Origin: Nereocystis luetkeana
Taxonomy: Eukaryota; Sar; Phaeophyceae; Laminariales; Laminariaceae
DNA: 64,000 nt
Assembly (NCBI GenBank): GCA_031213475.1
Contig: JARUPZ010000002.1
Coordinates: 248,001-312,000, forward strand
Reading direction: 5' to 3'
Below the pieces are notes generated by a model that saw nothing but the letters and a program-made list of their open reading frames with translations, had not been told where the DNA came from and ran no database searches. Numbering within the stretch: position 1 is the first letter of the stretch; every line of letters begins with the position of its first letter. Shown here one piece after another: positions 1-64,000 of this stretch. A program made the position numbers and the translations under genes.

Positions 1-3000
1 CACCCGGGCTCTTCTGAGCCTCCCTTCCTCTTCCCGCTGTTGAAACGCGTGCTCGATCAGTTCTCTCTGGCGCTGGACCTCCATTTGAAGGAGTAGCCTC
101 GCCTTCGATAACTGTTGTCGGTGGGGAGATGTACGATCATCTTGTTGCGGTCCATCTGGGCTAGGCACGGCCCGGTTGTCATCGCGGCATTCATTGGGCT
201 GCCGCGTCGGAGGCGTGTCGGGCTGTCCAAACCACACGAATGCTTCTTGATCGCTTGCTTTGTTAGCAGCGTCAACACCGTCTTTGGTAGGACGACCCGA
301 CCCGCTATCCTCTTTTCCATCATTCCCACCGAGATGCAAGCCACCTCGAGTAGTATCCTGAGGCAATGGTTTCACCGGCATCGCCAATGCGCCGGTTTGG
401 CTACAGGAAGTCCTTTCGATGCGCGACACTTGCGATCGGCTATCACCCTGTTTGTAGCAATTGCGTGCCTCAAGGGGTCGGCAAGACCTCAGCCGGGGTG
501 AGTGGGCTCGACTCGCGGCGGGGATGGGGGTGCACTCGCCGCTGTCGATTAATATCCCTGTTGGTGGACTAGTGGACATCTCAATGCAGAGGCGTTTGTC
601 GTTGAGTTCCCGTTGAGAGGAAAGGCTTCCGTCCGAACTCGCGGAAATGGGGCCTCGGCGACTTCGGTCGTCATCGTCGATTTCCCTCGGAAACTCCGAA
701 TATGGCAGTTCGTGATCGGAGTACATAGAGGCGACCGATTTCCGATCTTCTCTGCCTTCACTGCGTGAGCGCTCCATCCTACCGGTACCCTTTCCGTCGT
801 TAAACTCCTTCGTCGGAATAACTGCGGCATCGTACCCCGCTGTGCCGCTCTCGTTTGAATCGATGTCGGTTTCGCCACTACTCGCTTCCGAAAAAGAGAA
901 TCCCGGCTCATTCTCGCGATGCTCACGCCCACCTCGCTCAGGCACCGCTTTGCCTTTCTCCTCCTTCCAAGCCTCTTTTCTGTGCGCGGATTGAGTTAAG
1001 ATCGACGGTGAGGGCTCGAGGGATTTTCCGGACAAACCACCGCTGAGTGCTGGCGACCGTTCGCGTTGGCGAATGGGGTTCCCCTTAGCGTTGGCGGCGG
1101 CTAGCACCAAAACCCGCCCAGCGCGGGGTGCTCGGAGCCGCGACCGAAATCGAAATCCCTCCGGCGACGGCTTTTCTTGTTGCGGCTTGTGCATCACAGT
1201 TTCCTCCTCGTAGCACAGGTCGATCACTCGGAGCTCAGCGTTGATTGTGGAATGGGGCGGGGGTACGCTGCCGTCGCCTTTCGAGAGACGCTCAATTCGA
1301 GGAGAGACGGGGGGCGAGAAAGGCTGGACCTGCTCGGGTACTCCCATGTTGGCAGTGCACGTCCCCTCATTTTCCTCTGTGTCCTTGCGGACAAGACTTG
1401 TTTGCATGTTGTCGCGACTACACCTATGCGGGGTGAATAGCGGCGACCTTGTCGCCTCTGGTAAAACACTTGGTGAACACGTTGCCGAGTGGAACTCCAG
1501 CTGGTCAGACGAAAAGGACAAGCCGCGAACCGGTCCGCGAGCCCGCTCCTCGCCGAGGACGCCGTCCCGAATAACACCATATGCCCGGTACACGTTATAT
1601 GCACGTTTGCTGTACTCCGCCAATCCTTCGCCTTCAACGGACCGAAGCAGAGCGCTGGACGGTGGGACGTAGGAACATCGGGTCGTAGGGTGCGACGAAA
1701 CTCCGTAAAAAAAAGTGGCTGGGTGGAAACCTGCATGTTGAGCATCATAGTGCGCATCTAATGGCGAACGAAGGAAGCAATTATTTCGGCGGTGCGGTGC
1801 GATCGCGGAGATTGCTATTAAAAATACCTAACACCATGGTGTTAGGAGTGTGGTCAGGCGAAATATCTGAAGATCGTGAGAACACCATGGTAGGGGTGCA
1901 TCTTGCGACAGCGGTGGCCCTTTTCAGCATGTTTTTTTGCCTGGCTGAAGGGGCTCCTCTGCCTCAACTGAGCAACTACTGTACCCAATAAGCCTTTTTG
2001 TTGTAGCAATTGCTTCGTTATATACCTGCAGTATATGATTGACCATGGCATGGTTTATCGGGCTGTTCTTTCTTGGGTTCTCAAAGCCAGCGTTTGAATG
2101 AGGCACACATAGAAGGTACAGCTAATCCTCAGGCGAGGAAATTTCAAACAAGAAAAACAGTTGCATCCCTATCGTAGCTTGAGTCAGTCGCATATACCCC
2201 TCACAGCTCCTACAGCACATATCATTTACCGGTGCAGGGTGGTGTCGTCAGAGATCGCCAGCTTGTCTTCCTTGCCTTCCCGATTTGGTGGACAAATGTT
2301 GCTACTAGCCCCTTCCCCTCGATTTCCTTGCTCGGCTAGCCCAGTTCTTGAATTGATTTCGTCTTCACTAAGGCGTGGCGCCCCTTCTCCCCCTCCACCT
2401 AGACCGGTTGCGCTGACCTCCCACGTGGCTGTCTCGGTTTCTACGCCCGGCTCCCCACTTCCCCTTCTATCTAGGGGGTATTTGCGATCGTCTTCGAGCC
2501 ATCGTCGTCGTCCCTCTCTCCCGGACCTGTTTACCGACAGCGGCGGAGAAACGTCCGCCACCGGAGGCTGAAGGGGAAGTCGGCTGCACGGAGAGCTGCA
2601 GGAATTGGGAAGACTGAGGTGGTCGGTCAAAGTTTGTCCGCCGTCTGGCTTATCGTCAGACGCCGCTGAGTCCGACGAGACCCGGCCTGTTCCCAGAGGG
2701 GAGTTCGAAGTCACGCCGTCAGCTTCCAGAGACGACGACTCGATGTTGTCGCCATCGGAACCCATCCTCCTTCGAAGATAATCGTCCGCGATTCCAACCC
2801 TCTCGTCGTAGGTTTCTTGCCGACGGAAGTGCCGCCTACCGTTGGAAGATAAGGTCGATCCCGCGCATGAAGCATCATTTTCAAGGCCTTGCCGCCGGCT
2901 CCTGCTACCCGTTGGCCCGAGTCCTCCTCCGGGGACCGGCATAACGGCGGCTGGGGGCTGTTTGTCAGACCCTGCTAAAGCCCTCCGGAGAGCCTCCACC

Positions 3001-3055
3001 TCCTCGCGCTTTTTCTTGATGGCGGTGGCCTTTTCGGCCTTTCTCAACCGTGTCA
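1..3055 (-). CDS. Large unrecognised protein, coiled-coil/disordered, partial (runs off left edge)
   Basis: Two exons are visible on the minus strand. The right exon is about 3055-2230: an acceptor follows a pyrimidine-rich stretch, and the donor CG|GTAAAT lies just before an intronic stop. The left exon is open without a stop from 1827 down to base 1 (609 codons). A phase-compatible acceptor (CGTCCAG, exon from 1654) follows a pyrimidine-rich tract. The protein opens with a charged helix (RLRKAEKATAIKKKREEVEA) and is then rich in Ser, Arg, Pro, Gly and Glu. Near the window edge it again becomes helical and charged (QMEVQRQRELIEHAFQQ), suggesting coiled coils around a disordered region. I recognise no enzyme family. 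Codon texture (no stop over 1.8 kb, acidic and basic clusters) supports coding. Start and C-terminus are outside what I can see. The exon junction is inferred from phase only. Confidence 0.68.
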
Positions 3056-6000
3056 CTACGTGGAGTACAGTGAACACAGCGACATAGGAACACGAAAGTG
3101 GGGGGAGTCAGGCAAAATGCAATGTGAAGCAGGTAGTCAGGGAAGTCTGTGATATTTCGAGGTGGAGAACCCATCAGTCCGATAGAACCTCCCACCGCTA
3201 TTCTCTTTTTATTCCCAATGCTCAGATCTGTGTTTGTTGGGCTATACACGGCTAAGGATATCGCGCGTGTACAAGAGATACACCAGCTTAGAAGACGTAA
3301 AACGACCGACGTGATGCCCGATATCCTGCGTAAGCTGTGTTTCTGCTTCCACCTGAATCTGTTGAAAACAAGTATCACAACACTCTCCGGCAGCGGCTTA
3401 CGAGCATACTTGTATTTACGGTACCAGTTTCCCGGAGATGGACAGGGTTCGTCGTTCGATACAGTTCTCACACCTACTACTCAATCCCACATAGAACGCG
3501 TAGGTCACCCTCAAGAAACAGGTGGCAGGCACATTAGGAAGTTAAGCGGCGCCAAGGATGACACCGGTACTATCCAATGTTGAAATATTTTCAAGACCTC
3601 GAGCGGCAGGGGCTTGAATGATTCCATCGCCACTTGCAAAGGCCACGGGGGAGTCGGGAATGGTGGGCTTAGCCGGGGGTTAGATTATTGTACGGGCTAT
3701 CGCGACACTTATCGTAAGCGCGGGGGGTTGCATTTCTGGCATCTCAGGTTATCATTGCTTGATTTAGTTTGCTCAAAGTTATTTCGGTAAGTTGTGTATG
3801 ACATTGATGTGACCGAAGGTTGACGTTTGACGACGTGATTGCCGATGTTCACGAACCAATTCACATTGCGTCTTGCTCTGGGTCAATCGAGTCCCTGCTT
3901 GAGGTAAGAGCACCAGCACGTGAGTGGGATTGACATTTTGTAACGAGTACCCTATTTATTGAGAACACACAAGGAGGTGCTTCTGCCATGTCGACGTGAG
4001 CCCCGTGACTCAAAAGGAGGGATAGGGTAGATCGCTTGCTTCTCTGGAAGGTGACCGAGTGCCGAGTGCAACATCATCCCGAATAAAGCCAAGAAGAAAT
4101 AGATCTCCATCCTGCCTAATGATGGCAGGTATGTTCGGACTGTCAGGCATGCACTACCACAGGTCGCCTTCCTAAACAAAAGACTGAAAGTTTACCGGTT
4201 TGTATCATTCAGGGCGTTTCGATTCATTGGGCACATATTTTGTTGGAGAGACCTGGCTCCGTCCGGAGTTTGTAAAACATGCTAAGTGACTGACAACCTA
4301 CGTATTTTGTCGGCAAGTAGTTTCCGAGCACGATGCAAAGTGGGGTTTCCTTGCCTCCACACACTAGAGACAAAGGGCGACTGTGCAGTTGTACCGTAGT
4401 ACTTGGCAAAAAAAGACATAGGAGGCCCTAGGAGAGTGGTATAGCCCTCAAATGCAAGTGGGGCAGACGAATGTAATGTGTTGCCTACGGTAGCTTAGGG
4501 TGTTGCAAGGAGTACCCTCCTTGAGGCTCGCGGGATACTCGAGGATCTCGACGGGTACACACTATCAATGCCACATTCCATAAATCCAGGCTACGCGCAT
4601 GCTTACTAGATGACGTTCAGTCAAGGCCGTTCGCTCAAGGAACGATGTTGACAATTGGTCATTGGAAGCATGGGGATGTCTTAGCCGCGAGAGGGAAACG
4701 CGACAGATAAAGACGCACTCGCAATGTCTTAAACCCACGCAAAATGGTCACGAACGCTTGAACATGCCACGCCACGCACTCCACGCTAATGACGCCCAAG
4801 ACCGTTGAGTTTAAGCGCGAGTCGTGGAAACCGTGGCCGGGTACAAGAACGCACGGGTGGCAAGCAAGTTATTATACCCCATGGCTAAGAGGGGGTGGCA
4901 ACGGCAACAACGAGAGCGATAGCGAAGGCTCAGCTACAAACGGTGGCGGCCGTTCGTCAGCAGAAAAAGACAAACATACCCTATACAGGCCCAGGTGTAG
5001 AGGCGCAAGGGCTACACCAATATTATTCCCCCCGACCAGTCATGCGATTCGTGTGGAGGAAAAGCCTACGGCAGCAGCGTCTGTCTGGAGGCCCATCAAG
5101 AGGCAGAATTGTTGGCTGTCGAGGTGCTGGAAACAGATATGTGGAAGACTGGGCCTGCATGCCAGTTGAGGCACCAGGTAAGCGTCGAAATCGGCATAAT
5201 GGAAGTTGAGGGCTTGCCTTGGCAGGCAGAGGATGGGCCATGAACCCACGGCAACGTTACCTCAAAGTTTTCGGCTAAAAAAACTTTAGCACCGTGAACA
5301 GGCCTTATCCCCGAATAGGAGGAAGCGGTGGTTCCAACGAAGAATTTGGGTGCGCTTTGGTAAATGCATCACGCCAATATTGCCCGCGGCTCCCGGCTGA
5401 GCTGGCATCTGCTCTCACTGAAAACGTTGTTCGCATGCTGGAAACAATTTCAAAGGAGGATTAGTTTTACCATGGAGTCTTTGACGGCAACATCTTGCCG
5501 CTCTGCGTTCAACCGCACAGCGACCACAGAAACCCGGCGAGTAAGCCACCGTACGAGGTGTGGCACAACAAGCCTCCCGAGAGGCCGTGGTAGCACTACT
5601 CACACTCGGTTCATGTTGGGCGCACAGGACAACCAGGTCTAAGCCGAAGGCTGTACTTTGCTTCTGCCCTGGCTTCGAAATGAAGCACCGTCTCAATCTC
5701 GTGTGAGTCCGGCGCTCCGCTCCGTGGTCACGTTCCGCAATGTCACCTGGCCCGTGCAGCACTATCATGTTTCCCATAGTTTGCAACGAACTACCTCTCT
5801 GCCCATTCAGGGGGGGGTCAGAGATTATATAAAACGGGAAGACGCAGGGTTCAGCCCAGATGGATGGGGGGGGGGGGGTTAGGTAGGGCGGGCGGGCATC
5901 AGCCCCGACACAGGTAAGGGAAAGGACCATAAAGAAGCCACCACAACTACGAGCAGGGCCTCTCTGAACAGGTCAAGAAGGTGCATACCTCCGAGCGTGG

Positions 6001-8895
6001 GTTAGGGTTAGGCAGCCGGTGACGAAAGCGCTAACGATCAGCGTGACCGGATGCTTATCCGTGTGAAAAAGGGGTATTTGGTGCTTCCGACTGTGGACCC
6101 AGAGAGGCAACTGGTGGCGAAAGTACTACAGATCAGCTAGAACAGACGATCAATCGGTCTACTGCACCGTTGACGCATAAGACGCCGAATCGTCATGGAC
6201 AGGGAGGGATGGAGGGCATGCTCTCGAGATGACGGTATCTCAACAATCAAGAAAGAAAAAGCAGTCCGACGGCCAGCAGTACCGACACCAGCCCCAACAC
6301 TTTTTTTTTCCTGACGCGTTAAACGGTAGGAAAAGCTCCATTTATTCATGAGGTTATGATATTCACTTGAAGAGCTTCCTTTGTCACCCAAGCAGGCTAA
6401 ATAAAATTAAGATAAGAACAAATCCCATGGCCTAGGTGTAAAACATAAATGGAACTCGGACGACATTGGGCAGTTCCAGAGTGCCCCATCAGTCAGAAAT
6501 GCTTGTCTTGCGAGGCAAACATTGCTACCTCTATTGCAGCAGGGGTCTTGGGTGACACTAATGTAGCCCCTGCATATGATCGGGATGGCGCGAGGAGAGG
6601 GGGGACGGTGCCTGTGCTGGTGAACCTGTGGGGAAGAAAGACACCACGAAACTCCATGGGGACCAGTGTTCGGGTCAAGCAGCGATGCGTCTAGTACAAT
6701 ATCGAGGACATGCTGCTGGCGGCAAGTGGAGGACTTGACCTTTGGACAACCGCGGCTGTTGCGGTACGCACTCTTCGACCGATTCAGCGGCAAAAGGAAA
6801 AACAACCCACCCCAGACAGGTGCAATATTTGCACGTCTTTCCGCCACCCTCGCGACGTAGATTCATCGCTACCATCGGTAGCCAGCTTGAAACGCCCAAC
6901 CACGTATGTAAGGAAGAGGGCTCAAGACATTACGAGCAGATCAAGGTGAGCAAAAACGACAGGCACGTTCGAGTCCGCCATTAACCGTGAAAAAGGTCAG
7001 CCTTTTGAAGCCGAGAGATGTTCTCGTACGAGGTACCTGCACGCCATGTGGCAACTGACACGCAGGCTCACCTCTCGCTGAAGGAGTTCAGTCAACCCGA
7101 AGACATCGATAAATATTAAAGGTTCGCCTCTGCCCCACCAGCTGCGTCGGTCTAGATTTTTGCGCTGGCTGCGAACAAGAATTGCGCGTCTACACTCTCT
7201 CTCCTTCATGTAGCCTGGGAGGTTGTGCCAAGCGATTGGATGAGTTAAATACTGAGCTCATCGTCAACATGCTTGTTCACATTCGAGATGCCATATCGAA
7301 CGGGATGCTCTGTCTAGATTGGTCCATGTATTAGCTGAACTCAAACCAGCCCTCAGTAGTCTGATTTGTTGACCGATACAGTCGTAGGTACAGTCGTAGT
7401 ATACGGCATAGGGTAATGTACACTCGACCTTCCGCATGTTTCCCGGAAGGTTGTCGTGGTGTGGAGGCAAGGGGTAATGGGCTCGAACACGTACGCCCAT
7501 GCCACTGCTGTCTGGAGTTCTCCCGAAACGCATGGTGCTTATCGCGAGACCCTTGGCAGGACCTTGTCGGGAAACCCCTCTGAAGTAACTTCGGAGAGCT
7601 GAAGCCGGTATTCTGGTTGTGCTTGCAAGCCTCACTACGAGCTAGGAACCCTTCGAAGGGTTCATTGCGGGCATGCTCAGGCACTCCAACGCTAGTTGTC
7701 AGAATTTCCCGATCACTTTGGTGTTGAATTTGGACTGAAGAAGGAGGGGTGACAGGCCATGCCGGGGGGTAGGGGGCTGAACGATGTCGAGGGATTGGAG
7801 GTTGCTCTGGTGTTGTTGTCGAGGACGCACGTTGCTAATTATGTGCTATCGGTTTCTCGTCACTCACACGACCCCATCGCGAGGTATTGAAAAGCTGCGG
7901 TGTAGACCGTTTCCTGCGTACGCGTGGTCAACGACTTGGTTTTTTGCTTGTATGGGTGCAGATTACCATACTGAGGTGCAATATAGGTGCTCGGTGTCGT
8001 GGTTGCAATCACATTCGGAGGGGCTGCCATTGCTGCAGGTGTGGGCCAACAGCACGAACAACAACAGCACCCGTAAATATACAAATAATGCGACCACTGA
8101 AAAAAATATTGTTTCTGCAGTACCTGGCAGGCTACAATGTTTACGGCACGCATAGTCTCGTTAGATCAACTTTCTTATGGCACACATAGCCTCGCGAGCT
8201 CAACCTTCGGTCGAGCGCGCGTATGGATGCTGCTGTATCAGACAACATACGTCAAGGTAAAGCTTGAGCGGAGGACCTCGTGGGCTCTACTACGAAAACG
8301 GACGGGGGTTTCGCGCGCGAGTTCATCTGAGCCGGGGACGCAGGTATCGGACACGTCGCCTTCATGAACCACCCCACCGACAAATGGCAACGGTTCTAGT
8401 AGAACCAGAATAATATATCAGTTTATTGTTTCACCGTACAACCTGTATGAACTTGCCTGCCATTCGGGACAGGGCATGCTAGCGCTATTCTATAGACGTG
8501 GACAACGGTGGGGTACGGAGTAACCACATCCTGTCTTGTTGATGCCTTGTGGCACCACCGAGTTCTCGCCTTTGCGTGGCCGTTGTGTATGAACGGGTGG
8601 TAGGATGCTATGCAGGGAGTTGTCGCAGGGAAACGCGCTCCTCCTGCGCTGGCTGTTACAGTATGCGTGCTGTACCAGGACAAAGTTTGGTTCTTGCTTG
8701 GCTCATCACTGCTCTAAAGCACCAGGGAGGGTGGTCGTTAGGATTGACACAGAGTTAAAGTATTGTGCTGTGCTATACTTGCTTGCATACGACATGTATC
8801 GGCCTGGTAATCATCAATGCGCTCGGGGTGGTACCTGGGGCGGACGGATCCGGTGCCGCACCTGCTGCCTTTCTCGCCCCACTTTATCTCTCGAC
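3056..8895. other. Stretch without a supported gene
   Basis: About 5.8 kb with only short open frames on both strands, none recognised. Upstream exons of the minus-strand gene at 1-3055 could lie here. One exon-like segment (7129-7072, minus) has an AG acceptor and a GTGAGC donor. Its phase would fit after the 9719-10490 exon, but its identity is unsupported. The stretch includes a G-run in 5867-5880 and a two-unit TTAGGG-like string near 6000. Confidence 0.4.
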
Positions 8896-9004
8896 TATTA
8901 CGGGGGACCATAATTAATAGGACCTACGGTACACACGAAAACCTATATATTTCCCTATTTTTACTAACAATATTTGGTCTTATTTACCATGGTCCCCCGT
9001 AATA
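8896..9004. mobile_element. 109-bp MITE, copy 1 (TA target site)
   Basis: A short non-coding element with perfect or near-perfect terminal inverted repeats, beginning TTACGGGGGACCATA and ending in its complement, flanked on both sides by TA. The interior is AT-rich (CCTATATATTT, CAATATTTGG). Six other copies in this window share length and ends. TA target duplication suggests mobilisation by a Tc1/mariner-type (IS630 superfamily) transposase; no transposase is encoded here. Confidence 0.88.
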
Positions 9005-9718
9005 CCAGCAAGGCCTGTTTAACAAAACGTGAGGGAGTCCACATCTTGCAGCAGGACTCCGCCAACAAGTGGCTCAGCAATAGCATTCGTAGATCTTTCA
9101 TGCGATCTCGTACACCAACGGCGCAAGGTGCGGTGTCACAAAAAGCGGATACACAAGAGTTATCCCCCGAAACCAATCAAGAATCGTACCATAATAAGTA
9201 TCCTTCGAACCAGGTCGTCGACGTCACCGGATTCAAATTCAGCGCGGGAAATCAACAAGCCACCCCAATCTTATTTCCAAAGTTGGACTCACCGCTTTCT
9301 TCCAGCAGCCTCCGTGCTTCCCATTCACCTGACCCCGGCTCGCCTGCCTGAGCTGCCATGACAACAGATAACCCCACGAACCCTTTCCCCACTCCGTCTT
9401 CTTTCGGTAGACCTCCCTCTCCCCAGATCTCCCCAAGGGCCGAGAGTAGATGCAGCTGGAGGCCCCTACCCGGGGCAAAACAGAGGACATGTCAACATAA
9501 TGTTGCACCGCAAGACACGCCGAATATTGTGAAGGTGAGCTATCCCAAGAACGATCGACAAGGTCGGGTTACCAGATATCAATGATAAGATGATGCAGAG
9601 TCGCACAGGAGAGGGAAGTCTAGAGGGCACCTAGTGTATGTTTGCCTAGCGTATACCCCTCAACGAACACCACGCACCCACGGTCGACCCTGAACGAACA
9701 CCATGAACGTTGACTCAC

Positions 9719-11190
9719 CTGACAGTGGTAAACTTAATGATGTACGAGCCGCGTAGCTTCATGTCAGGTCGCGGCGAAGGATCGAACACAAAAAAATCAC
9801 AACCATAGGCCCCTCCATCCTCCGGTGGGGGCAGAGGAATAGAGCACACAACCAAGCTCTCCCCGCCGGAGCTTACGACGACGCACCACTTCTTCCCGCT
9901 GCAAGCCTCTAGAGCGGCGTTCTTGAGAGCGTGTATCTGTCGCAGCAGTAGAGTCTCGTCTCTTTCCGCCTTGGAGTCTCTGGATACGCGGATCTCACGC
10001 CCAACGCAGGCCAACCGATTTCCGAAAATTCCTCGCACCTTAGCAAGCAGATCAGAAACAGGCGCGGCGACAGGACCTCTCTTTTGCGACCGGGCTGTTC
10101 CTGCCAGGGCCGCAGACAACCGCCCCCCGAGCTCGGCGGCGCTCTGCATGATGGCCTCGAGATCGTCAGCGGATATTGCGATCCCACCCGTTCCAACATG
10201 ATTCGCGAGGCGAACGTCGACATGATCACCGCTGCTGCCAATCGCGGGGTTGTGGGCTATGGGGTAATGCGACAGAAATCGGTCGGTGAAGCTCAAGCAG
10301 CAGATGGTGGATGCAGAAGCCGGCAGGGTAGCTCGAGTGGGGAACGCTGCCAAGGCGTCGGGTGCTGCCGCTGACACAACCTTGTCGAACGCAGAGGAAA
10401 ACATGGCGATTTCACGATCTCTGCTTGCTGTTTCCCTCGCAAGACGAACGCCCTTCCGAAACAAATCTCGCACGCTCTCGCCGACCACGGTGCTGCTAGC
10501 AACTCAACACCGCTCCCCCCATGCTTCGCTTGGGGCTGCGAGATGGCTGCGACGCGGACAGGGAGATGGCTGCGGCGTCGAGCCTTTTCTGGAAGCCGGC
10601 AGCGGGGGATGGCGATACTTGCGAGCCGATGATCCGAGCGATCACTTCATGCGAGATGATCAGGGGATGGTCAAGGATAAAAAGATCTCCACTTTGTGTG
10701 CCCAAATAACCGTCAGTCTCCGATTATTCAAGATGCCACCTGCAACAAGAGTTCGCCGTATCCCGAGGGAGAGCAGAGCGCGACCAATAAACACCACCAG
10801 TGGCACCTACCAGCGCTGATACGCCGTCGACGGAGAATCCAAAGATTATCGGTGAGGCGGTGCACTGAACACGCTTGCGGTCGGGTCCGAGCAGATCTTT
10901 CGAAATCCGTAAATTTGGAGTTTTTTGTACGAATGGTGGCGTTTTTATGGCGGAGAGCGGGAGAACGCCGCAGCACCAGATCGGCTGCAGTCTGCTGTGT
11001 GTGTACTGCTGTCGGTGGCCTGCAAGGCTTCTATGGGCAAAGGCAATGGCTGGCAACGGCTTGGTGAGCTCTCGCAGATCTTGCAGGCATTTCGCCACAT
11101 GTATTTGCATGGACAGGCAGAAGAAGACCATCCTTCTTTGGTAGGCTGGCGGCGACAGTTTCGTCAATTCTTGAAGGTGAACCACAGGCC
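9719..11190 (-). CDS. Unrecognised multi-exon protein
   Basis: The best segment is a 257-codon minus-strand frame from about 10490 to 9719. It ends at a consensus donor (GTCAG|GTGAGT), so the in-frame stop behind it is intronic. Its C-terminal part reads FFVFDPSPRPDMKLRGSYII, preceded by a hydrophobic WCVVVSS strand. That pattern loosely recalls papain-fold or deubiquitinase-like FDSHSR motifs, but I do not claim the family. Upstream exon-like pieces are about 10697-10598 (TDGYLGTQSGDLFILDHPLI) and about 11190-10810 (contains HVAKCLQDLRELTKPLPAIA). The joins between these three are not resolved: simple phase matching gave no unique solution. Neither start nor end is established. It is probably a host gene, given long stop-free frames with plausible protein composition on one strand. 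Confidence 0.42.
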
Positions 11191-11192
11191 AG

Positions 11193-13980
11193 GCCACAGG
11201 GATGCTCACCATGAAACACCTACCCGTCATATTCCAAGTACAGAGAACTGCTGTACCAGTATGTCCCTTTCTCTTGTGCCACTACTGACTGTAGTAATAA
11301 GCATGCCCAAGTCTGTAGGAGATTCTACAGCAGATAGTTATGTCCGCGTATTGGTCGCGGATGCCGCTGCTTGTACTGCAGCTCAGAGGCACATAACATG
11401 TTTTTCCTACCTGCCGAAGCACAGCATCTTGCCCGCTCCTTATAATCGTTCGTGCTTCGTGCTGCTGTTCAGGACCTGGTTTTGAGTTGCGGCTTCTCTG
11501 CACTGGAGGGAGAGGGCGCGCCCTGGGTGCACTACGACTTCGACACCTTCTGCTCTGCGCTCACTCACAGCTACTGCGACTGGTGCGTCTGTTCGCACTG
11601 TGAGCGGTGTTTCTTTGTTCCTGGGATGCCCATGGGCAGTATCAGTGTTGATAGTCAGTACCACAATATAACAGCAGTTCTAACTTTGCGAACGTTGGCT
11701 TCCGGACTGCTGACTGTTGCTTCCGTTAGACGAGGTGCAGTATCTGAGAGAGTACGTGCTCTATTACGGGGGACCATAGTTAATACCTGGTAGGACGTAT
11801 GGTACACATAAGCCTATATATTTAATATTTTTTACTATTAATAACAATATTTGGGTCAGTGTGCGCTGCTCTGTACTGCACATACCGCACGTATACCTGG
11901 CATACAACAAACGCTGCCAAGTACGTATGGTATGATGTGATACCTTCCTGGATTGATATCATGGGGCTTTACTGCTGCTGTACGAGTATACGCTGCATGC
12001 TGTATATGTGCAGGTATCTGTAGTGCTATGAGTCGGTACGAGTGGTTTCTCCCAAAAACGGGACTGCAGATCTAAAAAGGTTTAGTGGCCGACTATTAAT
12101 AATTGTTAGTTACACTAGTATTCAGTCGTGAAACGGAGGTGCCGACTATCCGACTTATTTGGTTTCCTTATTTGTAAAAAGGCGTTTTTAATGCGGGATA
12201 CAGCTTTTCAACGCGAATCGCTGCGGGCTGCGGGTACCCCACAGGCCCTGTGACACTGCAGCGCGCGGCGGGAGATCCACACGCATACACATGCGCACCA
12301 TGGCGGGACAGCCTATCTCTATTGAAGGTTTAAAGGTGCCGACGACGTAACGCTTTGTCTTTCGTATATACATACCAGGTACCTGGTATGATGTTGTATA
12401 ATGAGAAGTAGATGGTTTACGACTTGCCAATCGACATGCGCGTTTCGGGCAAGGTTGGGAGAGACATTAAGCCCCTTTGATATTGAAGATAAGGGCCTAA
12501 ACAATGACAACGTTTGCTGCTATCAATTGTCTTTTGTAGAAACAGCATGCGCCCAGCAGTACAGGAATAACACAGGAAGGCCCATCTTGCGGGTTGTGCC
12601 ATCCATATGGCTCTTTGCGTTGTAACTCGCACTACAATTTGTATCATCCCCCAACCACGTATACACAGCAGTGGACGTTGCTGTTATCGTGACTGTTTGT
12701 TACCGTCACCAGCCTTTTCCCTCTGAAGTCTCAAGAGGGTTAACAAACGAGTGTCGCCACGCACGGATGCACGCCCCGGTTGTCTGTTCAATGGTGATGA
12801 ACATAGAATACGACTAACATTGGTGTCAGGGGTTCGATTCTCCGTGTGAAGTTTTGATTTATCACATGACACCAACTGCTGTCGAGATCGCCTATGATAG
12901 CGTGGGTAGGCACAATAAGACGTGGGCCGACGAGGAAGAAGGTGCTGAAACCTTTTCGCGATAAGAACGCAAGGCACGTAACGTAGTGAGGACGGAGGAG
13001 AAGGGCGTACTAAACAATATGAGTTACGACTGGCGGGGAGCAGGAGCAGGAAGGGCGAACCAAATAAAAGGGATGGACAACTAACCATCGAAAAAACAAC
13101 ATTTTTTCTGGGAATAATTTGTGCACCGCTGCCGTTTAACTGTTCAAGTCCGTACGTAGCTTGGTGATGAGGTCGCTGTCTCGCTTGTATCCCCGTCAGG
13201 TAATATTGCGCCTGAACCATTTGCTGTCACGGTTCTCTGGTCCGGGGTAAATACTTTTTTGTTGTGCACTTCTGGTTTTTGTACAACTATTGCTGAGTAA
13301 ACCGAAGCCGTTTTATTGTTGTTGAAACCTCTGTGGATCTAGGCCATAACTATTGCGATTTTCTTGGGCAAAATGAGGCAAAACAGCGTATTTTTCGCCT
13401 CCGGCGGGTCCTCCGGGGGCGGCTCCAGCAGAGCCCCATCGACCGGGGGGGATTTTTTGGCTTGCTTCGCTCGCCTGACTTTACCCGGCTAGTTGACTGT
13501 TTTCTTCAGCTGGCAAGTCGGCACCAGCCGACACACCGACTGAAGTCAGCTAGTCGGGTTCGCTTAGCGACACGAATCAAGAGCAGCGTGCAACTTGATG
13601 CACGATTGGTGCAGACGGTGGAAGCGACATCATGCGCGTAGCCTCGTGGTTCGCGGCTGGCTCCCATTCCCTGTGCTATGTGGTGATGATGCTGCTGCTG
13701 CTGGCGTGCTGCTGTCCAGGGAAGCACGTGACGACATGTGATACGATGATATGTATTATTCGCTCGTTTTGTGCGCCACTCGCTGTTGTAACAGGTCCTC
13801 CGCTGATGCCCTTGGGTGCGGCCTATCGCTAGAGACGTTGGATGCTCTCCTCGAGGTAAGCCTCGGCATCACATCATAGCTTTGCACCCCCAGAACCGAT
13901 TTTACCATATTCATGAATTTCAAGTCCTGATGGTCTGACCGCCCCGCTGATGAGATGTGCTTCATATCGTTGTATTGTTT
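11193..13980. other. Spacer with one truncated MITE; no supported gene
   Basis: No recognised coding sequence on either strand. It holds a one-ended MITE copy at 11762, a doubled 9-bp TACCWGGTA motif at 12373-12388, and a diverged hairpin at about 13486-13559. The hairpin has arms ACCCGGCTAGTTGACT and its near complement, with a smaller GTCGG..CCGAC hairpin between. Confidence 0.45.
11762..11856. mobile_element. MITE copy 2, right end missing, carrying a 7-bp insert
   Basis: The left terminal repeat (TATTACGGGGGACCATAGTT) and the interior match the 109-bp family, but homology stops after CAATATTTGG and the right inverted repeat is absent. Compared with the other copies, CCTGGTA is added right after AATA, giving AATACCTGGTAGGAC instead of AATAGGAC. 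Confidence 0.75.
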
Positions 13981-13981
13981 G

Positions 13982-14125
13982 TGTTAGGGGACGGAGCGTG
14001 GGAGAACGTGCCTTCGATGATGAAGCCCTGCACGCCAATAGTCATTTATAACGCCAGCGAAGGTATATGCAATCCTCTGCAACGTGTAACCGTCATTGCC
14101 GGTAGATCCAAACGAACACCTTCCT
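13982..14125. repeat. LTR-like direct repeat, left copy
   Basis: Matches 19440-19580 in the same orientation across shared blocks such as ATCCTCT and CCAAACGAACAC / CCAACGAACAC. Placement at the outer edges of the Copia remains suggests a terminal repeat pair. The exact LTR length cannot be set by eye. Confidence 0.5.
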
Positions 14126-14517
14126 CGCCTCTTCACAGCAGTGACGAGATCGAAGGGACCTCAAGCCAATTCAGGACCTGACTTCAAACAACGACAGTCC
14201 CGCAGGAGAAAAACCGGATACCGAGCGAAACAATACTGTGTAACACATCTACCAAACTCCCAACCATCCGAAGAAACAGTAAACAACGGCCGCATTCCAG
14301 ACGACGACCATGGCCATAAACTACGATGCCAAGCGGTGCCCTCACCCACGCCCCTCAAAGTTGCGTGAGGTGGCCACCTGACAACCGATTCCTCGCATAA
14401 CTTCAAAACATGGCCCTAATGGCTGAACGCTCAAAAACCTCACCCATCCCCAACGACAGATTCGACTGAAAAACTATCGTAAGCTTTGAGGAGCACGGGC
14501 TTTCGTCTAAAGATGTG

Positions 14518-14990
14518 CTAATGCTGTTCCCCCGAAGCTAGTTTGTACAAAGTTGGTATATAATTTTGCGAACGGAATAGCTCCCATATGAAATGAAAGC
14601 GCGTGTCAACGCGCTTGCTCCGAGCATGACTAACGGGGCTTGCAACCGACGCACTGGCTCGCTGGTTGTTCTTATAAACCCGAATGCAAGATCCGTTTAG
14701 CTCTTGGAAAATAAAATATAACACTGCGCCCGTGAACAAAGCCTCGTCACCCCTTCACCTAGGGCCACGTACTCTGCCTCTGTTGACAATGTTACTGCAC
14801 AATTCCGGGTGCTACTTGACGAACTGATGGCCGCACCCCCCAGGGTAACTGCCATATCTGTTGTAGCCGTGCCGGCCTAGTCGGCATCAATGTATCCAGC
14901 TAAATCCCACCCCTGACCCCGCACAAACGTCAGGCGTAAACCCCTAGTCCCGTCAAGGTATGCCATAATCTCCATATCTGCCTTCTAGTA
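14518..14990 (-). pseudogene. Copia RNase H fossil
   Basis: The minus strand shows the Copia RNase H pattern: an AGYIDAD-type block, a following LSTEAEYVAL block, and a C-terminal VSHARSKRVDTRFHFI block. This is the downstream end of the Copia element spanning this region. It is broken. Confidence 0.75.
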
Positions 14991-16289
14991 CCTGTCGATA
15001 GGGTGTGGAAGTGGCGCGCCACAACACGCACGGCGTTGGAGCTTTCCGGCCTCGTCATGGTCGACAGCCACACCGAGCCGCCCACAGCCTCCCTGTACGG
15101 CCAGTCTGCCTCTAGGTCCGCCCTCTGTCCGTCGACCTACGGTAGTTCCACATCACGGGTCGTGGGGATGTCGGACGATGAGTTCACGCCAAAACGATTC
15201 GACACAATGTTAATGAATTACTTCTGTAAAAAACTCCGGCGTCCCCAAGTTTTATTATCGTTCGAAAGCGCTTGCCGCATTCCAAGACTTTTCTCCGAGG
15301 TTGTTCGTGGCGAATTTCGTGATTAATGCGGCATGGCAGTCCCTGCATGTATCATCCGTGCCTGCAGTCACGATGCCATCTACATCAACGACCATATTCA
15401 GTTCTACCTCGCTGTTCACAACCGTGCGAACGGCGCACTGACCTGTCCCACACTGTTTCATACTGTATTCTACCGCGGTCTCTACTAGTAGTCCGGACCA
15501 CCGCCGTCCGCTTTGCTTTAGCCATAATTAGGTCAGGCTAGGCGAACGGTCTCACCTGGTATCTCACCACACCCACCGGGAAGCCTTATGTGTGTCTTGC
15601 GATCAAGTTTCACGCGAACGAAAGCTTTCGCGGAGTCCCAAAGTGAAAAATCTTGAGACCATGCTCATTTGCCACAGCCGCCAGGAGTTTAACAGACGCG
15701 GGCGAAGGAATTGCTGCAAACGTTTGGATGAAATGGACGCCCTGCACCTGGCTGAACCCTATCGGCCGAAAGCCTAGCCTTTATTTTCACTGTCAGGCCG
15801 TCCTTGTCCGTGTTATACGTAAAAACCTACTTGGCGCCTACTGGTTTCCGCGCTTGCGGAGGTGTCACGGCTTCGCAAGTACCGGTCGTTATTTGACCGT
15901 CTGACTCATTTTTCGTGGCCTCGTGCTACGTTGCTTTGTGGCCGGGTCGTTCTGCATCCGCTGCGAGCTGCGGGGGCGGTTCCGTTCTATGGGCGGTTCT
16001 ACATACGCCGGAAAATCACTCGGCATGCACACACTCAACTCTGTTTGTTGGATCTATCAGGATTGATATTTCCATGTGACTTTTCGGGGCGTAGGGTTAT
16101 TGTGGTTTTCATGGTAACTGTCTTTCGGACTTTTGGGTACCCGAGCTTGAACTCTGGGCTCTGATGCTATATCACTCTCCGTTTCTTTTAGCCACCCGTT
16201 ATTAAGAGACGATCTGCACGCATTGTCATCCATAGGCCGCGAGGCAGTCAAGACTAACCTGCCTGGGGACTACGCACAGTCTAGAGAAG

Positions 16290-16520
16290 AAGGGCAAAAT
16301 AGTGCTGACTATGGCTGTGCACGTCGACGACATTTTGGTTTATAGAAGGACAGGAGGTCAAGAAATTGTACTTGCAGTAGCACTCAACAAGGAATCTCCC
16401 ACGAATAATCAGCCTCTTCTTGTTTTCCAGTTACAGCTATGTCGTCTACATGCACAGCCGTAATCAGCACTATGTTGCCCTTCTTCTGTAGATAGACTAA
16501 GTGTTGGGACCAAAATAGTC
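16290..16520. repeat. Two reverse-transcriptase active-site pieces in opposite orientation
   Basis: A Copia-type catalytic block with HVDDI is readable on the plus strand at about 16315-16340 and again on the minus strand at about 16430-16455, roughly 100 bp apart and head to head. This marks inverted duplicates of one Copia segment. Both are fossil fragments. Confidence 0.65.
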
Positions 16521-16676
16521 GCAATAATTCGGCTAACGAAGGGGCTGAAGCGTAAATGCGAGAATTCAAAGATTTCGTTGCAAAACGGAGCACAGGCTTG
16601 ACTGAACCACGGCCGAGTCTGGAGCAGGTGAGTGAGGCAAGCAAACTCGCCGAAGAAACTCGGTGAGCATCGCTAG

Positions 16677-17093
16677 GGTGAAATGGTGAGGATGGTGTCC
16701 AGGCGTTCGAACAGAGCTGGGCAGGGGGAGCAGAGGGGTTTGAGTGAGCAAGCGTAGCAGCCTGGTGCTGTGGGAGACGATGTTGTGGTCCAAGAAAGAG
16801 CAGGCAGCACCATCATCACGAATCTCCCACCTATACTAACACGGCGGAGGGCATCAAGAGCTTGGAAGTGGAACCCGCCTCGGCGGGAGCATCTCCAAGT
16901 TCTTGGTGCCCTCCGCCGGGTTGGTTTAGCTGGGAGATTCGTGCTGATGGTGCTGCCTGCTCTTTCTTGGACCACAACATCGTCTTCCATGGCACGGGGC
17001 TGCGACGGCTGCGCTTGCCCACTCGGAGCCTTCTGCTCCCCCTGCCCAGCTCTGTCCAAAAGCCTGGGCATCATTCAAACCATTTCACTGTGG
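16677..17093. repeat. Long near-perfect inverted repeat (about 190-bp arms)
   Basis: The left arm, about 16677-16868, and right arm, about 16890-17093, are reverse complements over most of their length. Blocks include GGGCAGGGGGAGCAGA / its complement and GTGGTCCAAGAAAGAGCAGG / its complement. The roughly 22-bp centre is itself palindromic (CCCGCCTCGGCGGG). The hairpin sits inside the Copia remains and appears to be an inverted duplication or a foldback element inserted there. Confidence 0.82.
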
Positions 17094-19439
17094 GATACTC
17101 TCTGAGGTTCCTCGTTCTTGACCGGTCCTCTATTAATAGCTACCAGGTATCATGGCCATTGCGTCGTCCACGGTTCAAGTTGTTCAGATGTACGTGTCGA
17201 GTTACCACTAGACGTTGCCCATTCGTAGGCTTCAGCAAGCATCGATTAGCTGGATGACGATTTGGCTCAACTGGGCGACCTCGACGTGATGTGGGGCTTT
17301 AAGCTGGACGCGCTCTTGCGTGGATGCACACAAAAGGCACCTGCCGCTGGCAATGCCGACGACGGGGTAGCCGGTACGATTGGTTCGTCTGGAGGGGGCG
17401 CGGTGGACATCTTCTCGGCCCTAGCAGGGAAGGCCGCTAGCGACACAGGCGCAGCATCAACCCCCGACACCGACCAAGGGTACGGTGAGCTTCCCCCCGA
17501 GGTCCTGTCGGGGAGGGCATCGCACGCGCTCAGCGACTACTGGGGACGACTCCCGACGGTATGGGGCCGGAGGCGAGGTGAAAGCCAAAGTCTGGAGGGT
17601 GACCAACCTGCTACATAGCAGTACAGGCATGACTCGAGTTTGAATGCCTGCTGCAGCCTACGAATGGACAACGTCTGGTGGTGTCTTGACGCGTACATCC
17701 TGGACCGTGGACTACACATACTACAAGATCGCTCGATAACTCAGGGGATTTAAGCTTGTGCATGCCGAGTGGGGTTCCCGACAGATGTCGAACTACCCCC
17801 ACAGTCCTCAGCGGATGTAGAGAAATTCGAGGACAGAGCCGCGTGGCACGAGACCATGAAAATTGAGTTGGACGGTCACAACGAATGCTCGGCCCAACAG
17901 TCGTCTTTTCGTGCGACAAGCTCGTCGCCCAGCAAAAAATCTCCTGGGTTTGCACCCCGTTCTTCTCCGTTTGACCTCTACCCCGGATATTATTCGGATG
18001 GGGTGTGGGTGAAACGACGAAGCTTGAATTGAGCATTTATTGTGACCGTGTATCTCATTTTTCATGGCCTCATGCCACGCCTCTTTTAACTCGGATTCCT
18101 TTGCACCCGCCGCGGGCTGCGAGGGCGGTTGGTTCTACGTCTGCCCAGAAACTCCTCGGCGCACGCTCAACTCCCCTGTGTTGTTGACCGGTCATCTATT
18201 AATGGCCATCACGGCCATCACGTCATCCACGCCCCCGATAATCGCTGAGCTCGCGCGCTGTCCTTCGCGACAGGACCGCGGGGAGGCCCTCACCGTACGC
18301 ATTGATCGGTTTCGGGAGTTGATGCTGCGCTTGGCTGGCTTTGGACTCTCCCTGCTGGATCCGAGGGGACATCCACCACGCCTCCTTCAGACGAATCGAT
18401 TGTCTCAGCTATCCGGTCGTCAGCATCGCCGGCGGCTAGTGCCTATCGTGTGTGCTGTGTGCTCTCACTCATGAACGTGTCTAGATCGAACGCCCGCGTC
18501 ACGTCTAGGTCGCCCAGTTGAGCCAGCTCGTCATCCTGCTCATGTGCCACCCCCCCGATCACTTTGATCTGACGCGCTCTCGTCGTCTGCGATAGACCCT
18601 TCCTCTTTTATAGAGAAGGAGTCATTAATCTCCGCTCTCGTGTGCATGGATTGTTTCGCTTGCGAAAACCCTTCGCCATGGCGAACCCTATCCTGTTCAC
18701 TCGCGCAGTTCCTCCTCGACGACCCCTTGCTGCTCGGTGGTTTTGTGGAGTAGACCCTCGTGAGCTTGTTCGCTATGAAAGTAGTTGATGCTGATCGCAG
18801 ACTTGTTGCGGTTGCCCCAGGGCGAGTCATGCAGCACGGGCATTATCCCTACTACTGTTGTCGACCCTGTAGCCGTAAGGCTGAACAGGGTCCCACTCAA
18901 CGGAAATGCGATAGGGGTCTCTGACTTTGGTCTGACAAGGACACCCGTTGGGCGCCCAACGAAAATGTGTCCATCTTGATGAGAGTGAGCGGGGAAACGA
19001 GGTGATAGGATCCGGCACGTGCGCACCGCCGATCAACAGCACGTTCCCAGGACCGCGTTCCAGCCGAACAACAAAGTTAACATCACCGTATCCTTCGATC
19101 TAGCGAGTAGTATCATCGGCGATAAGCAGTTTCGACATACATTCAGTACTCAATCGTGTTGTCTGCCGAGGGCATTGCCGGACTCTGGTTGGCCGCTGCT
19201 CCTCGTAAATCGGCCATCCTCATGTTCTTCATGGGTCCATAAATAATGCCTGACTTCCCCACATCCTCTGCTAGAACTCTCGTCGAATCCCCTGTACTTC
19301 GGTGCCGGACTCCTTGCGAGTCAACCTCTTTGAAGTCATCCTGGATCCACGGGTTGCAGACATGGTGGACTACTTGTGTGTTCGTGAATCTCTGGCGGCC
19401 CCGCGGTCAGATGGAATGTTCTTTAGGTCGTTGTACTAG

Positions 19440-19580
19440 AGGATGGAACGTGGGAGAGTGAGCCTCGATGGGCAAGCCGCGAAAGCCAATAAACTCGTAA
19501 TATTGCTTGCAAAGGTGTTCTATCCTCTACAAGTTGTGATCGTCAATGCAGATAGATTCCAACGAACACAGGTATACTCG
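19440..19580. repeat. LTR-like direct repeat, right copy
   Basis: The partner of 13982-14125, in the same orientation, lying just beyond the gag-like end of the minus-strand Copia remains. It ends about 250 bp before the first recognised exon of the F-box gene. Confidence 0.5.
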
Positions 19581-19826
19581 TACTCTCATGCTGCTGCCTG
19601 CATCACCCTTGTTGGTTCAGCACGGGAGTCAACTCCCTGAGCAGCGTAACCTTACGCTATCATACGCTATCATATTATTACAACGATAAATATTATGTTG
19701 CTACACATATACGAGCGGCAGTTTATTTGGGATCGGGGTTCTGTGGGTGTGTTCGCCGCTGGGCGTGGTTTGGCTTTGATCTTTCGTGTGCCCGTCACGG
19801 TCGTGTTATTGGGTCTGATGTTGCAG

Positions 19827-22800
19827 GTTCAATCAGAGCTACCAGTGTGTGGACCAGCGATTGTTCAGGTGCTGCTTCAACGCCTGGCCACCCTTCGCCC
19901 AGGCAGCGAGGTGAGGTAGCTTGCTACGCCCTTCTGCTTCCGCGAGTGCGCGTCATGGTTGATATTTCGATGCTGTGTTTGATTCACGTAGATGTTTGAT
20001 TATCCTCCCTGCTGCTCGATCATACCACTCGCACCTGTCCGTTTCATATTCCAGCATACCAAGTATCGAGGGTTACACCGTTGCTACCGATTGCTTACGA
20101 GACGGGCCCGACTAATTAACACGTTGTACAAGTCTTGTTTTCTCTACAAGACAGACCACATCTTGCATCATCGGAGTCAAAATTCAAGTGCTGCCCGCCA
20201 CATAGACTTCTGGGTAGATGCTGTTGCTGGGGTAGATGCTGTTTTTTGTTCAAACAGCCGCTTGGTGTGCAGCTACGGTAGCAACTCCGCCCTTTAGTCC
20301 TGCCCCTACACGCCCTTTGGCCCCTCTCGGAGACATGAAACCCTCCTATCCCGCCACCCCTGCCCTATTTTTTGTTTTTGTCTCCACGTCACCCTAGGCG
20401 AAGCGATCGTTTAACTTGCTCGTGACGGGGATAGAACGCGCTCTCGATGCTTGCCCGGCGATGCCCGGCGCAACATTGGAGGCATCGATCGAGAGCTGCC
20501 TTCGACGACCCCCCCTCGATGCAAGCTCGTCGCTGCGCGCTACTCGCATGTTCGTCCACGGATTGCTCTCATTGGTTTCAAGCTCCCCGCGGTCCCTATG
20601 TCAGTCGGTGGTGCTGGTGCTGGTGAGGTTCGTGTCGGAGAGGGAATGCGAAGCGAGCGGTGAGTCTAGTACGTCTATTTTGTCGGGCGTTAGCTATACT
20701 ACGCCCTTTTCTACAGCACTGTGCCGTCCGGGCCATCCGAGGATATCCTGGCGGGTTTCCTGCTGACATGTAGGCCTCATGCGACCCTGGATTCAGCAGG
20801 AACCCAGGGCCAGCGGTGTGGGGGTCATCGCTTATTTGCGCTCGCCCCATAGCACCCACGGTTTCGGGTCAAAATGCGTGGAGTTGGACTACTGCAGGAA
20901 ACACGGTTAACGACCTCCCAGATGCCTGGCTAGACGTTTATTGCCATCACATGTTACAGGGGGCGATATTGCGAGAGTGTACAGGTCTCTCAACTTTTCC
21001 GATTGCTGCTATGGGTATATATCCTGGTGAACAAGCAATACCATCGTCAAGGATACCGCTATCCGTGGCGACATATGCATCTTGTTTTGTTTCCCGTTCA
21101 GGCCACATGAGACTCAAGCAACATATCTCGTGCACCGTCGCCAACGTATCGTATCGTACTCTGCCGCAGAATCGCAAGACCTTAAGGAAGGGTCTCCACG
21201 CGCCTTGCCCTGCGTTTCGTGTGCGGGGTCGGACACCCCCTTGGACGAAGCGAATGCCCCAGGCGCGAAATCACGACCCTTGCGCTGCAATGCGCACGCA
21301 AAGAGGGACGTCGTGTTGGAGGGAATCCTGCGATGGGCTGTGGACATTCACTTCCGACGGTGCTCGCGTGTGCTCCAGGCTTCGTTGTATCGCGCCGCAT
21401 GCGATGGGGTCAGACAAGCACTGAACGCCGCTACGGTTGCGTCCGGGCGCGTCTCTCCCCCCTCGTTCCCGCTCGCGTGTAGACTGCTGCTCTCGTTCGT
21501 GGGGGGGCTTGCAGGCGATGATGGCGAGTGTGTCGCTTCGTTCCTTCAAAAGCGTTGCGCTGCTGAGCTACTGCCTTATGTCGCTGATGCGAATTCGACG
21601 CCTTGGGCTAGATCGACGGAAAGGCGTGCCATCGTCGGGGCAGCAGGACCTGAACTTCCTGTTCTTGAAGGGTACGTAGGTCACCTGTGTCTCTGTCGAC
21701 ATGTGAGCGACACGACAGCCGCGTCCCATCTCTTGTGGCTATCGCGACAAGCTCTGGTGGCCCTTCGTCTGCTGGACAACCCGAGTCCGATGGCAACAGC
21801 TCATCGACAGCAATCGATTTCTGCGGTTTTGAGGTCGCTTTCTCACGCGCTCGCCCTTCTTCTCACCCGACCCATGCGGGGCAACGGCAGCACAAGCGGT
21901 GTGCCCGATAGCGCAGGGAACTTGCTAGAAATACTTTTCGATAGCGAGGCGCGCCCGCTGGCAGGTTTGCCCAGGCCTCTGGCCGAGGCGGCCCTTGGCG
22001 TGCTGCAAAAGGCGGGTTTTCTGCAGCTCGCCCGCTCAGAGGTTCTGCTGGGTGCTCGTCCCGCGCGGACAGCGGAGCAGGAAGTTGGCACGGCGGGAAG
22101 AAGCGATGCAAGCGTCACCAAATCGGACACGACGGCTGGGGTACGAGTAAAAGGCGATCATTTCTCCGGCGGCGTGGACTTTCGCCTGGCAAGCTTTGCG
22201 TTCAGCAGAACCTGGTCGCTCGCCGCGGCAGGCGTGGACTCACACCTTCCATTGATAAAGCGCCAGAGAGGCTTAGGGGGTTCAGGCGATGGCGATTCAA
22301 GGGACAGCTCTGATGGGGACTCCGACGAGGGGGAATCGGATGGAAATTGCGAGGACGAGTCGACCAGGGAGAACGGATGGGGAAGCGTGCCGGACGAAGT
22401 AGCCTTGCGCGTGTTTTCATTTATGACCCCGAAGCGAGTGTGTCGCCTCATGTGCGTTGATCGCGCGTGGCGGGAGCTGCTTTTAGTGGAGAGGGTGTGG
22501 AAGCCTCTGTTTGAAGCTCGCTGGCCTTTGGAGGGGATGAAGGATAGCGAGGATCTCGCGCGTGCCTCTGAAAAACTTCTGCAAACGGTTAGTTCCGAGG
22601 AAGGTACAAAGCGCAAGAGAAAACGAGGGAAGTCCAACGTCGTACACTGGCCGCTTCCCGAGGTGAGCTATGTAACGTTTGCTGCCAGAACTTTCTGCTG
22701 GGAAACGTAGACGGGGATTCTTATTTGAACCATATGTGGCTGGATAGCCAGGTGCCTCTCTGTGTCAATATATTGGGGTACCCTGGCACAAGGGGGCTAT

Positions 22801-24351
22801 CGGGCTAGCGTCAAAAGGCGGGTTTATTTCCTCGAGCCTACCTTTGAAAAATGCAATCCGCGAACCTCCGATGTTGTTTTATATAGAGCAGGCTCTTGCG
22901 TTCATGAAGCCGAACTCCTCTACGTTAGGCCGCGGATGACTTAGCACCTACCAGATCCGAATTGAATACGTATCTGTGTAAGCGCGGGTTCTAGCGCCCG
23001 TGGCATAAGGTAATGAGTTATTTGGGCCAGAATCCAAATTGGTGTATGCCCCTTTGGCTTGGATGTTTAGTCGTGTGCGTGCTATTAATAGCAACCTGTT
23101 TGTTATTGGAAATTATTGTGGATATGACTCCCCAACCTACGAGTTCATGATTTAGGTCTACACGGTTGCTTTCGTAGATCTGGCGAGAGTGCCGATGCCG
23201 CAGAAATGGCAATATTTGTGGTATGGGCAGTGTCGTCACTCGTCCACGCCGCGTGCAACAAATGAGGGTTGCTGTGTTGTACTCTCGATCATAAGACATG
23301 TGGCTCTTATGTTGCGTCCCGGTTCTCCGCCTCTTGCGCACCATGTGGGTTTCGAGTTGTAGCCGCAGCGCATTGGACGCGATGCTATCACAAGTTTGTT
23401 AACTGTTGGTTGACAACAAAGTCCGCCTTGAGCCGTTTTTTTAAATCCCGTTTAGCTTTCGGTAGTATCACGTACTATCCGGAGATAGTTTCGATGATGC
23501 TGTGGACACTCATTTGTCAGCGATTGCACGTGCTTGTTACAATCTCCGGTTGAGCGCGATGCCTAAAGGTTAGCCTGTTGTGTTTTCCCATGCCCGTGCA
23601 GGACGCCAGGAACGCACCGCCAACGCAAGACTGGACGGCGCTGTACCGAGATCGGCATCGGGCAGAGCGAGCTGCCAGAGGGAAAAGTGCAGCAAGGACA
23701 AAATTTCCGTGGCTTGTGTGCCCCTTCCTGGGCTGTGTGTTCTCGCTCAAGTCCGAGTGTGATGTCAAGGTGGGAGCATTTGTCTTTGGCGTTGGTATTA
23801 TACAATGGGTCGCGCATTGTGTTGGCTATCAATCTGGGACCCCGCCCGACTTTTGTTTGGTTTGTTTCTCTCTCTGCACAACCCTAGTATTAATATGTAA
23901 GTTCCTTTCTCTGTTACGTGACCACGGACTCCATTGTGGCGGTGAGCGACGCGAAAATGAGATCATCAACTAAAACAACATTATGCGGTAGGGGTTTCTT
24001 GGCTCGTGTGGATGTTTTAGTTCCGCCGTAGAGACCCAATCGCAGATATTGCGAAACACAGGTTTCCTATATAATAAGCTTCGGCTTGAGCATACTATTG
24101 ATACGTCCCGCAATGAGCACTGATTGTCAATACATCTATACCAACGAGGTACCAAGTTGTAAAACCACCGCATCCACTGCCACCCTAACCCTTGCGTGTC
24201 CCGATGCCCCGAACCTTAACAGCGACACGTTAAAACACACAAGCGGCCACCAGATAAACGGCGCGTTGCAAAGAAGTCGCCGAGGGCAAAGAGGAAGACC
24301 GAGAGAACGCCGACAGTTGGACGCGAGGCAACAACAGCTGATTCTTGTTGA
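19827..24351 (+). CDS. F-box protein with C2H2 zinc finger (5' end not found)
   Basis: Five exons join in consistent phase: 19827-19910, 20398-20659, 21170-22662, 23602-23769, 24223-24351 (stop TGA). They give about 711 residues. The first part is helical, Leu/Ala-rich and HEAT-like in texture. An acidic Ser/Asp/Glu stretch follows at about residues 485-515. Next comes an F-box at about 523-570 (PDEVALRVFSFMTPKRVC, then CVDRAW and WKPLFEARWP). A linker (DWTALYRDRHRAERAARGK) follows, typical of the region after such F-boxes. Cys653, Cys658, His671 and His675 form a C-x4-C-x12-H-x3-H finger interrupted by the last intron. The tail is basic and NLS-like (KRRVAKKSPRAKRK). F-box proteins recruit substrates to SCF (CUL1-SKP1) ubiquitin ligases; the finger suggests a nuclear or nucleic-acid-associated role (inference). 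No start codon is assignable, and Copia debris lies directly upstream, so the 5' part may be displaced or disrupted. Confidence 0.82.
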
Positions 24352-25520
24352 CTGGGCAAACAAGCGACTTGAATATGGGCGGTCGTTGTTGTATGCTGTG
24401 CTCTGGTCGTGTTCCATGCGAGTTCAGAAGTCGTGCTGAACTACTCCTACTGTTTAGTGTCTCGCATAAGGAGGGATCTCCGGAATGGGGCTTTGCAAGA
24501 AGACTGTGTCAAAAACCGGCCTGGGAGTTATTCCGTCTTGTTAACACAAGAGAACTCCAGTTCACACTGCGGAACTACTGGCGTCGTGATTGTACTCGAA
24601 CATGTCCGCCCTGGGGAAACGACGACCCTAAGCTTGAGTTTGAGCGAGGCGCCGTGCGTCGCGCGTTGCGTCCCAAGCAATCGGTAGCAATGCACTCGAT
24701 GTTCTCTATATCAACAAGAAACTATCAACGTTAAAGTTTAAAGATAGTATTAACGAAATGAGCACGATGCGGTCATCGCAGTACTCAAGACCCTGCGTAC
24801 ACAAGAGTGTTTTGCATCTCGTTTTCACCTGTCGGCACCAGAAGGCATCATAATTCAGGCGCTGTCCATTCCAAAAGTACGAGCCGATCTCCGACATGCT
24901 TGTGGTCGGTGAGCGATTTACAGCCCAGGAGGTCCACCCCGGAGCACCAGGATTGACTTCAGCACTTTAATTTGTCGAGGGTGGGGAGTGCATGGTCAGC
25001 ACCGCCGTACCTATGACTTTGAAATGGCAACTACAATGAATGTTGGGCAGCCGTCGGCACAAAAGTAGGCTTGCACGTTCGAAAACCGAATGGTCTCTCG
25101 CACTTGTGGTTAGCGGGCGCTTGTCGTTACCACAGCAGGAGTATGGACGCAACTTATTTAAACGCGATGTTCTTCGAAATTTATATTGATCGCGTCTGGG
25201 GTATAGTCATGGGCAACGTACGGTGCTTGTTGACTTGACTCTTGTAAGAAAACAGCCGTGGTCGTAGCGTCATGCATGGGTTGTGCATCCTCAACCGAGC
25301 GGAACGGAATTCGCGAGCAATAGTCCAAGTTCGTATGTCGTGAGCTATCTCCCAACCCAATCTCGCGAGCAACTTGAAACGTGACCACCCGTGGGCCCTT
25401 CGAACACGGCTCACCGCAGAGGATGCAGAATGCACGAAAGACCCGTTCTACGATAGAGGTAGCACATTTCCGCTGTTTAGTTTCTGAAACAACACGGGGT
25501 TTCTTGACCCCAGATCATCG
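24352..25520. other. Spacer downstream of the F-box gene
   Basis: Holds the presumed 3' UTR and flank of the F-box gene. No recognised gene on either strand. Confidence 0.4.
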
Positions 25521-26539
25521 ATTTATTGTGTATATTTCGAATTGCATTATCATTATCGTTTCCTGAGTCGAGGGAGAGAGAGGTTCCTCCCTTCGGCCAG
25601 CTTCCTGTATCGCAGCTTCCTGCGATACCCTGGATATCTCGACCACCCTAATTCTACGTCTCTCTCTCCCTCCTATTATACCGGCCGGGTTCCTAACTAG
25701 TACGACCTACAGTTGTCTCGGATGACCTAGCCTCCGAATGGTTCGGTACCATTCGACTCCTCCAACACCGAGGAAATGTGAGGCTACTGTTTGCCGTACT
25801 CCTAGTTACTTCTTACCCCACGCCGTTCCTTCCCCCGGCTGTCTCTCCCTTGCCACCTTTGCCCTCGCCAGCTTACGTGACACCCTCGTGGAATCTTCTA
25901 TGTTATTACGCGTGTACGCCTTGTACACGCCCGACCTCCAGCTCCCTTCTCTCTGGATAACTCGTTCCGCTATGTCTCTCCCCGCCGCGAGCGTGGTCGC
26001 GGCTCCTATACTCAACGAGTGCAAGGCGAACTCGTCGGGATTCCGACCTGACTTCGCCACCACCTCCTTGATTGCTCTCAGGGCACGGCCATACCTTACC
26101 ACTCTTACGGCCTTGCCACACCGATACGAGGAAAGGGGGGCACGGTCGGGCAACCAGGGAAGCATGACATTAACTCCAACATAAGGGCAACAGCCCCGCC
26201 GTCTGCCCTAAAGGACGACCTTGGCCCGCGAAATAGTGTGGGTGGGGCGGCAGAAAAGAAGGCACAACTTCCTGGCTTGAATCGACAAACCAGCGACTAC
26301 CTCACGTGTCTGCCCGTGCTCATCACAGGACCTCGTGCTTGCTCGTGCCCGGCGTGGGGGTGCTGACCTACGCTCGATGCCTTGCTTGCAAGGACTGCGT
26401 TCGAGGCTTTCCCTTCCGAACCAAACTTGCTCTATCCCAGTTCCCGATACAGACATGCCATATTCTCTCTACCAATAAACCCTGTTTTGTCCGTTACTTC
26501 GTTTGCGGAGGCCGTTACTTCGTCTACGGACAAAACTAC
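25521..26539 (-). mobile_element. Tyrosine-recombinase element end, unit A (fossil)
   Basis: A minus-strand frame (26165-25806) carries the C-terminal part of a tyrosine recombinase of the kind found in DIRS/Ngaro-like retrotransposons and Cryptons. It shows the DEFALHSLSIGAATTLAAG block, then QREGSW and the YKAYTRNN block. Only this end of the element is present. It is followed directly by a second, similar unit in the same orientation. It is treated as a broken copy; the family cannot be settled without the missing part. Confidence 0.68.
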
Positions 26540-27219
26540 CCTTTATTGTATATCTTTCGAATTGCATTATCAATATCGTTTTGAGTCGTGGGAGAGAGAG
26601 GTTCTTCCCCTCGGCCAGATACCTCTATCGCAGCTTCCTGCAATAATACCCTGAGTATCTCGACCACTCCATGTTACGTCTCTCTCCCTATTATGATACC
26701 GACCGGGTTCCCAACTACTACGGCCTACAGTTGTCTCGGATGGCCAAGCCTCCGAATGGTACGGGTACCATTCGACTCCTCCAACGCCGAGGTGATGTGA
26801 GACTACTGTTTACCGTACTCGTAGTATTTCCTACCCCACACCGTTTCTTCCCCCGGCTGTCTCTCCCTGGCCACCTTTGCCCTCGCCAGCTTACGTGACC
26901 CCTCGTGGTATATTGTATGTTATTACGCGTGTACGCCTTGTACGCGTCGGACCTCCACCTCCCCTCTCTCTGGATAACTCGTTCCGCTTGCCTCCCCCCA
27001 CCGCGAGCGTGGTCGTGGCTCTTATAGGCAACGAGTGCAGGGCGAACTCATCGGGATTCCGACCTGACTTCGCCACGTGCGCGGTCTTCCCTTCCAACCA
27101 AACTTGTTCTATCCCAGTTCCCGATACAGGCATGCCACATTCTCTCTATCAATAAACCCTGCTTTGTCCGTTACTTCGTTTGCGGAGGCCGTTGCCTCGT
27201 CTACGGACAAACCTACCCG
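26540..27219 (-). mobile_element. Tyrosine-recombinase element end, unit B (fossil, shorter)
   Basis: Repeats unit A head to tail. Both begin with TTTCGAATTGCATTATCA.. then GGGAGAGAGAGGTTC, and both end with GGACAAA.CTACCC preceded by a GTCCGTTACTTCGTTTGCGG block. Unit B is about 340 bp shorter and more degraded, with a recognisable KSGRNPDEFALHSL block. Confidence 0.7.
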
Positions 27220-28660
27220 ATGTCACTCTTGATTTCGGAAAAATAACGTTTCGTAGATTTGGGCCATGGGATTAATCGCCGCGATGCATTTTGATGTTTG
27301 CTGAAGTCAGTTTTCGGGTGAGGTATGGAGCTCCTTATTAAGCCAGGAGCCTCAGAAAAATTATGGCGAACCTCTATTATTGTAGAACGCCTCAAAACAG
27401 CCCGGAGCTGAAGTCCCATGGGCGCGAAGACCCAAAATAGAGCAGGAGGAGTCGCGGGGTCAGAGTTGCAGCTACTGTAGATATCTACGCCAGTCTCGCT
27501 CACCAAGTCTGGGAGCGCCAGTGCAAACGACTTGGTGGGCATCCTGTTGGTTTCGGATGTCATGAACGATTGATATCGATCAGGTACAGAGGTAGCGCGG
27601 ATACTTTTTCAAATTGTTTTTATCCTCCAGCGGATAGCGCAAGATCAAACTTGAACTCCCACACTTCCGCATACCGGTATGGAATACTGTGTGTCAATTG
27701 AACCCGGAAAACTCATTGCAACAGCAGCGTTATAGCTGCCGCTACCTAGGGCTTGTGAGCATGTCGACCCAACCTGATCCCGAGAGGATCAAGTGAGGTG
27801 GAGATACCCACCCGGGCAGTAATATATTCGGGTCGTGCGGGACTTGGGCGAGATCATCCACTAACACAGGCCCAGGCTATGACGCCTGCCCGGCGGAATC
27901 GATCCAGTTACGGCCCACCCTACCCGTCGGGGCGCCGGTCCTCAGTTGGGCGAAGTATAGGCTGGTCTTGAAGGATGCTGCATCAGTCAGATGTATGACT
28001 GATCCGGCTCGCACAAAAAAAGTATCAGTAAATTCAAAGGCGCTCTCGGGTCAACACATGAACATGCACACCATTACAGTGAGAAAACATAACGGCAGTA
28101 AGGAGTGACGATCGAGGATGGTATAGAGATAATTGGAACCTCAGATTCGCAATCCATCCGAAACGAAACGTCAGACAAGTGCAATTTAACACAATGCGAT
28201 ACCAGGTACAAAATATTTCACTCGATTTGTACGTCGAGTGGATGACAAAATCGAGACGGTCATTGCTACTGGCCACCGATCAATGTACTGTTGAGCCCCT
28301 TGTACCAATTCACAACACGCCCCCTCCATGGAGGTAGCATGCCAATAGCAACTTGCAATCAGCCTACAATTAATGATAGCACTGGTACAGGTAGGCATTG
28401 CGTCCGTGCGTCAAGTTATACGCGTAACACGAAAACACAACTACAAATGTAACAGTGCTCAAGTCTCGCTTCAAAAGTTCAAAGCTCACCTGTGGTGGGA
28501 TATCAAACCCCGACGCCACTTTGATCTTGGGGTTTGTGGTGTCTCCTCACTCCGTAAATCCCATGATGTGCCAATAAGGTGCGGTGAGGTAGACAATTCT
28601 ATTGCTATATCGGCCACTTGGTTTTCGGTCGGAATGTGGTGAAGGGGGGTTTTCCCGTCC

Positions 28661-29083
28661 CTAACTTATACCGTCAGGTAAAATAGTGCGAAAGCGATAT
28701 GTTTGGTAGGTGGACAGCAACGTGAAAGTGACAGTCTTGTCACCGAAGAGTGGAGCGCTATTGAGCTCCTTCTCGAATGTGAGCTCCGATAGCATGTTCG
28801 TAAGATATATACCGTCTCCTTTGAGCTCTACGCTATTGAGTTCACCTTCCGAAGCCGTTTGTGCCGTTACTTTTAGGAAGATCGGCTTGAAGCTCACTAT
28901 TAATAGTCCTCCGGGCAGAAATAAGAGGTAACCGTTATTAGTTGACTCGCGGCTAGCTAGGTCCGCCCCACAGCTAACATCACAGTACCGCTTTAGTTGG
29001 CAGCTCCCGGTTTTGTATTCGATGCCAAAGTCTGGGGTTCCCTTGACATTGCGAAGCTGATGTCTTGCCGTAGTCATGTGCAC
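28661..29083 (-). pseudogene. Copia RNase H fossil, second locus
   Basis: The minus-strand frame matches Copia reverse transcriptase/RNase H C-terminal sequence: KGTPDFGIEY, a CDVSCGADLASRESTNNGYL block and TNMLSELTF. It is one piece of a second Copia remnant whose other parts lie to the right on the same strand. It is less decayed than the copy at 14.5 kb, but fragmentary. Confidence 0.78.
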
Positions 29084-29289
29084 CTTGACGTGCTTTACCC
29101 ATGGCTCTTCGGCAGGTTGACGGCGTGTACACTGCCCAAGCGGCTGCAGGTTTCCAGGTGCATCACTCGAGCCCCCGATAGCTTAGGACCAGGAATAGTT
29201 TTATTCCCTAGGAGTCCAAGAGAGTATCGTCCGGTTGAACCATCGATATCTCCGGGGCATTTTCAAGCGTGTGCACCAAGTTAGCCTGG

Positions 29290-30900
29290 GACAGGTCCTC
29301 TCCAGAGTGGACGTGTCGTATTTATATTGGCTGTTTCGCCGTTTTTTTCCTCAGTCTTGTGTTATGTTGATACACGAGACCGCGACCGCGTGGAGAAAAC
29401 CTGTGAAAAATCTGCCAAGATGAATACGAGGCATTCATCCTGGAAAAACGTGTCGAAGTGTACCTCGATGTACACGTCTAGAACGGGCCCGGAGGTGTCG
29501 ACGATTGAACATGACGATACTCTCCTGGCTTGTGAGATACTAAAACTATACGAGTAAGCACCCGTTGGGATCCAGCTCTGACAAATACGTTTCGAAACGG
29601 GTCTCATAATCGTACGAGTAGCATCTGATGCATGGCTGTCGACGTAAACTTACAAATATGTTTTTATTTTCAGTCGCCCGCTCAGACTAAAACATCGCCA
29701 AATGGGGGATATCGTAAGCAACCTCCCGGGAAGTTAAAATTCGGCGTCAACAAGGCTCTTACATCGTCGGCGATTACCTTACGAGAAATCGCCTGGAAGA
29801 AAGCTTGTCGGAGTGCCGTTTCGACCTCAACCTTGCCCCGGGTAACCACGACGGAGACCCGGATACGACGAGGACGTACACTGGGCCAACAACAAATCTC
29901 CTCCAGAAGACCCCCCAGCAAGTATCAGTGATGGCCCCCTGCCACCGTAACACCAACAACAGGTGAAATCCAGCCTCTATTAAAGGAGAGAGGATATCGT
30001 TCTACCCTACATTACGTGTCCTATTTCCTTTTGCTTTCTTTTGCCGCCCCAGTTTGTTATATTGACCCTTTTTGTCCTCTGTATTTTGTAGTCGTAACTC
30101 AGATTCGGGGTCACATAGCAGGCCCCCACTCCTCCTCCCAACTACAGTTTGTGCCTTGCATGTTTTTATCGCAGCGCTTTCTTGTGGAAAAAGTGCGAAG
30201 GAGGCCCCGTCTGTGACTCCTCCCCACAAGGATTGACTCGTTCCGAATATTGTCGAGAGCATAGGTGATCTGCGAGATGTATTGGTCAGCTTCTTCTACG
30301 CTCTCGCTGTATTTTAGCATAGCCGGTTGGACAGCCACCTGATCTACTCTGCCGAGAAAATTGAGGGGGCCCTCATCCTCTACCATGCGGATAGTGTCGA
30401 TCTCCCGTTCCAGTCAATGGCTAGGCTGAACTGGGAGTTCGGCGTTGCCCACAAGGTAGAATAAGAGGACCCCCTCCAGTCCCTTAGGTAGATAAGATAG
30501 CTGATCCTCTAGCTGTGCTTGAATGCAGCAAAAAGGTGGAAAAGGGGATCGATACATCCTGTAGAACGTTTCGACTCTCTCTGCTACTGAGAAGAAGACG
30601 ATCGCTTCCCGCCCCGGCACCCATCGCTCCGAGACCGGTGAAACAATTCGCGATGCAACTTAATAGAATTTTCTCGCGGGTGCCGCTTAGATGGTTAGCA
30701 CTGCCTGCTCTAACGCATCCACTAAGGTGTGAACCTATCTTCCATGTCAAGAGTAACCACTTCCCCTGTGACGGTACCCCTGCCTTGATGTCGAGCCGCA
30801 CCGTCCCACCGCAAAACAGGGCCCGCAGTCCTGATGGACCCAAACACCTCAAATGGGACGAACGACCACGAATAATCTCGTCCCATTCCAATCAGTGAAA
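29290..30900 (-). mobile_element. Copia-like remnants upstream of the RNase H piece
   Basis: Minus-strand segments include a gag-like piece at 30386-30111 (VEEADQYISQITYALDNIRN) and weaker pol-like segments at 29.3-29.9 kb. Order and strand fit one element with the 28.66-29.08 kb piece, much of it missing or scrambled. Broken; limits approximate. Confidence 0.45.
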
Positions 30901-30919
30901 CCAGTCGAGCCCTTCGTCA

Positions 30920-31330
30920 GCGTTGACTGAGTTCAGGGAGATTTGCAGGAGACATCGCATCAAGCAAGGCTTTACGTCGACGGATAGGCCGCAGCTGACC
31001 GGCAAGGCAGAACGGGGTCTTGCTCTCATAGATAAGCAAGCTAGCGAAGGCTTACCATTTCCAGGCGAGGGTATCCTTCAAAACCGTACCGTTAACGGCC
31101 ATTGCTCCTCTGTGGCCCGAAACACACGATTACGCGTGTGATGTGCTTAACCGCGCGGCAACCCGTTCGATCCCTGGATACAAATCACCGTACGAGATGC
31201 GGTATGGCGAGGAAGTCACCCCCAACGAAGCTGGAGTGGCTCCAACCCTGTTTTTACACGGCCAAGCGTGACAGAAGTATTGACGCGCAAACGAAGCCAG
31301 GATATTTTATTGGCCCCCGCGACTAACCAT
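30920..31330 (+). pseudogene. Copia integrase fossil
   Basis: The plus strand carries Copia integrase-core-like blocks (RRHRIKQGFTSTDRPQLTGK, then a PYEMRYGEE-type block and DAQTKPGYFIGP) in more than one frame. Its orientation is opposite to the Copia pieces just to the left, so this is another copy or an inverted part. Broken. Confidence 0.62.
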
Positions 31331-31789
31331 CCTCGAGGTAGCCTACATGTTTACGCTCAAGTGAGCATGCGAGTATTCATCAGTCTCCATGTCACCTGGC
31401 AATGGGTGCCACCCCTACTCTCTTGGTCTGCTGATCAGACGATTCCTACGCTCATTGAGAGCGGAAAAACCGGCGTTGCCACCAGTGAGGACGGGGGGGG
31501 GCACATCACGTCCAGGTGGTGGGGGGGAGGATGCGTCTGAGAATAACGAGGACGACTTCGACGCGACGTGGGTCGGCTCGAGCGGAGCTGCTGACGACTT
31601 TGACGCCGATGAGCGTACCGTTGAGCTGCCTAAAGGGGAAGCGCGCAGGCTGCAAAGCTGGTACCCGCCGTAGATATTATCGTCTCGGTCGAGAGGCGGG
31701 CCGAGGAACCTGCTTTCGGGTTCTTCGCACGCCCTTCTGGCTGGCATGATGCGTCAGAGTGGGAAAGGATTCTGAGTAAGATTTCGGAC

Positions 31790-32120
31790 TAGCGATGGAG
31801 CGAATGACGGACGACTTCAGCAACTTCCTCTCGCTCGTGAGCAATATCGACGAGGTCGCCCTGGTCGCCACCGAAACCCAGGGGGAGTCTGAGTCTGAGT
31901 TTTTCATGCCCAGTGGTCCGGTTAGCGCAGCGAAAGCTGCTATGTTGCCGGAGGCGAGAAGCAGCCGGCTAAGAGGCCCGTGGGCTTTAACTACCGTGGT
32001 CAAGGTCGCTACGCCCGTGACTGCACGGTGAAAGTGTGTAGTCGGTGCCGTGGGAAAGGTTACGAAGAAAGTAGCTGCCCGTGTCCGGCGAGTATGGAGT
32101 CAGCACTGACTGAGCGGCTC
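31790..32120 (+). pseudogene. Copia gag zinc-knuckle fossil
   Basis: A plus-strand sequence with an acidic gag-like frame followed by a CCHC-type knuckle region (VCSRCRGKGYEESSC). It lies after, not before, the integrase piece, so the locus is rearranged. Broken. Confidence 0.5.
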
Positions 32121-34323
32121 AGTGGTTTAACCTTTGTAAACAACCAAATTCACGCGTGACCCTTCGGTGTATCTCAAGGAATTTAATGGGTTCCCACGGA
32201 GGGACTCCGAGGGAATCTGTGCGTGAAGTCCCATGGCCCATCCTGCACTATGCCATGTAGCATCCCATGCGATACCACGGCTTCCTGTGACATCCCATGG
32301 GGCTTCCTACCGGAATACAATAATGTCTCCCTGTGCGGTTTACGTACTAGTCACGCCTTTCGTTGACCTACTGCGGCGGGGATTCTGAAGATATCCGGGC
32401 TCTCGTCAGGGGGAAGTGCCTGGCCAAAACTCGAGTTGTGCGGCGAAGATTGGTCGCTTCGGACAAAACAAACGGTTTCTTGTGTTCGGAAAATAATACT
32501 AAAAAATAAAGTTCTACCAGAGGTACGTAATACGCTGTTCTATCTATGACCATGTAGGTATGATATGGGTATCCAAGACGAACAGTTTCCCCTGGTATGG
32601 TGCACAACAAGATGCTACTGCTGTATCAATTGTAACTTGGGTTTGGCTCAGCCACTCGCCACTCACACAATGATAGGACGAGAAGAGCGTGGACAGCTTC
32701 CGAGTTCTTGGTAAAAGCGAGCAAGTCATCAAGATACACACAACCTTCACGTCGGATAATCCATTATCTAGATCATCTACTGTAGATTATCTAGCAGATC
32801 CTATGTGTAATTGCCGTTATGAAATGTTGTGCAGAAGGCGTGGCATAAAGACCCCACGCGGTATTGATCTACAGTACATACAGATCTTGCATACCGGTAC
32901 CCTCAGGCGTCTAACACTGCTGTACATTGTCTGCTCCGCATGATCTACGAAGGTAATGAAGATGGGGACCTGAGACATCCGTCCGATAATGATGCGGCAT
33001 CAGCACAACGAAAGGTAAAAGTCGCAGTTGGAAACTGGCGATTGCTGCACATCACCCGGCAATAACGCAAGAAGCACGGCGAGACTCGCAAGAGTGAGAG
33101 CGCCCCACGTTGCCTTTTGCCTTCTATGACATAAACAGCAGCAAAATACTTCGACGCCTCGTATGCTGGATACGAGAGCTGGCCTCTTTCCTCGCAGAAC
33201 TTGCGCTATATACACCAAGCCTTCAATTTTTTTCACGAATTGGGTTCAGAACAGGATACCCTGTGGTCTGTGGTACCTGGTGTGAAAGTACGTCGTACCG
33301 TAAACTGTAACGGAATCACCTGACCGCAATGCAATGATGGATGGCTCTGCCGTGTACCCTCGTCCTTGCTGCAGCTTGCATCGTCGAACAACCCAGCCAG
33401 AGTCCAGGGCCAATCGGAGCCCCTTATTTGCAATGCCCCAGCGGAACAGGATATTTATGACCGAGCTGCACCCCCCAAGATATTATTCCCGCCCGGTAGT
33501 TGCTAGGCTTCGCCTGCTGCTGGGATGTGCGATGGTCACACGCGCCGCCAACAGCTTCGCTGTTTTTTTTTGGGCCGTTGCTGTTTTTTGTTGGGGGCCT
33601 GCCGTCACCGACTTTTTTGTTGCGAGGTCTGGTGGACGTTTGGACTGGATAGATGTCTGGGGTTTCGATCTTCTTCATAAGATTCTGGCCGAGGTTCGGG
33701 GTTGAACGGCACTCCTTCATTTCCCTCGCGATGCTCGGCGCTCTCTCACGACACAGACCAAGGATCGCAAGCAGCGGGGGGGGTGAAGCGCATTGTGATC
33801 AGATGACCATCACCGTGCCCATGGGCTCGCTCGCATGGCGTCTGGCGCTCCCAAGGTTGGGTGGCAGCGGGGACCTCTCGATTTAGGCCCAGCATCATCG
33901 CTTGTGCTCTATGTCTTGGTGCCCGCTGGTCGATCTGTTGCTGGCATGGAGCGTCACGCTTTACCTGCATGTACCCCGCCTCTGCACCTCGGGGTCGTTT
34001 CCGTTTCACATTTCATGCTCGCGAGATAGGAGGTTTGTGTGATTGGGAGATTTCGTAGCTATGGGAAGATACTACAAATGACGGTATCTGATTGGTCCGC
34101 TTCCAGTTCCTCAAAAGTATGTCGCAGTGTCCCGGCTGTGGTCGTTCCCGAACACGCCTTTTCAGTTTTGATAAACTCCGTTTGGGCATATGACCTGCTA
34201 CCTTCTACCTCAACAAAGGCGAGGTGCTGATAAGACAGCCCAGGGCATGGCGCTATGACGCTCGTAGTTCAAAACCCAACTGACTACTCTCCACCGCACT
34301 AGCTGAAGCTCACCGTTTCATCG
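32121..34323. other. Spacer upstream of the ABC transporter gene
   Basis: No supported gene. At 32170-32310 there is a loose repetition of CATCCCATG / CCCATGG. A short minus-strand frame at 33236-33000 has one hydrophobic stretch but nothing recognisable. The promoter of the ABCD gene should lie in the last few hundred bases; no clear TATA or other element can be assigned. Confidence 0.4.
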
Positions 34324-37300
34324 ATGCAGTCACCTTCCATGGCGTCAATACCTAAGGCTACGCTCCCCATGTGGAGGTCCAACACATCGTCCGCGCTAAC
34401 GTTAGTGATCACCCTCGCCTTGATACGGCACTTTTCCAAGCCGCCTCAGGAGTCTTCGCAGGCTGACAATGGACGTGGAGGGCAATCGCGGTCTGGGTCT
34501 AAGCCCAAGGTTGATATGGTGAGCCTCCTTCGCTTGCTTGACGACGCGCTTACACTACAGCCTGTACAACCTGTCTACATTGGTACCGTTCTGCTCATCG
34601 ATACGTTACACTGCAAGACAACGAGTACCAGGTAATTCGCTCGCGGACCAGTCACAAACAGCACCAGTCGCAATGCCTCAAGGCAATGAGTAACTCTGAC
34701 ATAGTCGTACAGCCGCACACCAGTGTTACTCAGCAGTAGTAGTATTGTATGTAAAACTGTAGACTATAGTCTCGAAGTACAACCAGTACTTCAAGAATCA
34801 TCAGTACCAGTGATTGGGACTCAGTCATCGACTCGCGAGTCCGAGTCATTTTGAACTACTGAGTCCCCACGGTATCAGAAGCTGATAGAACTGAGTCCTC
34901 GCGGGTCCCGTTTGTGCCAGAAGGAAGTACTGAGTCCTCTACCAGTGATTGGGACTCAGTCATTGACTCACGAGTCCAAGTCATTTTGAAGTACTGAGTC
35001 CCCAGGGTACCAGAAGCTGATATGACTGAGTCCGCTCGCGAGTCCCATGTGTACCAGGAGCTGAAATGACTGAGTCCTCGCGAGTCCCCAGGGTACCGGG
35101 AGCTGAAGTGACTGAATCCTCGCGAGTCCCCAGGGTACCGGGAGCTGAAATGGCTGAGTACTCGTGAGTCCAAAGGGTACCACGGGCTGAAATGGCTGCT
35201 ACTCACTGGTAGTCGTACTCTGACTACCTGTTGTTTGCAGTACTCGTATTATAGCTCTACTTGTCGTCTTCCAGAGTCTACGTTGCACAGCACCAGTTTT
35301 ATCGTCTGTCTGTGTTTGACGAACCCTAGCTTGCCCGAACCCTACCACAAGCTGTCTCAGAGGGTGTTATCTTGAGCCTCGATGCTCCTTGGATGACAAC
35401 TTGCCGACTTGCCATTCCACCCCAGGCGTTTTTGAGACGCATCACACGCTTGCTGAAGGTCATGGTACCTGGTCCTTGCTCTGTCGAGGCTGGCTGTTTA
35501 GGTGAGATGACGAGATCGCGTATCAGACATACGATACGTACAGCAGTAGTACCAGGTACGGGTGTATCGAGGGTAACGTGTGATATTGTTTGTGCGAAAG
35601 TATTTTGTACGATACCTAGAGCGGGGAACAGGTCAAACGAGGCCAGCCAGCACGTATTTATATCATGCGCAATAATACTACCGTAATGTCCAAGTGGTAC
35701 AGTCCTCAGGCCCCGCAATGCTCAAGACATTTGCCTTGAGCAGCCCTGAAAACAAGTAAAGGCACCTGGTATATAAGCAGCACATATACGAGTACACTGC
35801 TTGGTGTGTATCTCTCTAAGATTGTTTTTCTGGTTTGTACGACGTAGTTGTAGCGCCTGTGAGGGTAAGCATTCTAAAGCTAGAGCAATAGATAGTAGAC
35901 ATCAGACGCACAAGCGATTTGGAGGCGAAGGCAAAAAGTACAATACTAGTACGATAATTTGTACCAGGTATGTACCAGGGTATGTGGGTAGACTACCGGT
36001 AGAGTATGGTTACCAGGCTGTGGGGCACAGCAATCTAGAGTATTTTGATGGATGAGCGCTGCACCCGTCGAACGCACACCTCTGAAGTGCTCAAGCTTTA
36101 GCCGACTGTCTCGAGGGTTCCATCGACATTTTGTAACGGGATACTGGTCCTGATTCGCTGCCAACACCAGTGCCAGTGCCAGTGCCAACGCTATTGAGAG
36201 TGGCAGGGCCGGCAGTGTTACAGTATTACGGGGGAGCATAGTAAATAGGACCAAATATTGTCAGTAAAAATAACGAAATGTATAGTGTTTTGTGTGTACC
36301 GTAGGTCCTATTTAATATGGCCCCCCGTAATAGTGTTACTATTAATAATAGTGTCAAATCAGTATCAACCCCTGCGCCTTTCACCGAGGAAACTAACAAG
36401 CCTCGGGTCGGTCCTACACTGCACATGAAGTACTGTAGTTTCAACTCCTCCACGTGCGTACAGCTTTCTGGTGGTCTACCGGGTTGTATCGGGCTAAGAA
36501 ACGAGCTTATCGAATAGTTGATTCGATTTCCTGGCTCTTTGATAGCACGCGTCGGTAGTTGCACGAACTGCTTTCGAAACGAACTCCGCGCATGTCGTAA
36601 TGGAGGGGTCGTGATCGCAAGCAGACGCAAGGCCCCTGGCAACCAATTCTCCAGTAGGACGCGACGAACAAACGACAACACCCCGCTTCTTCCGCCGACT
36701 GTTTGCACTGGCACACCTACGCAACAGTGGCTGTGGCCGGGTTGCTGCTGACGAGAACATCTCTGGACGTTGTGATGCTGAACCTGACGACGACCATCGA
36801 GCGCGCGGTCGTGGCTAGAAATAAGGGCGACTTCAGGGGGGGGATGTCTCGTTTCGCACGGCTGTGCGTTCCGGTCGCTGTGGTCAACTCGGTAAGAGAT
36901 TACAGGGTCCCTCCGCCACTCGGCCTACATATTTTAAGAAACTCTTCGATTTATTTTTTCGTTCATTCTGATAGCTGAAGCATAAACACCCTCCCGTTAA
37001 CTCTGTTCATGTACTATGTTAGCCCCGCTCCTTCGAAGGAATCCGATCAGTTCACACGCAAAAACGTCTATGGCGCATGCCCTACTTACATACCTTACAC
37101 TCGAAACGCCAAACAGGGCATAGCCCGACCGAGCTCGACGGCTGCAGTACTCGCAAGATTGGCCAGCAAACTTTTCTACTAGTACTATTAAACTGTAGTA
37201 ATATCTGTCGTTTTGGGGAGGGAGTGCCCTCCATCGACTTGTAATATGCCACACGAGAGCTTTGCTGTACAGTTAGTATGTCTAGTATAGGGATAGTGCA

Positions 37301-39478
37301 ATAGCAATAATATTTTGGCTGTGAGCAAAGTTATTATTGACACGAAGTATTACGGGGGACCATAGTTAATAGGACCAAATATTGTTAGTAGAGATGGTTA
37401 AATATATAGGTTTTTATGTACACCACAGGTCCTATTAACTATGGTCCCCCGTAATAGTACTCTTGACGCCTGATATTAACAATAGCGGTGTCAATTATGG
37501 GAAAAACACTGGTTACTGCTGAAATGCATCTACCTGCATGTGACCGAGGTCTCGCCTGCGCTGCCCTCACTTCCTCGTCGATGTCACTGATACCTGGTAT
37601 CGTTTTACCGCTCGTTCCTTGACCAGGGCGTGGGACGTCGGCAAAGTTGTTTTTCGATAATAATGCAATACCTGCCCCCAGCAGTATCATAGCCAGCCAC
37701 ACACACGACACCCTTCTGCGGCACCAATTCTTTGATTACCCGGCACTTTGAAAATACGGCAAGTACAGCAGCACCCTACCATTGGTACCAGTTCGTGGTG
37801 GCACTAAAAATGCTTGTGGATTGATCCTTGCCCCCGCTGCGGTTGGTGATGGGTTTTTTTTTTTCGCGCTGCTTGCTCAGCTGCTGAAGTATTTCCAAGC
37901 CGAGATGGCCCTGCGCTTCAGACAGCGGCTGACGGAGCACGTGATGACCAAGTACATGAAGGGCTTCAACTTCTATGCTGTCTCCAATCTGGACGATCGA
38001 CTTTCCAACGCCGACCAGGTATGATACAGTACATGTTGCATCTTGCCGAGCTGACGGACTGCTTGTTCTGCTTGGACCGCTTGTTCTGACGCGCACTGCT
38101 GCTTTGGATGGCGTTTTGCGTTTTGCCTTGCAATCCGGTACTCGGGACCATAGGTTCCTCACGTACCTTTGGCACCCATATAATAGCGCGTGCTGATGTT
38201 TTTTCGCTTTAGTTTTTCAACTATACTGCACGTATCCCTGGTGTATGTACTCATAGCTTGTTGTCCTCGGTTTGAAACCATACTGCACTACCTCGCGTAG
38301 CTGTGCGCTCTGTTTGGCCTTGTTATGGCCTCTCTTGCCCTCATTACGGTACGCCCGCCCATTGTGTTGGCGGCTTGAGCAGGCGATAACCCAGGACATC
38401 GAACGCTTCGCAGAGTCCGTGGCAGAGCTTTACTCCAACATCACCAAGCCCGTCCTCGACATGATGGTGTACGTTCGCAGGCTTTCGGACAAGGTTAGTC
38501 ACAACGGACGGTGGCGTCGCCTGGCCATCTTTGAAAAAGGCCCAACACCCGTATCGGGTTTTCCTACAGTAACAAGGCGCCACCGGTTATTCGTGATGTT
38601 TCGGTTGTATTCATGAACAACACTGATTGATGTAGATCGACGTTACGTACGTTGGTTGGTCCTTGTACACAGAGCGCGGCGTACAGTAGTATATCGAGGC
38701 ACGCCACAGGAGGATGGTAGATCATTTTAGAGACAAGCTTTCTGTAGACAGAAAAAATACGCGTTTCGAAAGCAGCCTGCAATAATGTATGTATCAGTAG
38801 CAGCCTGCGTCTGCGAGTATCGTACCAGGTATGTGTGTAGTGCCGTCAGCAGTGTTATCCATGGTGTGCCCACTCCTTCTTGCGTATCGCGCTCGATGCC
38901 CGTTCAATGTGCACAACTGCCTTCACCCTGATCCTTTACGTGTCCTGTCCGCGCCAGGTTGATCCAGCAGCGCCAGCGGCGATGATCTCCTACCTTCTCT
39001 TGTCGGGGGTGGCCCTCGGAGCGCTCAGGTGATTGAACGCGCATTGCCCGGCTGTGTTTGATGACGAGATGACAGCACCGCTTGTCGTGGCGTCGGTTTC
39101 AGCTGCAAAGGGTCTGCCGATGCTGTTGTTATCACGTTAGCCCATGGTCATAATATATTGTCCGCGTTTACAAGACGAGCTCCAAAGGTAGGGCAGCTCT
39201 CGCTCCGTAGGCGCTCGCGCTGATAAATACTTGAATGTTTGTAACTGGCGTCGACTGTCTGCGCTGGTCGAAGCTTTGTTTCTACACTATGTACAGTATG
39301 TTGGTTCGTGATATGTTGGTGTTGGTGGTGCTGGGCCAAAGTAAACTGAATGGGGGCTTTCGGTTGAACGGCGCGGACTTCTTGCCAGCCTCGCCAGGTT
39401 AAAAAACACCAACCCCCTTTTTTTTGCTGCTGTGTGAAGTAGAAACTCTTTTCGCTCGCGACGACATCATTCATTTTC

Positions 39479-39511
<33 letters not shown>

Positions 39512-42500
39512 CGTAAAGGGTACCTGGTAGGTTATTTACCAGGCCGAATGTGATATTCGGGTTATTTTCCCGGGAGGTTGACACTGCCGCGCCCCGTTCC
39601 ATGATCTCGATTCGCTTTCGGTCTGTGCGCGGCAGAAAGCCGACGGCAATGTACACCGCTCTGGTGGCCCAACAGGATGGGGAGTACCGCTACGTCAACA
39701 GCCGACTGCTTACCAACGCGCAAGGTTCGGCTCTAACTCTGTTTCTCCCAGCCCGCTGCACCATTTGTCCTGTACCAGTTTGGAGTCTGTCGCGTTTCGA
39801 TCGGATCTTGCTCTCGCTCATACGCAAACCAAACGCGTCTCGTTGGAAGAATAACAACCACGAAATATTTCAGTCACCAGGTACGTGCGTATTGGCATCT
39901 GATGCCCCCCGGACCTTGCCGTCTGACGTCCTCAGAGATTGCGTTCTACAAGGGCAACGCGAAGGAGAAGCAGGTGCTGCAGGGGGTGTTCGAGAAGCTG
40001 GTGTCGATCACGAGACGGTCCGAGCGCTTCCGCCACTCCCTCGGAGTATTGGACTCTGTAGCGGCCAAGTACTTCGCCACCATTGTGGGGTGGACGGTCG
40101 TGTCGCGCCCTTTCGTAAACAAGGACCACCCGCGACACGCCAACAGCACGCCGGCAGAGGTCTATCAAGGTAAGCCGCGGCAGGGGATGGCGAGCAGGCG
40201 AGATAAGGGATGCCATCTTCTAGGCGCTCCTAATACTTGCGGTCACACCATCGCAGTCCACTCTTCCAGTAGAATCTACACACCCCGTATCACGCTTTGA
40301 TGATGGTAAACGTATTAATTACACCAAGCTTGCAAAGCTGAGTTTTGAGTAAATTTTCTATCTCATCTTTTTTTGTTTTTCGAATAGCGGGTCTTGATGT
40401 GGGTTCGCGGTTCTCTGCGACAAAGTAGGCAATGAAAGGAGTGGGGGTTTCGCGTCATTTTCTACGTGGGCGCTTCTAGTATTGATAGTCGTTGCCACGG
40501 AGTAATCGCTGAGGGATCCGTCAGAAGCGTCTGTTAATCATAAATATGCTACTCGTACAGTAGGAGCCCGCTGTTTGATCCCTTGACTGACCGCCGCCCT
40601 ACACTATTATCAGTATAATAAGGGAAGAAGGTGTTGACGGCCTTGACGTGTCCAAAGTGACCGGTCTCCTATTAATAGATTCACACCATACGAGGTACTG
40701 TGATTTTGTAGTAGGCGTGGTAGACAAGGGTTGTTTATTGGGTGCTTTGGGGCTCGGCAGGTCTGACGCTCGGCAGGGCTGGCCCTTGTTTTGTGATTCC
40801 AAGGCGTGCGATGATTCACTCGTTTTTGTTTCCACTCGGTGGGCGCGTCCCTCTATTCTCCTCTCGCTTTCTTCTCTTCCAGTGTTCGTGTTTTCTTATA
40901 TGTCAATTTCGAGCCTGTTTTTGCTCTTTTGTTTTGTCGTCCGGCTTGTCGTGTCGCGTTTCCCGCTCGGGGTGGTTTTGTTTTATCGTCGACAAAATTA
41001 CTTCGAACGGAAAAAAACAGATTACCACTCAAGTGGCCGGATGATGCTCAACCTGTCGGCGGCCCTGGGTCGGCTGGTACTCTCCGGGCGAGAACTTGCC
41101 CGACTCTCGGGGTTCAGCTCCCGCGTGACAGGCCTGATCGACGTCATCGACGACGTCAACAGAGGCGTGCACAAGAAGGGAAGACAGGTGACCAGCCCCG
41201 CGGCAGTGACAGCGACGGCACCCGCTGCTGCAGCTGCTGCCGCGGCGGCGACGGTGGCGGCAGGTTTGCAGGGGACCGCGACGGGGTTTCCACTCCAGGC
41301 GTCGGCGGCAGTGGACTCGGACACGAAGGCAGCATCAGCTGCAACAACAGCGGCAACAACAGCGGCAGTATCAGCGGCTGCAACAAGAGCAGCAGGAGGT
41401 GGAAGGGCAGTAGCAACAGCAGCAACAGTAGCAACAGTAGCAACAGCAGACGCGCCACGGGCTGCGCAGGAGAGAATATTTACTCCGCATACATCCACCG
41501 GAGTGGGAGGGGGCCACCTGCTGTCGGCAACGGACCGCACGCCCGAGTGGCCTGCCGCGGGACAGCGGGAACCAGCGACACCCTCCTCCGATACCGCCAC
41601 CGCCACTGCTTTAGGGCGCGATGTTGCTCTTTCCCCCCCCTCCCTGTCGGCTTCGCTGTCGGTGGAGACTGTTCGAACGGGTGTTCCTTCTCGCTCTGCG
41701 GCCGAGACTAACACTGTCGCAGGGGCGGCAATCGCTCAAGGCTATGGCGAAAAAGAGGCAGCGAGGGGCGGCACAGGTCGACGGCGAAGCGAAAACGGAA
41801 CCGTGGGCTGTGCGGTCTGGGAGCAGCCCGAGCTTGCGCCAGAGGCGAGTGCTGGGGGAGCGGTAGGCGAGGCGGGAGCGGGGGCAGGGAGAGCGAGAGG
41901 GGGGAGCTTGGGTGGGGAGGGGGAGGAAGGGGTTGCGATTGAGGGTTCGGACGGTGGACGGAAAATTCGGCGATCCGGGTCTGTTTTGGTGAACGAGGGA
42001 AGCATGATCGAGTTCACCGATGTGCCGCTTGTAACACCGAGCGGCGAGGTCCTGATCGAGGCCCTCTCTTTCAAGGTACGGAAGGTGTCAGAAAGGGTTT
42101 AAGAGGGAGCGATGCTCAGTCGCGCCTTGCATGGATCTGGACGCGGGGAGGGCGCAGGATGGCGGCAGTGGGGGGCGGGGTCCTTGTCCTAGAGGTTTCT
42201 CGTTTGTAGAGATTTTGCCTTGAATTGCGCGCGACGATGCAGAGTTACATTGTGGCATCCCACCAATCTGCGCGAGAACACGGGATTTCTTATGTTTCGC
42301 TTCGTTTTTTTTCTTGGTACCAGGTGATTGTCTGCTTTCCTTCTCGTTTTCCAACGGCACATTAATATGGCGGCTGTCGATCACGATAAAGTGCTGTTTG
42401 TGACGGGTAAAGCAGCGGATGCGGGGCGAATCGACCGCTCGCGAACCGTCAACTCTGTATGATGCCCGGGTTGAGACGCTCGTACCAACGAAACCCTCCC

Positions 42501-45460
42501 GGGCCATTTGCAAGCCTGCAGCGCACCACCTTACCAAGCCCCCCCCCCCCCCCCCCCGGAAAGTTTGGGAAGTACAAGGCAGAAGTAGAAGAAATGATAG
42601 AAATAAGTGAAAGGCTAGCGCTACGAAACAATGTGGAATCGGAAAAAGACCTAGAGATGTACGGGGGATTGAGGGAAGGAATAGGAATGAAAACGTATCT
42701 GCACGGCCCAATGGACTTCGCGAAAACGCTGAAACTGCGCTTTCGTGTAGGTGACCTGGACCTGCCAGAAAGAAGAAAGAGGTATACCAGTGGCCGGGAG
42801 GAGGAGGAAATAGATGCACAGATGTGCCCGTGTGGCAAAGCAATAGAGAGTAGAACTCACATAGTAGGAGAATGTGAAATCTACAAGGAGGAACGGCATG
42901 TGTTAGAAGAGGAGATGAGGGAAATACACCAATGTGACATGGAGGAGTTTGATACACTAGATAGCAGCGAGAAAACGATCACTATCCTAGGAGATAGATG
43001 GTGGCCACAGGCGGCCAAACAGGAAGGGGATAAGAGTAGCAAAAAGTGTCTATGCAATATATGGATTAACGTAATGAGCGCCCAATTGTTGGAGGTGTCT
43101 CTATTAGGAGTAGGAACGGTGCTCCGTCTCGAAAGGGATGCGTGGCCAATGCTTAAATGACTAAGGCAAGCAACAAATGAGTACGCCCCCCCCCCCCCCC
43201 CCCTGTGCCACCGCCTCCCGTCCTCGGATTGTTTCTGCGGTTCCCGCCACGCGATTCGATTGGACTAGGTGGAAGCGGGCATGAATGTTCTCGTGGCAGG
43301 GCCTAACGGGTCGGGAAAGTCTAGCCTGTTCAGGGTGCTGGGCGGGCTGTGGCCGTTAACGGGCGGCGTTTTGGTGAAGCCGCCGAGGTCTAGGCTGTTC
43401 TACGTCCCGCAGAGGCCGTACTTAGCTCTCGGGACTCTGAGGGACCAAGTTATCTATCCGCACACGCGGGAAGAGGTAAAGCGGAACAAGAAGAACGCAG
43501 AGGCCTACTACGGGTAGGCGTAGGGTTTACGCCCCTTTTCCTTATATCGCCTGTAGAGCTGCCAAAATGATCCCACACGAGAACCCGAGCAGTCTCTCCC
43601 AAAAAGCGGGAGAACGGTTCTTGAGGGGTTTAAACAACTTTTGGCAGCGGTTTTCGCTCATGTTGACCAGTGCGTTGCTTTTGAGGATGGCCTGCCTGCA
43701 CTGTTTGCTGCCTGTGCGATGATGGCGAGGTTTCAGATGGCGCCGGGGGGCGGGGGGCCGTACTTTTTTTTTTCGGATTTTTGTCCTCGTGAGAGCTGTG
43801 GGGTAGGAAATCAGTCCCCTTTTCGCCTTTTCGTTGGCTCCAGTCGCCCGTTGTGCCGTGCGCCACCTCGTGCGCTCGAGTCGCCCTTTCCCGCGCCTCG
43901 TATAACTCGAGTCGCCGTGTCGTTGCCTCGAGTAACCCCATTCCGCCGCTTAACTGGTTCAATTTCCCCGACTCGGCACGATGGCCTCAACCTGCCACGC
44001 GCAGTGCACAAGCCATGTCGATGTGTAGCCTTCAACAGCGTCCGATGTGGGGCGGCCCCTCCCCCCCCCTCTCCTCCCAGCACAGTTCCCAGCGCCGATC
44101 CCGATAACGTTCCCAATCATGGTGCCTGCCGCATTTTGGGTCCGACGCGTACATCCAGGCCGCAGAAGGCGGAACTACCGATGATGGGTTACTGGTCGTG
44201 TTGGAGTCGGTCAAGCTGGGGTACCTGCTGGCTCGGGAGGGGGGGTGGGATGCCGTTCGAGACTGGACCGACGTCTTGTCCGGGGGCGAGAAGCAAAGGC
44301 TGGCGCTCAGCAGACTCTTCTACCACCGGCCGCAGTTCGCGATTCTGGACGAGTGTACGAGCGCTGTGAGTTGTGCTGGCGCTCCTTGCTGTTTTTAGTT
44401 GACATCATGTCGTTCGGCTCCTCGCGTTTCAATTTAGACACGCCCTTCCCTGCTTGTTGCTTCGTGCGGCCGTTGCTTTACTATACTGTAGTCAAGTCAT
44501 TACGCTTCGACACTTTCCTCGCCCCGAAGAGGTCACTGTGACACGCTGCTGCCATGCGCTTTGCGGGCTGTTCGTAGGTGAGCGTTGACGTCGAGGGCGC
44601 AATCTACAGCCTGGCGGCGCGCAGCGGGATCACTCTCTTCACCGTGTCCCACCGCAAGAGCTTGTGGAAGCATCACAGCGTGAGTCATGGGTGCGCGGCA
44701 TCACGGCATCCGCATCCAGACCTCTACCATTTACTACCAATGGGCATGCCACCAGCACTCCGTATATATATACTGGTGTATCGTACCACTCTGTCTGGAA
44801 ATGTAATGATCGTTCGGGTATAAATAGCAATTACCAAACGATCCTTACATTTCCGGACAGAGCGGCATACTGTAACATGTGCCACTGCCGAAGGCTGCTG
44901 TATTCGTGTGATTAATCGCGCTTCGAGTCGGAATGCCAGAGCGCAACAGACGGATTTATGCCAGGCATCGTACGGGGTGGTGCATGGGTGTGTTCGTGAC
45001 TCTCGTGCTGCGCGCGAAACAAGCAAAACCTTCCAACGCCTACGAGATGGATTTTGCTGTTGGAAAATTCAACTATTTTTAGATAATTTGTTCAGCTGGA
45101 TTTTTTTTTTTCAAGTTGCTGTGTTTTTCATTTTTATTTTTATTTTCGACGTCCACCTGTCCACATTGGGTGTGTGTGGTGACGGAATCTAAACACGCGT
45201 TGTGTCTCGCGGTGGAATTACTCTTTCGGGGACGTCAAATCAAAGGCGGCTCATGTACTGTGGCATGCTCAGAAACACCTACGTACGTGCTGTGTACTAT
45301 CCACGCCGATGTCTTCCCCATTAGTGACGCTAACACGCCTTTCGTATATTTGTGCAACCCTCCCTAACTCGCGCAGTACCTGCTGCGTTTCGACGGATTG
45401 GGGGGTTACGAATTCAAGCCGATGTCCGAGGTTGGCGCTGGTGAAGACATGGGGTCTTGA
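34324..45460 (+). CDS. Peroxisomal ABC half-transporter, ABCD (PMP70/ALD) family
   Basis: Exons: 34324-34518, about 36658-36891, 37881-38018, 38383-38493, 38958-39028, 39636-39724, 39936-40169, 41021-42075, 43269-43475, 44159-44365, 44578-44679, 45377-45460 (stop TGA). From 36.7 kb onward all junctions are GT-AG and in phase. A short N-terminal exon carries a hydrophobic helix. The transmembrane domain follows ([30 protein letters not shown]). The EAA-like loop is in EIAFYKGN; then come [12 protein letters not shown] and [11 protein letters not shown]. The nucleotide-binding domain has Walker [10 protein letters not shown], signature LSGGEKQR, Walker [11 protein letters not shown] and H-loop TVSHRKSL. 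Family members dimerise in the peroxisome membrane and import fatty acyl-CoAs. An in-frame Ala/Thr/Gly-rich insert of about 275 residues separates the two domains, taking the product to about 900 residues against about 650 usual. The second exon is uncertain (see findings). Confidence 0.93.
34806..35205. repeat. 42-bp minisatellite nested in a 135-bp duplication
   Basis: Within the first intron of the ABCD gene. A unit marked by GGGTACC..GAGCTGAAATG and CGAGTCCC recurs at a 42-bp period (GTACC blocks near 35049, 35091, 35133, 35175). At its left, a roughly 135-bp block beginning ACCAGTGATTGGGACTCAGT occurs twice (34806 and 34941). Confidence 0.85.
36224..36332. mobile_element. 109-bp MITE, copy 3
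   Basis: TA-flanked copy with inverted ends (TTACGGGGGAGCATA / TATGGCCCCCCGTAA), inside the first intron of the ABCD gene about 330 bp before the next exon. Confidence 0.87.
37348..37456. mobile_element. 109-bp MITE, copy 4
   Basis: TA-flanked copy with well-preserved inverted ends (TTACGGGGGACCATAGTTAA and its complement), in the ABCD intron 36892-37880. The best-matched arms of the set suggest a recent insertion. Confidence 0.9.
39481..39510. repeat. (GCT)10 triplet tract
   Basis: Ten uninterrupted GCT units in the ABCD intron between the exons ending at 39028 and starting at 39636. Confidence 0.95.
42539..43203 (+). mobile_element. 5'-truncated LINE end flanked by poly-C
   Basis: Within the ABCD intron 42076-43268. 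After a C19 tract (42539-42557) comes an open frame to a TGA at 43158-43160. It carries a LINE-style C-terminal zinc-binding knuckle ([20 protein letters not shown], followed by YKEER) and a Trp-rich end (GDRWWP). A short 3' tail ending GAGTACG runs straight into C18 (43186-43203). The reverse transcriptase part is missing. A second copy of the 3' end lies at about 49970-50044 with the same junction. LINEs move by target-primed reverse transcription; 5' truncation is usual for them. Confidence 0.72.
44771..44874. mobile_element. Small TA-flanked foldback element (second MITE type)
   Basis: About 104 bp, almost all inverted repeat. The left arm holds CTCTGTCTGGAAATGTAATG and the right arm its near complement (CTTACATTTCCGGACAGAG), with a roughly 15-bp centre. 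Outer ends TACTGG.. and ..CTGTA are more diverged. It lies in the ABCD intron 44680-45376. The CTGTCCGGAAA style of terminus and the TA flank fit a Tc1/mariner-type derivative. Confidence 0.72.
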
Positions 45461-46647
45461 TCAACACCGACAAATTCCGTCCACCATAAATTACTGATCC
45501 ATCCAATCGTGTTTTATCGGATCCTACTTTTCCCCGAATTTCGTAGTGTGATATTGTGGCCCAATAACCGACCATTCGGCCCCCACCAATAGGCGCCGCC
45601 AGATTTTGTGCCATGTGGCGGTTCGGCGGGCCGAAGGGTGACGGCAAGAATGAGGCTCCTGGTATGATTCGCTGTGAATCCTGTTTTTTTTTTTCGGTGT
45701 TGTGTTTTGGAGTCGCGATTGAGACCAAGGAATGCGGCTTCGTGCCCAGAGTTAAGGATCAGAGAGGAAGACCTTGGGCTTTCATGTGGCGTGTGTTTTG
45801 CACGCTCTGCTTATTACGGCGGTAGTTAGTCGTGGCGTGTACACTTCCCGGGCGTCGCTTCGTTGAACGTGTGCTGCCCCGCGAAGCAAGCTGTGCTCAG
45901 CATGTATTGGTCGTCCTGTGGAGCAATCTGGGTTCGACGTGTGTTGCTCCATGGGGCATGGTTGGGTGTGGGGGGGTGTGCTTCAAGCTGGATATTCAAT
46001 GGGAGGAAACACGGTACATACCAAAACCGCGAGGCTTTATGTACCAGGAGAGTTATTTTAGCCCTGGTAGCCATTGCGCAGACCATGGAACATTCCCTCC
46101 GATCGTCGAGAGCGGTCGAGGGCAGGAAGATGGGCATTCGTTCCGAACGTCGAAAGCGGGTATCGCTCTTCCTCGTGGGAAGCGGGACAGGCGCAGCCGC
46201 ACCAACTGGGGAAGAGGCTCAGCGGCCGCTTCGTGATCGCCCCACCCCAGAGTAAATAAGTGGTCCGTGAACACTTTTCGGTTAGGTCTTGTGGGACCCA
46301 GGTACAGCGACTTAAAAAGCGGGAAGTCAAGTGCGGTGTCATCAACCCGCAGGAAGAGCTTGCGGCAGCAGCAGTACAGGTACCCCCGTACATGCTTCGC
46401 GCGCGCTGTGTGCACCTTCTTCCGTTACACTCCAGACGCGACCCCTATCCCCTCCTACACCCCAGCAGCCCGAAACAGCTTGGTGTGGCCGCTGCTGCTG
46501 TGATCGTCCTCTTTTTTTCCACCCATTTTTCCCCTCTCTCCATACCCCGAAGGGAATAAAACTGGGATCTGCCGGGTTTACTAACCCGGCGTCGCTGGGA
46601 TACGGGATTGTATTCCCCAACGCACTGGGGCTCTTCACGGTCACTAC

Positions 46648-46756
46648 TATTACGGGGGACCATAGTTAACAGGACCTATGGTACACATAAAAACCTATAT
46701 GTTTAACCATTTTTACTAACAATATTTGGTCCTGTTAACTATGGCCCCCCGGAATA
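46648..46756. mobile_element. 109-bp MITE, copy 5
   Basis: TA-flanked copy with inverted ends (TTACGGGGGACCATAGTTAA / complement with one or two changes) in the spacer between the convergent genes. Confidence 0.88.
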
Positions 46757-46856
46757 GTACGAGGAAGGCACGAAAGCCTGTGCTGTGTTGTTCTCTCTTT
46801 GGGCTTGCGACACACCCCGTGATTTCCAGCCAACCACAATCCCGAAGGGGAACCTT

Positions 46857-46935
46857 GTAATAATATATATAATATATATATATATATATACCTGGTATAT
46901 AATATGTATATAATATATATATGTATATATATGTA
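46857..46935. repeat. AT dinucleotide tract interrupted by CCTGG
   Basis: An imperfect (TA)n run. At 46889-46897 the alternation is broken by TACCTGGTA and then resumes, so CCTGG plus a TA appears added into the tract. Confidence 0.85.
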
Positions 46936-47293
46936 TACGTAACCCTCGCGACGGTCGGTGATACCGCGCTAATCCAGACGTATATACTGTAGTGCGTACC
47001 TGGCACCAGGTAGTAGTAGGTGGTTGCGCCCCTGGGTCCCAAAAGGATTTTGAGTTTTTTGCTGATGTGTCACCTAGTTGAACGAAAGCAAACCACCGCA
47101 AGAAAAACGAATCTATTTTTGTTCTTGAATTTCACTTCGATTGCTTTTTTTTTTTGTGTACAGTCACCATGCTTGCCCTTGATGTAGTTAGAGAGTCGGT
47201 CCCTTGTTATGGCGTGTTCGACGAAGCGAGTGAAAGTGGTGACATTATGATCAATTTATTGCTAGACGAAGCGCGGTACGTACTGCAGCAACT

Positions 47294-47450
47294 GCGCAGA
47301 CCCACAGGGCGTTATCATCGAATATCTCTCTTCCTTATGGCCCTCTTTTTCTTACGTACAAAAAAAGGAGAAAACGCAGACCCACAGGGCGTTTTCATCG
47401 AAAACTCGTTTCTTACGGTCCTCTTTTTCTCACGTACGAAAAAAGGAAGA
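47294..47450. repeat. 80-bp imperfect tandem duplication
   Basis: Two consecutive units, each starting GCAGACCCACAGGGCGTT and ending CCTCTTTTTCT.ACGTAC followed by an A-run and GGA. The first GCAGACC is at 47295 and the second at 47375. Confidence 0.85.
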
Positions 47451-48546
47451 GGGAAAAGTGGATGTTTTTTCTCTTGAATCAGGGAAATTAATGAAGGGCA
47501 AAAAGACAGGAACGCGCTTACGTACGAGCATTCCTCTTTTGGGGGAAAAAAGCCCCAGGAAAACCGGGGGGGGGAAAAAAGAAAAATCTGGAAAACCAGG
47601 AAGGTCAAGAAATTTAGGAGAAATCACTCTTCGATAATAACGGCGCCTTAGACAAGAGACAAAAACAAATCAACATAGCCAAATCCACCCAGCGGTTTGT
47701 TGCCACAGTGTTGATTCCTCCCCTCCGACAAATAGTATGGTACGGTATTTCACTCGATCCGCGCAACGGCACAAGAACGCCGCTGATCATGCAAGTAGAC
47801 CCGGTTAGAACAATCAGTCTTTAATGTTGGCGGAAGGTTTATTGAGGGCTTGCGCTGTACCAGGTACGTCTTACCATTGCCCATGGCTTGGATTGGGCCA
47901 CTCCGCCTGCGCCCAGTGAAAGGCAGAACGTTCGGCAGCCGATCATCATCGCCGACTTTATAAAGTATGTTCATAAGGATTCTACACATGCAGAGCGCGA
48001 GAAAAAAAAAATGCACAACGTTGATCTTCCAACGAAAAAATATATAAAAAAAAAAAACTAGACCAAAAAAAAAAAAAAGACGCTTCAATAAACATACTGG
48101 TGCATTCAGTTCAGAGGATGCGTGAGCGTTACGAGCCAACAGACGGTGGTCCACGCGAGTAAAAAAATACTCACGCACACACCAGCACCATGGCGCGATA
48201 ATCCGGTGACGAGGCACATGCAAAAAAGCATGATGCTTAAACTGTTGGATGCAGCGCCCAAAGGTGAATGATTCGATCTCCATCACTCCCGTGTCCCACT
48301 TCGTGGCATCGAAATATTAATCCCTACGGCGACAGAACAGTCCACCGGTCGAGGGCTCGCGGGGGCTCGCGAGGTATAATACGCTGCGTAGCAGGGAGAA
48401 GATGTAAGAAGACCGCAATGGTAAAAGTATCAGGTATCGAATTACACGCGCCAGCCCCCGAGGGCATCCGTCCGTCCCTCTCTTCCTCTCCCTCCCTCCG
48501 GCGCGTTTGGACCATCACACTCCCGGTCGACTGATCCCACGAGAGC

Positions 48547-48581
48547 ACGAGTGAGTGAGTGAGTGAGTGAGTGAGTGAGTA
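48547..48581. repeat. GTGA/TGAG microsatellite
   Basis: About eight uninterrupted GTGA units. Confidence 0.9.
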
Positions 48582-49282
48582 CAGCACCGCACGATGTATT
48601 CTCGGCGACAGAGACACAAGCAAGCGAAACAACAACAACAACAACCGCAAAGAAGCCAAGATACAAAAAAGAACCCAGACACACCCACAACGACACAATC
48701 CACACGAAATACGAGCTATCATACTGCTCCATACCTCGTATGATACGAAGAAGTGTCGGCATCGAAGGTCACAACCTGCATCATCCGTCAACAAAGGGGC
48801 GCAGGCAGAGGCCGTGGGAAAAAAAAAAGTCCGGTTTTCCGACGGAGCAGACGTCAACAAACCCCTTCCGCTCGAAAGCCATCGATACGACCGCCGCAGC
48901 AGCCCCTAAACTCGCGCGACTTACCCCTCTCACCCGACGCGACACTCGTAACCCCCACCCCTCGCTCCTCCTACACGTTGCCGCCTCCCAGTCCACCACA
49001 GACACTCATACCCCTCCCGGATACGTAGATTCAGCGGGAAAACGACAATAACAAAAAAAAAACTTACCCCTCTCCCACAGGGAATTTTCACAACAGCTGG
49101 CGTATCACTGCAAACGTACGCACGCATGCACACCGCCCCCGCCCGCCCCCTACCCCCCCCTCCAATCCCGGGCCTACCCCCCCCCCCCCCCCCCCCACGC
49201 CTTGCCCCCCCCCCCTCCCCTCTCCCGGGCCATCCCCCCCCTCCCCGGAGAAGAGAAAGCGGCGGCTTCGGGTTGGCCTTGG

Positions 49283-52200
49283 TCATGCGAGGTAACGGTA
49301 GTCCCCAGGCTTTTTGGGGTCTCTCTCTAGGTAGTCCCTTTCGATGAGGGACTCTATCCTCTTCTTTAGGTCTACCGGGGTGGCCGGGAACTTGATCTGA
49401 GAGAAAAGCTCGCTCATCAGGAGTGTGTGCGCGAGGTTCTTGCGCGCCTTCATGATGCGCACGATCGCAGCGTCCACCTGGCAGAAGAGAAAAACGGAGA
49501 TTGACAAGTAATAATTGTGGGGGGCGGGTGCACTAATTGTCGTGCATGGCCGTAGTCGTATGGTCATTGGCCCTCGCGTCCCTACAATGCCGGGACGGAG
49601 CACGTCTAACTATCACCGACCAGGCAGACATTTCTTGTACCAAGCGCGAAGCGCAATGGGGCGTTCGGCGAGTTTGAAGGGGGGGGGGTTAACCAACCTT
49701 TCTCCCACTGCAAGCATGATCTTACTCATGTGAAACCCAAACACATGAAACCCGGTATAGCAGTGTCTGGCTTGCGGAATCGCGTGTCTACAAATAGTGT
49801 TTTTCCTTCGGACGGCACGACAACCAAAATCGAGCACGTGGATTCACTTCAGCCCGTGGGCCCGTGCACCTGACGGCATGAGGCCTTGAACACCGAGGAT
49901 AACAAACTACCGCCAGCACTTCCGCAGAAAAGTAGCTGCCCAACAGCGAAGGCGCCCTGAGCACCGCTCCGTCTCGATCGGAATGCGTGGTCAATGGTCA
50001 AACGACTAAAGAAAGCAACAAATTAGTACGCCCCCCCCCCCCCCTGTCATACGACTACGGCCATGCACGAGATCGAGTACATCTCTCCTATCGAGTACAC
50101 CCCCCCGCCCCCCCCCACCCCCATACCCCTCCCTGCCTCATCCTCCTTCCCCCTCCCGGCTCCATCTCTGCCCCTTACCTGATACTGGCGGTCTCTGAAA
50201 ACAGCCTCGTGGGTCTTCTCGTTTTCTTCTGCGGTCTCCTTGAGCTGGATGCTGTTGACCTTGATGCGGTAGAGCTTGGCCGTCAAGTCTCGGTTGAAAA
50301 CAAACCTGTCTCCGTCATTTACCTCCCTCCCCCTCGGTTCCTTCTGGAGCACGCGTACCTTAAGCGGGCCCAAAAAGAAGACAATGTCGGCAGTTTAGAT
50401 AAATGGAACCGCACCCACCTGTTAGGCCTAACAGGGGATAATTTACATGTATTTAGTGCGGAGGACGTAGCAAAAGGAGTAATACAAGCTAGGGCGGTAG
50501 TGGGGTCGGTTGGTCGGTTGAACATCGTCCTCAGCGAGTGCCTGGAGAGGCCGTCGCCGCTAAAAGAAACCGTAAAAAGCACAAGAAAAAAACAAAATCA
50601 ACCCCGAACACGCACACAAACAACCTCAAACACGCAGAAACAACCACAAACACAAATGAGCGAATACACACAAAATAGTTTAGCCGCCACTACCAGAAGC
50701 ATGTAATGTACCGTATGATGGAGGCAAAAGCACGACCAGCAGAGCGACACCGCCGCCGATGGTTGGTACAGGGATGGAATGGTTGAACGCGTCCGCTCCG
50801 GAGGAGTGCCAACCATATAACAATAAAAAAGTCGTTCGTGAGCTTAAGTCAGTGAGCGGTGGGGGAGTTGACCAAGAGGACGTCTAGAACAGGCCCGCCT
50901 GCAAGCAAACTAAAAATATTAACACCAAAAAGCACGCACTGACAAACTACAGCACTATCGCACTGCCGCTCTAACGCACTATACAGCACTGCGGCAACAC
51001 CGCGCTATGCAACTAACGCACTACCGCCTACCTCACTAGCGCATCACCGCACTAAACTCGTCACACGCGTGGGACTACCTCACTATCGGGCTAACGCAAT
51101 CACGGGGCACCATAGTAAATAGAACCTAATATCGTTATTAAAAATAGCGAAATATATACCTGGTAGGTTTTTGTGTGCACCGTAGGTCCTATTTAATATG
51201 GTCCCCCGTAATACTAACCCTCTACAGCGCTGCCGCACCAACCCACTACCGTTATGACGCACCAACGCACTACCGCGCCAACACACCACCGCACTCTACC
51301 TTTTACAATTACCGGCGTGCTGCCGCATACCGCAGTCTACCGCACTGACCTTGCCGCACGCGAGCGACTGCAGCGTTCGTCGCAGCTCGCCATCCTCGAT
51401 GTTGGTCTTCTCCTTAACCTCGGCAAACGATACCTCATCCTCCGTGCTGAACCGCCACAACACCAGAGTCTGCAAGGCAACACAGAGTTAATAAATACGG
51501 AGGCGTGGCGGACAAGGAGGGGCGGGGGGAGAGGGGGTTCAAGACGCAGCGGTTGCACGTTTCTTGATGGATCTCGGCGTTCTGTTTAAAATAATGAATA
51601 ACTGGTCTAATACTTTGCCGTAAGGCATCGAACGGACGGAAAAAATATCAGGGCTATACGACGCACCCTGGTACCAAAATACCTGGTACATGCGAAACAT
51701 ATTGGGATTGGCCTTGAGCATTCTTCCACAAACCACTGCCAAACTCGCGGTGCTCACTAATCAGTAAGCAGATATGACTGAAACGGATTATGTTGATGAT
51801 ACGTGTTTATGTCTTCACAAGGCGCGGAAACGAGGAGAGTACTTCATTCAGCGCCCACTCTCTCATTTAAAACATTTCCACGCCACACAGAAGACTACCA
51901 TCAACGCCATCAACACATCAAGTAACCAATCAATCAGTCAAGCAATCAATCAACACACCAATCACCCAACGACCAACCGATTCAACCAGCAACCAAGCAA
52001 ACCCAACCAACCAATTGAAATCAGCTGACCAATCAACCAACCAATCAAAATCAACCAACCATCAACGAACCAATCAAAGTCATTCGTCCGTTGGCACCCT
52101 CGCTATTTTTACCCGTCGGCCCAACAAAACTACAGTAAGCACGGCAAGGCTGCCTGTACCACTAAAATCGACAGCACCAACAACTATACCATTAGGGGGT

Positions 52201-55200
52201 ATAAACCTGACTACCGGATAGCAAAAGGGGCAGTATGGGGCAGGCCCGACTACTGTAATGCAGGTCGGCCTAGACGCGTGTACTTACTCACAGAGATTGA
52301 TGTCTTATCTTGATGATTCTCAATTTCCTGGCTCTCAGAGAGTTATGAGAGCAGGGGGGTTTTCTATAACTTATTTGCGTGGCGCGTTTCATCAGAAACA
52401 CGCCTCCTCGACAATAGAGGGAAACATGATCATGAATACCATGACAATTAATACGCCACTGGCGTTGCCACCAATGACCCCGATAATAGACGCCGCCACA
52501 AACAAAACCCACAAAATAATGCCACATTTAACAAAAAAAATACCAGTGCATAGTGTCAACGTTACTAACAATGCAACTTGACAAAAAAAAAAAAAAAACA
52601 CTACGTATATTCCACGATGACGCCAGTGATAATGCCACCAATTCTGTCAATTAGCGATGGCGCCAACAATGCAACTTTCAAACATATGCACAACCCCCCC
52701 CCCCTGGTTTTCCACACCCTCATATTTGTTTCCTTTCAGTACGGAATGCATGTGTACATCCTTCATAAGGTCGTACGAAACCCGCAATGCGCGCGATCGG
52801 AGCATCACGCAGAGCTAGCAGAGGAAGAGTTTCGACGCAATCCTCGATCTCACGGTTCATGCTTTAGTTCTATTAGTAATAGTAGTTTTATGTACGATAA
52901 TGACACTATACCAACCTGAAGCTGCGAGAGAGCGAGTTCCTTGCGACCCCTGGGGAAGGCGACCTTGACGACACACTGTCCCAGCATGGGCTGCCAAACA
53001 AGGCGGCGCCCTTGATACTTGTTCTGGTAGTACCACCTAGGCACATTCGCATGTACATAGAGCCGTTGGCAGCGTCGTTGGAAAAGCCATTGGCAGAGCC
53101 GGTGGTAGAGACGCCGCAAGAACCGTTGGAGAAGGCGTTGAAAGAGCCGTTGGAAAAACCGTTGGAAGGGACGTTAGAAGAGCCGTCGGTGTCATCGCAC
53201 ATGGGAAAAACGGCAAATCGTGGAAGGGGGGCGGGAGGAGCGTCAGACACAAAAGAGACCAATAAAAAAGGAAGGCGGGTTTGTTTGTTGAAAGAAGGCG
53301 TGAGACGAGCGGTACAAGAACCCCAACACAAAAGATGAGCACACTTTTTGTTTTCAAAGTAAGAACAACACCAGTGGTAGTGGCAGTGGCCGTAGACAGA
53401 AGACGCCACAGGACATCAATACCTGGTACAACGTACCAGGTACAGGTGAGGGGCTGCAACCCACCTTCGATTGCAAAAAAACACACCTGAGGTGCATCAC
53501 GTCCCCAGTCACCGTAATTACTGCTAGCGCTAGGCCAGGCTGCGGCAGGGTGTGTGTGCCTGCTTCATGCTCACATTACTGCTAGCGCTAGGCCAGGCTG
53601 CGGCAGGGTGTGTGTGCCTGCTTCATGCTCACATTCGGCTGCACACCCTACAAACAACGCACGCGCAGCAGGGCACTCCCAAAACCAACCGGCCTCCGAT
53701 ATCACACGACACCCGCGCTCACAGCGCCAGCGACACAGCAGCACGCATATAAGCTAACGCATATGGTATACACGAACACAACAGGAGGTGTCACAACGAG
53801 CAACGCCTCCACCCAACGTGTTGCGTCGTGTACGTGGTTCACAGGAGATTTCTCAAGACAAAAAAACGTCACCATCTCACTTGAAACACTCCACGTGCTC
53901 CTGCATTTCCTCCGGCATCCCGACTTCCGTGCTGGGGTACGCGGGCCAGTATCCCGTCGTCAGAACCTGCACGTGGAGGTCCATCTCCCTGCTCTTGTCG
54001 AGCTTAAACACGGTGCGGTCGTCCAGCTTTGCCTTGAGGTGGTGCGAGTAGGTGGACATCAAGTCTCTGCTCAGGTCGATGTCCTTGAACATCCCCTCCA
54101 GCTTGGACGTGAACGCGCTTCCGCACTCCGTCTTTTGCGGCGACGGAAAAAATGCGGAGAAATAAGAAGAAGAGCAAGAACACGGCAAGAACAATGGTTG
54201 AGAGCAGGGAGAGGGAGCGCAACAGGGACACGAGAACGAGAACGAGAACAAAAACAATGGTTGAAAAAAGCCAGCAACGGAAAAAAACACAGCCCCCCGA
54301 AACAAGTGACCGCAGGGAACAACAGAAGTGTCATGCTACAGTAGTAGCTTCACACGTAAATAGAGCGGAAAACGATAAAAAAAAAATTGATCTCGAGAGG
54401 GAAGGACTACGGTCACACGACAGCTAAAACAACGCGGAGCAGAAGAGCGAGACATTCCTTTCAAGCGAGGACGAACCACAACGTCAGAAATGTTCGTAAT
54501 ACTCTAAAAAAATAAGCCTAAAATCAACACGACCACAGCACCACAGCACAAAAAAGTACGAAAGGCTACGAAGTCGACGGGTACGAGAAGCACACCTCAA
54601 GTCCCATCCGACGAAAAAACAAGCAGCACCATACCTCACCACACACTAGCGACACAAACAGCGCGACACATACAGCAACGATGCAACAGATTGCAGCGGC
54701 ACACCGCGTAGATGAGAGCGAGTGAAGCGAGCGAGTCGAGGGGACGGTTGCTGCGTCGGCCGTGCTTACGGTCGATCGATCGATCACCTTGAGCTTGGAG
54801 ATCATGGATTTCTCGAGGTCGAAGCTGGAGCTCTTCCCTAGCAAGAGCCGTTTCGCGAGATCTCTCTTGTAGAACGCCTCGAACACGTCCTTCCCCTGGA
54901 GGTACCTGGACAGGTTTCGAAGGTCCATTCACGATGTGTCCAGGGGGGTCGACACGCGTCCGTCGATGGTTGGTCGATTGCGTGAGCAGTGAGGGTGATC
55001 TCGCTCATATCGTTCGGAAGACGGCAACAACAAGTGTGGTTGCAGAATAACAGCAAAATATATCGACCCAAACTGTTGACAGTTTCAGAGGAAGCGAGAC
55101 GCATACCCTGCGGTACGTACACCAGCCATGATTCGGTGTTATCTGGAACGAAAGCAATACATGGGGCGTTTTGTTCTGCGGCATCAGACTACTGCTGCGT

Positions 55201-58200
55201 GTCAAACTGCTGTAAAGATGTGATGACGCAATAACTTTTTGGGGATAGACAAGCGCAGGCGTAGCGACCGATCACATGGTGACTGCGGGCGCACCAACCA
55301 TCTACCGGTGTAAATGGTGTGAGCTCACAGCAGTGCCAGTAGGATTCATGCTGCACGCGTGTCGCACACCTTGGCACCTCGGGCCGATAGATCATCTGCA
55401 GATCCTCTTCAGATCATCGACAGACAATCTAAACAGATAAGCTAAACAGATCGCCTACAGATAATTTACAGATCGCCTGCAGACCATCTACAGATAATCC
55501 CAACTTCAAGATCTAAATATTCCAGGGCAGACAGATCACTGATCTGTATGATCTGTACAATCTGCACGATATAGTACACGTTTCATGGGTTGGAGCTGTA
55601 CTATAGACAGCTCCTGCACAACCTCTCACACAACCTCTCACAATAACAGGTAAGGAACTAGATCATCTACTTCGTACATGATCTGTAGATAGATATATCA
55701 TGCTCTATCTAATCTGTTTCTACAGTAGGTGTGAACTTGTCGCATTGTAGTTCGGACCCTATAGGCATCGCCCCGCAACCCGGCACAGCAGCGCTTCCGT
55801 CCGGTATTCCAACCACCATAACGGTGCCATATCATACAGCTCGCCGTAGCATTACTGTAGGGAAAAAGGGGCTTACCTTATTTAGGAAGGCACTCCCCTC
55901 TTGGGGGCATATTACTTCGAATTAGAGTGACCAGACATATGTTTTCTGTACAGGAAAAAAAGTGCACCACTCGTACAAAAAGGGTTTACCCTTTCAGAAC
56001 CGCAGTCCCGTGTTGGGGACAAATTACTTATAAATTGACTGGATTGTCCCCACAACGGAACTGCGGTTCTAAAAGGGTGAAGACAATTTGACCCGATTTT
56101 TGCACGAAACATGAAGAAAAACAATACTTCTATTGAAACTAGCGTAGAAAGCGTTGACTCAGCACACAGAGGCGCGATCGTTTTTCAGCGCAATGGTTGA
56201 TAGTTTTCTCGACAAGGGTGAGGTTGCTAAGACCTGTGCCAATGGAAGAGCAAAGTTCCATAAAAAGTTTGAAATCAAAAGACACCCACCATGACACTTC
56301 AGGTGCACCTTGCGACGAGCACGATTCTTCAAACCGAACGTTCCAAACATTTGGAAAACCTGAAAAAAAAAACAACTATGGGGCCGATGTTGGGCCAAGA
56401 TCGGCTTAAGAATAACTCAAGAGGGATGTTTGGTTCGAAGCGGCGAGGTTCCGAGTCCTCGACAGACATCGATCGACAAAACCAACGACTGCGTCATGAA
56501 TTCCGAACGGAGTGCGCTCGTTAGGAGCTCGTACCTACCCTTGGGTCACCGTGTTCACACCGTGCCCGATGATATGTGGCGGGCGCTAGCCAGGTGTATT
56601 ATACAAAAAACAAGTGACCGCTGGCGTACACAAAACAGATGACAAAAATTCTCGATCCGTTTCGAATGGCAAAAACTAGTTTTTTTCACGTTTGGGAAAA
56701 AGTGTAAGACGCCGCCGGCAAGCGTTTGCCCCTTACACCATGGATCCACCTCATATCTTCGAGGCCGTCATCAACACTCGTTGGCCTTGCCTGACACCAA
56801 GCGGGTTGGCCGTGGGCTGAGCCTATTACGTCGAAATCGGAGGTCTATCGTCGCATGAGCCGATTTTAATCAGCGTGTTGAAAATTAGCAACGAGAAAAA
56901 AAACACAACTTGCGCCGCCTGCAGCCGTTTGAAAAAAATAACAAGAAAACATCAAACATTTTTTCCCGTTTTTTCCCACAGCGGTGGTACGAGAAAATGT
57001 TCGACTGTTTCTCGAAGGCAACATTTTTTTGAAGTTTTTTTTCCAACTTTTTCGCGTTCCCAATTGTCATAGGTCTAACGTCGAACGTTCTATTTTCTGA
57101 AGGCTCTATCTAGACCAGGCATTCCCGAAAAACGCCTCCTTCGGTGTAGGCAACCTCTCGCCCTGGAAAAATCGAGAGCTGAAAAACGATCGCAATCCTT
57201 GCGCGAATTCAACGCTCTTAAGGCAGTGTAGGGCACACACAAAGTCTGTAGCACATACTCGTTGGAATCTGAGCCCGGCTTAGAACACGAAGAAAAAAAA
57301 AAAAAAACACGTTGACCCCTGCAAGACTTTTTCCACCTCTACTTCCGAGCAGTTTTCGTCCCAGACGTGGTTGCAGTTCTTGAGGGGTGAACAGGTGTCG
57401 CGTATTCATAGAATAGCGTAGTCTACATACGTACTCAAGTTGTCTTGTATACCAGGTGTACCTGAAAAGTACCATGACTTTGTCGAGAACGTTTTCCACG
57501 TCATCGTCCGACATCCCTTTTTCTCCCTTCAACTTCAAGTCCAGGAACTTGGCCATCAGTTCCGCCGGCCGGTTGTGCCTGTCGCCCAACCGACACGAAA
57601 CCGCCGCGAAAGGGAATTAAACCGTTTCCAAACGTAACATGACGACCAAGAGGGAGGGGGGGAGGAGGGGGAGGGGGAGGGAGGAAGGGAGGGGAAGGAG
57701 GCACGGCGGGGGGGGGGGGGGGGGGGGAGGAGCGGGTAACGAGGTGAGAAAAAAACGACGGGAATTAAAAAAAGCCTACCGTCTGCAGTCGTGGGATATC
57801 CCCCCCTGCCCCTCCCGCCGTGCCGCAAGACTACAACGGGCCGGCCGCTCGCAGTCAACACAGTACGTATGGCGTGTATAAATAGCGCACATATATATAC
57901 GTACCAGGTACAGCTTTACGAACACAACACTTAACACGTTACCTGGCGTTCAGGAAGCCCTCCCACGCTTCCTTGAGCTTGTATCGGTACGACTCGTTGG
58001 CATCGCAAGCCTTGTCGACGGTCACGTCCAGTCGCGCCCGGAAGGCTAGCAGGTTGGACACCATCTCCTTGTCGTTCTCCTGCCGTTGGTTCAGGTTAGG
58101 TTTCGCGGCGCAATCGGCGAACTCGTGAGTGGTCGATTCTGTTTTTGTCCGTGAATATAAAAATCATACCATGACTGCCGTGCCGTGACCGGAACAACAC

Positions 58201-61200
58201 GGCGTCGCGCGCCATTTTTAGCGTAAACGTACAGACTTCAACGCAATTTCAAGGAAGTTCAAGAGTATCACGGAGCGTCATGGAGAGCATATACCATGCT
58301 GCGTCGCGTTATATGTACAAGGGAGTTTGAGAGCATTGCGAAGCGTTACAGCAAGCATATACCGCGCTGCGTGACGTTACGTACAACGAAATAAAGTGTA
58401 TCGCGGCGGCGATCACGTTGTGTGTCGCGCGAATCACGGGCTAGGTCCATCGCTGCAAAGGCGACTGTTGCAGTAGCCACAGTAGCCACAATAGCCACAG
58501 TAGCCACAGCAGCGACAGCAGCTAAAGCAGCCACAGTAGCTGAAGCAGCCACCGCAACTACTGCGACACAGCCATGTCTGCAATGGCTGGGTATCAACAG
58601 CAAACGCAACTATCACGCAGCCGTGTCAGCGATAGCTGTGTATCAACAGCGACAAGCGGTACAACAACGGCACCTATGACACAGCGTCGGCAAAATCTGT
58701 GTATCAAACCACAGGCAGCCACGGCAGCTATGTGGTTGACATCGGGGCATTCGCGGTACATTATCGGCTTCCCTACAGCAGGTGGTGTATCCCGGATGCC
58801 TCCTGAAGCCCACAAGCTAGAGTATCCACTGCGGGAACAATACCAACAGCAGCCATCGTACCGACAGTAACCACAGCAGCTGGAGTGGCCACATCACACA
58901 CAGGAGCCACAGCTGCAGCAACCATAGCTACAAGTAGCTAGCCTAGCGGTTGTTGTTGTTGTTGTTCTCACATTAACTCACAATACAATGCAATCCGTGG
59001 TCGCGGTAGCTAGAAGCGGAAACGCTAAGCCGCGCAGAAAACAACGTCCGAAACCACGTAAAAAAACAAAAGACAACCGGAGATCGCGACACCTCCGGCG
59101 TTGCACAGTCAGCCTGACAGCAACTACACCATACGCCCCATCCTATGTCGTCACGCACGCACTCTGCATCGATCAGGCGTCACACGCCGCCCAGCATTAA
59201 AACATACCCGAAACGGCTCGCTTTTGCTGTGCGTAGTACATGTCGAAAGTATGAATAGTACCAATTGCAGACTAACTGCCGTTTATTTCAGCCGAGTGAG
59301 GACACGCCTCCGAAAAAAGCGGAAACCCAGTGTGCACCTTGTCGAGTACGATGTACAGGCCCCGGGAATGTACGTAGGCGGTCATAGCGGCCTTGAGCTA
59401 TTCTCCGAGGGACAAATTACCGGAGGGCACGAGCGACAAGAGCGCGCAGCGGCGGCGGCGGGACAAGCGCAAGCGTTAAAGTTGCAAGGATCGGGGTGCC
59501 ATGAAGCAGCAGCATAACGCAAGTGCCACACATGGAAGGAGCGCCGTCGCCGCTGACGGGTGCTGCTACGGCTGTCTACTGTCTTATCACTGCTACGCCT
59601 CCGCATGGCGTAGTTTATCTCTTGTTTCACAAGGCCCCCCGCTGTCAATCGCCCGATTGGTAAGACCAACGTAGGAATCGGCAACATCAGACAAACTGCA
59701 CGTAGCGGGTTGTCACACATAGCTCTTCAGACGAGCGCAACTGGCTGTCGGGGCGGGGCATAAAAGAATACCATGCGGATGTTTTTCGACAAGCTGGCGA
59801 TCGCCTTATACCGTCTTACGCTTACTCTAGACCCGCAAAAAGTTTTAAGAAAATTCTCAAGAACGTTCCTAAGAAAGTTGTTACAAACGTTGTCGTATCA
59901 CAAGCGTTCTATTAAAATATACAACAAAAAATCACCTCGTCCAGCGCGTGCACCCTTTGGAATAGCTGGTACATGAGCTTCAGCTCGGGCAATCGCTGCG
60001 AATCCATCAGGCCTGCGAATCCCCTCTCCAGCAACGCCTGCGGCACACAATGCAGCGGTCAGTAACTGCGTGGCGCCCACGCGAAGATTGCACCGGCAGT
60101 GTCACGGCAATCATTCACCGCAGAAAAAACTCACCCGTCGGTACATATTGTAGCCAACCAACCGCAGTTTCTCCGCCTCTCGCCTGCACTAAAGTGTACC
60201 GCAACTATTTATGCCAGGTATATCGTGAGGAATTACCTGGAGGTCATGTAAGCCAGGGTCAGCAGTACGACAGAGAAAAGAAAGGCCACAACAGTTACCA
60301 TAACCTGGATACTATTACTAAGACTACAAACAAATGGTGCAATAGTGCGTTTCCTCTCACGCTACGGAGAAGGGATGGTGGTACGGAGGATGCAGCTATT
60401 AATAAGCGTTTTCGCAAACTGCGACAACTTTGATACCTCCGCCTTCCGAGTTACTGTATCGCTTCAAGATTACCACATCGAGGTGCGACCAGCATCGCGG
60501 TACGATAGGCATCGCGGTGGCTGCAATCCAAGCAAGCGACTTCCTCGAAACGGTTATGCCCGGACGATATCGCAACAGCTGCCCCTGCGCCGAAACGCCT
60601 CATCTGCACAGCCCTACAAGGACCACCCCAGCACGTCTCCAAGCGCCCTTAGACGTCCCATCACAGCACAAGGCCGCCACGAAATCAACAGCGTGCGACA
60701 GCAAACATGCAACCAAGCATACAGTGAAACTACAGTAGCAGGCACACAAACAGGCTAACAAACAAGCAAGCAAAACATGCAAAAAAACGAACCAACAGAC
60801 CACTCAACCAAGCAAGCGAACAAACAACAAAAACAAACCGACATGGTTTTGCACGCACACACAACATCTACCTGGGTGTGGGGCTTCAGCAGCTGTCCCT
60901 CCGCCTGCGCGATGAGCAATTTTCGCGTCGACGGGTCTAGGTACAGCGACGCTCGGTCCGCCTCCTGCCGATCCCCCCATCCGAACCCACAACAAAAACA
61001 GCGCAGCACGTCGAGTTGTTCCATGATAGGTGGGCAGTTACTTCACCGGGAATGCACTATTAACACTGTGCTGCAACAGTCTATCACGGCATTGACGGGG
61101 CTTTTACGACACCAGCCGGGGGCAATCAAGAGTAAGTACACGGAGACGCCCTACTGTAGGTATACCGCTCCATACAACACGAATAAGCCGTTGAAGGGAT

Positions 61201-64000
61201 ACTTCCGTACCGTGGTACAGACGTGGCGGGAGTACGGCGTGAAGCCAATGCCGTCATAATTCTCGATGCGGGGGAATCGTGCGCCCCGTCCCAGAGGTTG
61301 TACACGGTACTATCCCGATACCACAAAACCGTCGGCCGTAAAACTTCTACATCTCCCTCCTATCTACATCGATCTGACAAGCATAACCAACACATTGCCG
61401 TATAAATACGATATATCGAGACATCAAAACCATCTCGGCGGTATGGTACGGAACGGTTCTGGGACGGGCCCGCGTCTGGCGTCATCTCGGGCGGGAGCGA
61501 GCGGTTGTGTGGGCGGTTCCTCCACTGCTGGTCAACGATGACGCCACACGCTAAGCACTCACGTGCTGCATGCACCGCAGGGGATGTTGAGCCGCTTTCC
61601 CCGGCGAGCGAGCAAGCACACGCAAAACAAAACACGCACGCTTGCACTAAACGTCTGGCTGCATTGTCGCGCGGTGCGGCGCGGCGCGGTACGGCCCAGT
61701 GTCAGTGCAGTGCGGTGAGCCTTAACTTGTTTTCGCGTCTTACAATCGTGAAAGTCAAGAGCGAAAAAAAGAAGCAAGCGAATTGCCATATTTCTCGCCC
61801 AAATCTACTACCAGGTATTAATAACTAAATATCCTCTTCAGACTATAGCCACCCGCTACATATAATACGCGAGCTGGTCTTGATCGTTTCGAGAAGCCGC
61901 TTACCCCCGGCCGAGCACAGCCGCGACGCGAACATGAAATTGTGCAAACCTGTTGGAGGCGCTCTTCTACATGCCGCAGGAAGTGCGGCACGTCCGCGGT
62001 TTCCATGTAACGAACGCCTTCAGCGGCGTAGAACTCCTCGGTTTCCTTCAAGAACCGCCCCTCGAACAACTCTTCGTACACCTGTCGCCAGGCCAACCGA
62101 GGCGACCACCGAGTTACCAACAAAATATCGTTTCTTACGTATTTGTGTGTGCGAGTTTCTGGCAGGAATCACAGGTGTGTGGCGCTTCTGCGCATTTTCG
62201 GATACGGTTGTGAGGACCGCCCACGCTTTTTAGGGGTGGGGCTCTCGTCGGGGAGTTCAATCACCGGCAAGGCGATGGTCACCCCAAAGCTCTCGAAAAA
62301 AACGGGGTAGGCGAAGCGTCTGTCAAATCAGGGAAAAAACGCCTGCCACGAACGCCGACATGAAACATTAGTACTGCAGTACCACTACACCTGCTACTGC
62401 GGCTGCTCCTGTTGCTACTGCTGTATCGGGAAATATTACTGTTGTAGGGTACTTTGGATATGAGAAGAGTAACGCGCTCCAGGCAATGGCGGCAAACGCC
62501 TTCATTGTGCGCACCGGACCAAGGGTGGAACAAAACCTCCACCACATCATCATCACCACTACCACCAACACCGACACCACCGCTGGCACCACCGTCACCA
62601 CCTTCACGATCACCAACACCACCATTAATAACATCGTTACCGTACCACCAAAATCGCTGCTGCCACCAACAACAACACCCACACCACCAACAACACCCAC
62701 ACGCACGACCACCGAGCGTGGGGACCACAGCAACTCACCTGCAGCGCCGACAGCATACGGAGGAGGCTGCGGAGCAGGGGACGATTAATATCCTCCCCCG
62801 TTCGCTCTCGCTCTACCAGCGTCAAGATCCCCGTCACGGTCTTTCCTTGCACTTCTGGAAGGCCCTGTGACAGGGTAACACAACCAACGAATTGGCGCGG
62901 GCGGGGGGGTTGTGATCAGGCCTTTCGTCAGGTGACACAATAGTCTTATCAAGCGCCTGTCGTCTTGGCAGACGAAAGTGTACGCTTCCGTCGTCATTTT
63001 TTTGTGGTGCACAAATCAACGCCGACTCATGCTTTGCCCGCTGATTGGCCATGCCTGGGAGAGCTACCGCGCGCGGGGCCCGCCGCACCTAATCGAAAAA
63101 TCTGATAGCATGGACAACCAGACTACTCCGCAAAGAAAAAACGGCCCGCACCCTGCTTGCTTCATCTGCTATGAATAGGATTTCTGGTGCTCTTCCCTCC
63201 ACGACTAAAATAACAGGGGAGGGGGACGCGAACAAGAACAACCGAAAAATAAAAAAAAAACGAAACGCCGTGTTCTCGGAACATTTATTCCTCATGGGGA
63301 TAAATACGCTAAACCTCGATCAAACCTCGTCCAGAGAAGACGAAAATCAAAAACAACAAAGAAGACGAAAACTCGATGCCCACGCTCGGGTTGACCACAC
63401 GAGGCTCGGACAATGCCAATAAGCCACAAACGACACAACATCCCCAGCTTCGTGGCTCCAACCACGCCCAGGCGAGAGTCATCACCACCACCGTGACCAC
63501 CACCACCTGACCACCACCACCACCACCACCACCACCACCGAAAAACCACAACCACCGTGACCACCAAGCATCACCAGCGACACCACCAAAGATTACTACG
63601 GGGGGCTATAGCAAGTAGGACCTATGGTACACACACAAACCTATTTATTTACCTATTTTTACCAACAATATTTTATCCTATCTACTATGGTCCCCCGTAA
63701 TAGCAGCACCGGCAACACCGGCACCAGGGAGGCATAGACGAATGCCGACCGACGTAAAAAAAAAAAGGGACACGTGCTGCTCCGTTTGATCCTCCGTTTG
63801 ATCCCTTTTAGTATGTGTTACCCTCGGTCCTGCCTCAATTGCCTTCACGGCCATAATTTGGCCTTAATTCACGTTTACCTCAAGGCAAAGCCGGAACAGC
63901 TCCAGCCCCATGTCCCAGATACTCCGCAGGCTCGGCATCTGCAGCACGAAGCTGCGGTCCAGGTAGAGGAACACGTTTCTCAGCGTGAGCATCGAGGAGC
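49283..64000 (-). CDS. CUL4: Cullin-4, ubiquitin ligase scaffold (5' part beyond window)
   Basis: Fourteen exons, read right to left: 64000-63879 (partial), 62864-62739, 62081-61950, 60964-60872, 60037-59936, 59397-59338, 58079-57943, 57578-57462, 54905-54788, 54131-53881, 53036-52916, 51469-51350, 50358-50179, 49477-49283 (stop TGA). All junctions are GT-AG and in phase, giving about 624 codons. Key stretches: [36 protein letters not shown]; cullin core [30 protein letters not shown]-terminal winged helix with the neddylation lysine in [11 protein letters not shown] and the terminal [17 protein letters not shown] and YRYLA. The spacing and [10 protein letters not shown] assign it to CUL4 rather than CUL1 or CUL3. 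CUL4 binds DDB1-DCAF receptors at its N-terminal half and RBX1-E2 at its C-terminal half. It acts in DNA repair, replication licensing and light or stress signalling. About the first 140 residues are missing. Introns are loaded with MITEs, LINE pieces and simple repeats. Confidence 0.96.
49970..50044 (+). mobile_element. LINE 3' end, second copy, abutting poly-C
   Basis: Aligns with 43125-43203: CTCCGTCTCG, ATGCGTGGTCAATG, ACGACTAAAGAAAGCAACAA and AGTACG are followed by C14, then CTGT. Only about the last 75 bp are present. It lies in the CUL4 intron between the exons ending at 50179 and 49477. Confidence 0.7.
50366..50830 (+). other. Coding-like fragment in a CUL4 intron, unrecognised
   Basis: A plus-strand frame is stop-free to 50706 (contains [20 protein letters not shown]) and turns into Thr/Gln/Asn-rich sequence. 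It resembles the tail of a transposon ORF but I cannot name the family. It lies antisense inside the CUL4 intron 51349-50359. Confidence 0.3.
51098..51213. mobile_element. MITE copy 6, 116 bp, carrying a 7-bp insert
   Basis: In the CUL4 intron between the exons at 51350 and 50358. The right end is canonical (GGTCCCCCGTAA|TA); the left end is diverged (CACGGGGCACCATAG). Relative to copy 4 (AAATATATAGGTTTTT) it reads AAATATATACCTGGTAGGTT. That is exactly CCTGGTA added, bringing 109 bp to 116 bp. Confidence 0.83.
53060..53190. repeat. 18-bp minisatellite
   Basis: Degenerate tandem units around GAGCCGTTGGAAAAGCC, about seven copies. They are open on the plus strand as a Glu-Pro-Leu-Glu-Lys-like repeat, but lie in a CUL4 intron with no sign of being translated. 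Confidence 0.75.
53517..53632. repeat. Perfect 58-bp tandem duplication
   Basis: Two identical units (53517-53574, 53575-53632), each beginning ATTACTGCTAGCGCTAGG and ending CTTCATGCTCAC, in a CUL4 intron. Identity implies recent origin or an assembly artefact. Confidence 0.93.
55395..55720. repeat. Degenerate ACAGATC/AGATAAT repeat field
   Basis: Loose repetition of ACAGATCGCCTACAGATAAT-type units with complementary TGATCTGTA strings further right. The result is an AT-rich, self-complementary patch in a CUL4 intron. Confidence 0.55.
55988..56078. repeat. Inverted repeat, 35-bp arms, 21-bp loop
   Basis: Left arm 55988-56022 starts ACCCTTTCAGAACCGCAG and right arm 56044-56078 ends CTGCGGTTCTAAAAGGGT, complementary with few changes. 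A diverged relative of one arm (CCCCTCTTGGGGGCATATTACTT) sits about 100 bp to the left. It lies in a CUL4 intron. Confidence 0.82.
57638..57731. repeat. Purine-rich tract with G-runs
   Basis: A GA/GGA-rich strand ending in a run of about 20 G with one or two interruptions. It lies in the CUL4 intron right of the exon ending at 57578. Confidence 0.85.
58460..58940. repeat. Short-period AGCCACAGT-type repeats
   Basis: At 58470-58570 a 9-bp AGTAGCCAC unit recurs many times. Related GCAGCCAC strings and (GTT)n at 58950-58966 follow. It lies in the CUL4 intron 58080-59337, immediately before the 20-codon exon. Confidence 0.75.
59338..59397 (-). CDS. CUL4: CUL4 20-codon micro-exon
   Basis: Only 60 bases, bounded by TAG| and |GTGCAC. 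It encodes [20 protein letters not shown], which fills the helix between RVHALDE of the preceding exon and ENDKEMV of the next, equivalent to the ALLQHWSEYIKTFG region of animal CUL4. Phase 0 at both ends. Easily missed by gene finders. Confidence 0.88.
63486..63545. repeat. CCA/CAC triplet tract
   Basis: Nearly uninterrupted CCACCA units in the largest right-hand CUL4 intron. Confidence 0.9.
63594..63702. mobile_element. 109-bp MITE, copy 7
   Basis: The right end is canonical (TATGGTCCCCCGTAA|TA); the left end is diverged (CTACGGGGGGCTATAG). Same 109-bp length. It lies in the CUL4 intron 62865-63878. Confidence 0.84.

Follow-up and report, generated by a model that had tools for sequence, protein, structure and literature searches.

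TACCWGGTA sites in a 64-kb window as a possible archive of excised transposons

Results

The window, by which we mean the whole stretch of 64,000 nucleotides analysed here, contains cullin matches in five minus-strand reading frames between positions 49286 and 62168, and an F-box-like match (Pfam) in the frame at 21082-22710. One of the cullin frames was compared with solved structures, and cullin-4 was the closest. Since the cullin exons are split, we call the window eukaryotic. A Pfam scan of 14 reading frames of the window, from a total of 241 frames of at least 90 amino acids, revealed no transposase. The window also carries a tandem duplication, offset by about 1 kb, that pairs 25522-26060 with 26542-27076 (88% identity over 543 columns), a second repeat pairing 26398-26541 with 27076-27218 (91% over 144 columns), and fold-back inverted repeats at 16651-17114 (464 bp), 29195-29549 (355 bp) and 30276-30558 (283 bp).

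The nine-base word TACCWGGTA, where W is A or T, was found 19 times in the window, or about once every 3.4 kb. In 100 dinucleotide shuffles the mean count was 0.29 and the maximum was 2, while an order-2 Markov model gave an expectation of 0.48, and multiplication of the core count by the squared frequency of TA gave 0.35. A weaker null, which assumes independence and starts from the raised one-sided counts (TA adjoins 37 of the 167 CCWGG cores in the window on the left, and 33 on the right), raised the expectation to 7.3. The word to which the preliminary description drew attention, TACCTGGTA at 51157-51165, is real, and is one of 19 sites where 0.29-0.48 were expected. Two TAs are separated by five bases at 178 places in the window, of which 19 are TACCWGGTA and the runner-up words account for four each; among the 27 other sets of nine-base palindromes of the form TA-xyNy'x'-TA, the top count was also 4. 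When identical dinucleotides on both sides of CCWGG were counted in the window, TA scored 19 and the runners-up 2, and TACCWGG was followed by TA in 19 of 37 instances (p 3e-16). The centre base was A or T in all 19 words, and a search of the window for the C/G-centred form, TACCSGGTA, returned none. Variants with one mismatch occupied 23 places, in 10 of which the change lay at the outermost base. Pairwise comparison of the 30+30-base flanks of the sites gave a best identity of 45% and a mean of 27%; the flanks are unrelated, and the sites thus look like separate events and not copies of a larger repeat.

Eight sites were recognised by word count: TACCAGGTA at 28200-28208, 34626-34634, 35550-35558, 35962-35970, 38823-38831 and 47858-47866, and TACCTGGTA at 37591-37599 and 39521-39529. 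Among the sites beyond 49 kb, TACCTGGTA at 51680-51688 and 53420-53428, and TACCAGGTA at 53434-53442 and 57902-57910, lie between the cullin exon frames, as does the site at 51157-51165; all six sites in this part of the window are outside the five cullin frames, as judged from frame limits and not from modelled exon ends. At two places in the window a pair of scar-like words has one TA in common, namely at 12373-12388, where two stacked TACCWGGTA words form TACCAGGTACCTGGTA, and at 61809-61823, where a word with a CCAGG core adjoins a TTAA scar-like word (TACCAGGTATTAATA).

The full sites have a symmetrical flank preference. Counting outward from the TA, 35 of the 38 half-flanks had A or T at position -7 (relative to all TA sites, p 3e-8 without correction for the 12 positions inspected), A was favoured at -6 (21/38) and at -5 (19/38), and a purine occupied -1 in 32 of 38. 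The 38 half-flanks are not fully independent, because adjoining sites have some flank sequence in common. Leave-one-out scoring placed the half-flanks of the window at a mean percentile of 0.81. In a control set of 85 half-flanks from sites in metagenome-assembled genomes (MAGs), nearly all of them clearly bacterial, the mean percentile was 0.61, and the fraction with A or T at -7 was 0.66, as against 0.92 in the window. Such symmetry would be produced by a TA-inserting transposase, and also by a dimeric binding protein.

Comparison with sister copies that lack the block was possible in a 109-bp repeat that is short, has terminal inverted repeats and a TA duplication, and leaves no room for a transposase gene, as is the case for a miniature inverted-repeat transposable element (MITE). 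We aligned 13 copies, 7 from the window and 6 from elsewhere. In the window, the TA-flanked copy at 8896-9004 and those at 46648-46756 and 63594-63702 (all on the plus strand), as well as those at 36224-36332 and 37348-37456 (both on the minus strand), are without the block; the first TA of the copy at 36224 doubles as the last TA of a TACAGTA. The remaining two copies each carry the CCWGG block, which is found in 1 of the 13 copies at each of two different TAs. The copy at 51096-51213 (minus strand), which lies between cullin exon frames, has TACCTGGTA at 51157-51165, and the 7-bp gain at a TA that had been reported for it was confirmed as clean relative to the sister copies. The gain reported at 11784 was likewise borne out: the copy at 11762-11878 (plus strand), whose right end is unrecognisable, has TACCTGGTA at 11784-11792, a TACCTGG gain of 7 bp. 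This copy also has a TATTAA gain of 6 bp, by which TA becomes TATTAATA in all four pairwise comparisons that span this third TA. The two 7-bp gains affect separate TAs in separate copies, and no two of the 19 sites have related flanks; the idea of a single lineage stemming from one ancient event, raised earlier as a possible objection, was thus not upheld.

The expectation that empty sites keep the TA held for most sister copies, but not for all. At the TA that gained the block in copy 11762, 9 of 12 sisters have TA and the other 3 CA; for the gain in copy 51096-51213, the TA is present in 9 of 12 sisters, absent from 2 and ambiguously aligned in 1 (tallies at both sites were read by eye from the 13-copy alignment). 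The repeat pair 17114-17172 and 18180-18231, described previously as paralogues near 17131 and 18196, gives weaker evidence. The 7-bp difference is present, with TACCAGGTA at 17141-17149 and no block in the partner near 18196, but the partner has CA and not TA at the join, in an alignment that is weak (76% over 59 columns) and in which the gap was split 5+2 by BLAST. At 46889-46897, TACCTGGTA interrupts a TA run, as had been described, at a place of which no empty copy was seen.

Half-sites, TACCWGG without the second TA, were also in excess in the window (32 against about 14 expected, for example at 46042 and 60214). They do not show the flank preference, since 7 of 14 and 5 of 18 have A or T at -7, and the possibility that they are decayed scars was rejected for this reason. 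Full sites and half-sites cluster, with 11 neighbouring pairs no more than 40 bp apart against 1.6 expected.

Two other words were enriched. TACWGTA, a published footprint word of Sleeping Beauty, occurs 24 times against 6.4 expected (for example at 38682 and 54337), and TATTAATA occurs 10 times in the window against 0.23 expected (for example at 11836 and 28898), so that several scar types may coexist. The MITE was weighed as a candidate source of TATTAATA, as TT+AA would be expected from ends of the form TTAC..GTAA. The bases at its targets (CTAC in 5 of 11), however, seem to differ from those at TATTAATA (CTAA in 4 and CTAG in 4 of 10; Fisher p 0.08, G at -1).

When genome contigs were scanned with a pattern for both ends of the MITE, 2 contigs matched, and 2 more contigs with the MITE were present in their two genomes. 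Searches for the MITE in new or overlapping sets of 51, 398 and 392 genomes gave matches in one (G002), two (G001 and G385) and one (G002) genome, respectively. Beside the MITE the GC content of these contigs shifts to a bacterial value, which suggests assembly chimeras that include window-like DNA; the boundaries of these stretches were set by eye from GC. Chimera-like stretches of apparently eukaryotic DNA in bacterial MAG contigs are L016 1-2016, L018 7410-7898, L019 1-260, L020 1-115, L047 12000-17850 and L057 1 to about 1000. These stretches may be algal, and the window probably derives from a brown alga. The stretches found through the MITE in G001 and G002 (2,879 bp) contained no TACCWGGTA, where the density of the window predicts fewer than one. 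The first 0.7-1 kb of G385:C131, a stretch with its edge set by eye that was found by the MITE and not by the motif, carries one TACCAGGTA, with half-flanks at percentiles of 0.88 and 0.99. Both TACCWGGTA words of G002 lie in the last 5.85 kb of contig C8, a stretch that was found through the motif, which makes this evidence partly circular. At its start this stretch has two Pfam matches, a weak one to integrase that falls short of the cut-off and one to RNase H that exceeds it. The six half-flanks of these three sites outside the window scored from 0.31 to 0.99.

Counts over whole MAGs were set beside those of a reversed-pattern control. G002 (3.2 Mb) has 2 TACCWGGTA against 5 for the control, and the MAG as a whole is thus not enriched. 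G001 (2.8 Mb) has 23 against 14, all 23 in AT-rich DNA, and G385 (5.5 Mb) has 60 against 34. We inspected 21 of the 60 sites in G385 (20 stretches): 1 is that in C131 beside the MITE, 19 are in AT-rich DNA, and the remaining site, at base 5 of C94, lies in ambiguous sequence. When the C8 stretch was pooled with those found through the MITE (8,729 bp), TACCWGGTA occurred twice against 0.067 expected, a comparison biased by the motif-found C8, TACWGTA three times against 0.93 (P 0.07), and TATTAATA twice against 0.13. Window-like stretches hold 3 of the 9 TACWGTA in G002 and 2 of its 3 TATTAATA, the third, in C34, being not clearly in such a stretch. Scans of IMG/VR for the MITE gave no match, and a search for relatives with the frame at 42459-43160 gave two pattern matches, neither of which is a relative.

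Discussion

The best explanation of the TACCWGGTA sites, to which we assign a probability of roughly 0.7, is that they are excision footprints of a Tc1/mariner-like, TA-targeting cut-and-paste transposon. A larger element would then once have been present at each site. Insertion at TA would have duplicated the TA, and on excision the transposase would have cut within the element, leaving short 3' tails, here probably five bases long, made of the outermost bases of the element. Closure of the gap by end joining would give TA-CCWGG-TA. Two identical tails (CCAGG with CCAGG, or CCTGG with CCTGG) could anneal with a single mismatch, and repair of this mismatch in either direction would account for the A/T centre.

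The kind of event proposed is well known. The transposases of Sleeping Beauty and mariner begin with a nick three bases into the element, and the 3' tails are joined to form the footprint (PMC7827188). The consensus footprints of Sleeping Beauty are given as TACAGTA and TACTGTA (PMC4378557), and in the table of a review Sleeping Beauty and Frog Prince both have C(A/T)GTA, whereas Hsmar1 has T(T/A)A and Himar1 has ACTA (PMC3878927). A form that differs from these two sources, TAG(T/A)CTA, is printed for Sleeping Beauty in another review (PMC2874221); the window has 4 TAGWCTA and 24 TACWGTA. In the mouse genome, TACAGTA and TACTGTA occur as endogenous sites at more than 300,000 places (PMC4378557), and such a word alone is therefore no proof of a scar.

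Like TAC(A/T)GTA, which Sleeping Beauty and Frog Prince leave behind, TACCWGGTA has TA on each side of an A/T-centred palindrome, and the origin proposed for it is likewise end joining after a Tc1/mariner transposase has cut within the element. It differs in that the core is 5 bp, CC(A/T)GG, and not 3 bp, and in that the Sleeping Beauty element is known, whereas here there is the scar word alone. The Hsmar1 footprint is also an A/T-centred palindrome at a TA target, although its bases and length differ, while that of Himar1, a mariner element, does not have the A/T-centred form. The duplicated TA on both sides of the core is what is found in Tc1/mariner footprints; the palindromic core with its A/T centre fits Sleeping Beauty and Hsmar1 but not Himar1, and is thus not strictly defining. 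By analogy, CC(A/T)GG would be a five-base version of the A/T-centred footprints. Stowaway and Osmar5 elements in grasses similarly leave short fragments of their terminal repeats between duplicated TAs, and insertion of a Stowaway element adjoining an old footprint is on record, which would parallel the TAs shared in the window by pairs of scar-like words and by a MITE with a TACAGTA; in that case five distinct footprints were described at one intron site across species, whereas here a single word recurs 19 times at unrelated sites in 64 kb (PMC1925063).

Several findings speak against excision scars, among them the form of the Himar1 footprint, the excess of half-sites, the zero count in the MITE-found stretches of G001 and G002, and the failure to see a transposase in the 14 frames scanned. 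The core of 5 bp is outside the 2-4 bp given for Tc1/mariner footprints in one source (PMC7913693), while another allows 1-4 bp from the element ends, which CCW+GG would fit (PMC1925063). In addition, a scan of the window for TA-flanked inverted repeats of 50 to 8000 bp gave 20 pairs, most of them MITE ends or AT tract, and none beginning with CCWGG, so that no full element with TA and CCWGG ends was found in the window. Excision by a piggyBac element, which restores TTAA without a footprint (PMC3878927), was rejected, since the sites show a 7-bp gain at TA. The core itself is also the Dcm/EcoRII site, an explanation of CCWGG that was set aside because it leaves the gains at TA unaccounted for.

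In the MITE copies the block adds 7 bp, and in the window and the MITE alignment there are empty and scarred sites but no filled ones. Both facts would agree with insertion of the seven bases as such, as a tiny element or a repair insertion of CCWGG plus TA, in which a larger transposon never took part. We consider this unlikely: the TA duplication, the A/T centre and the flank preference are those expected of transposase scars, and we know of no mechanism that would move a 7-bp block to many sites. Between these two options, which were both put forward at the outset, excision scars are the better supported, although the distinction is incomplete, as no site still filled by a whole element came to light. 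That no CCWGG-ended element was seen in 64 kb, together with the high density of scars, could mean that TA-bounded elements were systematically eliminated from the cell line sequenced, much as ciliates remove internal eliminated sequences (IESs) but with a fixed scar; this is very improbable, as ordinary cut-and-paste repeated over time would yield an identical pattern.

Quite unlikely as well is a functional palindromic protein-binding site maintained by selection. The extension of the symmetrical motif to -7 and the small number of one-mismatch variants are consistent with it, and a binding motif would account better than scars for the surplus of one-sided sites. Two of the sites, however, arose as TA gains in MITE copies, and the six sites beyond 49 kb are outside the five cullin exon frames that were tested, a position still compatible with a regulatory role.

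If the sites are excision scars, a more specific picture may be drawn, which we regard as doubtful. A transposase with an unusual five-base stagger, generating self-annealing CCWGG tails, would leave nearly always one identical scar, and the elements would depart efficiently, perhaps as a programmed step of the life cycle, until scars far outnumbered surviving copies and formed a genome-wide archive of insertions. Were the density of the window to hold across the genome, scars alone could suffice to count a nearly vanished transposon family and to deduce its target preference. An excision history that is usually invisible would become measurable, and small indels would gain a further recognised source, a recurrent 7-bp insertion. 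Our literature search gave no description of a CC(A/T)GG scar word, or of such a density, among the matches listed, which does not prove its absence from print.

Two further words of this type were seen in the window. TACGAGTA/TACTCGTA, the former perhaps a Minos-like footprint, occurs 9 times against 1.65 expected (for example at 29549 and 40550), and at 40550 has a TA in common with TACAGTA. TACCGGTA occurs 4 times against 0.43 expected, at 780, 27672, 32892 and 35994, and is perhaps a minor repair product.
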